Assembly (NCBI GenBank): GCA_029582155.1 | Contig: CM055903.1 | Location: 44,531,769-44,595,768 of the forward strand | Direction of reading: 5' to 3' | DNA length: 64,000 bases | Source of the DNA: Panopea generosa | Taxonomy: Eukaryota; Mollusca; Bivalvia; Adapedonta; Hiatellidae | Shown: piece after piece, positions 1-64,000 of the stretch | How positions within the stretch are numbered: position 1 is the first letter of the stretch | Layout: the number at the start of each line of letters is the position of its first letter | Made by a program: the position numbers and the translations under genes | Notes under the pieces: model-generated | The model's database searches: none | What the model was told of the DNA's origin: nothing | What the model saw: the letters and a program-made list of their open reading frames with translations, nothing else

Positions 1-95
1 AGTGGTCACAGGGGCTATATATAAAAAAACAACACATGAGTTAAAAAAAATTCTAAAAAATATTTTTCGGGACAAGCCCCTGTGGAGTGGTCACA
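1..95. mobile_element. Short hairpin MITE, hAT-like (cut by or starting at window edge)
   Basis: CACAGGGGCT at 7-16 is the exact reverse complement of AGCCCCTGTG at 75-84. The ten bases agtggtcaca occur at 1-10 and again at 86-95, so an 8-bp duplication (agtggtca) flanks a CAGGGGCT-ended element, with three extra bases at the right end. A second element with the same ends lies at 23119-23220. Short size, no coding capacity and 8-bp flanking repeats suit a hAT-type MITE; family assignment is inference. Confidence 0.4.
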
Positions 96-100
96 ATGAC

Positions 101-799
101 ATGGACCATATCATTTTATAATTTATGCTTATGATATATTGATTAATAATCATTCTAGTATTTTACAATCTCTCAAAACAAACCAGAATCACTGTCGAAT
201 ATGAGACTTCTCATTAGGTTTGCCAAACATTAGGTAGTTTTATACAACAAATCATATTGCTACCAACCAACCCGATTATAAAAAGATTTCGAAAACCAGG
301 ACATTCAATGTGCTAGGCATTCAGTAGTGAAGCTTAACTGTTATTGTGTGAGACTGCTGTAATTCCATTATTTTATATCTATAAAATTTTATTTCAGAGA
401 CTAACCAGAAATGAATACCCCCCCCCCCCCCCTTCCCCCACCTCCCCCTACCTCCCCCTAAATAAAGGCGATGTTCGGATGTTCAGTTATAATTAATTAT
501 TGATTCAGTGTTATTTTTTACTGTTTTTGGGTCCGAAGGTCGACCCCATTTTTCCCGCGTGGAAGGGATCCGCCTTGAATAACTAATCATCCGTCGGCAT
601 CTCTACAATCAATAGTTTGAAATTAGGTTATTTTCTCCTGAATTTTGAGGGAAAAAGTTCCATTAATAATTCATATCTCACAATATCAAATCATCTGTTG
701 TATCGATAATCAGTTACTTGAACATGTCTGATTGATGGTATATTTATCTTGATTCCCAACACTACTAATAGATAATTATTGTGAGATATATATACATTT
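101..799. other. AT-rich stretch with a poly-C tract, no gene seen
   Basis: No reading frame or recognisable element was found. A run of 15 C lies at 418-432, followed by C-rich imperfect repeats to about 460. A slightly GC-richer patch at 530-610 is unexplained. Confidence 0.5.
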
Positions 800-2037
800 A
801 CGAACTGGTGAGGAAGAAACTGGTTCAGTACCACAGTCATCCTTGATTGGTCCTGTATCATTGTCACTCTTGACTGGTTCAGTGCCACAGTCATCCTTGA
901 CTGGTCCTGTATCACTGTCACTCTTGACTGGTTCAGTGCCACAGTCATCCTTGATTAGTCCTGTATCACTGCCACTCTTAACAGGTTCAGTGCCACAGTC
1001 ATCCTTGATGGATCCTGTATCACTATCACTCTTGACTGGTTCAGTGCCAGAGTCATCCTTGACTAGTCCTGTATCACTGCCAATCTTTACTGGTTCAGTG
1101 CCACAGTCATCTTTGACTGGTCCTGTATCACTATCACTCTGACTGGTCCTGTATCACTGTCACTCTTGACTGGTTCAGTGCCACAGTCATCCTTGACTGG
1201 TCCCGTATCACTGTCACTTTTGACTGGTTCAGTGCCACAGTCATGCTTTGCTAGTCCTATATCACTGTCACACTTGACTGGTTCAGCGCCACTGTCATGC
1301 TTGTCTGATCCCGTTTCACTGTAACTCTTGAATGGTTCAGTGCCTCAGTCATGCTTGACTTGTCCCTTATCACTGTCACTCTTGAATGGTTCAGTGCCAC
1401 AGTCATCATTGATTGGTCCTGCATCAATGTCACTCTTGACTGGTTCAGTGCCACAGTCATCCTTGACTGGTCCTGTATCACTGTCACTCTTGACTGGTTC
1501 AGCGCCACAGTCATGCTTGGCTGGTCCTGTATCACGGTCACTCTTGGCTAGTTCAGCGCCACAGTCATGCTTTGCTAGTCCTATATCACTGTCACACTTG
1601 ACTGGTTCAGCACCACTGTCATGCTTGTCTGATCCCGTTTCACTGTAACTCTTGACTAGTTCAGTGCCACAGTCATGCTTGACTTGTCCCTTATCACTGT
1701 CACTCTTGACTGGTTTAGTGCCACAGTCATCCTTGACTGGTCCCGTATCACTGTCACTCTTGAATGGTTCAGTGCCACAGTCATTGATTGGTCCTGCATC
1801 AATGTCACTCTTGACTGGTTCAGTGCCACAGTCATCCTTGACTGGTCCTGTATCACTGTCACCCTTGACTGGTTCAGCGCCACAGTCATGCTTGGCTGGT
1901 CCTGTATCACGGTCACTCTTGGCTAGTTCAGCGCCACAGTCATGCTTTGCTAGTCCTATATCACTGTCACACTTGACTGGTTCAGCGCCACTGTCATGCT
2001 TGTCTGGTCCTATGGCATAGTTGCACTGGACTGGTCC
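800..2037. repeat. 54-bp minisatellite (two 27-bp halves) with higher-order copies
   Basis: The unit is 54 bp made of two related 27-bp halves, one containing ggttcagtgccacagtcat and the other ggtcctgtatcactgtcac. About 23 units are present. A variant block recurs: the string gacttgtccc is at 1357 and 1681, exactly 324 bp (six units) apart, and catgctttgctagtcc recurs near 1245, 1567 and 1942. Because 54 is a multiple of three, both strands show open frames (9-residue repeats such as LTGSVPQSS on the plus strand). No start, signal or splice context supports coding, so I read these as a consequence of the period. Confidence 0.9.
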
Positions 2038-2615
2038 TTATATTTATATTAAGATTAATTTGTACGCCAAAAATAATACCTGATTGCTCTGTGTCGCTGA
2101 AAGGCTTTCCTTCGATTCATTATGCATATATATATATTATGGTCCTATATATATTATGATACCGGCCCTTTTTTGTAAAACATTGAATACGTTTAAAAAT
2201 GTATTGACATATTATTATGTGCCCTTTGGATTATTAAGATAAAGTTATCAAAGTTATTATAACAGCTGGTAACAACTTCAAACATAATCAAGCGTCAGAT
2301 TCACCAAAGAACAGAGAGAGTTACATTTCCGGTTTTTAACATTTTTTTTATTCTTACTTGTTATCATAAGAACTTTATAATAAGACCTTTTATATATCTT
2401 GTGTTTGTTTTGTTAATTTAATAGTTTATACTAATTTATTTTGCTTGATTACAAGTAAAGCTCAGAACCGATATGAATTACCCTCAAGTCCGGTTCATTG
2501 ATAGAATCAGTTTTAAATGTTGTTTTAAAAGGCCAACTCGTTGAGTGTGTGATCGAACACAGGACCTAGGGCATGAATGGCCAATATTATCCCTTTTTTT
2601 ATCAGTTGCAGTTAT

Positions 2616-2885
2616 AATGAGTCATTCTGAAGACTCCGCAACACCTGCAAAAGGTGCACAAGTTGTCATTCTCCTTGACAGAGATTTCATCCGAGCCAGA
2701 CAGCAGCTTTGCAGATGTGAAAACACAGAAATACTTGGAAGATGTAGATTTTTGTCAGAACTTACGACAGTCTAAATGAGGCCAGTGAGGAAAGTGAGCA
2801 GAAGTACAACAACTTACGACGTCCCCATTTTTCATTAGAGAATGAGCTTATTAAGCACATACCAAAGTTTTGGTTCACTGTTGTA
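2616..2885 (+). pseudogene. SET: SET / TAF-I histone chaperone gene fragment, decayed
   Basis: From about 2767 one frame reads NEASEESEQKYNN followed by LRRPHFSLENELIKHIPKFW, matching the conserved segment of SET (TAF-I/I2PP2A, a NAP-family nuclear histone chaperone) in which human SET has [20 protein letters not shown] and then IPNFW. Upstream, from the ATG at 2616, another frame gives MSHSEDSATPAKGAQ, like the Ser/Ala-rich SET N-terminus. The two parts are in different frames and the stretch between is poorly alignable. The match stops at about 2885; the acidic tail and the rest of the NAP fold are absent. Parts that are separate exons in typical genes lie together here, so a truncated processed copy is plausible, but an isolated pair of exons cannot be excluded. 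Confidence 0.65.
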
Positions 2886-2890
2886 TCCTG

Positions 2891-5490
2891 TATTATTACT
2901 AACTAGAAATTGTATGATTGTAATAATTAATTGTGTTTAGAACCTTTGAGCATGAAAAGTTTAAGAAAAAATACTGAATTTATTGGGTCTTCTTGGCCGT
3001 TCTTAAAAATATGTTTTCCATGCTCCTTCTTCTCAACAACCGGTAAGTCAAATTTGTTCATATTTGACATAGATTGTCCCTATGAGTTGGGTTTAAAGTT
3101 GATTCAAATCAAATGACTTGTATTTACAGGGGCTCTGTATGGACTTTGAGTTTTACATAGGAATACTATCGGAAAACGGACATTTTTAATTTTTTCACCC
3201 GTTTATGATTGTTTTATTCAGTTTGAGTTCTGAAGCATCTTCTAGTCATAACAAATAAGATTTTTGTTCAATAAGAACGACTGATTTTTCAAAAGGGCCA
3301 GGCGGGGCGACAAATTGGCTTAAATTGAACATTTACAAAAATCTTCTCTCAACAACCGGCCAGTCAGTTATCACTTTGAGGAACATTTATATAAATCAAG
3401 GGGCTAGTATTTATAGGGGCTCTGAAAGGTGACTTTAATAACATGTAAATAGAAAAAGGACAACACCTTATATATATATAAAGACATTTGAGGTTATGTA
3501 ATGTATGCAATGATAACCAACTTGGTTATGGATTTCATTATCTTTTCCAAAGTAAATATTTTACCAGTGATTGTAAGAAATATATATCTGAAGATTATTG
3601 TTAAATTGCAAAAGCCTTGAGATTCAATTATTTAATGAATAGCGAAATGAAACCATTTTGACCAAATTAGCTACACCCTGCAAACATCTTCTGTAAACTG
3701 TAAAATAATGTATTGACGCATTCTCCCTTGAAATCACCATTTCAACGCTGAATGCGCAACAGCCGTGTGTCATTTCATTAAATTAGTATTAGGTATATTA
3801 TCTGTTGCTGGTCGTTTAGGGACAAGTGACAGTCGTGTGTGCACTTTTTACTATTTTGGGTAGCTTATTATTAGTTTTGGTGGTTCGAAAACAAAGGTGT
3901 TTTGCCCAAAAATGATGCCGTTGAATGGTTTTGACATAATGTTAAATTGACTCGTCTACCCGAATGCCCTAAACGGACACCGCTATTAGTATTTGCGCCG
4001 TATTATATCAATTTCATTTTGTTCAAAAATTGTCACACTGGGTATTTTTACATCACATGCTCCCATGGAGCCTTGTTTAAAAATAAACTTGCAAACTTGT
4101 AATAATTCTTGGGAAATCTTGCTTTACAACATCCATTTTCTATTTTGAAATATGAATAGTCATTTTAAAAGCTCTGCTTATAATCGTCTACACAATTTAT
4201 TTTATTTAAAAACCAAGACATCGAAATTTCATATGTACAAAAAGTACATATACGAACAACAAAAAAAATTCCTAAAAAATATAAAAATGTCCGCCTACTT
4301 CCTTCATGTCACGGAAAGCTCTGCTAATCGTACGGAGATACACGAAGGCGATCGTATGCCAATATCGCCACTAAGTATATAGTACATTGCATAACATTGT
4401 ATTTACATGGACATACAACACCATGTGGACAGTGCACGGAGCGATTGTCGCTCTCGCGTCAGGTCAATCGGATATTGATATACAATATATTTATAACCTC
4501 CCATGCATTGAAAATGGCATTAAACAGCATTAAAAAAAATGTTTGTACCTATTCTAGCTTTGACATTTCATCTGGTCTACCATAGTGCTGCGTTCTGTAG
4601 ATTAAACAGCAAAAATATTTTTGCTGCCTGGTTCCCTAAATTTGGTGCGTAATGGGCGCTAATTTGAAGTGTCCAGGAAATTAAATTGGATAACGTCAGC
4701 AAATGTTTATCCGAACTGAACTCAGCCCAGATGTGGTATACCGTAATGTAAAAGATGGGACTATTGACGCCCTACTTGTTATAGCATTTCCCCCAAAAGT
4801 GTTTTCCCAAATTGTTACGTGTTTTACCTTCCGTTGAAGCAAATTGCCAAACAGTATGCTCGTATGTCACTGTTATGTAACGGTGCATTTCGGAGAGAGC
4901 TATGGCTGTTTCTAAACGACACTTTACCTGCATGATCTAAGTATTTGCTCTACTGAGAAAGATTAGAAATATACAAGATTTTGTTTTCTCAATTGATATA
5001 AATTAAACATATTTTTTATATGTATTACATTAATTTACTCACTAAATGAATTTTAAAATCTTCAAACTATTCTTTTTCATGAAAGTAGACTGTCTTTAAT
5101 ATAAATCTTCATTCTAATATTAATAATAAATGCGTTAACATATCAAAACAAACTACCAGTCAATTTGAAATTGTCTTTAATGACTCTTTTACCAATTGTT
5201 AATCTGAATTAACATAAAACTTCACGGTTATTGGTCAGTTATTGCTGTTTTTATCATAGAATGAAATTGTCAGCACGAGTCATTATTATTCAAAATTCTG
5301 TGGTTGCTGTTGTTTCAGCTTCTATCGCCGTCGCCGTTGCTTCTGTCGTCTTCTTTGCTTCTGCCGCCATCGTTGAATCTGCAAACCACATTGTCGTTGA
5401 TTCTGTCGTTGGCCACCTCGTTGGTGTTTATTTTGTTGCCGACCTCTTATTCCTGGATAAATAAAGAGACAACATAATGATAATACAAGC
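2891..5490. other. AT-rich intergenic stretch, no gene recognised
   Basis: Two loosely similar pieces (about 3043-3160 and 3353-3460) share aaccgg and aggggctctg strings and may be remnants of one dispersed repeat. A piece at 4410-4470 resembles one at 45145-45205 (both contain gtgga or gtggg, then gagc and tcgctctc, followed by gtcaggt), again a dispersed repeat. The Ala/Val-rich frame at 5231-5464 comes from imperfect gtt/gcc triplets and is not called a gene. Confidence 0.4.
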
Positions 5491-5499
5491 TGGGACTCA

Positions 5500-5720
5500 A
5501 CTGAGTTAAACTTATTTATTTTTACTTCGACTGTGAAACAATTTGTTACAACTTAAACAAATCAAACTCGACGTCTTCCTGAGTATAATCAGTACTTGGC
5601 ATGCGCGGATAAATGTTTTTCTTAAGGAAACCGAGCAGAGCCGTGGAGGAGAATCGAACCCACGACCCTCCGATACTCAATCAGGACCAAAATCATGTTA
5701 TGTTATTAAACAAGCATGCG
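5500..5720 (-). mobile_element. tRNA-derived SINE, family B, antisense
   Basis: Read on the minus strand it contains a Pol III B box (GGGTTCGATTCTCC), then CCACGGCTCTG, AGTACTG and a tail ending AGTAAAAATAAATAA. The order and wording match the family-B copies at 50461, 56108 and 60058. The A-box end is degraded. It carries no coding capacity and depends on LINE machinery for movement. Confidence 0.65.
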
Positions 5721-6159
5721 TTGTTGGTCGAACGTGGTTTATTTAAATAAGTTGTTTCAAAAACGTGTTTGTAAAATAAAAACAGAATTTAATTTAATCC
5801 ATCGAAGTTTCTTTTAATAAAACTAAAGCTCAAAATTGTGAAAAATAATTGATGAAGCATTATTTACATTTGTATGCAAAACAGTTATTAACGATGTTTA
5901 GAGGAGGCAGATATTAAGTACGGTTTGGACAAGCGAGTTGTTCTATCAGTTTATCTATAATTTCATGATAGAAAATTTTTGAATATGTTGCTGTTCACAA
6001 ATTAAATATCTCACAGGTTGCTTTATAAATATTATCGATACCACAAAGCTTGTCAACATTCCAATCTTGTATAAAACACAAACCTACATGTATCATTAAA
6101 AGCTCATAATAGCGGGAAACACATTATATATCTATAGCTGACAGTCATTTTATATTCTG

Positions 6160-6800
6160 CATACCGGATAAGGATATCTGCATTTTTACCGGGGTTAGAT
6201 ATTTCTATCTCACCCTAGGGCCGAGATAAAATTCTCACGCTATGACGTTAAGATTCATTTATGATGTCACGTATGAAATATTTATGACGTAAATCATATG
6301 ATATAACGTCTTACACGCGACTGTTAAAGATTATTGATAAAAAAGGATAAAATAATTATTTAATATGTTTGGTATGATTGCAAGAAAAAGAATCATTCAT
6401 GGCCTTTTCGGTTCGGATAGAAAAGTCCGTCCCTTGGGATAACTATTTTCGGCAGAATTTTCTTTCAGATCCTCAAACCCATGTAAGATTCTTATATTTT
6501 AGCAAACCGGATAAATATATCTGCATTTTTACCGGGGTTAAATATTTCTATCTCACCCTAGGACCGGGATAAAATTTTCGCGCTGTGACAATGTCCCAGA
6601 ACCATCTAGATGGCGTAACGTATAAAATATATGAAGTAAATCATATAATTAAACGTCTTTAAAGCGGTCGTTGTAAAATATATAATGATAAAATTCAGTT
6701 AAAATAATTTTTTAATATGTTTGGTATGCAAGAAACAGTATCATTCATGGCCTTTTCGGTTCGGATAGAAAATTCCGTCCCGAGGGATAACTGTTATAGA
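6160..6800. repeat. Diverged 343-bp direct duplication of a dispersed repeat
   Basis: Two head-to-tail copies begin at accggataa (6163 and 6506, 343 bp apart). Both contain tgcatttttaccggggtta, tttctatctcaccctagg, a gacg-rich patch, taatatgtttggtatg and catggccttttcggttcgga in the same order. The start of a third copy (caccggataagg) is seen near 6906, and a degraded relative sharing the tttctatc, ccagggtcgagataaaattc and ttgcatacc signature lies at about 43885-44025. No coding capacity was seen; the class is unknown. Confidence 0.75.
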
Positions 6801-7108
6801 ATTCACTGCCTGTCCAATTTATAGTAGATCTACTCTAAACTTGAAAAAAAAATGGATTTGTTTCTTAATTTATTTACACTACTACTATATCACTTCTTCC
6901 TTGCACACCGGATAAGGTTATATTCGAAAATAATTTAAAAGGTATATTCCTCCTTAAGTACATGTACAGCAGGGGTTTACGGTGAACTTGGACATTAATA
7001 TCCGCTTTACATTACCCAATATAGTAGAATTATAAAGTATTGATGTAAAATTATTAATACTGACAATATCATTACACATAAATTATATCAATAACGTGTA
7101 AATTATTG

Positions 7109-7985
7109 TGCAAAAGGATGTAAAAATTGGGTTTCCAATGTTAAGAAACTATTAAATGATTATGGGTTTTCTTACTTATTTACAGATGCTTCTTTTGATA
7201 AAAAAACATTTCCTTGTATATTCAAAAAGCGTGTTATTGATTGTTTTATCCAAGAATGGTATGGCGCAGTTAACAATAGTCATGTTATAGAAAAGTATAA
7301 ATATTTCAAAAGGAGTTTTGCATATAAACAATATTTAGATATTCTCCAAAACGATTTAAGATTGTTTGTTACTATAATTAGATTATCAGCACATACTCTT
7401 AGAATTCAAACAGGTCGTTATGCAAGAAATCACATTCCAAGAAATGAGAGATATTGTCTTTGTTGTAACACTACTGAGGTAGAATATATATACCATTTTA
7501 TTTGCATCTGTCCTTGCTACAGTGATTTTAGAAAGACGTATATAAATAAACATGTTTTTCAAAGACCGTCTATGTACAAGCTTATGGAAAACAAATGACA
7601 AAAGTATTTTAGTCAGATTTGCTCAGTATATTAAGAAATCTCTGAAATAAAAAAACAGCATTTCAAACGTTTAATAGGTTATGTAAATATATTGAATATC
7701 TTTTATCTATTTTTGGAAACATTCATTGAATCAATGAAAGAAAATCATTTAAATATTTAATAAATTTGTTCATCCTCTTATTTTTATGAATTTATGACTT
7801 AAAAGTTTTTCATGCATTATTTCGATATTGATAATAAAAAATAAATGAATTACCTTAAATGTAAATGAAAAATGGCGGTACAAATTATGTTTTAATAAAC
7901 AATATATTTTACGTGATTTTATGTATTGTAAATATGTTATTATGACGCTGTATTTATGTACAAGTCTGAAATAAAATATCTGTTC
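7109..7985 (+). mobile_element. LINE 3' fragment: ORF2 C-terminus plus 3' UTR
   Basis: One frame is open from about 7109 to 7598 (163 residues). It contains IIRLSAHTLRIQTGRYARN, IPRNERYCLCC and HFICICPCY, giving a CxxC then CxxxCPC pattern typical of the zinc-binding C-terminal segment of invertebrate LINE ORF2 proteins. The reverse transcriptase and endonuclease parts are absent, so this is a 5'-truncated insertion, as usual for LINEs. The AT-rich stretch to about 7985, ending near aataaaatatctg, is taken as its 3' UTR. The open frame suggests a fairly young insertion. The clade was not determined. Confidence 0.7.
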
Positions 7986-8167
7986 TGTTCCTAAACATCT
8001 AGCTTATGTTCTGGCGCAATTATGATAAATGTATTACGCCTTTCTAAATAAGAAATGAATGTAGTTAAGTTTCTAATATCTGATGAAAATATTAGGATTT
8101 GTCGAGTAAAAGACCAAATCTCGTTATTGAATGAGGACACCGCTTCTAAATACCTTTATTCATGTAT

Positions 8168-8256
8168 TTGATAAAACGGAGTTCCTGTAATAATCACGTT
8201 ACTGTAACAGTGACCATTACAGTAAAGTGATTATTACAGGAACTCCGTTTTATCAA
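8168..8256. repeat. Perfect 30-bp inverted repeat (foldback hairpin)
   Basis: Positions 8168-8197 are the exact reverse complement of 8227-8256. Inside them tactgtaa and ttacagta pair again after a 2-base mismatch, so a transcript could form a stem of about 40 bp with a 9-base loop. No flanking target duplication is evident. It could be a small foldback transposon, a recent palindromic rearrangement or a small-RNA precursor. Confidence 0.85.
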
Positions 8257-9973
8257 CTTCCTTTTTCAGGCGTTCCGGGTTTCGGGAAGCTGTTTGCACA
8301 TCCAATCGAAAAAAATATTAATAACCCATTGTGTTTCTATGTATTGCAAAAATAAACTTGACAGATTTGTGCAAATAATTTTATTTCATGTTGCTATATA
8401 TATCATAACTCTTTTTCACTTTGATGTTTCTTGATTTTGATGGATTTTGAATGAAAAATCAATGACAAGGCGAGACGTCGTACACGATTTCGTCTGCTGG
8501 GAAAACTTTACCAACTTTTTCGGTTTAAAACAATGTTCGAAATAACTAAACAGTTTATTTGAAATTGATGATAAATGGTTTAATGTAATTATTCCATGTA
8601 GTTTGGAGCAGTCGCTTGCTAGCATTTTTTATTTGTCGATATGATGGATCTCGTGGTGCATGTATCTAATGGTTTACCTATTTCCGCGAATGCCCATTAA
8701 AATAACAATATCACAGACATGCGCAAAGTGTAAGCGTTATAACTGTTAAGAACAGATATTAGCCCAGATATAAGATGTTCGACGTAATACTGTTCTTTGT
8801 AAGTTGATATTTCTGTTGTACGTAACTTGGGACTGACCGGTAACTCATGTCCTTCGTGTAGATTTTTATAGTCAATTTTAGCTTTATTTCTTAAAAATGG
8901 AGCCATTATGTGCGAAAATTTGACACTGTGTCAACTGACTTATGACAAGAAGATATCTTCCATTCTGATATATATGGAACCTAATATACAGTTTCAACCT
9001 AGCCCTGAAGCATAATGAAGGTATAAACAGTTGCTAATTGTCATTAAGGACAATATGGTTCGGTCCGCTGCCAATTAGTCTGTAAAAACTATGAAAATAC
9101 AATTGATAAACTTGCTTTCATAATTACTTTGTTAATTTTATAACAACAACAATAAAGCAGATTAACATAATGTATGGCAATTAACAGATCATTAAATCAA
9201 GCCATTCAAATAGCGCATTATCTTATTATTAACAATACTTTATTTACTGAAGATACAATTTACTAAAGTTTCACTATTCATGATATATTTATACATTAAG
9301 TATATATATAACAGCATGATATCTTAATAATATTAAAGTTATTAAGTAGCGTAGCATCAGCTCTTTAAACGCGACCTTCAACTATCGCTCGCAGGTAATC
9401 ACGTGACCAATATCGTTCTGGTTCTGTTCGCTGACGTAAAAAGTGAAAAATAGAAAAATTACTAATAATTTTGTTAAAAAAGACCGTGTTCCCAACTGAT
9501 TAAAAAATTTAAAAATATACCGTTGGAAAGATAAGCATCTGTAAATTTTGAAATTAAAAAAATATGTCATTGTATATTAAAGATACGTAAACTGCTTTTA
9601 AATACACACTACTTCTCATAATGTTTCAAATTTTACATTGGACATATAGGGAAAACTACGATTTTATGGTGCCGTATTGGAAATGAAAAAAAAAACTATG
9701 TTCCTATAAACATAAAAAAATGAAAAAAAAATATGTGAACAACTGTTATAAATAGGGCTTTCCAAAAGTGTTTGCAAAAATGTTATCGGATAAACAGAAC
9801 TTTAGTTATCAATTCATAAGTAAAAACTGTCCTATATACTCTATATGGACCGATAAACCGTGTGAGGTAGTTTCTGCGCTATCTATGTTCGTAAGGTTAC
9901 ATACAAAATACATATAGTTATCTTGTTGATAACTTCACTAAATAAAAACATCATTCACTTTGTTGCAGCTTGA
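8257..9973. other. AT-rich intergenic stretch, nothing recognised
   Basis: Only short frames of low-complexity composition occur on either strand, with no domain, splice pattern or repeat end that I could support. Confidence 0.4.
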
Positions 9974-9997
9974 TTTTTTTTTTTTTTTTTTTTTTAT
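9974..9997. repeat. Poly-T tract
   Basis: An uninterrupted run of T. It may be the tail of an antisense retroelement, but no element body is recognisable next to it. Confidence 0.7.
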
Positions 9998-10144
9998 TTG
10001 GTTGTTTATATAGCTCAAATGCAGCATATATCACCAGGAATTATAGCTGTGTTTATACTAATCAACACATGTACACGTATCCAACAAAAACAGCCTGTTG
10101 ATATGACTATATTTGTGTTGTATGATAATCAAGAAAAGAGGAGT

Positions 10145-10351
10145 GCTCCGCGGCCGAATGGTCTAAGGCGTCGCCTCAATATCCTTTACTTCTCACCGCT
10201 CTCAAGTCGTATGTGAAAATCAGAAAGTTTGCCTGTTACTTTCGGAAAGACTGCGGTTCTCCTAAGCTTCATTCTGAGACATTAAAATTGGATCTGCATT
10301 ATATAACATGAAATGTGTTGAAAATTACGTTAAACCTCATTAATAAAAAAA
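10145..10351 (+). mobile_element. tRNA-derived SINE, family D (Leu/Ser-like head)
   Basis: The head contains GCGGCCGAATGGTCTAAGGC, an A box of tRNA-Leu/Ser style. The tail contains aatgtgttgaaaattacgtt, then aaacctcat and ends in taataaaaaaaa. The same tail (gttgaaaat-gc-tttaaccc) is found sense near 35400-35605 and antisense at 54517-54790. The B box is degraded. The poly-A end overlaps the last codons of the putative minus-strand exon at 10340-10458. Confidence 0.65.
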
Positions 10352-10458
10352 ACGACTTCCAGTCGAGTACCTGTCATTATCTCTACCATCTAGAGCGATG
10401 TCATCGACTGGCGCATTCCCGTGCTCTACGTTAGCTCTTAGGGATCTACACTCGATAT
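10340..10458 (-). CDS. Putative exon 2 of a small secreted peptide gene
   Basis: On the minus strand a 3' splice site (CTATTTTCAG) precedes this segment. Joined in phase 1 to the exon at 13575-13632 it stays open for 38 codons and a stop. It encodes DIECRSLRANVEHGNAP, then VDDIALDGRDNDRYSTG and a short SRFFY end. The mature part would be about 39 residues, acidic, with a single cysteine. The last codons fall in the poly-A tail of the opposite-strand SINE, so the real end may instead be a donor at GACAG|GTACTC. GC content is clearly higher than in the surrounding intron. I do not recognise the peptide. The link to exon 1 rests on phase and splice signals alone. Confidence 0.35.
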
Positions 10459-10875
10459 CTGAAAATAGGTAACCCACCATAGATATATGTACAGTGATTA
10501 AAGAGGCAGGCACTTATACTATTCATTAAAGCCAAAATTGCCATATAAAAGCCGCAAGATGGCGCCGTGGGGTAGGTGAACTATATTTCAGTACATGATT
10601 CAAATCAGAGAATCCTTTTACAAAATCTGATAGTCATCAATGCATTGTTTTTGTAATAACATTACATATTTAGGGTTTGGAATAGAAAATGGGCAATGGA
10701 GGCTGTTCCTCTGTTTTGCACATTTGCACATAAATTCAAAGGCTTATTATTCTATATCAGTTTTATCAAGTTAAAACATTTCATTAATTCTTTAAGTAGA
10801 TTACATCTTCTTATTTCCGTCTTTATTATGTAGTCTTAAACCTCAATGAGATTATGCTTTTAGATTGATAAATTA

Positions 10876-10913
<38 letters not shown>

Positions 10914-13574
10914 TTAATCCTCAATAAATGTATACAGTAGAGTATAGACACCAGTTTCAATAAAGTCTACTTTATGTCCATAGAACTGATACAATACATT
11001 CTAATTTCGGCAGTCAAAGTGTCCGGACGTAACCAACTTTATTACATTTACTTCAATTAAAAAAACCGGAAACACTCCGAATATTTAATATTTTTATAAA
11101 CTTCGTAACTGGACCTCAATACTACATTCATCACGCTTACAGGACTTTAACAAAGTATTGTGCTGTTCTACGGCTACACGTGTTACTGTTTATAATTCAA
11201 TCTTTGTTTAAACAAAATGTGCTAAAATCGTAAGCCCTTGATGTACTAGTTCAGGAAATATACATAATGCAACAAAGCGACACCGGTCAAAACAAACACT
11301 TACACAAAGCTACCGTCTCTTGTAATTATTTAAAGAATGATATACATGTATGTTGTTTAAAATGTAACTTGTTTTGACACGAATTATTCTACTATAGGAT
11401 TAAATTCATTTTTTTCTGGTTTTTATGCATGTGTAAAGAATAAACCAGAAAAAAATAATTTAATCCTTATAACTCCAATCCTGATGATTATATTTAATTT
11501 GAGACTCCTCAAGTGAATAAAAAAACAAAACAAAAATAACTATACGCTACAAAGTAAACGCGTAAGAATACATCATCTCTCTGTCCTGGTTGACATCAAA
11601 TTCTCTAGATCTAATATTCAATAATATCGTACCGGCTATTGTTTCCATTATCAGATGAACATAAAGTAAAATAAACTAACTATTGTAAAATGACGAAATA
11701 TATTGCGTTGAAAAAATTAAACACCCGCCTTTTATCTCTCGATTTAGACAAATAAAAAATCAATAATTCCAGGAAATACCCACGGAGTGTGTATATATTT
11801 ACATAGACGCTGACGTCATTGTTTAGTTTTTGTCTACACGCTTGTTTTTAAAAAATGTGTCAATATTTACGAAGGTCATATAAATCAACGCTCATTGATG
11901 GAGAATCCGAATTTGACTTTTACGTGTAAGGTCTGTGTATTTACGTTGTCTCACGATCGTCTTCTTCTGAACTTCAACTAGATATACATGTACATGTTTT
12001 TATTTTATTTTTCCTGTGGAAACTTTTGTCAACGACTAGCATTCACGCTTGTCAAATCTGAACATTTTATGATCTACTTCATTTTTTCTCAAAACAACTT
12101 ATGGTCTGATTGTGACACCTGGTTAAATCGCTGAACCAAAGAAATCTATAAAACAATAACCCAAAGAAAACAGCTAGGATCAGATCTAACATTTGTTTTC
12201 GTTGTTTTTTTATTATTAAAAAAGCGCGGAACCGTTGTGGACGTTATTTAAGTTCGTATATTGTTAAACCGACGATGCTTCTTTGTTTACGCGAGAAACG
12301 TAAAAGTAGTCCGGCTCACGGGTTTTATCGAAAAATAAAAGTCTTTAAAAAAATTGACGTTGTCCAATGAAAATGCTTTACATACCTATATGATAATGAG
12401 ATTGGAATTATAAGACGTTAATCAACAAAAATACATTAAAATGCTTTAACGAAATCATCAGAATAAAATGTGTTCACATTCATACAATATGAAAATTGCA
12501 AACTTATTCTCTAGATATATTTAATTCATAATCAGTCTTGAATTGTATATACTTAGTTTCAATTCAACATGCCTTGATTGTTAGTTACTTAATACCATTA
12601 TATGCAAACTATTTTCAAAAATCAAATAAATCAAAGCGGTAAAATTTACTACACAAAAATGACTTTAAATCTGCGAGTGTCGAAGAAAATGTATTACTAT
12701 AAAATGCTGACACAATACTGAACATGTGCGGCATAACATATATGATGTGAATATTTTACCGTCCAACCGTTTTCTATAATTATGTTAAATAATTCACAAC
12801 CTATCTATACATTATTATTATTATTATAATTAATATTTTAATTATACCACGTACATATATTATTATAATTATTATTATTAATATTATTATTATTACACCA
12901 TATTATTACATATATTGTTATAACAATTATTGTAAACTTTCGTTTATGTGTTTTTGTCATAATATGCATGAGAATATGCCCAAGTAAACAATAGGTTTAT
13001 GTTGGGAATGTCCAGTAGGTCGAAATTAGGAAACTTTTTGGGGCATTCGATTAATTCTGGATTATACAATTGTTTCACTTGGTATCACTGAACTGAAATA
13101 GGATTATAAATTCGTAAACTTTATATAAACAATAGCAAAATATTTCATATTTTCTTATATAATTATATATATATAACAAACTAATCTCGATCTACAACTG
13201 CTTTATATAATATCTTCTAAAAAGGATAAATAAAAAATGTATTATATTATTCTGCCTCTTTGATACCATTTGTTCATTTAATGGATCTATATATTAATAT
13301 GTTTATCTATTTTACAAAATATCTAATTTAAAAAAATAATAAAACTGTTTAAAATTATTCTGTACAATGAATAGTTAATGCATACATGTGTAAGTTATAT
13401 ATATTAAGTATAATACTTTATTAAAGAATAAAATATAAAAAATCAAAAAATCATGCGACTAAAGACATTAAATAAATAATACACCTAAGAAATACAATAA
13501 ATATTTATAAAGAAAAAAAGCATGTAACGTAAATACTATAAGACTTAATTAAAACAAATAACAAAACGCCTTAC
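10459..13574. other. Putative intron of the small peptide gene; AT-rich with simple repeats
   Basis: It holds an (ATTG)n tract at 10866-10911, an (ATT)n-rich stretch at 12810-12910 and an inverted repeat at 11396-11467. A CAAGATGGCGCC motif at about 10555 with ATATAAAAG just upstream resembles a promoter start, but nothing downstream supports a plus-strand gene. Confidence 0.4.
11396..11467. repeat. Near-perfect inverted repeat, about 27-bp arms
   Basis: The left arm (aggattaaattc then tttttctggttt) and the right arm (aaaccagaaaaa then aatttaatcct) are reverse complements with about one mismatch, separated by some 20 bases. It could be a MITE remnant or a hairpin RNA source. No target duplication was identified. 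Confidence 0.7.
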
Positions 13575-13632
13575 CAGTAAGTGCGAACATCACCAACACA
13601 AAATACACAATCATTGCCGATTTAAGAATCAT
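13575..13632 (-). CDS. Putative exon 1 of a small secreted peptide gene: signal peptide
   Basis: The minus-strand ATG at 13632 opens 19 codons plus one base before a consensus donor (CTG|GTAAGG). The product, MILKSAMIVYFVLVMFALT plus the first base of the next codon, has a short charged start and a 14-residue hydrophobic core ending in Ala-Leu-Thr-Gly, a textbook secretion signal. A TATA box and an inverted CCAAT box lie upstream at ordinary distances. The exon is too short to stand out as an open reading frame. Marine invertebrate antimicrobial and neuropeptide genes often have this layout (signal exon, long intron, small mature exon), but no family is recognised. Confidence 0.5.
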
Positions 13633-13675
13633 TCTGTTAGTAGTGTTTATCACTGTTGACTATTTGAATATAAAA

Positions 13676-13740
13676 TCTGAAATGCCCACTCCAACAAGAA
13701 CGTTTTCCTTTATATGTTGTCCGACTTTCTCAGCCAATAA
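13676..13740 (-). promoter_or_regulatory. Core promoter of the putative minus-strand peptide gene
   Basis: Read on the minus strand, ATTGG (CCAAT box, 13734-13738) is followed by TATAAAGG (13707-13714). A start about 30 bases further on (near 13678) would leave roughly 45 bases of 5' UTR before the ATG at 13632. Spacing is canonical for a TATA-driven animal promoter. Confidence 0.5.
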
Positions 13741-13786
13741 AATCGCTCAGATTTTTCAAAATAGAATATTCCATTTTACATAGCCA

Positions 13787-14038
13787 ATGAAGTTGTTCCA
13801 CGAACGAGAAAGCAGGTCTACATCTAAGCCGGTTGGAAGATACTCTACTGGCGTAGAAAATTCCATGCAACCTTTAGCCTACGCTGGCAATGTACTGGAG
13901 TGTTGGGTGGTGGGAATGCAATACCGTATGTTATGTTATTCTATCTCTTGCAATGTGACAGCTGGTACATGTCATGCAACGTACACAATACCTTTATCGG
14001 TCGGCAGTTACCTTATACCAGCAGCCATCGACACATGA
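13787..14038 (+). other. Open frame of 83 codons, unrecognised, of doubtful coding status
   Basis: An ATG-initiated frame with balanced composition and GC above its surroundings starts about 50 bp beyond the CCAAT box of the divergent putative promoter. It has four scattered cysteines, no signal peptide, no membrane segment and no family resemblance. A bidirectional promoter is conceivable; a chance frame or part of an old repeat is as likely. Confidence 0.2.
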
Positions 14039-17000
14039 GACAAATTTAACCATTTTCATAGTCTGTCTCTATATGCTTTGTTCCATTCGCCTGGAGTATA
14101 TATAATAAAATATCATTTTATGTTTATTTCTGTTGGCTTTATTTTATGTTTCTATGTATACTGTTGCACTGCTTAATATTCACTTCGACCAAGAACTTAT
14201 ATAGAGATAATGCTAATCTGATCACAACAACTCTGATTTGAGTCGGTCTTTTTATAACATTTCTTTAAAATACAGAATCGTGTTCTTTTTTAATTTTTTT
14301 TTTTTTGCTTTGTTTTAATTCCATTTTTGGCCACAGTTCGTGATTAGCATAATTGTCTCAGATAAGCAAAATACATAGTATTAGATTTTACCCCATTTGT
14401 CTTGATAGTGTTAAAGGCAATTTATCAGGCTTTATCAAAATTTTAAAATTGGCTACATACATGTAACGAATTTTTCTGAATAACGAGATCGGTGCATATG
14501 ATTCACAGTGTGGGAGCGTACAGTATTGAATACCGGAAGTTGCTGATCTGTACGGCGACGATTTGTCAGTTTCAGTATGAAAACAATAAGCGTGGATTGT
14601 GTTTATTGCTCAATTGCATTATACATTTCAAGAAGAATTCTTGTATCGCAGTATCGTTTTCTTATGCTGATTTGCCTCAGAAGCGAAACATTTTCACAAT
14701 ATCGATCAAAGTGCGATACATGGCGATCCCGGGCGTTTACACGTGTTTCTAGGATTTTATTGCAAAACTGGGGTTTCCACGAATATATGCAGTTGTTACT
14801 TAGATGTTGCAGCAGAAAAAGCATTTCTCTATCGAAGACTTGAATTTATTGATGCTATAGTTTTTGTTTTAATAAAAACGGACAGCTTTTGTCAATACAC
14901 CCCTCGCTTCAATACTGTACGCCTAGTTGTATGTGTACATAATCACTAGTTGCCACCAGTGTGAAATTGACTGTACGCCTAGATACTTATATGATCATAA
15001 ATTATGATAACATGATCGTACAACTATGAAAACATAGTTATAAATACATGCTGAAATAAATCAATTAAATAATAAATTATATTGTTGCATATAACATAGC
15101 GCTTAAGACCAAGTGAATACACTTTGTGCGTACCAAATTTCATTAATGGCCTTCATCAATTCACTACGCTTCCAGCGTCCGTCAAATGACACAGTGAATA
15201 GTTGGTCTCCTGATTATGTCAACCTTTACCATGTTAACTCATTGAAATATATTTCAACATTTAAGCCTGTTTCTGAACGCGGCTCAATATAACCTAATTC
15301 AATAATAGGCCATATAATGATATCGTTTTTACCTCAAATCAGAAAGTGTAAATTTTTTAGTTTCAGATTAAAGACGCAATGGACCGTCTTAGTTTATTTC
15401 AGTGCATTTATTGCAATTTTTACACCTTCACCTGCTGCCTATTTGAGGAAATCATCGATAACAATGTCATACAGCACCCTGAACGAGAGTTAAAATATAG
15501 AAAACGGACTTTTATATCAGACACAACACGTTAAAATATCAGCTGATGTCATTTCTTCCTCCACATTAAAACGACACATGGCAAGTTTGATAAATTGTTC
15601 AGTGAACTCTCTTTCTGAACATGAAATGAAACTACGAAATTTAACTGATAATGGGGCGCGCGGACCTGCGGTAGAGCATCGGATCCAGTATCGAGGGATA
15701 CAATACTTTGTACGATTATTGGAAATAACAAGTTATAGGACAGTGGCACAGCAGTTGCCTGTCTAGTTTCGTCTCTTATAATTCTTATATAGATTGGCAT
15801 ATGTTGTATTATGTTATTTGTTTTATAAACTGCTTTGTGTAATTGTACATATGATGAGACGTTAATAAACTATCAAATTCTAAATCTAGAAAGTAGAAAT
15901 ATAATAGACAGATAGTACATGATATTGCACAATGTTAATATAAAAAATATGTCATGGGTTTATGACGCTCCTGCCCCGTTTATTATGTGATAAAAGTGTT
16001 ATTCATAATTTTGAATATTGCAATTACATGCGTGATAATTTACGTATCAATTTTCAATACTATATCTTGCAACCTTTGCAATTCTAGCTGTTAAAAATCA
16101 ACAATGCATTTACAGATATCAGTGACCTTTTGTTATTAAGTCACTTCAGATATTATATATTCTAGGATTGCGCGAACAAAATTGGTCATCTATTGTCTAA
16201 ATCATACAAGTATATAAAAAATCATGATAACTAATATGGGTAGCACTTGTGACCCAAATCAGTTGTATTGTTCTTGTATATATTTGTCAATAAAATATGT
16301 TTAAATCATATCCGAAATGCAGAAAATATTCACAGCTGTTACATTTCCGGAGGAAATTGGATCTACGTTTGGTGTTAAAAACGGAAGTGTGGTTGTAAAC
16401 CGATATAAACCTTGATGAGACAAAGGGTCCCCTGAATCGTATCTTATATCATAATCTACAACACATGCTACATCCCACTGTCTAACACATTCGATGAGTG
16501 TAACGAAAGATAACTCTACGAAGGGGAGTGGCTACATCCGTCTGATCAATGGCGTTTGTGAGCGTTTAACGATCTAGATCATGTTTGAATTTGTGATAAT
16601 CAAATGTTGATGTCACATATTTTGTATTTGTTTTTTTAGAAATTCCTTTACTATACATTAACCATGTTTTTCTATATATGGAATAGCAAACGGGTTGGGC
16701 CACAAGTTATCCAGCATTTAAATTGGCCCTTTACAACAACAAATTATTTTACATAAAACAATCAAGATTGCAATAAAACATGTTCATATATGAATAAAGA
16801 AGAAGTGAATTAGGGGACATTGTATACATAAACGCATGATGCATCCAATACTTACCTTTAATATGGGCACGATTTTAACACATTGCACTCTTTAATTTAC
16901 CGCAACCATTTCTTAAACTAGCATAAATAAAACAATCAGTACATTTATAAACACACAATTTTAGTTTGTAAAATAAAATAATAACACCCTTACCGAGAAT

Positions 17001-17515
17001 TTTCCTCGCAATTAGAATTACTTCATAATCAATGTTTTTCAATAACCAGTGTTGAATTTCAAAATTAATCAACCATAACATATTTATTAGAGCCTGACGT
17101 AAAACGTATGCTTTTTCAATTAAGTCCTCTTTTTATCAAATAACAAAACGTAACTTTTGGACAGTATGTTACAGTCGATAAAACAGTAAAACAATAAATG
17201 GATACAATAAACACAGTGTTTACGTCATTTTAAAGATTCAGTACTTTTCACGTTGAACCTGTTTATTTGCATGCTTTATGCACACATTATTGCCATTAAA
17301 ACGTCCAATTTACAGTTTGCGTTTAAAATGGTGTAAGAATGCATTCAGAATACACTTAATGCCCTGAAACCTATATTTATGAAGTAAATAATTATTTCAC
17401 TATTTAGAATAGAACTTAAACTCAAATTGAAACGACTGAATCATTTCCTTTGCACGATAATAACCATAAAGTATTCCGTTAACTATAAGTCATTCAAGTT
17501 CAGACATTTCAATCT
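14039..17515. other. Intergenic stretch; one GC-richer island, no gene recognised
   Basis: Around 14490-14950 overlapping frames are open on both strands with higher GC than the neighbourhood, but none resembles a known protein. At 15655-15710 a piece with gtagagcatcggatccag resembles the A-box half of family-B SINEs. The remainder shows nothing I can support. Confidence 0.35.
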
Positions 17516-17519
17516 GGAT

Positions 17520-19120
17520 GGCAGCTGACTCCGCTACATTCACCACACATTGGTGAACAATCTAACCCATGCTTTCTGCACGTACAATGACCAGTTCGGC
17601 AATCAGTTTTACATTTGCATCGTATACTCTGCAGGAGTCTGTCAGGAACAGGAGAGTATTCTATTTGCAACGCTAAAAGCTTACCCTTTGATATATTTCA
17701 CCCCCATAAATGAGAATCAATATCGGTGTTTCCTTTCTAAAATTGAACTCGATGATAAACTGTGATGAGACTGTTGTTTTTTGCAACTTCAGATGTTAGA
17801 GGCACATTTTCTGTGGACAAACCTTCTGGATACCCATCAAACAATTACAACAGTCCTGCCACTATTCTTTATGATGAAGTCAAAATATTGTTGGAAAACC
17901 ACCTGATATGTTACACCACCATCTAAGACATAAATTGTGACACATGGTTACCTTCAGTGATTACTGGTATCCTAACATATTTCATAATTGCACCAGCTAG
18001 TTGGGGTTTATTATCAACCCGAATAAAACCAAATAGAGATGCTAGATGTGTGCATAACTGATACGTAAAAAGAGAAGCTAGCTCTTCTTGCATTACCATG
18101 TCTCTTGCAGCAGATATAAGACATTGAAACAACAGCTATGGGTCAACTTTAATGCGCTCATCATCTATTTTGCAGATACTTTTGTGTCAAGAGTCACGGC
18201 CTGATTTTTTTTTTCCAGAAAGAAAATTCAAACACCCGTTGACCAGACATAGAATAAAGAACCATTTGGCCGATTTTCTTGGCACTGTCTAAATTTACAA
18301 TTGTGTATGCTGTTACACCGCTATAAATGCTTTGTAAGGTTTTATCTTCCGTGAAAAGGGTTCTTGCTAGCAAATATTTGCATATCTTTTCATATCATGA
18401 TCGTCTCTCTGTCCTCTTGTTTTTGTGCTGTTCACTCGAAGTGAATATCTCACCCGTTAGCTGATGTAGCTTTATTTGTACGAATACATGCAGAGATACA
18501 GATTAACCAAACAGCACGTTGTAGTTCTATTATTCCCCTTCCCTTGTAAGGATGTTTTTTAAACTTCTCATGAGCACTTGCTCTATCACAAGGTCGGTCG
18601 ACAGTCCTCCCTAAAATCGATCACTTCTTCACACTACATGAAACCCTTCACTAAAATGTTGGTACACTTCTGGATGGTCGTTTTGTAATTGGGATATGTT
18701 TTGTAGGTACAAATACGCTGACCATGTGTAGAGATTGTGGCCAGCAGATGCAAAATATGGCAGACAAGGATTGGAGATGAAGTGCCGAGTTCCCAATGCG
18801 CTCTGCTGTTATAAATTTACGTACTATTTCAACCATTTCCAGATACTGTAGCCACAGTTTCGAAGTTCTAGAATGACATAGAATGGTTCAATTTGTCGTT
18901 ATTGTGAGTTTATAAAGTGAACAAACATCATGAATATCTCCATGAAGCTCAATTAATATTTTGCGTCTCCTTTTATAACAATTAATGATGTTAGAATTTG
19001 TATAATTCAGTCGGCATGTTTATGTAGCCACTGACCGAGATCAACAGTTATATTGTCCCCACATTCCCTAATAGCCTTGTGAAGGAACAGCTTGTATTAT
19101 CACCTTTGTCTCTTTTCATT
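17520..19120 (-). pseudogene. Decayed copy of an abundant unclassified invertebrate gene family (Cys-rich C-terminus)
   Basis: Separate minus-strand segments match, in the right order, a high-copy family of uncharacterised proteins that I recall from bivalve, cnidarian and other invertebrate genomes. Towards the N-terminus (18590-18836) are RKFITAERIGNSALHLQSL, SQLQNDHPEVYQHFSEGFHV and GLSTDLVIEQVLMRS. In the middle (17923-18132) is MFQCLISAARDMV with VDNKPQLAGAI. At the C-terminus (17520-17660) is a cysteine-rich end, IRCKCKTDC then CTCRKHGLDCSPMCGEC. The copy is broken in several places and not expressed as one protein. Whether the family is a host gene, a domesticated sequence or cargo of a mobile element is unknown to me. 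It ends directly beside the 45-bp minisatellite. Confidence 0.6.
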
Positions 19121-19154
19121 TATCCAGGAAGTAAAGATGGATGACATTTTCTAG

Positions 19155-20205
19155 GACAACATCGGTTGAACCAACAACGACTGGACCAACAACGACTGGA
19201 CCAACAACGACTGTAGTAACAGCGGATATAACAACAACGGCTTAATCAACAACGGCTGTAGTAACAGCGGATATAACAACAACGGCTTAACCAACCACGG
19301 CTGGAGTAACAGAAGATATAACAACAATGGCTAAAGAAACAGCAGATAGAGTAACAATGGTAGAACCAACAACGGCTGGAGTAACAGCGGATATAGCATC
19401 AACAGTTGAACCAACAACGGCTGGAGTAAAAGCGGATATAACAACAACGGTTGAACCAACAATGGCTGGTGAGTAACAGTGGATATAACAACAACGGTAG
19501 AACCATCAACGGCTGGAGTAACCGCTGATATAACAACAATGGTTGAAACAACAACGGCTAGAGTAACAGCGGAAAGAGTAACAACAGTAGAACCATCAAC
19601 GGCTGAAGTAACAGCGGATATAACAACATCGGTTGAACCAACAATGACTGGAGTAACAACAGATATAACAACAATGGTTGAACCAACAACGGTTGGAGTA
19701 ACAGCTGATTGAGTAACAACGGTAGAACCAACAATGGCTGGAGTAACAGCAGATTGAGTAACAACCGTTGAACCAACAACGGCTGAAGTAACACCATTGT
19801 TGTTATAACAATGGTTGAACCAACAACAGCTGGAGTAACAGCTGATTGAGTAACAACGGTTGAACCAACAATGGCTGGATTAACAGCAGACTGAGTAACA
19901 ATGGTTGAACCAACAACGGCTGGAGTAACAGCAGATATACTAACAATTGTTGAACCAACAACGGCTGGAGTAACAACTGATTGAGTAACAACGGTTGAAC
20001 CAACAATGGCTGGATTAACAGCAGACTGAGTAACAACAGTTGAACCAACAACGGCTGGAGTAACAGCAGATATACTAACAATGGTTGAACCAACAGCGGC
20101 TGGAGTAACAGCGGATTGAGTAACAACGGTTGAACCAACAGCGGTTGGAGAAACAGCAGATTGAGTAGCAACGGTTGAACAATCAACGGCTGGAGTAACA
20201 GCGGA
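19155..20205. repeat. 45-bp minisatellite, mucin-like in one frame
   Basis: About 23 units of 45 bp, typified by ggttgaaccaacaacggctg then gagtaacagcggatataaca. In one plus-strand frame a unit reads TTVEPTTAGVTADIT, a Thr-rich mucin-like repeat, open at 19479-19712. In the right half (after about 19705) the unit variant gattgagtaac puts a TGA in that frame in most copies, so the array as a whole cannot be translated. The minus strand is open over longer spans (19558-19797, 19803-20186) but gives only Leu/Gln/Pro low complexity. Confidence 0.85.
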
Positions 20206-21030
20206 TTTCCTCCTGGCCTTTCAGTACATCCTTCGTGTCTAAAGAAGTATTGGATATTTTGCTGAATATAGCTTTAAGATTTTGTCAGCGGCTACATAAG
20301 GCTGAATGTCGAGATCACGCGGGAGTTTATACGACCATTTTCTTCTGATTATAGTTGGGTGGGTGGGTGTGAACTAGAGCCTTTATCTGGTATTCAGCTA
20401 TTGTCATTGTTTGTATAAAGGTGTAAGCCCACCATCGATTGTTTGTTCTTTATTCTATAGTAAATAACAAAAGTTTGAAGGCTTGTCAATGATAGAGAGA
20501 CCCAAATAAGAAGTGAAACTTGCATTTAACTGTTTGTCAACCTCTGCACTACCAAAATATGATGAGAAAGGTGTGGGTCATGTGTCACATTAGAGATTTT
20601 TTTCTGCCCGGTGTGTACACTGATGACAAAGTGAAAGAAGACTTCCGAAACCATGTATTCATACACCAATTTCCAAGCATCATTTTTTTTTCTAAATTCA
20701 CAATTCAAACATGACAATGCTGTCAAAACGTTCAAAATACATCAATAATGCCATTCAAATAAAAAAAAATGAGCATTAAAATAAGGAAAATGCAAGGACT
20801 TTTTATAACCGCCATTTCTGTTCTGTTCTGTTGAACTTTATAGCCTCTTGAAGGCTCACCTCCGTTTTTTCGGAGTAGAAACACTTCTACTTTTACTATA
20901 ATACAATCCTTCACCATGTATAACTGTACACTATCACCGTTGATTCACAATGAAGTCGTTATGCTATTTACAGTTAAAAGTTTTTTTGAAGATTAGATAC
21001 GACTGCACCAGCGCTGAGAACCCTACCAAT
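20206..21030. other. Intergenic stretch, nothing recognised
   Basis: Only short frames of no recognisable family on either strand; a short ggtgggtgggtg run lies near 20357. Confidence 0.4.
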
Positions 21031-21032
21031 GC

Positions 21033-21861
21033 CTATTTCCTTCGTTTGGGCACCACAGATCCCAAGATCTTGTATCGATTAATATGCAATGAGTTAATAA
21101 GACGGCGACAATGATAAGCAGTATTTTCTATAGCGTTTTTTGTAATATTATCGATATTCGAGCAGTCAATTAACACAGTTATTTTCTGTTTTGTATTTAG
21201 TTTTTCAAAGTCATGTTTTAGATTGTCATTATATAATGCGGCAATATCTTTCATAACGTGCTTCCTGATATTTTCTGTTGTTTGACATTCAAGCAGGAAA
21301 TGTTTTAATGTTTCAGGAGCTTCATTACAAATCGTATATGTTGAATCAATTTCGTTTTGGTTGAATGCAACTCGTGTAGTTTGTAAACTATAAGTGCCCG
21401 TTAGAATTTTCATTTTTACTGATATTCTTGCATTTTCTTTCACCGAGGTGCTAGCATATATCATAAGATGTGAAATTCTTGGAGTGTATTTAAGATTCAT
21501 GTATTGAAGAGTTTTGTATGACTGTATAGGTTGACTCTTCTCTTTCAATCCCTAAATGCATTGACGAATCTACAGGGTTCATTTTAATATTGTTCATTAC
21601 ATAGTTATAGTCTTGATTGTTTGATTCAATGACGACGCTCTCTTCCGGTTGTAATTTATACCGTTGTTTTGTACTAAAATCATATGCTGTGTTAGCATCG
21701 TCTGCACATGCCGTAGTTGGACACCTTATATTTCCTATTTTCATACCAATGTTAAAGTCTTCAATTCTATGTAATAGCGGATCTATGTAGATTTTAAACA
21801 AGTCTGCACTCGTTATACCGCCTTGTCTTCGACTAACCAACGGAAGCACTTCCTTTTTCAA
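21033..21861 (-). mobile_element. LINE reverse transcriptase fragment, antisense
   Basis: The segment 21861 to about 21490 encodes RRQGGITSADLFKIYIDPLL (RT motif B region) and CPTTACADDANTAYD, the ADD catalytic motif of reverse transcriptase. A second frame, 21548-21033, carries ISHLMIYASTSVKENARIS and a C-terminal CNEAPETLKHFLLEC, the Cys/His segment of LINE ORF2. The frames overlap at 21490-21548, so there is a frameshift there. The endonuclease and N-terminal half of RT are missing. It is a non-LTR element of a type common in bivalves; clade not assigned. Confidence 0.75.
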
Positions 21862-22139
21862 AGTGTTGTACTATGCATAGACGGAAACTTGTCGTATATA
21901 ATATGTTTCATAGGTCCTTGGTCATGTTACTGCTTGTATTCTGAACACCTATTTAATTTCGTATATCTGAATGGTGCCCATTATTAACACAGATATAAAG
22001 ACATGCGTATTTATTTGTATAATGTCATATTTGTATGGAAAACGTGCATAGCTCCATGATTATAATTATATAGCAAAATATAAATTTACATAATTCTCGT
22101 TCTCACGACTGTGTGGTTAACCCGTTATCACGAGTTACA

Positions 22140-22250
22140 GTTCTTGACGGTGGCGCTGTAGTCTGTTGCTACCTGTAAACAAGATGGAGGTCTTGAGCAC
22201 CTGTTACTGATATTTATCCATCGGACTTTCTAAAAAAAAGTTATTTGTAG
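22140..22250 (+). promoter_or_regulatory. Possible TATA-less promoter and 5' UTR exon for the downstream WD40 gene
   Basis: A GC-richer patch (ttgacggtggcgctgtagtc) is followed by CAAGATGGAGG, which resembles the YY1-type initiator found at many TATA-less animal promoters, and by a consensus-like donor TGTAG|GTAATA at 22250/22251. The first coding exon of the WD40 gene has a clear 3' splice site at 30038, so it needs an upstream non-coding exon; this is the best candidate I see. The ATG here opens only eight codons. Confidence 0.25.
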
Positions 22251-22589
22251 GTAATATTTATTATATACATAGTAAACAAATTAATTTTAATTGTGTTTGT
22301 TTTTTTAATTAGCAATTGCCATGCATATGCAACGGTGAAAAAGACTCGTTGCATCTCATGCATTAGTTTATCTTCATTTTTAAGGGTTTGATTATCAAAA
22401 TACAAAATAGCTTACGTTCATAAGAAGGAAAGGTATCGGAAATTAATTTTAAAGTAAATGTTTCATACATTTTTGTCAAGAAGTGTAGATTTTTTATTTA
22501 GAAATCGTTGCAACACTTCCATTCAGACTCCAAATATGAACTTTTGGAATTCGATAGGGGCAAAAGGGAATTTTAGTGGTAGTTTTTTC

Positions 22590-22850
22590 TTCTTCTTCCA
22601 TTATTGCACTGAATCCCACTCTGGGGCATTGTCATACAATTAAGTGTATAATACAATGTGAGTGTGAGATGCGCATTAGCATGTGCAGGATTAAAAATGA
22701 TTAAAACAATGTCCTCACTCTAAGCTGTAGAGACCATGCAGCCCTCCCCTGAATGCCTCTAGGGTGTCAGCAGTGGTGATGTGCTCTGGAACAGCGTGCT
22801 CTGGAACGCTGTTCCACAGTCTGGTGCTTGAGGGAACAACAATATATGGC
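22590..22850 (-). mobile_element. LINE 3' end fragment (CR1/Jockey-like), antisense
   Basis: On the minus strand the sequence reads VVPSSTRLWNSVPEH and TTADTLEAFRGGLHGLYS followed by a stop, the conserved last residues of CR1/L2/Jockey-type ORF2 proteins (compare AKIWYSLPGSV in the LINE ending at 29418). A short 3' UTR follows, ending in a GAA-rich tail near 22595. The 18-bp segment encoding VPEHA is duplicated in tandem. Confidence 0.65.
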
Positions 22851-22859
22851 AATTTTTCT

Positions 22860-23989
22860 TTTCAATTGGTACTTTTTACCGAGATTTAAAATCTTATATA
22901 TTTAAATGGAATCAATCATTTATCATGAAATGAAATGAAATTTGAATGTTGTATCAGTTTAAATTAAATAAATCAATAAGTATATATTAATGGTAAGGTA
23001 TTATTATTTTTTGTATATATTTGTTGTTTTCACACAGTAACTGTTTAGAAAGTCAATAGAAAGACTTTCAAAATATTATCAATTTATGTACCATAACTGC
23101 CTATTTTTCTGCTCCACAGCACAGGGGCTAGTGTTATTATACATTTTATAGATCTCTATAACCCTATTATGTAGTATAATAAAAACAGCTATATATACGG
23201 ATATACACTAGCCCATGTGCTTCACAGCATTAAATATTTCACATCTTTTGTAATGTCTATGGCAGATTCATATACCTTGTTTATGAATCGTTACAACTGT
23301 TTAATCAGCTAAATAATAATTTGACTCACCTTGGCAGTAAAGAAGTTTCAGCACATCGAATAATTTTTAACAAAATTTTACATGTATACAAAGATATGAA
23401 ACGAAACTTGATGAAATCATCTTTTATTGTATTGGGGGATAACTGCTGATCTTTGCAGAGGGGTATACATTCTCTGAAATGGTGTCATATCCTTTTTATC
23501 ACAATTTTATTAAATTGAATGTGATTAAATTGCCAACTCCCATATGGTTCTAGGACACTGGGAGTTATATACTGTAGACATGGCTCACATAGAGTAAATT
23601 GCTACAAATTGAATATAAACTGTATAAAATTTTCAGCTTTGTTCCAACATTTAAATTAGTTGTGTTTTTTTTATATATTTAATTCTGTGTTAATTAGTTA
23701 TTTTTGTTCATGGAAGTTAGCCTATGATATTTATCCTGTCATCATGAATCTCCTGATATAATCTTATCTCATTGGTGCTAACTAAAATAGGATCATGAAA
23801 TTACTATATATTCATTGCTGTATACAGACCAGTAGAATGTTTATTCATAACATATGATATGGGAGTTTTGGGTTCAAATCCACTTCAGGGTTCTGTTTCA
23901 GTAATATTCCGGGTTCTCCACAGGTTGAATTTTAAGCACTGGTGCAAGAGCCCACACACTTGGAGGTCTGCCCCTAAAAATGTTCAACC
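22860..23989. other. AT-rich stretch with one small hairpin element
   Basis: Apart from the hairpin element at 23119-23220, no gene or repeat is recognised. A gggttcaaatcc string at 23870 is a possible B-box remnant of an old SINE. Confidence 0.4.
23119..23220. mobile_element. Hairpin MITE, same ends as the element at 1-95
   Basis: GCACAGGGGCTAGTGT at 23119-23134 pairs with ACACTAGCCCATGTGC at 23205-23220 (15 of 16). The flanks carry ccacagca on the left and tcacagca on the right, a plausible 8-bp target duplication with one change. Ends and flank length suggest hAT. Confidence 0.55.
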
Positions 23990-25592
23990 ACTGTTTGGAG
24001 CACTCATTGATATAGATAGAGTGCATTAGTAAAATTGGTATTAATCAAGACCTGTTGGAGCACTTATTGATATAGATAGAGTACATTAGTAAAGCTGGTA
24101 TTAATCAAGCACTGTTGGAGCACTTATTGATATAGATAGAGTACATTAGTAAAACTGGTATTAATCAAGCACTGTTGGAGCACTTATTGATATAGATAGA
24201 GTACATTAGTAAAACTGGTATTAATCAAGCACTGTTGGAGCACTTATTGATATAGATAGAGTACATTAGTAAAACTGGTATTAATCAAGCACTGTTGGAG
24301 CACTTATTGATATAGATAGAGTACATTAGTAAAACTGGTATTAATCAAGCACTGTTGGAGCACTTATTGATATAGATAGAGTACATTAGTAAAACTGGTA
24401 TTAATCAAGCACTGTTGGAGCACTTATTGATATAGATAGAGAACATTAGTAAAACTGGTATTAATCAAGCACTGTTGGGGCACTCATTGATATAGATAGA
24501 GTACATTAGTAAAACTGGTATTAATCAAGCACTGTTGGAGCACTTATTGATATAGATAGAGTACATTAGTAAAGCTGGTATTAATCAAGCACTGTTGGGG
24601 CACTCATTGATATAGATAGAGTACATTAGTAAAACTGGTATTAATTAAGCACTGTTGGAGACCTCATTGATGTAGGTAGAGTGCATTAGTAAAACTGGTA
24701 TTAATCAAGCACTGTTGGAGCACTTATTGATATAGATAGAGTACATTAGTAAAGCTGGTATTAATCAAGCACTGTTGGAGCACTTATTGATATAGATAGA
24801 GTACATTAGTAAAGCTGGTATTAATCAAGCACTGTTGGAGCACTCATTGATATTGATAGAGTACATTAGTAAAGCTATAATTAATCAAGCACTGTTGGAG
24901 CACTCATTGATATAGATATAGTGCATTAGTAAAATTGGTATTAATCAAGCACTGTTTGGAGCACTCATTGATATTGATAGAGTACATTAGTAAAACTGGT
25001 ATTAATTAAGCACTGTTGGAGACCTCATTGATGTAGGTAGAGTGCATTAGTAAAACTGGTATTAATCAAGCACTGTTGGAGCACTTATTGATATAGATAG
25101 AGTACATTAGTAAAGCTGGTATTAATCAAGCATTGTTGGAGCACTTTTTGATATAGATAGAGTACATTAGTAAAACTGGTATTAATTAAGCACTGTTGGA
25201 GCACTCATTGATATTGATAGAGTACATTAGTAAAACTGGTATTAATTAAGCACTGTTGGAGACCTCATTGATGTAGGTAGAGTGCATTAGTAAAACTGGT
25301 ATTAATCAAGCACTGTTGGAGCACTTATTGATATAGATAGAGTACATTAGTAAAGCTGGTATTAATCAAGCACTGTTGGAGCACTTATTGATATAGATAG
25401 AGTACATTAGTAAAACTGGTATTAATTAAGCACTGTTGGAGCACTCATTGATATCGATAGAGTGCATTAGTAAAACTGGTATTAATCAAGCACTGTTTGG
25501 AGCACTCATTGATTTAGATAGAGTGCATTAGTAAAGCTGGTATTAATCAAGCACTGTTGGAGACCTCATTGATATAGATAGAGTGCATTAGT
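23990..25592. repeat. 60-bp minisatellite, about 26 units
   Basis: The unit starts cactgttggagcacttattg and ends ctggtattaatcaag. From 24061 to 24480 successive units are nearly identical, indicating recent expansion. A distinct variant (gacctcattgatgtaggtag) recurs near 24660, 25021 and 25261, spaced six and four units apart, and three units are 61 bp owing to an extra T. The array ends directly at the 5' boundary of the LINE that follows. Confidence 0.95.
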
Positions 25593-25599
25593 TTGCCAC

Positions 25600-28500
25600 T
25601 TTATCAGCCATCTTCCTTCATTTATCAACACAGAAGGATCTGTCAACGAGACTCTCTATAAAGATGAAATTCACTTAAATATGCACAGTGCAGCGATGTT
25701 AGGGAAAAAGCTATAGGAAACACTAGACAGCGTATTTTGTAAACAAGAAAGTCACAAGAGACTTGAAGAAAACTTAAGTAAAAATGGAAACAAATTTCAA
25801 AAAACGTAAATTTTTGGGTAGGCAATTCACAAAAAAAATCAGAACTTCCAGTACAAAAAAGAACAACCACAGCAAATGCGAATGTCTCCATCCCAACCGC
25901 ATCAACACATGTGGAGATACCCATTACAACAACAACAATCGCGGAAGCAACCTCATCATCATCATCAAACATGGACACACCCACCTCAGTCTCATCAACG
26001 AATGCAAATTCCACCTTGGTTGCAAATGATCCTGCCTCAAATGATCCAGATGTACCAATAGACTTTGAAGTACCCAATGCCACCAATAACGATCTCAATA
26101 CAGCCAGTAATTCTCTATCTTCCTCCAATACAGCATCAGAAACTATGCATGAAACAAACTCTGGACTGCATGAGACATGTTATAGCACTTTACTAAAAAA
26201 ACAAGAAAAATGGTTCAATACTGCAGGAATTAACATTATGCATTTAAATATTCATTACCTATACCCTAAACTTGATGAAATTAAAATTATTTTAAATAAT
26301 CAGCCAGAAATAGACATTGTGGGGGTTTTGTGAACTTTCTTGAGTTCCTCATTCTGTAATGGGGAGCTCGAACTAAATAACTTTAATATGTTTAGAAAAG
26401 ACAGGCAGAATATTGGAGGAGGTATAATAGTGTATGTAAATACTAAATTCATTTGTAGAAGAATAGAATTTGATAGAGATGAAATTGAAGCTATGTGGTG
26501 GGAGATCAAGCATTCAAAACAGAAATCATTTATACTCGGTTATGTATACAGACCCCTATCCTCAACAACTGAATGGATAAATTAATTCGAAACAGTACTT
26601 GAACAGATTTACAGAGAACATAAAGAAATAATTTTATCAGGGGATTTTAATTTTAATATTCTTCACACCAACTCACAAACAAGAAATTTCACCCTTTTTA
26701 TGGATACATTTCACCTACAACAATTAGTTGATAAACCTACTAGAGTAACAGAAACAACTTCAACTATAATAGATCATATTTATACAAATCAACATCAAAT
26801 ATATCAAATGTTTCCGTGAAAGACTATTCCATTAGTAATCATTATCCTGTATGTTTTACCAGGAAATTAGGTGGCAAAGGGGAGAAAGGCTCTGTGCACA
26901 AAGTGATTAATTACCGTAGTTTCAAAACATTCAATGAGGCAAACTTTCTAACAGATCTCCAGAATCAACCATGGTCTCTACTGGATATCTATGACGACCC
27001 AAATGATGCTTTAGAAACATTTAGTAATCTGTTTAAATCTGTTTTAGACAATCATGCTTTTAAAATATCACAGCGTGTTAAACAACTTAATGAGCCCGAT
27101 TGGTTTAATAAAGCAATTTTAGATGCTATCAAAAAAGAGATCATCACAAAAAGAAGAGAAATATGGATATGTACAAATACTGGCGCAATGAAGTAAAAAC
27201 TATAATTAATCTTTCAAAAAAATCTTTTTACAAAAAACGACTATAATAGAAAACAAAAACAATCCAAAGAAATTATGGAAAAATCTTAAAGATCTGTCTG
27301 GGAAAGCCATCAAATACCAAACTCAGGTCATAACAGATGACAATGGCGAACTTATTATAGACACCCAATGTACTGCTGAGATGTTCAATGACTACTTTGC
27401 TAATATATTCAAATCGTATGGCAACTACATAGAGAACACCAATGCTTCCTCATCCATAAATGAAAAGCTAATTCAATTTGTAGCAACAAAACATAGAGGG
27501 GAAGGCAGTTTTGAAATCCCATTTGTTTCTGAGGAATTTATTAAAAAACAGTTATGCTCCCTAGATGCAACAAAAGCAACTGGACTCGATGGCCTCTGTC
27601 CCAAATTTCTTAAATGAGTGCGGGTTTAACTGCCAAACCTTTGACTAAAATCATAAATTTAAGTATCCAAACTAGCATTTTCCCAGATAAATTTAAGAAT
27701 CCAAAGTAACACCTGTCTTTAAAAAAGGTTCAAAAGACAACAAAAATAACTACAATCCAATCTCTATTTTGCCTATTCTGTCAAAATTTTTCGAAAGTCA
27801 TGTGTGTGTACATCTTAAAGCATACTTGGAAAATATTGGACTGATCCAAGATCGTCAATCGGGCTTTATGAACAAACATTCCTGTGAAACAGCACTGACT
27901 GCCATCATCGATGATTGGATATCAGCTATTGACGAAAATCAACTAGTTGGGACTATTTTCCTAGACTTAACCAAAGCATTCAATCTTGTTGACCACAAAA
28001 AAACTAGTGGAAAAAATTAAAATCTACCAAATGGCCAAAAAAGTATACAGTGGTTCAAGTCTTATTTATTTGACAGATGGCAAGTTATCCAGTGCCAGAA
28101 AATTAGTTCCGGGGTACCCCAAGGCTCTGTACTAGGACCAATTCTGTTCATTCTCTTCACAAATGACCTCTCTCTGTACACTAACTCAGACACAAACATG
28201 TTTGCCGATGACACTACACTATCTGCAAAAGGTGCAACATTAAGCAATATTCAAGATGCCCTTCAAAAAGATATTGAACATGTAGAAAAATGGTGTCAGG
28301 GAAACTCGATGGTTATTAATGCTTCTAAAACCAAAGCCATGATTATATCATCATCCATCAAACAAAAGCAAAACCAAATAAATAACGTAAAATTCCACAT
28401 TCAGAATGTGTTACTGTACCATTGATTTAACCAATTGTGAAAAATTGCTTGGTGTGCACGTAGACAATACATCATACTGGAAAATTTAGGTTGAAAATGT

Positions 28501-29418
28501 TGTTTAAAAATGATATCTCTGTTATACCTTTTATATTGCATTAAATACTTCATTGACATCCCTAAACACAAGCTCTTTTTTAATGCATATATATACTGCC
28601 ACATTTAGATTATTGTTGTATATGTACTGCCACATTTAGATTATTGTTGTACCATTTGGGGCAACTGCAATTCAGAACTTTTGAACAATCTCCTTAAATT
28701 CCAAAAACGTGCAGCGAGAATAATACTCAACAAGGACTTTGAATATCCATCTGCAGAATTATTTGATCAACTTGGCTGAATGACATTCTAGGAAAGAATC
28801 CAATATAAAGAGGCTACTCTTGTTTTCAAATCTCTGAAAAAGCTGGCACCAGCTTATCCCAGAACAAGTTCAGTTTTGAGAGTGACTTTCATGGCATTAA
28901 TTTAAGGTCAGATGACCAAAGTCAACTGTATATTCCAAAGCCTAATCTTGAAATATATCAAAAAACACTTTCATACTCTGGTGCTAAAATTTGGTACTCA
29001 CTTCCTGGTTCTGTTAGTAACTCTACATCTTTAATTAATTTAAAATCAAATTATCTGAAGTGGATAAAATCTACCAGTGTTACTTAAACTCCTAATAAAG
29101 TAAATGTATGACTTCCATTCGAATGTGCTTGATTTTTGTACCATGTTATTCTTCATTCATCTGACATTTGTACATCATGTAATGCTGATTTTCTGTATGT
29201 TCTCTATTACAATTGCTTTAATTCTTCATAACTTTTCATCTTTTCAAAATGCTTAAGTTTCTAGTATGTAAACTTATTTGTAAATACATGTATTGAATCT
29301 GCCACTAACTATGTTTTAAAATTTATATATGTATAATATGGAGGTACACAGGGAAGATCCAGCATATTGGACTGTGTAGCCTCTTAAAATAAAGTCTTTA
29401 TTATTATTATTATTATTG
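25600..29418 (+). mobile_element. Nearly complete but broken LINE of CR1/Jockey type
   Basis: The end of an ORF1 reads YKDEIHLNMHSAAMLGKKL (25655-25710), resembling the DxxHLN motif of the SGNH-esterase-like ORF1 of CR1-type elements. ORF2 begins near 25911. The endonuclease shows INIMHLNIHYLYPKLDE, GYVYRPLSS, ILSGDFNFN and SISNHYPV. The RT shows ATGLDG, FLDLTKAFNLVDH (motif A), SSGVPQGSVLGPILF (motif B) and FADDTTL (motif C). The C-terminus has SGAKIWYSLPGSV. ORF2 is interrupted by in-frame stops (for example 26331 and 26583) and by at least four frame changes, so it is inactive. A polyadenylation-like aataaa is followed by an ATT-triplet tail (29399-29418). The 5' end abuts the 60-bp minisatellite. 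Confidence 0.85.
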
Positions 29419-29420
29419 CA

Positions 29421-29605
29421 GTGCTCCTACCTATTCACTCAAAATTGCAGCTACACAAACTTTTTTATTGATTTTCAAAGGGTTTAAAAAAAAAATTCAC
29501 GATTTCTGTCCATTTTTCTTGAAAATGACTATACAAAATCAAAATTTGGCAAAAAAAAAATTTAGCTATATACCTACCCACATAAAAGACACTGGGTAGG
29601 AGCAC
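29421..29605. mobile_element. Small TIR element (GTGCTCCTACC ends)
   Basis: GTGCTCCTACC at 29421 is the exact reverse complement of GGTAGGAGCAC ending at 29605; the interior is A/T-rich and non-coding. A degraded relative lies at about 41041-41255, sharing agcaaacaaatatt at its right edge. The LINE tail ends two bases before the left end, so the LINE may have landed at its border. Confidence 0.55.
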
Positions 29606-29782
29606 AGCAAACAAATATTTTTTTAAGGATGGTCTAAGTATGTTTCATTTTATGCATTAACAGTATATATAAAGAAATATATAGACATGATGGCAAATAA
29701 ACATTTGCAAGATATTGTTAAACTTTCAAGCGCTGGGATGCCCCTTTGCTTAAATGGCCTCTGGAGAAGCCTGGTGTATTGT

Positions 29783-29963
29783 ACAGTCAAACCTGTCTTA
29801 AGCAACCTTTTAAGGGAAAGAATAAACATGACCTCTAAAAGCAGATGCCTGCTTAGTACAGGTTGATTAAATCTAAAATTATAAAAATGGTAAATAAAAA
29901 ATGGATCTGTTTAAGACAAGTTTTTGCTTAAAAGAGCTGACCACTATCACAGGTTTTACTGTA
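29783..29963. mobile_element. Tc1/mariner-like MITE (CAGTCAAACCTG ends), degraded copy
   Basis: Starts ACAGTCAAACCTGTCTTAAG and ends ACAGGTTTTACTGTA. It belongs with the copy at 55337-55518, which has perfect ends and TA flanks. Confidence 0.65.
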
Positions 29964-30038
29964 TTAAGTAGCTCCCTTATTAAAATCAGCTATTTTATAA
30001 ATTGTTTTTAAAACTTCTTAAACTTTTTTTTATTACAG

Positions 30039-30492
30039 TCGGAGGCAAAGGTATGAAGTGAAATATAAAGATAATTAAGAATGACTGGTTCAACTCAGAC
30101 TTTGCCATACACCAGTCTTGGTCCTATAAGGCTGCCTCCAGGTAACCTGGAACCAGTGGAAGAGCTTCCAGGAGACTCAGACCTCGAGGATGAAGGATCT
30201 GAAGTGTCTGCAGATTTTGTCTCAGATGTAGGACTGAGTAACGTAGATGAGGAAGAAGATGACGAAGATCGCGGATCGCTGTTGGAACGAGATCCAGTGT
30301 TTGAAAAAATAAAAGAAACTTTGTCTAAAACTCAGGGAAGATCCGAATCAGTTGCGTCAGCATTCAGTAGCATAAGCGACACCAGTGACGGACCCCATGT
30401 ACAAATCTCCGACCAGTATACATCCGTACCATATGGCATACAACCCAGAGCAACATACGAGCATAGTAGTCTCCATGCTGACATCATGGGAG
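30039..30492 (+). CDS. WD40 gene exon 1: 5' UTR end and acidic N-terminus
   Basis: A 3' splice site (ttttttttattacag, ending 30038) shows this is not the first transcribed exon. The ATG at 30081 is preceded in frame by TAA at 30072, which fixes the start. It encodes residues 1-137, including a Glu/Asp-rich stretch and a Ser-rich patch (SVASAFSSISDTSDG). It ends in phase 1 at GGGAG|GTGTGT. Confidence 0.85.
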
Positions 30493-33400
30493 GTGTGTAC
30501 AAACCTTACTTATTTAGAACTGTAATTACCTCTCAAAGTCAACACTTACAGGAAAGAGATTGATATTGATTCTTAAAATGTCTTGAGCTTTCTTTTATCA
30601 ATGAAACTTTTTAGCTCACCGGGACGAATGTCCAGGAGAGCTATTGCCATGACCCCGTCCGCGGCGTCTGTAGATACCCAGGTTAAACTTTTACGTTTAG
30701 TTGCATTTAAGTTTTGGTGTTTGCCTCCAATCTCCATCTTTGCATGGATGGTGAGTTTTATCCCATAGGCGAGCTTTGTTGTCTTCTGACGATTCTTGTT
30801 TTACATTCAATTATGTAAGACAATATACAAAGCAGGGCGTTGTGGCGTGAAGGCAGCTACACCTCTGGTGGCACTTTCTCATGGCAAACATACTCTATTT
30901 CTGGTATACTCATTCTTCCTGCTTATATCCTGAACCTAATTTTGTATAAGTAAATAGATTGAAAATGTTCATTTAAAGGAGAATACAAGATGTTGACATT
31001 TAAAATGTACATAAATTTAGAAAAGGTTTAGTTAATTCAGCATATAGAGCATGAAAAATAAATATGGTCCAATGCAAATAATGGAAGAGCCTGCTACAGA
31101 ATTTCAGTTGAATGACTAATAAACAAATACTTTTATTTACAGTGGCATATAATGGCAGGATGAGACAGTTTGTCATTCTTGATTCCAAGGGTATAACCAC
31201 CTGGAAGAGGGACCTTGTCGACCCCAGAGGTGATTATATCTTGTATAGGGTTTTGTGAGTTCAGTAGCTTGAGTAGAATATTTTTTGATAGAAGCAAATA
31301 GCAATACAGAGAAATCAGCCATTAAACAATTTTCAGTTAAGGATTTTCATAATCCTAAAGGTCATCTGTGCATTGTTCAGGATGCATGTTTCAGAGAAAG
31401 TTTTTTGGCTTTTACAGGAATTTTATTTTTTAAACTCCAGGCAGTCATTGAATAAGATTTGATGTAAATTTAAGATTTCAAGCAGATGTTTGAGAAGGAC
31501 AAGTTCAGTGCATGTTGGTGTATATCAGTATTATGTATGATAATAAAGAATTTTAAAATAATCAAAAATAATGTAATAATTCAACATAAAACCTTTTGCT
31601 GAAAGAAGAAGACCGTTTTCTGATCAATAGAATCGTTAATAGAAATTTGACTAGAATGCATTCATTGGAATGTATGTTATATATAAAACCATCTTTCTGT
31701 TGCTTATAATTTAAATGCTTAGAGTTTATAATTTAAATGCTTAGAGTTTATTTTTGTCACCAAATATGTTCCAATTTATTCTGCTTTAAAACTCACAGTT
31801 AATTATTTGCAGCTAGTGGCGAGTGTTTATTAAGCCATTTTGTTCTATTATAAAGTAAATTTACGATTTATTTAGTGGCTAAAACACATGTATTTGTATA
31901 AATTGTGAATGGTAACTTTTATCTATACAGAGAAAGTTATGTCCGAGTTATAAAACAGATTAAAGAGAGGATTTTAATACTTACAAAGGAGTAGCCATGC
32001 TGTCTGTTGTGATATGCACAGCCTTTTAATAAACATTACCGGTAGATAACAAAAAGAAAAGAAACAATACATTTAAGAGTTGTACGTATGATCCTTTGAA
32101 AGTTTTTAAATTATGTAACATTTGAAAATGTTATAGAGAAAATTAAAAAAAAATTATTTTAAATATTTTGCTAGTTTCATTTTTTTATTAACCCTTTACT
32201 TCAGAGATACGCGTTTTCCCGCACCAATCACAGAAGGCCTTTAAAAACAGTGCAGGAATAGTTCAGATTGCTCGTAACGAACAATCTGAACACTTCCTGC
32301 ACTGTTTTCCACTCTGTCAGTTAATATAAACATAATTCACCCAATAATTCAAAAGCCTTCTATACTAGAGGTGTCCAAAGGCGTCTATATTAGAGGTGTC
32401 CGAAGGTGTCTATATGAAGTAAAGGGTTAACACTTATATAAACAAAGAATGACTAGTTTAGAAATATTTAAAGCAATTGGGAGTAAACAGCAGATAGAGT
32501 TTTGGCTGCTCAGGTCAGAGTTGCAAGTTTGATCCCCAGCTCAATTCGTTGGCCTCTCCAAAACAACACTCAGTACTGGTTCTACCCAGGAAAATGGACT
32601 CAAAAGTGGTTCATAAACTCTCAGCTTACTTCTCAATTGAGCTAAAATGATTCTGAATATGATTGGAATGTTAATTTTGCAAAAAAATCCCCTTCTTAAG
32701 TTTACTATAGCATAAAGTCAACATTTGTCAAAAAAAAATTGATTTGAGCTAAACCTGGAAGTCCATTAAATCTTGTTTGAACTCAGATATCACTTTATCT
32801 ATTATTGTTTTTAATTATTAAAATGTTTAGAACAGTACATTGAAAGAATTAAGTCACTGAGTCACATTTAACATAAATACATTAAGTTTAATTATCCAAA
32901 TACTGAAACCTGCTTTGATATTTTTTTAAATTAATGAAGTTTTTAGGTCACACTTGTTATTAATGGATATCTTTTAACTTGTTTATAGAACAAAACAATG
33001 CTTAACAATGCTTCTTATTATCAGTGTGAATGGAATAGATGCCAAATCTGATTGCCAGTACATACCATTTGTTCATTTTTTTTTGTTTGGACTAGCTATA
33101 GAAAATATTATATTTTCTTTTACAATTATCAATATCCTATTAGACTGAAATTTATGTATGCTTTAGAATTGAAGTACATAATTTTACCTTCAATTTACAT
33201 GTTTGCACCGTTTTACATTATATACGGTAATACTATTGCATTGTTTTACACCAGTCCTGTTAATATAATTGTACATTATCTTACATTACATTATATCAAT
33301 ACAATATAGTACGACATAGCTTTATATAACAAATACTGATAATTCAGTGCTCCAGATAAACTTTTCTTCAAATGAGTATTTTACCCCTTAAATTAGCACG

Positions 33401-34847
33401 CATGCAATGCTAATATTTTCAAAATGAACATTTATATCAAACTGCCGTTTAAAACAAACTAACCAACAATTGAGAATAATAAATGCTTATTTTACCCCTT
33501 AATTTAAATTTCAATGTTAATTTACACTTCTTTAGTACTGAGTACATATTTATTATAAGTCAGAATGTTGAAACCATTTTTCCCACTAGGGATTGAAAGA
33601 ATCAGCTGGAATTATTTTAAATTTCTTATCTCATGCTTTGTATATCTAACAGACATTAAATATCTTGAAACAAAGGATTTAACACCAAAAACTTTCAAGT
33701 TGAATCAAGGTATGAGTGTGTTAGCACTTTGCAATATTGTACGTTTGAGGACACAATATATATGCACTCACACTCGACATTTATATCATCATCATCATCA
33801 TCATCATCATCACCACCATTATTATCATAATCACCTTATTATCATAATCAATATCATCATTGATATCATCTTCAACATCAAACCCACCATTTTCATCATA
33901 ATCACCATCATCATAATCATCATCATTACATCATCACCATCAATATCAATGTCATCACCACCATTTTCATCATTATCATTATTAACATCATCATCATCAC
34001 CATATCCATCAATATCGTCACCACCATTTTCATCATAATCATTATTAACATCATCATCATCACCATATTCATCAATATCATCACCACCATTTTCATCATA
34101 GTCATTATTAACATCATCACCATCATCATCATCACCATCATCATCAATATCATCACCACCATTTTCATCATTATCATTATTAACTTAATCATCATCATCA
34201 TCACCATATTCATCAATATCATCACCACCATTTTCATCATAGTCATTATTAACATTATCATCTTCATCACCATCATCATCAGTATCATCACCACCATTTT
34301 CATCATAATCATCATCATTAATATTACTATCATCGCCATAGCCATTATCAATATCATCATCACATGCACCTTAACATCTTACACTACTATTTCAATTCCT
34401 ATAGTGTTCTGTAAGTGTAATGATAAGGTTCAAATGACAGTGAAAAAAATCTGCAACATGTTTCTGTGCTCAAACTCTTCATTGGTCCAAGATTTGCAAT
34501 TACATGTACATGTATAAACATAAAAAGTGTACACAGATTTGGGTTTCTTTTAAAAAATCACATGGGTGTTTTATACCCAAGCATTTGCACAGTCATAATA
34601 TGTAGTCAATTTTCTTAGTAACAATATGATAACAGTCTAAATATAGATAACGTTACTCTCATATAAGCATTAACATTCTAAAAAAATGACCATCCTTACA
34701 TGATAGGAATAAATGAATCACTTTAGAATAAAATCCTTCAAAAAGAGGTAACATAAAACTTACAATGTTTCTACTTCTGCCTCCATTTTCTGATGGCGTT
34801 AATAGTTTAGTGAGTCCTCTGCCATAATGATTATCACCATAACTAGT

Positions 34848-34906
<59 letters not shown>

Positions 34907-37900
34907 TATAATCATCATCATCATCATCATCATAATCATCACTATCATAATCATCATCATTATCATCATTATCATAATCATCACCATCAGCATCACAACT
35001 GTTGCTGAGATTAACCACAATTCTGAGCACTTGTAAAACTGGTAAAAGCAAAGCACCATTAATAATAATGATTACTGTGTGTAGCTGCGGTGGACACAAG
35101 ATGCTGGAAAACAGAGACTTGAAAAGTACATGTTGATAATTCTGGATGAATTACCTGCACAGGTAATCGCTCAACATTGTATTCATTTATTTCGAGAAAG
35201 CCCTCTTTCCTGTCTGTAACTAGGTCAATTCATTTGGATGTGTTTCTTATTAAAATCTAAACAGCCATTACCTGAGCTGTGTATTCTAATATTCATTCAA
35301 GTTAATTTGTCAGCATTATTTATTGATACTCAAAATAGTGAAAATATCTGTCTGTCTGTCCATCCATACTTTTTATGGTGTTTTGAACAGAAAAACTGGT
35401 CTAAGTCTAAGGAACAGTCTCAAGATCATTTACCTACTTCTCTCCGCTAAGGTCATATGTTCGAGTCCCCAAAAACTTTATGCCAAAAAGTTTGCTAGTT
35501 ACTCAGAACTATTCTGAGGTCTTCCTCCACCAATAATACTAGATATGTCTGAATATAATTTGAAATGTGTTGAAAATGCTATTTAACCCAATACCAAAAA
35601 AAATGAGCAGGAAAAAAAGGGGCCTGCCAACGAGAAGAGTAAAAATAGACAGGATGTTAAAACCAATAACATTTAGCTATCAGCAGTGGTTAGTTTGACT
35701 GGGACATCTCAGCAGTGGTTAGTTTGACTAAGACATCTCAGCAGTGGTTAGTTTGAATGAGACATCTCAGCAGTGGTTAGTTTGACTGAGACATCTCAGC
35801 AGTGGTTAGTTTGACTTATATATCTCAACAGTGGTTAGTTTGACTTATTTATCTCAGCAGTGAATAGTTCAACTGAGACATCTCAGCAGTGGTTAGTTTG
35901 ACTGAGACATCTCAGCAGTGATTAGTTTGACTTATTTATCTCAGCAGTGAATAGTTTAACTGAGACATCTCAGCAGTGGTTAGTTCGACTGAGACATTTC
36001 AGCAGTGGTTAGTTCGACTGAGACATCTCAGCAGTGGTTAGTTTGACTGAGACATGTCAGCAGTGGTTAGTTCGACTGAGACATGTCAGCAGTGGTTAGT
36101 TCGACTGAGACATCTCAACAGTGGTTATTTGACTGAGACATGTCAGCAGTGGTTAGTTCGACTAAGACATCTCACTAGTGGTTAGTTTGACTGAGACATG
36201 TCAGCAGTGGTTAGTTTGACTGAGACATCTCAGCAGTGGTAAGTTTGACTGAGACATCTCAGCAGTGGTTAGTTTGACTGAAACATCTCAGCAGTGGTTA
36301 GTTTGACTGAGACATCTCAGCAGTGGTTAGTTTGACTGAGACATCTCAGCAGTGGTAAGTTTGACTGATACATCTCAGCAGTGGTTAGTTCGACTGAGAC
36401 ATCTCAGCAGTGGTTAGTTTGACTGAAACATCTCAGCAGTGGTTAGTTTGACTGAGACATTTCAGCAGTGGTTAGTTCGACTGAGACATCTCAGCAGTGG
36501 TTAGTTTGACTGAGACATTTCAGCAGTGGTTAGTTTGATTGAGACATCTCAGCAGTGGTTAGTTTGACTTATTTATCTCAGCAGTGAATAGTTCAACTAA
36601 GACATCTCAGCAGTGGTTAGTTTGACTGAGACATCTCAGCAGTGGTTAGTTTGACTTATTTATCTCAGCAGTGAATAGTTCAACTGAGACATCTCAGCAG
36701 TGGTTAGTTTGACTTATTTATCTCAGCAGTGAATAGTTCAACTGAAACATCTCAGCAGTGGTTAGTTTGACTGAGACATTTCAGTAGTGGCTAGTTCAAC
36801 TGAGACATCTCAGCAGTGGTTAGTTTGACTGAGACATTTCAGCAGTGGTTAGTTCGACTGAGACATCTCAGCAGTGGTTAGTTTGACTTATTTATCTCAG
36901 CAGTGAATAGTTCAACTGAGACATGTCAGCAGTGGTTAGTTTGACTGAGACATCTCAGCAGTGGTTCGTTTGACTGATATATCTTAGCAGTGGTTAGTTT
37001 GACTGAGACATGTCAGCAGTGGTTAGTTTGACTGAGACATCTCAGCAGTGGTTAGTTTGACTGAGACATCTCACTAGTGGTTAGTTTGACTGAGACATCT
37101 CACTAGTGGTTAGTTTGACTGAGACATCTCACTAGTGGTTAGTTTGACTGAGACATCTCAGCAGTGGTTAGTTTGACTGAGACATCTCAGCAGTGGTTAG
37201 TTTGACTTATTTATCTCAGCAGTGAATAGTTCAACTAAGACATCTCAGCAGTTGTTAGTTTGACTTATTTATCTCAGCAGTGAATAGTTCAACTGAGACA
37301 TCTCAGCAGTGGTTAGTTTGACTTATTTATCTCAGCAGTGAATAGTTCAACTGAAACATCTCAGCAGTGGTTAGTTTGACTGAGACATTTCAACAGTGGT
37401 TAGTTGGACTGAGACATCTCAGCAGTGGTTAGTTTGACTGAGACATCTCACTAGTGGTTAGTTTGACTGAGACATCTCAGCAGTGGTTAGTTTGACTTAT
37501 TTATCTCAGCAGTGAATAGTTCAACTAAGACATCTCAGCAGTGGTTAGTTTGACTTATTTATCTCAGCAGTGAATAGTTCAACTGAAACATCTCATCAGT
37601 GGTTAGTTTGACTGAGACATTTCAGCAGTGGTTAGTTGGACTGAGACATCTCAGCAGTGGTTAGTTTGACTGAGACATTTCAGCAGTGGTTAGTTGGATT
37701 GAGACATCTCAGCAGTGGTTAGTTTGACTTATTTATCTCAGCAGTGAATAGTTCAACTGAGACATCTCAGCAGTGGTTAGTTTGACTGAGACATCTCAGC
37801 AGTGGTTAGTTTGACTTATTTATCTCAGCAGTGAATAGTTCAACTGAGACATCTCAGCAGTGGTTAGTTTGACTGAGACATCTCAGCAGTGGTTAGTTTG

Positions 37901-40900
37901 ACTGATATATCTTAGCAGTGGTTAGTTTGACTGAGACATCTCACTAGTGGTTAGTTTGACTGAGACATCTCACTAGTGGTTAGTTTGACTGAGACATCTC
38001 AGCAGTGGTTAGTTTGACTGAGACATCTCACTAGTGGTTAGTTTGACTGAGACATCTCACTAGTGTTTAGTTTGACTGAGACATCTCAGCAGTGGTTAGT
38101 TTGACTGAGACATCTCAGCAGTGGTCACTTCGACTGAGACATCTCAGCAGTGGTTAGTTTGACTGAAACATCTCACTAGTGGTTAGTTTGACCGAGACAT
38201 GTGTCAGACAAAACAGCAATGCTGGGTGGAAGTCAGTTCCATTAAACAGTTGCATTAGGAAAAAAAGAGAATATGTTGCACCTGTGTGAGAAGTCATGAA
38301 GGAATAGGAAAGTTGGATCAGTAGCATTATTATAATAATCTGGTGATTCCGGGCACCATCACGGGAACTTGTGGGTAGTAAAATAATATATATTGTGTAT
38401 GTAATATTTTAGATATTTATTTGTTGGTTTCATGAAATTAATCATTCTTAATTGTTTTTGCCAGTCATTTGTGCAAAGCACTTTTTAACATTTCGTCTTT
38501 TATATATTAAACTTATTTTATCAATTGGATTTATTGTTGTTTTATAAATTTACTAGGCAAAAATCAAAATTGACCACCATGACATTATTTTTATGAGGGT
38601 TTAAACATTAAACTAGTAACTATTCAAAATCATCATAAATGTTTGTTTCAGATTCTAAAAAAATATCTGCAAACCAACAAATAAAATGGGTTTGGACTGT
38701 TTGGCTCATTAATTAGGTCTGCTATGTCCAGTATGCAGACTAAAAAAGCACATTATTTGAAATCACTGCACCATCATATATTTTGTGGCATATAGAAGTT
38801 TCTGTTACACCTTATCAGATAAAAGTATTTTTATTTGTTATCTTAAAGATTTAAAATATTTAAATATAATTATATTCAGAGTTGTCATATTTGAATTTAG
38901 AATGTATATTGGAAGTACTCTCTATATATTCATTGATTTGAGATTTGGAATATGTCATTGCCATTGCTTCAGTATATATTGCAATACACTTACTGCGTGT
39001 GAAAATACATTTTCAGAAAATTTCTAGAGGTATGATATAAAATGCATTAACCATTCATAGCAATGAACTGTTCATTTTGGTAATAATATGTTACAAGATA
39101 TGAATTTTTTTTTGGTTATTTACTTAAGTTATTATAGTTGAAATGTTTTAACCCTGGTTTTTGTTTCCTGTAACACTGATGGTTAACTTTTTCATTTAAA
39201 ATCACTCAAAATGGGATATAAATCTATTGTTTTAAGTGGGGGCAGTAGTGTAATGGATAGAGTGTTGGCCACTCACGCCAAAATTGTGGGTTTGATCCCC
39301 AGCTCGACCCGATGCATCTCATAAAACAACACTCAGTATTGGTTCTTCCCAGGAAGCAGACTGGATAGTAATTTAAATAAGCTCTTAGCTTTCATCGCAA
39401 TCGAGCTAAAATGAATTAGAATAAACTAAATCTATTTTTTTCTAGTCCAGTTCCCATTATCACCTATCAGTAATTGAAGTTGGCCAGTAAATTGGTTTCC
39501 TTATTGGCTGATGGTTAATGTTACCATTATATTGACTTGCAACTGTTAAAAAATGCTGATAAAGTGTGCAGTAACTTGTGATACAGTTACATTTATAACA
39601 ATGTATAATGACATACTGAATTGTGGATCCAGTATTTTCAGTCAGATGTGGAGCCAATTTCAGATTTTGTAAATCTCAGAATCTCAGATTATCGTCGCCT
39701 AACTCCAGGGGGTGGGTGGGTGTCAAATATTAACAGTTACTAAATATGTGTTTGTAGCAATAATCGGAACACTGTTGGCAACATTGAACAGTATAAATAA
39801 TTATATATTTGGGACAAACATTAGGTCATTATAAATTTATTGCTGGATTATCATCCAATTTTTTCTTAAAAAGGGACAGAGAGCAGATTTTATTTTTATT
39901 TTAAATTTTTTGAATGTTTTTTAAAAAATAAAAAATAAAAAAAAAATATGAAAATAAAAAGGGTCGCGGAGGCTTGAAAATTAGGTGTCAGACAAGGATA
40001 GTAATCTAGCAATTAATTTTTTATGGCCTTATATGGAATTTTAGTACTTGACACAGGGCTGGAAAATTCCACTTGTCATGACTAGTGAACACTTGGTCAG
40101 GAAAATAAGATTTAAGAAAATGACCTTAATATTTTTTTGATTTTAAGCATTCAATAAAAATGTTGGAAAGGGAGGACGAGTAGCTTTTATAAGAAATTTC
40201 AAGCCGTAGCTGTGACATATTCTCACAAGTTGTATTGAAATACCAGAATATTGTTGTAGTTATGCACCAGAAACTGGAATAAGGAAATGGTTTACTTTTG
40301 TTTTGTTATAAAATATTTATGACAGCAATATTAAAATACATATGAACAATCATGTTTTTTACTGCCATACTTCTTTGACAGGAGACAGTTCTTCCCACCA
40401 TAAAAACTTAAAAAAGAAGGGCGGATTTACTCTGAAACATCGTTATTTTGGTAATTTTGATGTGTATTGAATATATACTTGTATTTTGTGGTATACGACT
40501 GGGAGCACAGAAAGGGGTATTTTCACAAAAAGTTGGTTTTTTTACACATAATGTGTCTGTGGTATATAATTATTGTTACTATAAAATTGATTTGATTATT
40601 TTTTGTTTCTCTTTTTAATAAAAACATTTACTTAAATCTTAAAAACAAAACAACACTACTTGATAACAATAATTGCAAAACAAGTTTCGAGGTTAAGATT
40701 CACTATGTATGTGTATATAAATGTTGTTTTAAAATGTTTGCTTTCAGGTTATTTTCTTCACATAAAACCTAGGTAACTTGCATTGATTTATCTTGTTGTA
40801 AATCTTTGTTGTATGCGTACATGCATTTTATATGTTTTATTTATATGTGTTGGGATCTGTATACTTTAGCACACATATATATGTAAATGTCATTGTAGAG

Positions 40901-43900
40901 ATCAGTTAGTATTGTATTTGGGAATATTATAATTTATACTTCTTCAATCCATTTGTTCAGTAGTTTTAAAAATAACCAACTCAAGGTTAGTTCAATTGAA
41001 GGAGAATAGCGAGATCAGGTCACAGTTAAAGAGTTGTTTGTTTGCTGCATTTCCCTGCCTACCAATCAAAAATGCTGTCTACTCAAAACTTTTTTTCAGA
41101 TTTTGGAAACAGTATATATTTTTATTTCATTTGCATGTATGACACTTATCATATAGATACTCTTTTATGAAATAGAAAAAAAATTCCTCCTACATACCTA
41201 CCAAATTTAAAAAACCAGGATCGGAAGACAGCAAACAAATATTATTTTAATGTTGGCCTTACTGTGGCAATCTTTATCCCATATCTTTCAATTGCCTATA
41301 TATAGATATAGTTGAGAAAAAGGTGTTTACTTATTACCATGTGGGAGGGCTTTAGTCTACTTTGAACTTGCCTCTACTGCAATACTTAACCATGTATATT
41401 GATTTTGGCAACATGGAGTTTCAATTAAACTGGCTATTTTTATCACATTAATTAACTTAAAAATAATCAGTATGGGGAACTATGTTGATCTTTGAAAGGA
41501 AGGTCAATGGCTGCATTCTCTGAGAGTTCAACCTTATTTCTGCATTCAGTTTTAATATAAGTTGAAGTACTCTTATGTGCATTGATTGCAGATGTACAAA
41601 AATATTCTATGAGAGATTAAAGACCAGCGGGTACATAGATAATGATAGTGGTCATGTGTTAGAGCATCAGATCCTGGTGGGATGATGATCATGGGGTGGT
41701 GTGTTTGATCCTCCACCACGGTGGCTTCGATCCTCCACCACGGTGGGTTCGATCCTCCACCACAGTGGGTTCAATCCTCCACCACGGTGGGTTCGATCCT
41801 CCACCACGGCTATGTGTAGTGTAAGACATTTATCTGCATATGCTTAGCACTGGTTCTACCCAGATAGACTTCAAGCATGATTTGTCTTAGTTGTAAAAAT
41901 TTTTGTAAAATAACTTGAATAATAAAAAGATTATATATGATAGATAATAATAGATTTATTAAGAATATTTTTCACTTCTATAATTATATAAATCAAGGTT
42001 TTATCAAAAGAAATTGAAGAAACTGTACATGTTATCACCACTTTAAGGGTTCTTGTAAATTATAACTATGAATACAGTTTAATTATTCACTGTAGTGTTG
42101 TATAACTGTTCACTATATTATATGCATTATAATTCACTCCTTGTAAATTAACAAAATATTAAATTAAAATCATTTATTAGTTTAAGTGTAACTTGAGACA
42201 TATTTTTTATAAATACATCACATTGATATAAAACTTGATCCACAAAACTTGACTGTGGCATTAAAAATTCAACTTTGAATCAGAACCATTGTCTGTTTAA
42301 ATCAGTTTTAATCATCGTTACAAACAGTAAGTAAACAGAAAAGATGAAATAGCTGCCAAAATAGTGTTAATTAATTTATATTTGAGGCTTTAATGATTTA
42401 TTTTTTTATGTTAATTGATTTAAATTTGAGGAATTAATGATTTATATTTTATGTTAATTTATTTATATTTGAGGCTTTAATTGATTTATATTTGAAGATT
42501 AGTTGGTTTATATTTATATTTTATAAATTGATGTTAATTGATTTATATATGAGGTTTTAATGATTTATATTTGAAATCTTAATTGATTAAATTTGAGGTT
42601 AATTGATTTATATTTGGTGTTAATCAATTTGTATTTGGTGTTGTAGTTTTGTGTTAGTTGATCTATAAAATGCAGTTGTATAGTTACCTCTCTATTATTT
42701 TCACATTAGGTAAAATCTTCTTTAACAACAATGATAATATTTTAATATTGCACTCTTCATTCTTGATGAAAAGTAAAAAGGATGGAAATCTTCATATGTA
42801 TTTATTGTAGCTTTTTGTAGAATACAGGTCACGTAACTAAGGATTTATCTTTATCTTCACCATGACTATGTGGTGTGTCCTCTTTTAGCCAGGCACTTAT
42901 ATTACTACACCTTTCATAGCAAGTTCTAGGATCTTGACTTTGTGTTGAATCAAACAATGGCTAATAACAGGAAAATATCTACAATGGGGCATGTGAGTGA
43001 AGACAGTAGAGCTGTTTGCTTTTACTTATTTTCACACACAGTAGATCAATTCAGATTAGCTGATATACTATCATTGTACATGTTATATGCTCTGTGGTCA
43101 TTGAAAACTGGTTCAAATGACTGACTGGCTGAAAGAGCATTTACAATGTTTTGACTTATAGACCTACTTCCCATGGATAATCATTACAGTAACTACCAGC
43201 AGTCGTAACTTGAGGTGAAACTTTGTAATTTGTGATCTACTGAAACGAAAGAGTAAATAAAAGTGAAAAAGGCAGCTCATACACAGTTTTTCTCTAATTC
43301 TGAAGATTTAAGAAAAAAAGACATAAGCAACAAACTTGAACTTGTTGTTGTATGGTATTTGGCATAGTTTTCAACAATTTTCAGTCATATCACAAAATGG
43401 TGTCTACTTGCGACAGTATTCTATGTGCGCAGCCACACTAAAGTATATCATACCACAGAGATTGAACTCACAATCTTTCACATGCAAGGCGGGCACCCTA
43501 CCCCAAGACCATCTCTGCAGTTTGAATTTGATATGCAAGGCATAGTACAAGTACTCCACATTTATTTCACTGTTTTAGTATTTATCAATACAGGAAGAAA
43601 GTTCACCTCAGATTTGCTGAGGCTTATTAAAATTAAATGAATATTTATAAATCTGTTTACAACATATGATTAGGCCTAAAAATGATATACATTTGAAGTT
43701 ACAATTTTACATTTTTACAGGGAGAAACTATGAAGAGGGTGAGACACACTGACTTGTACCTATCCATCATAAATGTTTGATTGGTGTTAACCAAAAACCC
43801 TGTTTATATATGATACATATTTATATTATGATGTATAGCTTTTACCATATTATTGTTTATTCTCGTATACATTTTCAAGGCTTAGTTATAATCTGGGTAA

Positions 43901-46900
43901 GATTTTTCTATCCCAGCCCAGGGTCGAGATAAAATTCAAGAACTCACAAAAGTGGCATGTTTATCTGAAATCACATTATTTTCTCAGTTAAACTCTCATG
44001 ACTATTTACTTTGCATACCATTAAGATTTTTATATAATATTATATTTTTAAATCAGTACATTGATTTATCATATTTTGAGAATAGCGTGACGTCCTGCTA
44101 GCATACACATAATATTATGAGTGCATGAATTTTATTTTGACACTAAGTCTGACACTTGTAAAATGGAAAATATCAATTTCTTGTATGCAAGATTGATATT
44201 GAGCATATTTGTACAGTTGAGATGAGATGGTGATTTTTCAAACCTCACCATTACTGTTTTGATTATAATGAGGAACCAGAAACTAGGTTCCAAGATAACA
44301 ACAGGGAAATATCTCCATCTCATCCTGATACCCATATAATAGTCTTGTATTTAAACCTTATATTATCTCAACCATAATGTATTACTGAATGATAATGTAA
44401 TGTGTGTTATACAAGTGGACAATTTATTGAGCATGTGCTTTAAGTATAGAATGTTAGGTCACATGTCATATCAGTATTGATTTGATATAGTATGTTTTAA
44501 TTTAATTGCTTACACGTGTACACAAAGAAATTACTTAATAGATAATTATTGATTTGATCATTCGTAAAATGTCATGGTCTTTTCAATTTTGTTAGAAAAA
44601 TGCAGTCAATAGTATGTTGTAGTAATATATTAATGGAATTTATTCTGAAAATACATTTTATTCCCATACACAATTCAGAAAACAAAAATATTAAATGGTC
44701 AAATTCCTAAAAACTGCAGCATTTTCCATCAGATCAAAATGAAAGGTAGTACATCTTTTTGAATATGATCAAGATGCAGACTTAAAATAATTTCTAAATA
44801 ATAGTCATAATAATGAGAGTGCTCAATTTATTTTCCATGTTTGAATTTTCCCATAACTTAAAAAAAAACAAATTGTTTGACTTCACTGGTTTGAAACCTT
44901 CCCTTCACCTTTATATACTATAAAGACCTGTGATGTGTTAGTGATCAATATCTTGTATTTGTATTTTTGCTTCTACTACAACTGACATAATAATACTGGT
45001 TGTCTGCTCACTGTACTCCCCGTGGAAAAGCTGCTGTATTTGACAATCGAAATACAATCTGCAATCAATATTGTTTCCAGACCTGCTATTTTCTTTAGAC
45101 AAGCAAACGGTCTCTAAGTAAACACTGAATTGTATTTACTTAGACAAACAACACCAAGTGGCCAGTGGGTGGAGCAAGTCGCTCTCATGTCAGGTTAATT
45201 ACTCTGTGTTACTGAACATGTCAATGGTGATACGGCATTGACATAGTTATACTGGTAGGTTGGTTCAGATATATTGTATGTGGATGTGTGCCTGTGGGTA
45301 GGTGGGTGGTGATAATCAATTAAAGAAACTATTGGCAGTTACAACAAAGGAAAAAATATCTGACTTGGTAGTAACACAGCCTTTTTTACACAAAAAAAGA
45401 CATCTCAGCATCATTCATTCTAATCATCATAGCAGAACTCTGCTAGCTCTGTCAGCACATCTGACTTTCAATCCAGGGGTCATGAGTTTGAATCCCTGCC
45501 AGCCTACAGTCATCATGATGATTGATATACGACATTGTGGCTCATTGTCGTTCATCTCTCACTGCTGATTAAAGTGAGAAAGTTATTAGTTACTTGCTGA
45601 GATGGGTGTGCTTGCGTACTGGTTAACCTAGAATCCCAGGAAAGTTAGTGGGTTTTTTTTTTAAGTAAGATGCCAGGCCCGATTAGCTCAGTCGGTTACT
45701 CATCTGACTATCAATCCAGAAGTCGTGAGTTCGAATCCCCCACCAGGCAACAGTCTCCGTGATGATTGATATACAACATTGTGTCTTATTATCATTCTTC
45801 TCTCAACACTGATTCAAGTGGGAAAGTTATCAGTTACTTGCGGAGATGGGGTGTGCTTGAGTACTGGTAAATTCCAGGAAACAGTGGTTTGGTTAACTGA
45901 TCGTCTGTTAGCCCTCGATGGCATAAAAATGACGCTAAATATTAAATCAACTCAATCAATTTAAGTAAAATTATTGTGCATAAGTTTTTAGCTAGCACTC
46001 GTTAATCTTCACCAATATGTTGTTGCTTAACCCTTTACTCCATAGATACGCGTTTTCCCGCACCATTCACAGAAGGCCTTTGAAAACAGTGCAGGAAGAG
46101 TTCAGATTGCTCGTAACGCGGAATCTGAACACTTTCTGCACTGTTTTCCACTCTGTTAGTTAATATAAACATAATTCACCCATTGCTGATATGTGGTGAA
46201 TTAATGCTTTCAATATTATAGGTGTCAAAATGCATCTATATTAAGTAAAGGGTTTTCGCCAGTATGTTGTTGTTTAACATGAATACGATATGATGCCGAT
46301 TTAATAATGTATTGGTATCAGTTTTCAACAGTAACATCAATATTTATGCTCGGACAAAAAAAATTAATTTATGTATATACACGGAATATTCTTGAGTGCG
46401 AGGTAAATACTATAGACAATATCACATGCATCTTGTGTGTTGTAATGGATGTGTCTGTTTCTGTAGGCATGTTTAGTTTGTTTTTATAAACAAATTGTTA
46501 TTGAATGTATACATATGTAATCAAATAAGGTTGAACACTTTACAAATATATCAACACTTTGTACTGTATTATAAGAAGGTTTGCGTGAAACACATTTTGA
46601 TATTTTAGAGCACAAGGTTATGGGGAGTTTTTTTTTTAATTCTTGAGATGTAAAAGTAACAAAAGGTTTTAAGCAACCACTTGTCTTAAGCAGTCACATT
46701 TGCAATTTCTCATTTTTATGCTTTTAAAGCAAATTAAACTGTATTAAGCAACAACCTGTCTTAAAAGGCCACTGTTGCTCCTTGACTGGCTGCTCATTAA
46801 GACAGGTTTGTTTATGTTCACATTTGAGGATCCAGCAGATGGTGCATCTGGAAATACAAATGTATTAATCTCCCTCATCCTGCTTCTGAATTAAAAAAAC

Positions 46901-49900
46901 AACAACATAATATGCAATGGTTTATAGTAAGTCGTGCCCCTGTGACATTTTTTATCTGCCCATGTTTAATATGATGTCAAAAAAAAAAAAAAAAAAAAAA
47001 AAATATTACAGGTACCTTTCCTTTTCTTTGTGATTTTGTTTGGGCCAGGGCATTAAAATCATAGGAATGCAAACGTACAAAGTTTCCTTCTTTCTCTATA
47101 TCTACCATAGTTACAATAGAGCAGTGATTGGTCCTTGAAATATTCTGTTGTACATACTTCTATCTGAGCAGCAATATTTGAACAATTACAAACTGTTGAT
47201 TACTGCTGGATTAAACATATGAATATAACACATTGCTGTCTCGCAGGATAATATCTAGAGATGAAAATTATATTTTCATAAACATAGGATAGGTGATTTT
47301 GAGGTTTTTTATCCTCCACCTTGGCTTTGTGTATTGTCTCTGAGTAAAACGCTTCATCCTCATAATGGTATGCTTGATATCGGTTCAACCCAGGAAGACT
47401 TTGAGCATGATTTTTCTAAGTTGTAAGAACTTGTTTCGCAATCAAAGTATTTTTTAATAAATAAGTTTAAGTTTGAGGTTTTTAGTCCCTCTATCAAACA
47501 ATCCTTGGTGAAACTGCTGAGTTGGACACTTTGGATTCACTCATAATACATTCATATATCATAAAGCACATACAGATTTGATAATAAATTCAGAGAAAAG
47601 GTACATGTATTTTATTTATTTGTCCATATTCAATACTGTGTTCACGCTATATAGTGCCCAGACTTTTTACCATTATAGACATGTTTAAACTTTAAATAAT
47701 GCTTTACATATTAACCTGGCATGAACTGAGGCACAGTTTCAGATTTATGAAAAATGGAAATGCTGGTTGATTGTACAATTTTAATTACTTAATTGATTTT
47801 TCTAGTTGTTCTCAAAGATGAACTTCCAGTTACTTATTAAAATATACTTTTTTTCCAGTTCGTCGAGCATTGCAGTTTCCAAAATATGAATATCGATTGA
47901 TCATGAACATTGTCTACGCACCAAAATACAATTGCTATTTTGCCCTAGGGAAAGACTTTTCTGTCAAGGTAATACATGTAGATGTCAGTTTTGCAAGGAT
48001 TTAAAAAGAAAAAGTGTATTGCACTGTTATTTCTGTGGCGCCCGATTATTATGTGAGTTCTGTTCATGTAACTGTTATAATTTAAAAGCTCGTTATAAGG
48101 ATAATCATAATAAAATTTATTTACTTCTAAAATCAGATGGCACTCTTTACAAACTTCCTGGATTTGAACATGTTTTTGGTGTGACTAAATTTTATAATAC
48201 AAGTGATTAATGTATATTGGACCAGATAATATTATGTCTGTTTTTAGTCCAAGGTCTGCATGCTGGCCCCAGCCCAAGGCTCTGATGGGTTACTGTGACA
48301 CAGATTGGCATAGTCATACTTATATCTGTTATATCTTACTTAATACATATATTATTATCTAATTTACATAAGTGTTTGTGTTTTATTGGAGATACAATGG
48401 TATCCATGCTTAATACAACTCAAACTATCAGGGATGTTACTGTAAAGTGTGACAAATTAGGCACTTACTCAGGGGGAATGCGTGGGAAACAGAATCTCTC
48501 TTCAATTGATGGGGGTGTGGGAGGTTCCAATTGGATATTTATTAGAAATAGAAGTACTTTTATGCGTCATTGGGTTAAAACACATATGCGATGGTTTTGA
48601 CCCTACCCCCAGTCCATCTCCTGCCAAATTTGATTGCTTCTATGGACGTTTTAGCCTCTTTATTTTTTTAGACTTTGATCTAAAATGTTACTCAGTAGAG
48701 TATTTGAGTATACCATGCTACACACCTGACTATTGAGATGGAATATGAAAATATGATGGCAGATAGACTGGTAGCTGGCAAGGTCATGTCAAAATCATGA
48801 CCTTTTGTAATATATGGCATGTAGATTTTGAAATGTAATGAATGCTGTAATGAATGCTGACTGTAATTTGACTTATACAATTCCTTTTAATTTTTCATCT
48901 GTTGGTAAAATTAAAATTTGTTTCCTAAAAAAAATTATGGGAAATTTCCAAGACAGCTTGAACCTACAGGTATATGAAACAATTTAAAACTGTTTAGACT
49001 TAATACATGTATAAAACTACTGTATATAAACTATTGAATGTATATAACTGTCCAAAACTAAGTATATTTTGTTTTTGCAGGTGCTGAATCGTGATTTTGA
49101 GGAGACTTGCTCTGTGCATACAGATATGAGGTCTGTCTTGTATATACTGTTTAACCCAATTAGAGATGAGCTGATTACAGGTGGAGTTGGTGGTATCAAG
49201 GTAGTGTAGCCATGTATGCTGTGTGTACATGCACATCATAGGATTCTTTTTTTCTTAATGTTTATATTGAACTTTTGTACAGTTCTGTGGCTCATATTTA
49301 ACGAAAGTCTACCCATATACTACCTTAAAACAATCCAATGTCATCCAAACTAAGCAGGGCAGTAGTGCAGTGGAAAGAGTGTTGGTCGTTCACACTTGAG
49401 GTTGCAGGTTCAGCTGTAAGCTCAATCCATTGTCCTCTCAAAAAACACTCGGTTCCCTTTTTATCCAGGAAACGGACTCAAGAAACATTAATATATTGTA
49501 ACATATAAGGCTGGGCCTGATTAGCTCAGTTGATTACGCATCAATCTAGGGGTCGTGAGTTCAAATCCCCGCCCGGCAACAGTCTCCGTGATGATTGATA
49601 TACGGCATTGTGTCTCATTATCATTTGTGGGGTGTACTCGAGTACTGGTTAATCCCAGGAAACAGTGGATAGGTTAACTGATCGTCTGTTAGCCCTCGAT
49701 GGCATAAAAATTACACTAAATATTCAATCAATCAATCAATGTAACATATAAGCTCTTAGCTTACTTCACAATCAAGCTAAAATGAATTACGAGTAGTATA
49801 AACCCAAAACTTTTTGAAATGATCCAATCTTTTCACCTGTAATCCAAATAAAAATGGTATGCATTTTAATTATCAAATAGGCACAGGCTGATAAATTTGG

Positions 49901-52900
49901 GTTTAATTCCATTGGCACATGACTCTTCCTACCACCATGAAATCGAACTGATTTATAAATGAAACTGGAAGAGCTTTGAAACTACAGTAATTACCATTGC
50001 ATGATTCTAGAAAAAAAATGTTTTTAGTTTATACTAATTTTATCATTTTAACTTGATTGATAAGAAAGCTCAAAGCTTATATGAACCGCTCTAGTCCACT
50101 TCCTGGATAGAACCAGTACTTAGTGTTTTTTTAGAGTTATTGTAGACAAGCTGGGGATTGAACCCCCAACCTCTGCCATAAGTGGCCAACACTCTATCCA
50201 CCACACTCTATCTACCATTCTGCTTAAAATGATTGTAAGAAATGCTAAAAAAAAATGTAAGTTATGCTCAAAATTAAATAAAACATATCAAACAAAGAAA
50301 TATCCCTGTAATAATGAAAACTTCTTTAAGTATTGACAAAGTTTGCAGATTTAGGTCAGAAATAAATTTAACATGTTTATCTGCCTTGCATTCATAAATA
50401 TGTTGGAGATACAGAGCTTAATTTTCAATGTGTGAGACTAGCTTCAACTCTACAGTGTAGAAGCCGAGTGCTCCAGCAGACTCATAATCAGAGGGTCATC
50501 AGTTTGATCCTTCGCCATGGCTACGCATGGTGTCCTTGAGAAAGACACTTTATCCACATATGCTTCGTACTGGTTCTACCCAGGAAGATTTTGAGCCTGA
50601 CTCCCATATGTCTAAGTTTTAAGAACTTGTTTTCAAAATCAATGTAAAATAAAAAAAGCTCAAAATCTTCATTGTCAATCATTTTTTGCAGATTTGGCAG
50701 TTCCAGCAAGCAGCGGGCAAGGCTTTTACAGAACTCAAACCGTTGGCTAACTATGAACTCAGGCTCAAGTAAGTTGTAACAGTGCACAGGTGTATCAAGC
50801 AGGGGTCTAGACATCTCTGAGATTACAAAAATTTTAAAATGGCATCATTTTCAGTCGATATCCCTGTTATTTGTGGATGTTTTTGAATGAAAATCATGGA
50901 CACATACACATCTTGTGTTAATTTTTCTTATTTATGACTTGTAAGAATTATCTCCTATTCCGTGACTTTATATTTCTTCAAAAATTTACTTTTTTTAATA
51001 GATGCCTTTACTTTATGTTTCTGTTAATGGGACAAAACAAAAAGAGATCAAAACTATACAATTTGTTGTATTATGTCTCAATACACAAGGATCTCTTAAC
51101 TCAATTAACTTTTGAGTCTAACACCCGTATCTCATATCTCAAATGTTCACAGATTCAATCGCTGTTTTTCAAATGTTTTTTGTTGGTAGTCTGCCAAGCG
51201 TGGTTGGCTCAGTAGGTATCAACCCAGGGGTCGTTAGTTTGAATCTCACCCAGTCACAATCTCCATGATGATTGATACACCACATTATGTCTCATTGTCA
51301 TTTGTCTCTCACCATTGATTCAAGTGGGAAAATTATCAGTTTCTTGCAGAGATGGGTATAATTTTTAAGTACTGGTTAACTTTCCATGATCCAAGGAAAG
51401 AGTGGTTATTTCAACTGATCATCTGTAAGCCCTTGATGGCATAAATGACACTGAATATTCATAAAAACAAACTGTTGTTTGACTGGTTGGCCATTCAGAC
51501 AATCCAAAAAATCCTTACTTTCCTCTTGCATAATAATGCAGTTACACCATAATGCATGCTTCTACACCACCTAACTTCTACAAGTTATTTTGTGATGTAA
51601 GCAATATAAATATAAATTTGTACCAACCAGGACAACTTCTGAATTTTAACAAAGCAATTAAATTTACTCTGTCAAAAAGTATCTACTATTCTGGTTTACA
51701 GGGAGACATTACCAAATGTGGGTGGAAGTTGGGTGAAGCGTGTTGACCTAGATTATAATCTCCAACATCTGTACTGTTGCTCTGATACAGATTTACACGT
51801 GTACGATCTGTCTGGCAAACTGCTGTTCAAGTTTGAAAGGTTTGTTACGCTCATGTTCAAAATTGTATACAAAGGTGATCTTCTCTTTCATGAAATTTTT
51901 CTTAGGTTTTACTTAAATACTTAAAAACTTAACTTAGATTTGACTGGTTATGTAACATTCTTTAAACAATGTTAATAAAACTAACTGCAGATGTTATCAA
52001 TTAGAAAACATACTTTATAGCTACGAATCGCTCTAAATAGTGTTAATGACCTTCCTATCGGACAGCTAAAGCCTACAAATTTGATTGGAATTCCATGCAT
52101 GACCTTTGCTGGATTCCATAATGGTACTTTGACTCCATAAAAAAGCAGAAGTGTCTGGAATTTTGGAGATTTTTTGTAATAAGATAATTTTTATGTTCTA
52201 CAAATTCTTGTATGATACAACATAATAATAAATTATAATACTAGTAACTCATGCTCACTATGATAATAAATCATACAACTGTTAGGAATATTCTGTGAAC
52301 TGTGATATTAAGTATATGCCATTATAACTGATGTTTTCAGGGCTCACACTATGTCCATTACTGGATGTTGTTTTTCTATGTCGGCCAAGGTCCTCATCAC
52401 ATCATCTGTTGACTCGGAAGGTAAGGACAAAGTCATATTCCTATATAACAGCTTTTTATGCCCACCCCCCCCCCTCCAACCCAAATTTTTGGGGAAGCAT
52501 ATAGTAATCGCAGTGTCCATCCGTCCTTCCGTCCGGTACTTTCGTTTCCGGCCTTTATCTTTGTCATGCAGAGATGGATTTTGTTGATACATGGTACAAA
52601 TGATCAACATAACATGATGACGTGTCGCGAGTAAGACTCACACCCGTACCTCAAAGGTCAAGGTCACAATTTGAGTTTGTTTGAATACACTTGGAGTCTG
52701 TGAAATTTCGTGCCTGGCCTATAACTTTGTCATGCATAGATGGATTTTAATGATACTTGCTACAAATGATCAACATAACATGACAACATGTTGTGAGTAA
52801 GACCCACACCCGTAACTCAAAGGTCAAGGTCACTATTTGAGTTTGTTTGACAACACTTCGAGTTTTTGTGAGATTTCGTGTCCGGCCTGTAACTTTGTCA

Positions 52901-55900
52901 TGCATAGATGGCTTTTATAAATACTTGCTACAAATGATCAACATAACATGACAACATGTCACGAGTAAGACCCACACCTGTTCCTCAAAGGGCAAGGTCA
53001 CAATTTGAGTTTGTTTAACAACACTTTGAGTCTGTGAGATTTTGTGTCCGGCCTGTAACTTTGTCATGCAGAGATGGATTTTAATGATACTTGCTACAAT
53101 TGATCAACATAACATTATAACATGTCACGAGTAAGACCCACACCTGTACCTCAAAGGTCAAGGTCACAATTTGAGTTTGACAACACTTTGAGTCTGTATG
53201 AGATTTCGTGTCCGGCCTGCAATTTTGTCATGCATAGATGAATTTTTATAAATACTTGTTATAAATGATCAACATAACATGATTACGTGTTGCACTTAAT
53301 ACCCAAACTCCCACTTCAAAGGACAAAGTCACAATTTAACTTTATTTGACAACACTTTCAGTCATTTTAACATTTCTTGTTTGGTCTGTCATCTATGGAT
53401 GAATTTTAAAAACACTTGGCTCAGCTGATCAACATGACATAATTAAGTGTCGCATGTAAGACCCAGAAACTTTCCTCAAAGGTCAAGGTCCCACTTTCAA
53501 TTTGTTAGATATTGTGTGTCTGGTCTGTGACTTTGCCTTTAACTTGGCTCAATTTATCAAGATGACATGACGACGTGTCATAAGTAAGACCTAGACCCAT
53601 ACCTCAAAGGTCAAGGTCTCAAATTTAGTATGTATGACAACACTTTGAATCTGTTTGAGATTTCAAGTCTGTCCTTTAACTTTATCATACATGGATAGAT
53701 TTTAAAAACACTTGGCTCAATTTATCAACAATTGATCAGTAACTTTGTCTTACATTTAAGGATTTTAAAATAGCTTGACACAAGTGATCAGCATGTCATG
53801 ATGTTTCAGCAGCATTTAACTGTTGAAATACCCAGACCATTACATCAGATGTCAAGGTCAAGGTTACACAAAGGTCAAGGTCATGCCTTAATGTAAAAAA
53901 CATGAAATTGCATGTCTAGTCTGAAAGATCAGTCCATTACTCTTTATATTCATGGGTACATCGCTACCTATTATAACATAATTATATTGTTATTTTTCAA
54001 CGACCATTTAGGGGGCATGCAACACTTACCAGTGACATTGCTTGTTAGAATTAAACTCTTTCCAAAAAGGCTGACCCTTACACTGGATCTAAGGGGAAAT
54101 AACAGCAGCTAGCATACTTATACTTTAGGATATATACTTTCCTATTTGAACAAGATTATACAAAATTATTTTTCCAATTTTGACTTGTTCAGTTAAAAGC
54201 AAATTTATACATGCAAATATTGTTAATTGGTAATTTCAGTGAAGGTTTGGAGCCTGACTGGTGGTCTGGTTCACACATTTAGAGGTCATTCAAGAGCTGT
54301 GACTGGTTTACTGTTACATCCAGAAACTTCATCCATCATCATCACTGCTTCACTGGACGGTTCCATCAGAATGTGGTCCCTGGAGACTATGGATCTCCTC
54401 TACATGTAAGCCTAGGCTTCTGAAAAGTTTGTTTGAATATTAAGCAGCATTTTTATGCCATCGAGAGCTTAAAGACAGTCATTTAACACTTACACAAACC
54501 TTACCACTCTTTCTTTGGATTCTTTTTTTTTTTTTTTTTTTGAATAGGGTTAAACGCCATTTTCAACACATTTTAGGTTATATAATTATGGCATATCCAG
54601 TTTTACTGGTGGAGGAAGACGTCAGACTGAGTACTGAGTGGGTAAAACCACCGTCCTTCCACAAGTAACTGGAAACTTTCTCACATCAAGTTTTTGGAGC
54701 GAGCAGGACTCAAACCTAAGACCTTAGTTGTGAGGGATTAGTGATCTTGAGATGGTGCTTTAGACCACTTGGCAATGGAGGACCCCTCTCTTTGGATTCC
54801 GGAACATTACCCAGTACTCAAGCACACTCATCTCAACAAGTAACTGATAACTTTCACACTTGAATCAGCAGTTAGAGACGAATGAAAGTGGGATTCCCTG
54901 TCATATATCAATAATCATGGAGACTATGGCTGGCCGGATTCAAACTCACAACCACTGGATTGATAGTCAGACACACTACTGACTTAGCTAACGGGGCCCG
55001 GCTCAATTGATGTGTATATAGTGGATAATTCTGTTTTGTAGATATTTTGAGATGAGATGTAAAACGATAAACATACTAGCACATCTTATAATGGTAATGA
55101 CAGTTTTCAAACTGATGGTGAAGTTGCAGGCTTATTGCCTCCTCCTAATGCAACTATGATAAAATCTGATGCTCAGTTATACAAGATGGTTTTATGACAG
55201 CTGGGTTTTCGCCCCACACTGTTACTACATTAATTCCATGAATTTTGCTATAGAATGTAAAAAGTATGCTTGTAAGCTATATACCAGTAACTGTAATGGT
55301 CCTTCATTAATTAGAAATTAATGATAAATTAAAATACAGTCAAACCTGTATAAGCGGCCACCTCTATTAGCAGCCATTTGTTTTAAGCAGCCACATTTAC
55401 TTTTTCCTGTTTATATGCTTTAAGAGCAAATTAACCTGTATAATAAAATAAGCAACAACCTGTCTTAAAAGGCCACTTGCTCCTTCCCTTGGCTGGCTGC
55501 TTAAGACAGGTTTGACTGTATATAGATAAATCAGACAGGTGATGAGTCCCAACATTGACTTATACAATGTATTTCTGATGTGGATAAAGATTTCAGATTT
55601 AAGTTGTTGGTGTCCAGATTTTAGACATATTTTTAAAAAATGCAACATATATTAAAAAAAAACGGTACCTATGTGTGTGTGTGATTTATGACAGTAAGCT
55701 ATTTTAGTACAATTATCTTTTAGAGATTTTTAATTGTAGAAATTTGGTGCATAATACAGATTTTCTATATTTTCAGAGGAGATATATACTGATTATACCG
55801 TTTTTAAAATCCACCCTTGTATTTTTAATAGAAACATGAAATATAAAAAACAATCTATTTCTTTTCTCTCTCCAGGATTGTTGTATCGGCAGACGGGGTG

Positions 55901-58900
55901 ATGTGGATGGGGTTGACAGATGACAAACTTTTGTATATCAGTACATGTAGAAATATCACACTGTGGCACCTCAATAATTTCTGTACTTTCTGGAGCCTGG
56001 CACGTAACCAGGTCTCCCATCTGTCACTAGCCAGCTGTGAAGAAAAAACTACGAGGGTACTGGCTGTGGGTGACGATAGTAGGTAGGTACATGGGTAACT
56101 GTAATGGTTGTGGAGCACATGGTCCAGTGGTAGAGTATCAGACCCAGGATTGGAGTGTTGTGCATTTCATCCTCCACCATGGCTTTGTGTTGTGTCCTTG
56201 AGCAAGACATCTGCATATGTTTAGTACTGGTTCTAGCCAGGAAAATTTTGAGCATGATTTGTCATAGTTGTAAGAACTAGTTTCACAGTCTATGTAAAAT
56301 AAACATGTTTAAAACAGTATTAATGGTTGTTTAACATTGCTTTGACCATTTTTGTCGTGACAGTGTCTTCTTGAGACTGCCTCATTATAGTATTAATGTT
56401 AATCATTTCCCTAGCAACATAAATCAACAGCCCAGTCTAATTTTTAACTAAGTTTTCCGAAATCTGGTTATTAGATTTTATGTATGTCGTTTGGCAGGTG
56501 GGCGTCAAACTGATGGTTTCTGTTCAATAATTTCAATTAGGAATAAGTTATTTGAATGAAACATAGTACATAGGTTATATAGAACATATATCGAGAGGAT
56601 GAAGGTCGCGATTGCATAATGGGATCAAGGTCACTTTTACTAAAAATAGTAAAATGATTTCCGTTCAATAAATTAACATAGGATAGCTTCTTGATTGAAA
56701 CATTACACGTAGGTAGATTATATTGAGATGATGGTTTTAAAAACGATTAACCTATATTCACATGATGGTATGCCTATATAAAAAACTAATTTATACCTAT
56801 ATAAATAAACGTGAATTTAAACATGTATAAACATCAGTGTAGAAATGTTTACCTATATAAACGTGAATTTAAACCAACATAATGTTTATGTTCAGGAACA
56901 TGTATATATTTTCAGTGTTCGTATGTTTACACGCAGTAACCGGAAAAACATCACGACTGTTTTACCTCCCCCTGATATATCGCCCTTACAGAAAGTACTG
57001 AGTGTGTGCTACAGCAGGGAGAAGAATGCAGCTTTCCTTCTCATTACAAACAGAGAAATATGGGTATATACCACAAGGTAGGACATAGCTCTTTTTTAAT
57101 AACAATTTTATTTTATGAAAACATATAACTACTGCAATATTATGTTTCTTTCTGGTTATTTTATGGATTTTTTGTGACAGTCAAGGTCAAACTTCAAAGT
57201 CAAGTTGACCTGAAAAAATGTCATTTATTTAATTATCAGTCATGCAAATTTTCTCAAGCACGAAATGGTCACAAAATTAGCCATCTCAAATATTTTTTTT
57301 ATTTGATCCCATTAACTTTATCTCATTATTAAACAAAAATCAAATGTTTTTTTAGGAAATAAAATATGATTTATTAAAATAGGGAATAATTATGATCATC
57401 ACTATACTACCTTGATAAAGTTTTCTATATCATCTCACATGAATATTGCATAAGAGGTGAAGCCTCAAGTGTAATTAGCTGATTTGACATATCCACGAGA
57501 AAAATATCAATATAATATTTAAAACCAATCTCATTTAAATCATTTCCTCAAGAATGCTTGCTTCTGTTTAAGTTAATTTATTGCTGTGTTTTTAAGAACA
57601 AAATTTACAGCACTTCAAATATCCGCCATTTTGAAGGTTATGCCAACAGCTGTTGAAACGAGTACTCTGATTGGTTGAAATAAAAATAGCTAAAAATAGT
57701 GATATTGGAAATTCAATTTTTTCTAGAAGAATTTAAATAGGTTGTCACCAGATCTTGCATTAGGGAAGATTGTGTACTTTAGTCAGATTGTATTTAAAAC
57801 TATATTGTTTTTGCAGGACTGATCCATCGTGCCGCATTGCTAAGTGGGACGTCCATGATCTACAGATGCCTTATATCAGTGGTGACACATCCAACTTGCC
57901 ACCTGGGTGAGTTTTTAGCTCCACTAGAAGGTGTTTTGTCAGTGTTAATGTCTGTATTGGCATTAGATATCTTCTCAAGATCTTTTTGCAAATTCCTTAT
58001 TTCAGATTTTCAATTAAATATCAGTATATGTAGTTTTTTTGTTTATAGAAATGAAATACCTGAGGTAAGAAATAATGGATCATGCAACAGTCAAATAATA
58101 TAAATTATTCTTTTTAAAATAATCCTTTTTTTATATTCCAGGTCATCTAAGTATAGTATCTTTATTTTATCATATAAATTTATCAGAACAAGGCATAAAC
58201 ATCTTGTATAATTATTTTCAATTTTTTTTATGATTAATAATTATTTTAAATTTATGTAGCATTGGTGGTGGTTGCTGGTAGAGATTGAACAATTTTCCAA
58301 TTTCCCTTCTTTTCATATAGTGTTGTGATCCAACCTCCCAGTCAGTCCATGTCAACTCACCGCGCCACAGAGAACGGACACGGCAATGAAATGATCTCCA
58401 ATTGCTGTAGTTTATGTATTCTCAACTCTACCGCCATGATGTGGACTGATGAAGGACTTTCATGCCCCATAAGGTATGTGCAGTCAAACATGTTTAAAGC
58501 AGTCAGTCAAGGGAATGAGCATAAGTGGCCCTTTAAGACAGGTTGTTGCTTAATACATGTCAATTTGCTCTGAAAGCTTAGAAATTGCAAAAAGCAATTG
58601 TGGCTGTTTAAGACAAGTGACTGCATAATAGAGGGGACAACGTACACAGTTTTGACTTACTTCACGCTTTCAGATCACTTCTAAACCATTTTATATTCTG
58701 AGTTTATCAAGTCATTTGTTTCATTCTTCATACAACCAGGTTGGAACAAGTTAGCCCAGTTGGTAGTGCATGCATCTGACTATCAATCCTGGGTCATGAG
58801 TTTGAAAACCCGTCTAGTTACACTCTCCGTGATGATGTCATTTGTCTCTCACCACTGTTCCAAGCGGGAAAGTTGTCAGTGACTTGCAGAGATAGGGTGT

Positions 58901-61823
58901 ACTCAAGTACTGGTTAATCTTCCAGGATCCTAGAAAAGAGTAGTTACGTTAACTGATCATCTATAAGCATAAAAATGATATTAACTATTTAATCAACATA
59001 ACCAGAGTACAACTTTACAAAGCTTCTACTTTAACATAAATAAGAGCAAATCTTATAGGCTCTGAGCTCCTCTCACAATCAACCTAAAATAAATTAGTAT
59101 AAATGAATGTGGGGTTGAGTTTGACCTTTTATGTTTCCAGACACACTTACCTGCTCCTTGGTATGGAAGATGGAAGGATTTTGTTTATGGACCCTGTGAT
59201 CAAAGGGCAGAAGTACATGGAGTTTAAGGCTTCCAAAGATTCTGTAAGTCATTGTTTGATTTGAAAATATTGTAGCATACCCATCCCAATATGTTAATTT
59301 TGATTTCTTATTATAAACTTTGTAAGTAAATTCTTGACTTAATAAATAAATTTGATTAAAGTATTGTGGCATGTCTAACCCAATAAACTTATCTGTTGTT
59401 TTTTTTTGTCAGATACAAGACATGCGCCATGATGTGGCCCACAGCTGTTTGATCACAGTTTGTCGTCTGAAGACTTTGGTGATGATCCAGATATGGGGCC
59501 TGCCCCAGCTAGATGCCATGTACGAGCTGTACTGTGGCCCTGATATCACATGCTATGCCAGAGTGGTATGATGTTGCTGACATTCTGTTCTTACACTTTT
59601 CAAATTCTATATTCCTTTAATGTTCAATATCAAATTGTGCTGGATGCTAGAATTTGAAAATACATGTAATTATTTGTAAATGAGCTTGTGTAAATTAGAA
59701 TGTTGTTCTTGTGTGTTTTTTGTCAAAATTTAAATTCTGTCACCTCTGTCATTATAAATATTAGGAGATGGTTCCCACCACCCCTTGAAGTGTTTTTATT
59801 TGCTCTGAAAGCTGACTGATTTTTCAAAATGTGACCACTGAGTCTTGTAATACAATATATTTCTTCCCATCTACCTTAAAGGAATTTTTAACAGACCTTT
59901 TACATGATGTCCAATAATGCGGTCTTACCTTATATTATTGTGCCATTGATAATAATAACTATTACGTGCAAATCAGAATTTTTTGTTTATTGTTTAAAAT
60001 ATTTGAATGTTTTATCAGTTGAAAAACATTAAATTCACCCCTACTAGTTTAGTTTTGAGCATGTGGTCTAGTGGTAGAGTATTAGACCCAGGATCAGAAA
60101 GTTGTGGCCCCTCCTCCATGGCAATGTGTTTTGTCCAAGAGCAAGGTATTTTAGCTTCATATGCTAAGTACTGATTTTACCCATGAGGAGTTTTAGCATG
60201 TTGTAAGAACTGAGTTTGTAAAGCCTTTTTCATACTTAATTAAAAAATTGTACTCTAATACAATATCCAGTATTCATATAAAATTAAAGGACAGCCTCTA
60301 GTCTAAGACTCGACCTCAAATTTGAAAATATAAATGCAGATTTGGGGTAATATAGGTTACAGGTATTTACATTTGTTTTGTTATAAAGGAGTCCATTCAT
60401 TTTTGTGTTGAGCATGGAATAAAGTTTTATAACCTTGCACCTGGTGAATATTCACCTTAAAAGTACACGTACATGCAACCATCTTCTTTGACAAACCCAG
60501 ACATGGTAGATTTTTATGTTATGCTTGATGGATAAAAAGGACAGTTAGTGATATATGGTGTTTGCATTGCTTTACAGGGTTTGTCATTTCTGACTGGTCA
60601 CTCGTCTGGACAAATTAATCACTACTTTCTGGAACAAGTCGAGGATCTCGGCATGGTCAAATCTAAACGTAAGTACAGTTGAAACTCGTTTTTTCGATAT
60701 CGCTTGAGTTTATATTCCCGTAGTGTCAATATTTTTTGCCATCCCAAACTTTTCCCCTTCTTTGTGTTTGTAAATATATTCCATTTTACTCAATATTGTC
60801 TGTGTTGCTATAACTGATATCTCGATCCCAGTTTTTGTTCCCAATTGATCATATCACACCTTTAATTAATTGTTTGTCTCAATATAATTATTGTTGACAT
60901 AATTTTGTGTGTTTTTTTCCACGTCGTTTGAAAATCTACGTGTGCCATTTTTCACAGTTTGTTAAAGACACGACACTAAATACAGGTCAACTGTAAAGGT
61001 GTCGGTTTTAATGACAGACAGAATGTTGCAAATGTTGTGTCATCGAATTTGGTGATTGCATGTAAATTGTTTAATTATCATTTGATTCAATCAATAAGTC
61101 TCAACTTATATCTCAAACCACTGAGAAATTCAAGGAAGGACCCAGATATTTATATCAGCATTTATCACAGTGTAATTCAAACACACAGACCATAATATGA
61201 AAGTGAAAGTACAACTGACATATAGCAATTATCAGGTGATGGAAATAAATATTGATCTATAGACAAAATCTATGTCGATATTCGGATATCTCGATTTTTT
61301 TTGGCAGTCCCTCCATTATCGAGATAACCAGTTTCGACTGTAAATTTCTGTAACTTATGTTTAACTAAAATGAATTTAGTAAACTTTATTCATAATTTGC
61401 CATTATATAGCGGTTAGCCATGTAATACAATTGCCATATTTCTAGAGCTTTGAAACTTATTTTTGTAGCAAAAGGGTAAAATAAAGTTAAAAAAGTTAAA
61501 ATTCTGTAATCTCTGCTTATGAAAAAGGAATTAAAAATGTTTGTACAAATGATGATGATATGAATGTCAGATGTGTGAATTTTTTTATTACTACTAAATA
61601 ATATACAAATGGATGGCAATGACGATGATTTGTACAAAATATTATCTTTTTTTAGCAATACAAAATACTGATACATATGTAAATAGATTTGTTATGATTT
61701 CTTCCCCTTGACAGAGGAACCATCCTATGAGAGTGTAGTTGATGAAAACAGACGTCCAGAACACCAAGCTCCCCTTGTTGCCATGGATTCACTCCATACT
61801 CTAGGGTTATTTGTCACATGCAG
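30039..61823 (+). CDS. WD40-repeat protein, WDR97/WDR87-like (16 exons, 3' end outside window)
   Basis: Sixteen coding exons joined at GT-AG sites give 2258 bases with every phase consistent, at least 752 residues. CDS segments: 30081-30492, 31143-31229, 47859-47968, 49081-49200, 50692-50768, 51702-51839, 52341-52420, 54240-54405, 55876-56082, 56916-57077, 57817-57906, 58321-58473, 59141-59243, 59413-59565, 60578-60668, 61715-61823. Residues 1-135 are acidic and Ser-rich (DEEEDDEDRG). WD-type strands follow: GGVGGIKIW (about 245), EVKVWSL (345), TASLDGSIRMWSL (377-389), ITLWHL and DSSVRMF (465). No signal peptide or membrane segment is present. WD40 propellers are protein-binding scaffolds; the string of divergent blades and FLLITNREIWVYTTRTDPS recall WDR97/WDR87, large proteins linked to cilia. 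That assignment is from memory of the family and is moderate. Intron 2 is 16.6 kb. Confidence 0.85.
31143..31229 (+). CDS. WD40 gene exon 2
   Basis: Encodes residues 138-166 (VAYNGRMRQFVILDSKGITT then WKRDLVDPR), a first blade-like FVILDSKGITTWK strand. Flanked by ttatttacag and GAG|GTGATT, phase 1 on both sides. A 16.6-kb intron follows. Confidence 0.85.
32188..32430. mobile_element. piggyBac-like MITE with TTAA target duplication
   Basis: The element at 32192-32426 starts CCCTTTACTTCA and ends with its exact reverse complement, TGAAGTAAAGGG. TTAA flanks both sides (32188-32191 and 32427-32430). TTAA duplication and CCC ends define piggyBac-type elements; with 235 bp and no ORF it is non-autonomous. 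An internal hairpin (acagtgcagga ... tcctgcactgt) surrounds gttcagatt and its complement. A second copy lies at 46031-46252. Confidence 0.85.
32478..32660 (+). mobile_element. tRNA-derived SINE, family C
   Basis: Contains a B box (gcaagtttgatccccagctc), then ctccaaaacaacactcagta, acccaggaaa and the tail agctaaaatga. Matches the copy at 39237 in order and wording; the A box is degraded. Confidence 0.7.
33785..34370. repeat. Compound ATC-triplet tract
   Basis: Imperfect (atc)n and (acc)n with a longer-range repeat: atcaccaccattttcatcat recurs several times at spacings of roughly 60-75 bp. The His-, Ile- and Met-rich open frames here are products of the triplet repeat. Confidence 0.9.
34371..34844. 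other. Intron 2 sequence between ATC-triplet tracts
   Basis: No gene, splice-flanked exon or recognisable repeat seen. Confidence 0.4.
34845..34990. repeat. ATC-triplet microsatellite
   Basis: A purer (atc)n run (about 17 perfect units from 34850), then imperfect units. The poly-Asp frame on the minus strand is a by-product. Confidence 0.95.
35400..35605 (+). mobile_element. tRNA-derived SINE, family D
   Basis: Contains a B box (atgttcgagtcccc), then cttcctccaccaataatact, tttgaaatgtgttgaaaatg, and ends tatttaacccaataccaaaa. Same tail as the antisense copy at 54517-54790. Confidence 0.6.
35680..38205. repeat. 29-bp minisatellite, about 85 units, with dimer-type higher-order variants
   Basis: The unit contains cagcagtggttagtttgact then gagacatct (29 bp). 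A variant ending gacttatttatct is in all of about 13 occurrences followed by a unit reading cagcagtgaatagtt, so these two travel as a 58-bp dimer. Another variant carries cactagtgg in place of cagcagtgg and clusters at 37060-37140 and 37930-38060. The array lies within intron 2 of the WD40 gene. Confidence 0.95.
39237..39425 (+). mobile_element. tRNA-derived SINE, family C, best-preserved copy
   Basis: The A box region reads ggggcagtagtgtaatggat and the B box region gtgggtttgatccccagctc. It continues through aaaacaacactcagtattgg and cccaggaagcagact to the tail gagctaaaatgaattagaat. Confidence 0.8.
41041..41255. mobile_element. Degraded relative of the small TIR element at 29421
   Basis: Starts near gtttgctgcatttccctgcc and ends near gaagacagcaaacaaatatt. 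gtttgctg and cagcaaac form the ends. The interior resembles 29440-29600 in order (aaaatgc.g.ctac, caaaactttttt, cctacctacc). Confidence 0.45.
41649..41935 (+). mobile_element. SINE, family B, with five tandem B boxes
   Basis: The head is gtggtcatgtgttagagcat. The B-box segment (gttcgatcctccaccacggt plus gg) is repeated with an exact 22-bp period, gatcctcc-type starts at 41707, 41729, 41751, 41773 and 41795. The body then runs on normally to gtactggttc-type text (agcactggttctacccagat) and ends gtaaaataacttgaataata. Confidence 0.8.
42355..42660. repeat. Degenerate AT-rich repeat
   Basis: Irregular repeats of ttaattgatttatatttgag at about 25-35 bp spacing. No coding potential. Confidence 0.7.
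42661..45430. other. Intron 2 of the WD40 gene, late part
   Basis: Mostly unique AT-rich sequence. 43885-44025 is a degraded relative of the duplicated repeat at 6160-6800. A tRNA-like antisense piece at 43440-43525 (gattgaactcacaatctttc) is a probable SINE remnant. Confidence 0.4.
45437..45660 (+). mobile_element. tRNA-derived SINE, family A
   Basis: A box region ctagctctgtcagcacatct, B box gtcatgagtttgaatccctg. Body: atgatgattgatatacgaca, then tctctcactg, cttgctgagatgg and a T-rich end. A second family-A copy starts 15 bp further on in the same orientation. Confidence 0.75.
45673..45963 (+). mobile_element. tRNA-derived SINE, family A, best-preserved copy
   Basis: Head: gattagctcagtcggttact (A box) and gtcgtgagttcgaatccccc (B box). 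Body: cagtctccgtgatgattgat, gagatggggtgtgcttgagt, aactgatcgtctgttagccc and gatggcataaaaatgacgct. Tail: aaatcaactcaatcaat. The tRNA-like part lacks a closing acceptor stem, so it is a SINE head and not a tRNA gene. Confidence 0.85.
46027..46256. mobile_element. piggyBac-like MITE, second copy
   Basis: TTAA then CCCTTTACTCCA at 46031; the right end is TTAAGTAAAGGG (to 46252). It follows the 32192 copy closely through cgcgttttcccgcaccattc and acagtgcaggaagagttcag. The right-hand TTAA has changed to TTTT. Confidence 0.75.
46660..46815. mobile_element. Tc1/mariner-like MITE, degraded copy
   Basis: Shares cttaagcagtcacatttgca, gcaacaacctgtcttaaaag and ttaagacaggtttg with the copy at 55337. The left end is eroded. 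Confidence 0.65.
46979..47003. repeat. Poly-A tract
   Basis: About 24 consecutive A, following a stretch without a recognisable retroelement body. Confidence 0.8.
47308..47466 (+). mobile_element. SINE, family B, 5'-truncated
   Basis: Contains atcctccaccttggctttgt, cggttcaacccaggaagact, tttgagcatgatttttctaa and the end ttgtaagaacttgtttcgca. The A box is missing. Confidence 0.65.
47859..47968 (+). CDS. WD40 gene exon 3
   Basis: Acceptor ctttttttccag. Encodes residues 167-203 (VRRALQFPKYEYRLIMNIVY, ending CYFALGKDFSVK), ending in phase 0 before gtaata. Confidence 0.85.
49081..49200 (+). CDS. WD40 gene exon 4
   Basis: Acceptor gtttttgcag. Encodes residues 204-243 (VLNRDFEETCSVHTDMRSVL to ITGGVGGIK). 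The blade motif GGIK|IW is split across intron 4. Both junctions are phase 0. Confidence 0.85.
49362..49800 (+). mobile_element. SINE, family C, split by a family-A SINE
   Basis: The 5' part (49362-49509) runs from gggcagtagtgcagtggaaa to the sequence before the insertion. The 3' part resumes at 49753 with ctcttagcttacttcacaat and ends agctaaaatgaattacgagt. The interruption is the family-A copy at 49510-49739. Confidence 0.85.
49497..49752 (+). mobile_element. SINE, family A, nested, with 13-bp target duplication
   Basis: The body at 49510-49739 carries the A box gattagctcagttgattacg, B box gtcgtgagttcaaatccccg and tail attcaatcaatcaatcaat. It is flanked by tgtaacatataag at 49497-49509 and again at 49740-49752, a perfect 13-bp target-site duplication typical of LINE-mediated insertion. 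It must be younger than the family-C SINE it interrupts. Confidence 0.92.
50055..50228 (-). mobile_element. SINE, family C, antisense
   Basis: Reverse complement contains GTGTGGTGGATAGAGTGTTGG (head), GGGGGTTCAATCCCCAGCTT (B box), TACTGGTTCTATCCAGGAAG and an AGCTTTGAGC tail. Confidence 0.75.
50461..50662 (+). mobile_element. SINE, family B
   Basis: B box gtcatcagtttgatccttcg, then ccatggctacgcatggtgtc, ttgagaaagacactttatcc, actggttctacccaggaaga and the end gtaaaataaaa. It ends about 30 bp before the acceptor of exon 5. Confidence 0.75.
50692..50768 (+). CDS. WD40 gene exon 5
   Basis: Encodes residues 244-268 (IWQFQQAAGKAFTELKPLAN then YELRL), completing the IKIW strand. Acceptor attttttgcag, donor CAA|GTAAGT, phase 2. 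Confidence 0.85.
51190..51475 (+). mobile_element. SINE, family A
   Basis: Head gcgtggttggctcagtaggt and B box gtcgttagtttgaatctcac; then ctccatgatgattgatacac, aagtgggaaaattatcagtt and cttgatggcataaatgacac. Confidence 0.75.
51702..51839 (+). CDS. WD40 gene exon 6
   Basis: Encodes residues 269-314 (ETLPNVGGSWVKRVDLDYNL to DLHVYDLSGKLLFKFE). CCSDTDLHVYDLSG is a blade end. Donor AAG|GTTTGT, phase 2. Confidence 0.85.
52341..52420 (+). CDS. WD40 gene exon 7
   Basis: Encodes residues 315-341 (RAHTMSITGCCFSMSAKVLI to TSSVDSE), the AH...TGCCFS...LITSS pattern of a WD blade. Donor AAG|GTAAGG, phase 1. Confidence 0.85.
52440..54030. mobile_element. Composite tandem element (period about 167 bp) with ATGCCC/GGGCAT ends
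   Basis: The left end is ttatgcccac and the right end agggggcatg, weak inverted ends. Inside, 7-9 units with a period near 167 bp share aatgatcaacataacatgac, gagtaagacccacacc, ctcaaaggtcaaggtcac and ggcctgtaactttgtcatgc; units decay toward the right. Each well-kept unit carries AGGTCAAGGTCA. It fills most of intron 7 of the WD40 gene. Such arrays are widespread in bivalves; the transposon class is unclear to me. Confidence 0.75.
54240..54405 (+). CDS. WD40 gene exon 8: canonical WD repeat
   Basis: Encodes residues 342-396. It completes VKVWSL and holds a whole canonical repeat: FRGHSRAVTGLLLHP, IITASLDGSIRMWSL. This is the clearest WD40 unit in the protein. Donor ACAT|GTAAGC, phase 2. Confidence 0.9.
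54517..54790 (-). mobile_element. SINE, family D, antisense, with long T tract
   Basis: A run of about 20 T (54522-54541) corresponds to the poly-A tail, then gttaaacgccattttcaaca, gtggaggaagacgtcagact and a B-box complement (gcaggactcaaacctaagac). It lies directly beside the antisense family-A SINE. Confidence 0.75.
54795..55012 (-). mobile_element. SINE, family A, antisense
   Basis: Complement strings: acccagtactcaagcacact, ctcaacaagtaactgataac, gacgaatgaaagtg, ggattcaaactcacaaccac (B box) and gctaacggggcccggctc (A-box end). Confidence 0.8.
55335..55520. mobile_element. Tc1/mariner-like MITE, intact ends with TA duplication
   Basis: The element at 55337-55518 begins CAGTCAAACCTGT and ends ACAGGTTTGACTG, perfect 13-bp inverted ends, flanked by TA on both sides. 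No ORF. Internal text repeats the ends imperfectly (acctgtcttaaaaggccac), which makes the family easy to recognise at 29783, 46660 and 58481. Confidence 0.88.
55876..56082 (+). CDS. WD40 gene exon 9
   Basis: Encodes residues 397-465 (MIVVSADGVMWMGLTDDKLL; ISTCRNITLWHLNNF; TTRVLAVGDDS). The TLWHL and DDS|SVRMF strands mark two further blades. Donor TAG|GTAGGT at 56083, phase 2. Confidence 0.85.
56108..56312 (+). mobile_element. SINE, family B, well preserved
   Basis: Head agcacatggtccagtggtag (A box), B-box region gtgttgtgcatttcatcctc, ccaccatggctttgtgttgt, tccttgagcaagacatctgc, tagtactggttctagccagg and tail cagtctatgtaaaataaaca. It begins 25 bp after the donor of exon 9. Confidence 0.8.
56500..56740. 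repeat. Two units of a dispersed tandem repeat
   Basis: tttctgttcaataatttcaa at 56518 and atttccgttcaataaattaa at 56660 start two units about 142 bp apart, both with ttgaatgaaaca or ttgattgaaaca and a gatgaagg or gatgatgg end. One carries gatcaaggtcac. Confidence 0.6.
56916..57077 (+). CDS. WD40 gene exon 10
   Basis: Encodes residues 466-519 (SVRMFTRSNRKNITTVLPPP; VCYSREKNAAFLLI; NREIWVYTT). The FLL-x4-E-x2-VYTTRTD passage is the one that most recalls WDR87/WDR97. Phase 2 at both ends. Confidence 0.85.
57817..57906 (+). CDS. WD40 gene exon 11
   Basis: Encodes residues 520-549 (RTDPSCRIAKWDVHDLQMP then YISGDTSNLPP). Acceptor tttttgcag, donor TGG|GTGAGT. Confidence 0.8.
58321..58473 (+). CDS. 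WD40 gene exon 12
   Basis: Encodes residues 550-600 (GVVIQPPSQSMSTHRATENG; CSLCILNSTAMMWTDEGL). The donor AAG|GTATGT is followed after one more base by the end of a MITE (see 58481). Confidence 0.8.
58481..58630. mobile_element. Tc1/mariner-like MITE directly beyond the exon 12 donor
   Basis: Begins cagtcaaacatgtttaaagc one base after the donor hexamer GTATGT (58474-58479) and continues with agtggccctttaagacaggt and gttgcttaata to gacaagtgactgcataatag. The right end is eroded and the expected left TA is now TG. Confidence 0.7.
58738..58995 (+). mobile_element. SINE, family A
   Basis: Head caagttagcccagttggtag, B box gtcatgagtttgaaaacccg, then ctccgtgatgatgtcatttg, cttgcagagatagggtgtac and aactgatcatctataagcat. 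Confidence 0.75.
59141..59243 (+). CDS. WD40 gene exon 13
   Basis: Encodes residues 601-635 (RHTYLLLGMEDGRILFMDPV, then KGQKYMEFKASKDS). LLLGMEDGRILFMDP is a degenerate blade strand. Ends in phase 0 before gtaagt. Confidence 0.85.
59413..59565 (+). CDS. WD40 gene exon 14
   Basis: Encodes residues 636-686 (IQDMRHDVAHSCLITVCRLK; MIQIWGLPQLDAMYELYCG). MIQIWGLP is a WD-like strand. The preceding intron is only 169 bp. Phase 0 both sides. Confidence 0.85.
60058..60248 (+). mobile_element. SINE, family B
   Basis: Head agcatgtggtctagtggtag, then tattagacccaggatcagaa, cctcctccatggcaatgtgt, tccaagagcaaggtatttta, and a tail ttgtaagaactgagtttgta. Confidence 0.75.
60578..60668 (+). CDS. WD40 gene exon 15
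   Basis: Encodes residues 687-716 (GLSFLTGHSSGQINHYFLEQ, then VEDLGMVKSK). The donor AAC|GTAAGT shares its last T with the TA target site of a MITE. Confidence 0.85.
60674..61342. mobile_element. Tc1/mariner-like non-autonomous element at the exon 15 donor
   Basis: The element at 60676-61340 starts CAGTTGAAACTCGTT and ends AACCAGTTTCGACTG, with TA on both sides (60674-60675 and 61341-61342). Sub-terminal parts also pair (tcgatatcgcttgag against ttatcgagata). At 665 bp with no ORF, it is non-autonomous. The left TA uses the sixth base of the exon 15 donor GTAAGT. Confidence 0.82.
61715..61823 (+). CDS. WD40 gene exon 16, parent of the 67-bp tandem array
   Basis: Encodes residues 717-752 (QEPSYESVVDENRRPEHQAP; LVAMDSLHTLGLFVTC), the first strands of a WD repeat whose DG-x-IKIW part must lie in the next exon, outside the window. 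Donor GCAG|GTAAGC at 61824, phase 2. Read-through would give an immediate TAA. The last 60-odd bases plus the donor recur in tandem downstream. Confidence 0.85.
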
Positions 61824-63575
61824 GTAAGCACAAAGCCTCCCTTGTTGCCATGGATTCACTCCATACTCTAGGGTTATTTGTCACATGCAGGTAAGTACAA
61901 GGCCCCCTTGTTGCCATATATTCACTCCATACTCTAGGGTTATTTGTCACATGCAGGTAAGTACAAGGCCTCCCATGTTGCCATGGATTCACTCCATATT
62001 CTTGGGTTATTTGTCACATGCAGGTAAGCACAAAGCCTCCTTTGTTGCCATAAATGCACTCCATACTCTAGGGTTATTTGTCACATGAAGGTAAGCACAA
62101 AGCCTCCTTTGTTGCCATGGATTCACTCAATACTCTAAGGTTATTTGTCACATGCAGGTAAGTACAAGGCCCCCTTGTTGTCATGGATTCACTCCATACT
62201 CTTGGGTTATTTGTCACATGAAGGTAAGCACAAAGCCTCCTTTGTTGCCATGGATGCACTCCATACTCTAGGGTTATTTGTCACATGAAGGTAAGCACAA
62301 AGCCTCCTTTGTTGCCATGGATGCACTCCATACTCTAGGGTTATTTGTCACATGCAGGTAAGCACAAAGCCTCCTTTGTTGCCATGGATTCACTCCATAC
62401 TCTAGGGTTATTTGTCACATGCAGGTAAGTACAAGGCCTCCCTTGTTGCCATGGATCCACTCCATACTCTAGGGTTATTTGTCACATGCAGGTAAGTACA
62501 ATGCCTCCCTTGTTGCCATGGATTCACTCCATACTCTTGGGTTATTTGTCACATGAAGGTAAGCACAAAGCCTCCTTTGTTGCCATGGATGCACTCCATA
62601 CGCTAGGGTTATTTGTCACATGAAGGTAAGCACAAAGCCTCCTTTGTTGCCATGGATTCACTCCATACTCTTGGGTTATTTGTCACATGCAGGTAAGTAC
62701 AAGGCCTCCCTTGTTGCCATGGATCCACTCCATACTCTAGGGTTATTTGCCACATGCAGGTAAGTTCAAGGCCTCCCTTGTTGCCATGAATTCACTCCAT
62801 ACTCTTGGGTTATTTGTCACATGAAGGTAAGCACAAGGCCTCCTTTGTTGCCATGGATGCACTCCATACTCTAGGGTTATTTGTCACATGAAGGTAAGCA
62901 CAAGGCCTCCTTTGTTGCCATGGATGCACTCCATACTCTAGGGTTATTTGTCACATGCAGGTAAGTACAAGGCCTCCCTTGTTGCCATGGATCCACTCCA
63001 TACTCTAGGGTTATTTGCCACATGCAGGTAAGTACAAGGCCTCCCTTGTTGCCATGGATTCACTCCATACTCTAGGGTTATTTGTCACATGAAGGTAAGC
63101 ACAAAGCCTCCTTTGTTGCCATGGATGCACTCCATACTCTAGGGTTATTTGTCACATGAAGGTAAGCACAAAGCCTCCTTTGTTGCCATGGATGCACTCC
63201 ATACTCTAGGGTTATTTGTCACATGCAGGTAAGTAGGAGGCCTTTCTTGTTGACATGGATTAACTCCATACTCTAGGGTTATTTGTCACATGCAGGTAAG
63301 CATAAGGCCTCCTTTGTTGCCATTGATGCACTCAATAATTTAGGGTTATTTGTCACATGCAGGTTAGCACGAGACCTCTGTTGTTGCCATGGATTCACTC
63401 AATACTCTAGGGTTATTTGTCACATGCAGGTAAGCTTGAGGACTCTCTTGTTGCCATGGATTCACTCCATACTCTAGGGTTTTTGTCACATGCAGGTAAG
63501 TACAAGGCCTTTTTTTGTTGCCATGAACTCACCCCATACTCTTGGGTTGTATGCAGGTAAGCATGATGCCTTTCT
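61824..63575 (+). repeat. 67-bp tandem array derived from the 3' end of exon 16 and its splice donor
   Basis: About 26 units of 67 bp (some 66), each reading gtaag(t/c)acaa, a(a/g)gcctccc or similar, ttgttgccatggattcactc and tagggttatttgtcacatg(c/a)ag. The parent is exon 16 at 61762-61823 (caccaagctccccttgttgc ... acatgcag) plus the donor at 61824. Donor-like gtaag follows nearly every unit (gttag in one). Two subtypes, gcag|gtaagt and gaag|gtaagc, alternate as pairs (two of each) from 62425 to about 63295, giving a 268-bp higher-order unit. The array lies in the intron after exon 16. Confidence 0.93.
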
Positions 63576-64000
63576 TGTTTGCCATAGGTTCATTACATAG
63601 TCTAGTGTCGAAACTCGTTATGATGAATTCCCTGGGACCATAAAAATAATTCGAAATATCCTAAGTTGGTTTTATCAGGAGTCTATTTTTGTGCAACTTA
63701 TTACCATTACCCGACCCACTTCATAAATCATTGAAAACATACATGTTGTACATGTAAATACCTCCGTTTGTTGATTTTTTACTCAATACAACATGTTGCT
63801 GTTATATTTACACATGATATAAAATTTAGTTATATTGATGAGTACTGTGGATATATCTTAAATTATGGTAAATTTTACTATTTACATGCATCATTTTCTT
63901 CTACCTAAACATATGTTGTGCGTTGTTATCCATGTGTAAACTAATTGTCTATTTGCCCAGTGCGTGAACATTGTATATTTTTAAGTGTGATATAATAGAT
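63576..64000. other. Intron sequence at right edge with a MITE remnant
   Basis: 63604-63700 begins gtgtcgaaactcgttatgat and resembles the ends of the element at 60676, a partial Tc1/mariner-like copy. The next exon of the WD40 gene is not reached. Confidence 0.5.

Follow-up and report, generated by a model that had tools for sequence, protein, structure and literature searches.

In Panopea generosa, the end of a putative coding exon, together with its splice signal, appears to have given rise to head-to-tail copies that occupy the start of the following intron. The array is real: within the window (the whole 64,000-nucleotide stretch of DNA that was analyzed), TRF reports a period of 67 with 26.6 copies and 91% matches at 61772-63548, and cutting at AG/GT yields 27 donors, from 61824 to 63557, which delimit 26 units (67 bp in 22 cases, 66 bp in three, and 61 bp in one). 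These counts confirm the approximately 26 tandem 67-bp copies described in an earlier note on this DNA.

61715..61823, plus strand: inferred coding exon, 109 nt, reading EPSYESVVDENRRPEHQAPLVAMDSLHTLGLFVTC
61772..61823, plus strand: exon tail, which is also copy one of the repeat
61824..61829, plus strand: presumed authentic donor, CAG/GTAAGC, an 8/9 match to CAGGTAAGT
61824..63556, plus strand: 26-unit array, units running GT...CAG or AAG, with AG/GT at each unit boundary
62425..63228, plus strand: clearest four-unit higher-order repeat (U10-U21, 268-bp blocks), picked by eye
63296..63608, plus strand: decayed 3' portion, consisting of U23-U26 plus a partial last copy at 63557-63608

The repeat unit combines ~13 bp of intron start with ~54 bp of exon tail; the earlier description of an exon-derived unit thus holds for most of its length but not for the intronic part. 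Nor does the array start exactly at the donor, as had been proposed, since its first copy is the exon tail. That tail (61773-61823) is identical to the neighboring copy (61840-61890) at 51/51 bases, as might be expected in a growing minisatellite; it differs from copies U02-U24 by 1 to 6 mismatches, from U25 at 2 aligned columns, and from U26 at 15. At the far end, a 52-bp remnant copy (63557-63608; alignment score 50 versus 35 for the best of 2000 random window stretches) carries the array beyond 63575, where it had been said to end.

Unit order is structured. Across U01-U22, mean mismatches fall to 3.11 at an offset of four units and 3.29 at eight, versus 4.6-6.2 at other offsets up to nine, and 0/5000 unit-order shuffles reached such low values at any of them. 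Units U23-U26 differ from U01-U22 at a mean of 11.1 columns, versus 5.1 within U01-U22. The four-unit order and the decayed 3' end point to minisatellite growth. Multiplication of copies during assembly is extremely improbable: copy number may be misjudged, but the differences between copies (mean 6.9 columns), the block order, and the more diverged 3' end are unlike one repeated error. Splice-core columns vary less than the others: variable columns make up 1/7 of the splice core versus 34/60 of the rest across 26 units (P = 0.04) and 0/7 versus 22/60 across U01-U22 (P = 0.052). This favors the reading preferred below, but the difference is at the edge of significance, and because the copies are related, their columns lack independence.

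The extra donors are located as follows.

61891..63562, plus strand: span of the 26 extra donors
61891, 61957, 62024, 62091, 62158, 62224, 62291, 62358, 62425, plus strand: extra donors 1-9
62492, 62559, 62626, 62693, 62760, 62827, 62894, 62961, 63028, plus strand: extra donors 10-18
63095, 63162, 63229, 63296, 63363, 63430, 63496, 63557, plus strand: extra donors 19-26

Against CAGGTAAGT, the nine-base U1 consensus used for donor matching, the extra donors score 9/9 in 11 cases, 8/9 in 5, and 7/9 in 10. Four words account for all 27 donors: CAGGTAAGT (11), AAGGTAAGC (nine), CAGGTAAGC (six, including the exon's own), and CAGGTTAGC (one). The pattern (C/A)AG/GTAAG occurs in 26/27, in agreement with the earlier statement that nearly all sites are GTAAG behind CAG or AAG; the remaining donor is CAG/GTTAG. 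Both strands of the window together hold 30 (C/A)AGGTAAG words, 26 of them within 61757-63606, and none was found on the minus strand of the array. The sequence also agrees that, among dozens of similar donors, only the first (61824) keeps the frame open: reading on to any later donor gives, as predicted, TGC AGG TAA, with the peptide ending VTCR before the stop (26/26).

In the exon at 61715-61823, the first two bases complete a split codon and the final two start another. Its phase is compatible with that of 60578-60668, the last of the upstream exons assigned to the same gene by a splice-site and frame scan, a partial list in which the gene's further exons are unplaced.

52341..60668, plus strand: upstream exons proposed for this gene
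52341-52420, 54283-54405, 55876-56082, 56916-57077, plus strand: first four placed exons
57817-57906, 58321-58473, 60578-60668, plus strand: remaining three placed exons

The joined translation of the upstream exons matches PF00400 WD40 (32.6 bits; cut-off 27), but the earlier label "WD40 exon 16" is not borne out: the last two exons alone matched neither Pfam at E up to 10 nor any WD40 chain in the PDB. That absence, with an only moderate codon score (equalled or beaten by 550/5000 random open stretches), would suit a chance open frame followed by an ordinary noncoding repeat with GTAAG in its unit, and 12% of sampled positions stay open over 35 codons. We consider this very unlikely; the fair acceptor (5.4), the strong donor (7.3; both from approximate matrices), and the agreement in phase argue against it. 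The exon after the array was not recognized within the window or may lie beyond it.

Alternatively, all 67 bp of the unit, the 13-bp "intron" portion among them, may derive from exon, the array having created a donor in a once-continuous exon by duplication of an AGGT-bearing segment, a model of intron birth described in PMC4974935 and PMC10809524. In its favor, exon sequence immediately 5' of the shared core resembles the unit spacer (CAGAACACCAAGC versus CAGGTAAGCACAAAGCC), with a score reached by 533/20000 shuffles and 114 of ~20000 random window 18-mers; the likeness is, however, weak and gapped. The exon frame shuts immediately past the last junctions (63557, AGG TAA; 63588, RFIT and a stop), and for a frame of 40 residues running from 63606 the acceptor is poor (0.8) and Pfam gave no match. 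Such an origin is unlikely.

Because every junction ends in AG, each is also a possible acceptor. The array could thus form tandem dual-specific AG/GT sites at which splicing excises whole units and recreates the same donor, and selection of a wrong donor might then be reversible. This possible role was absent from the earlier note. By an approximate matrix, the 18/27 junctions ending in CAG score 3.4-4.3 as acceptors, within the range of the gene's seven inferred acceptors (1.6-9.4), and 4.3 exceeds 96.9% of 3360 plus-strand AGs. The nine AAG junctions score a weak 1.3, which counts against acceptor use. U01 carries a branch-point-like TTCAC with its A at position 35, 32 nt before the unit end; the word at this place is TTCAC in 12/26 units, TGCAC in 9, and TCCAC in 3. 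A TAG ~19 nt before the final AG in 19/26 units could spoil acceptor use, and gaps between placed exons are at least 414 nt; on that scale, 67 nt may be too little for an intron in this gene.

With confidence barely above even, we favor a history in which tandem duplication across the exon/intron boundary seeded the 67-bp minisatellite, later enlarged by four-unit blocks into dual-specific sites. Most mature mRNA would probably join the first donor to a distant acceptor, and a minority would presumably be spliced at one of the later donors closest to the exon, with 67-nt exon steps, an immediate stop, and degradation. A second splice could excise retained units and restore the same junction, because each is bounded by GTAAG and AG. 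A more doubtful reading, still of some weight, is an inert intronic minisatellite in which the first donor always defines the exon and the others are ignored, with no measurable effect. In its support, further tandem arrays abound in the window, and AGGTRAG is absent from the nine larger ones checked; the exon plus three units also folds unremarkably (z +1.25; 93/100 shuffles at least as good). According to PMC10809524, the usual view holds that introns carry many unused splice-like motifs, although that paper itself finds many usable. Against inertness, 11/26 extra donors exceed the exon's own in U1 match, and splicing at the two closest (at distances of 67 and 133 nt) would produce exons of ordinary size, 176 and 242 nt.

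This kind of array is already known. PMC4526556 describes minisatellite repeat units serving as donors in human IFI6/6-16, and PMC10809524 describes dual-specific arrays with stochastic splicing in human UBC. These precedents weaken the earlier claim of rarity, and that note's interpretation, in which array length could also set the share of truncated mRNA, is partly supported overall; unusual here are the location at the intron 5' end, the copy number, and the frame-breaking unit. Any later donor, if used instead of the first, would truncate the protein; re-splicing, if true, would render expansion of the array tolerable.

The amplification of an exon end and its splice donor into about 26 tandem copies, as proposed in the earlier note, was borne out with small corrections. 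The repeat has a period of 67 bp, 26.6 copies, and 91% matches, and with AG|GT as the unit boundary its 27 donors delimit 26 units (U01-U26, numbered 5′ to 3′): 22 of 67 bp, three of 66 bp, and one of 61 bp.

Elements of the array and its gene
52341-60668 (+): span holding the inferred upstream exons of the same gene
60578-60668 (+): inferred exon just before the array exon
61715-61823 (+): inferred coding exon, 109 nt, whose tail is repeated
61824 (+): presumed authentic donor of that exon
61772-63548: 67-bp tandem repeat
61891 to 63557 (+): 26 further donors
63557-63608: truncated 27th copy (alignment score 50, against a best of 35 among 2000 random window stretches)

AG|GT stands at 27/27 junctions and in the same register in all repeat units; AGGT words at 62138 and 63586 are out of register and were excluded from the count. 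Each unit opens with ~13 bp from the beginning of the intron, usually GTAAG(C/T)ACAA(A/G)GC, continues with ~54 bp that are the same as the exon tail or almost so, and ends in CAG or AAG. Because the longer part matches the exon tail, that tail is itself the first repeat: The array begins inside the exon rather than exactly at the donor, as had been claimed, and the description of the unit as exon sequence holds for the ~54 bp but leaves out the intron start. Further unit copies were sought elsewhere in the window, where the best scores (35 on the plus strand, 32 on the minus strand) did not exceed those of random stretches. Searches of prokaryote and viral contig collections with the unit pattern gave 0 matches, as expected for eukaryotic sequence; Rfam and tRNA searches gave no match, and a predicted RNA fold of the exon plus three units held no more structure than shuffles.

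The nine-base donor words are CAGGTAAGT (11 donors), AAGGTAAGC (9), CAGGTAAGC (6, including the exon's own), and CAGGTTAGC (1). Scored against CAGGTAAGT, which we take to be the U1 consensus, 11 of the 27 donors match at 9/9 positions, six at 8/9, and 10 at 7/9; by this measure, 11 of the 26 extra donors are better than the presumed authentic donor, five equal, and 10 worse. The form (C/A)AG|GTAAG occurs at 26/27 donors and CAG|GTTAG at the remaining one. Across both strands of the window, 26/30 (C/A)AGGTAAG words fall in the array, and AGGTRAG is absent from the nine other tandem arrays checked there.

Reading through the exon's own donor breaks the frame. Extension to any later donor yields …GLFVTCR* in 26/26 cases, because TGC AGG TAA comes next, just as the earlier note had read it; an open protein frame is predicted only with the first donor or with a later splice that recreates it. 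The AAG variant changes TGC to TGA in the exon's frame, and the three frames across the array contain 28, 17, and 25 stops, which argues that the intronic copies are not maintained as coding sequence.

The exon carrying the array has a fair acceptor, a strong donor, and a phase compatible with the preceding inferred exon. Its codon score was equalled in 550/5000 random open stretches (12% of sampled positions were open), with a training set that omitted the trial exon 59414-59568, which has stops in the chosen frame. The exon had been called WD40 exon 16. At the level of the gene, WD40 is matched above the Pfam cut-off by the upstream exons when joined, and WD40 chains of many kinds are among the best 60 of 141 PDB matches to the joined gene. 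Searched alone, the last two exons match neither a Pfam family (E up to 10) nor a WD40 chain in PDB, where two weak ribosomal-protein matches appeared (E 0.48 and 1.6); for this particular exon, both the WD40 character and the number 16 are thus the earlier note's own inference. Neither Pfam nor the best 60 of 141 PDB matches yielded a recognizable ortholog of the joined gene, and a WDR97/WDR87-like identity was considered but dropped as no search result favored it. Downstream, 11 AGs read in the right phase within 63560-63995 gave no convincing next exon, and the exon-phase frames from 63557 and 63588 close at once. The longest frame after the array, 40 residues starting at 63606, follows a weak acceptor (0.8) and contains a stretch, GTIKIIR, that looks faintly WD40-like by eye; Pfam (E up to 10) gave nothing for this frame, whether alone or joined to the exon.

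Since all junctions are AG|GT, any of these candidate donors might also serve as an acceptor. A rough acceptor matrix gives 3.4-4.3 for the 18 CAG junctions and 1.3 for the nine AAG junctions, with seven inferred acceptors of the same gene at 1.6-9.4; a score of 4.3 exceeds 96.9% of 3360 plus-strand AGs, the array's own included. U01 contains one branch-point-like TTCAC, with its A at position 35, 32 nt upstream of the unit end, and the word at this place across the 26 units is TTCAC (12), TGCAC (9), TCCAC (3), TTAAC (1), or CTCAC (1). In 19/26 units, a TAG occurs 3′ of this word and ahead of the terminal AG. On paper, a 67-nt splice between array junctions is thus possible; gaps between the placed exons of this gene are at least 414 nt. 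We regard this putative dual nature of the junctions as more interesting than the choice among donors put forward in the earlier note.

The component features have precedents. A minisatellite in human 6-16 (IFI6, G1P3) reportedly supplies multiple splice donor sites (Turri, Cuin and Porter 1995). The present array appears to be of this kind, with tandem copies at the end of an inferred exon each offering a good predicted donor. Its frame-breaking unit of 67 bp, however, is longer than the short 12-bp unit of IFI6, takes in ~54 bp of exon, and has AG|GT at its junction. Known recursive splice sites lie in very long introns with strong pyrimidine tracts upstream, whereas the AG|GT junctions here recur every 67 nt behind modest tracts (CAG type 3.4-4.3, AAG type 1.3). 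In IFI6, two downstream repeat units are reported to act as donors (PMC4526556). Recursive splicing, as outlined in PMC10809524, proceeds stepwise, each splice joining to an AG|GT motif and so regenerating a donor, as the AG|GTAAG junctions here would once spliced. The same paper describes human UBC as a tandem array of dual-specific splice sites, in which the AGGT sites bounding the repeats can act as donor or acceptor and entire units can be spliced out (Duan et al. 2024, PMC10809524). Both arrays have AGGT boundaries, but UBC repeats are coding monomers whose number varies among isoforms, whereas the frame-breaking copies here stand at an intron start and should be wholly removed; dual use is demonstrated in UBC and predicted here from sequence.

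A published model likewise has introns arise when segments containing AGGT are duplicated in tandem, with ATP2A1 and 24-bp AGGT repeats in fission yeast among its cases (PMC4974935). In human duplicated genes, repeats at exon-intron boundaries are reported to have formed novel introns (PMC2812944). Here, too, tandem AGGT-bearing copies supply both candidate splice sites, but the intron extends beyond the array and probably pre-existed it, and 26 extra copies contrast with fission-yeast introns across two or four duplicates (PMC4974935). As the parts are known, what is new here is their combination, number, and position. Among the titles and abstract openings listed in searches of an open-licence library, none concerned an exon tail and donor amplified on this scale where an intron begins, although such cases may exist elsewhere.

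Unit likeness carries a periodic signature. Among U01-U22, mismatches fall to 3.11 at an offset of four units and 3.29 at eight, against 4.6-6.2 at other offsets up to 9, and none of 5000 random reorderings of the units brought any offset down to 3.11. Divergence is much greater in the last four units (11.1 columns vs 5.1). We infer what looks like a usual minisatellite grown in four-unit blocks, with the oldest copies at its 3′ edge. The exon tail equals the first intronic copy over 51 bases with no mismatch, whereas mismatches to the exon number 1 to 6 in U02-U24, and U25 and U26 depart from it in 2 and 15 aligned columns, respectively; a recent duplication or exchange involving the tail and its neighbor is therefore probable. 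The exon just upstream of the shared core weakly resembles the unit spacer (as good in 533/20000 shuffles and 114/~20000 window 18-mers), and the spacer too may be exon-derived. Column variation gave P values of 0.04 and 0.052 for selection on splice sites, too weak to claim.

Other repeats and open frames in the window
753-2037: 54-bp repeat, long open stretches on both strands (minus up to 230 residues); may be coding
19170-20273: nested 15/45/135-bp repeat, long open frames on the minus strand
23984-25592: 60-bp tandem repeat, 26.8 copies, 93% matches; GTAAG and AGGTRAG absent
35680-38200: 29-bp tandem repeat, 87 copies, 86% matches; 2 GTAAG, AGGTRAG absent
52540-53504: 166/334-bp tandem repeat, starting 120 bp 3′ of inferred exon 52341-52420 (same gene as the array); 5 GTAAG, AGGTRAG absent
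26744-28425 (+) and 21033-21870 (-): open frames resembling pieces of transposon reverse transcriptases (words such as QGSVLGPILFILFTNDL and FADD)
30075-30563: acidic open frame, 162 residues; no Pfam match at E up to 10

Exon definition is the established principle behind the donor competition expected here. The first few donors would compete, defining exons of 109, 176, 242, and 309 nt, and more distant donors would pair poorly with the exon's acceptor. Products of later donors would carry the stop and should be degraded, although a retained unit could still be excised by a second splice. The mechanism proposed in the earlier note, in which array length could set the share of truncated or decayed mRNA, is possible. 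We think it unlikely that the array is a copy-number rheostat, whose unit-number alleles would set the loss of pre-mRNA to frame-broken isoforms while repeated splicing, 67 nt at a time, preserves the function of the gene; if true, donor competition and recursive splicing would have a natural series of array lengths. Spliceosome choice among near-identical donors is usually studied with few sites in constructs. Here, one gene would present 27 candidate donors in a row, graded in U1 match, with a frame that reports each wrong choice. If copy number differs between individuals, the array would form a natural dose series and would show how expansion of an exon tail can be tolerated.
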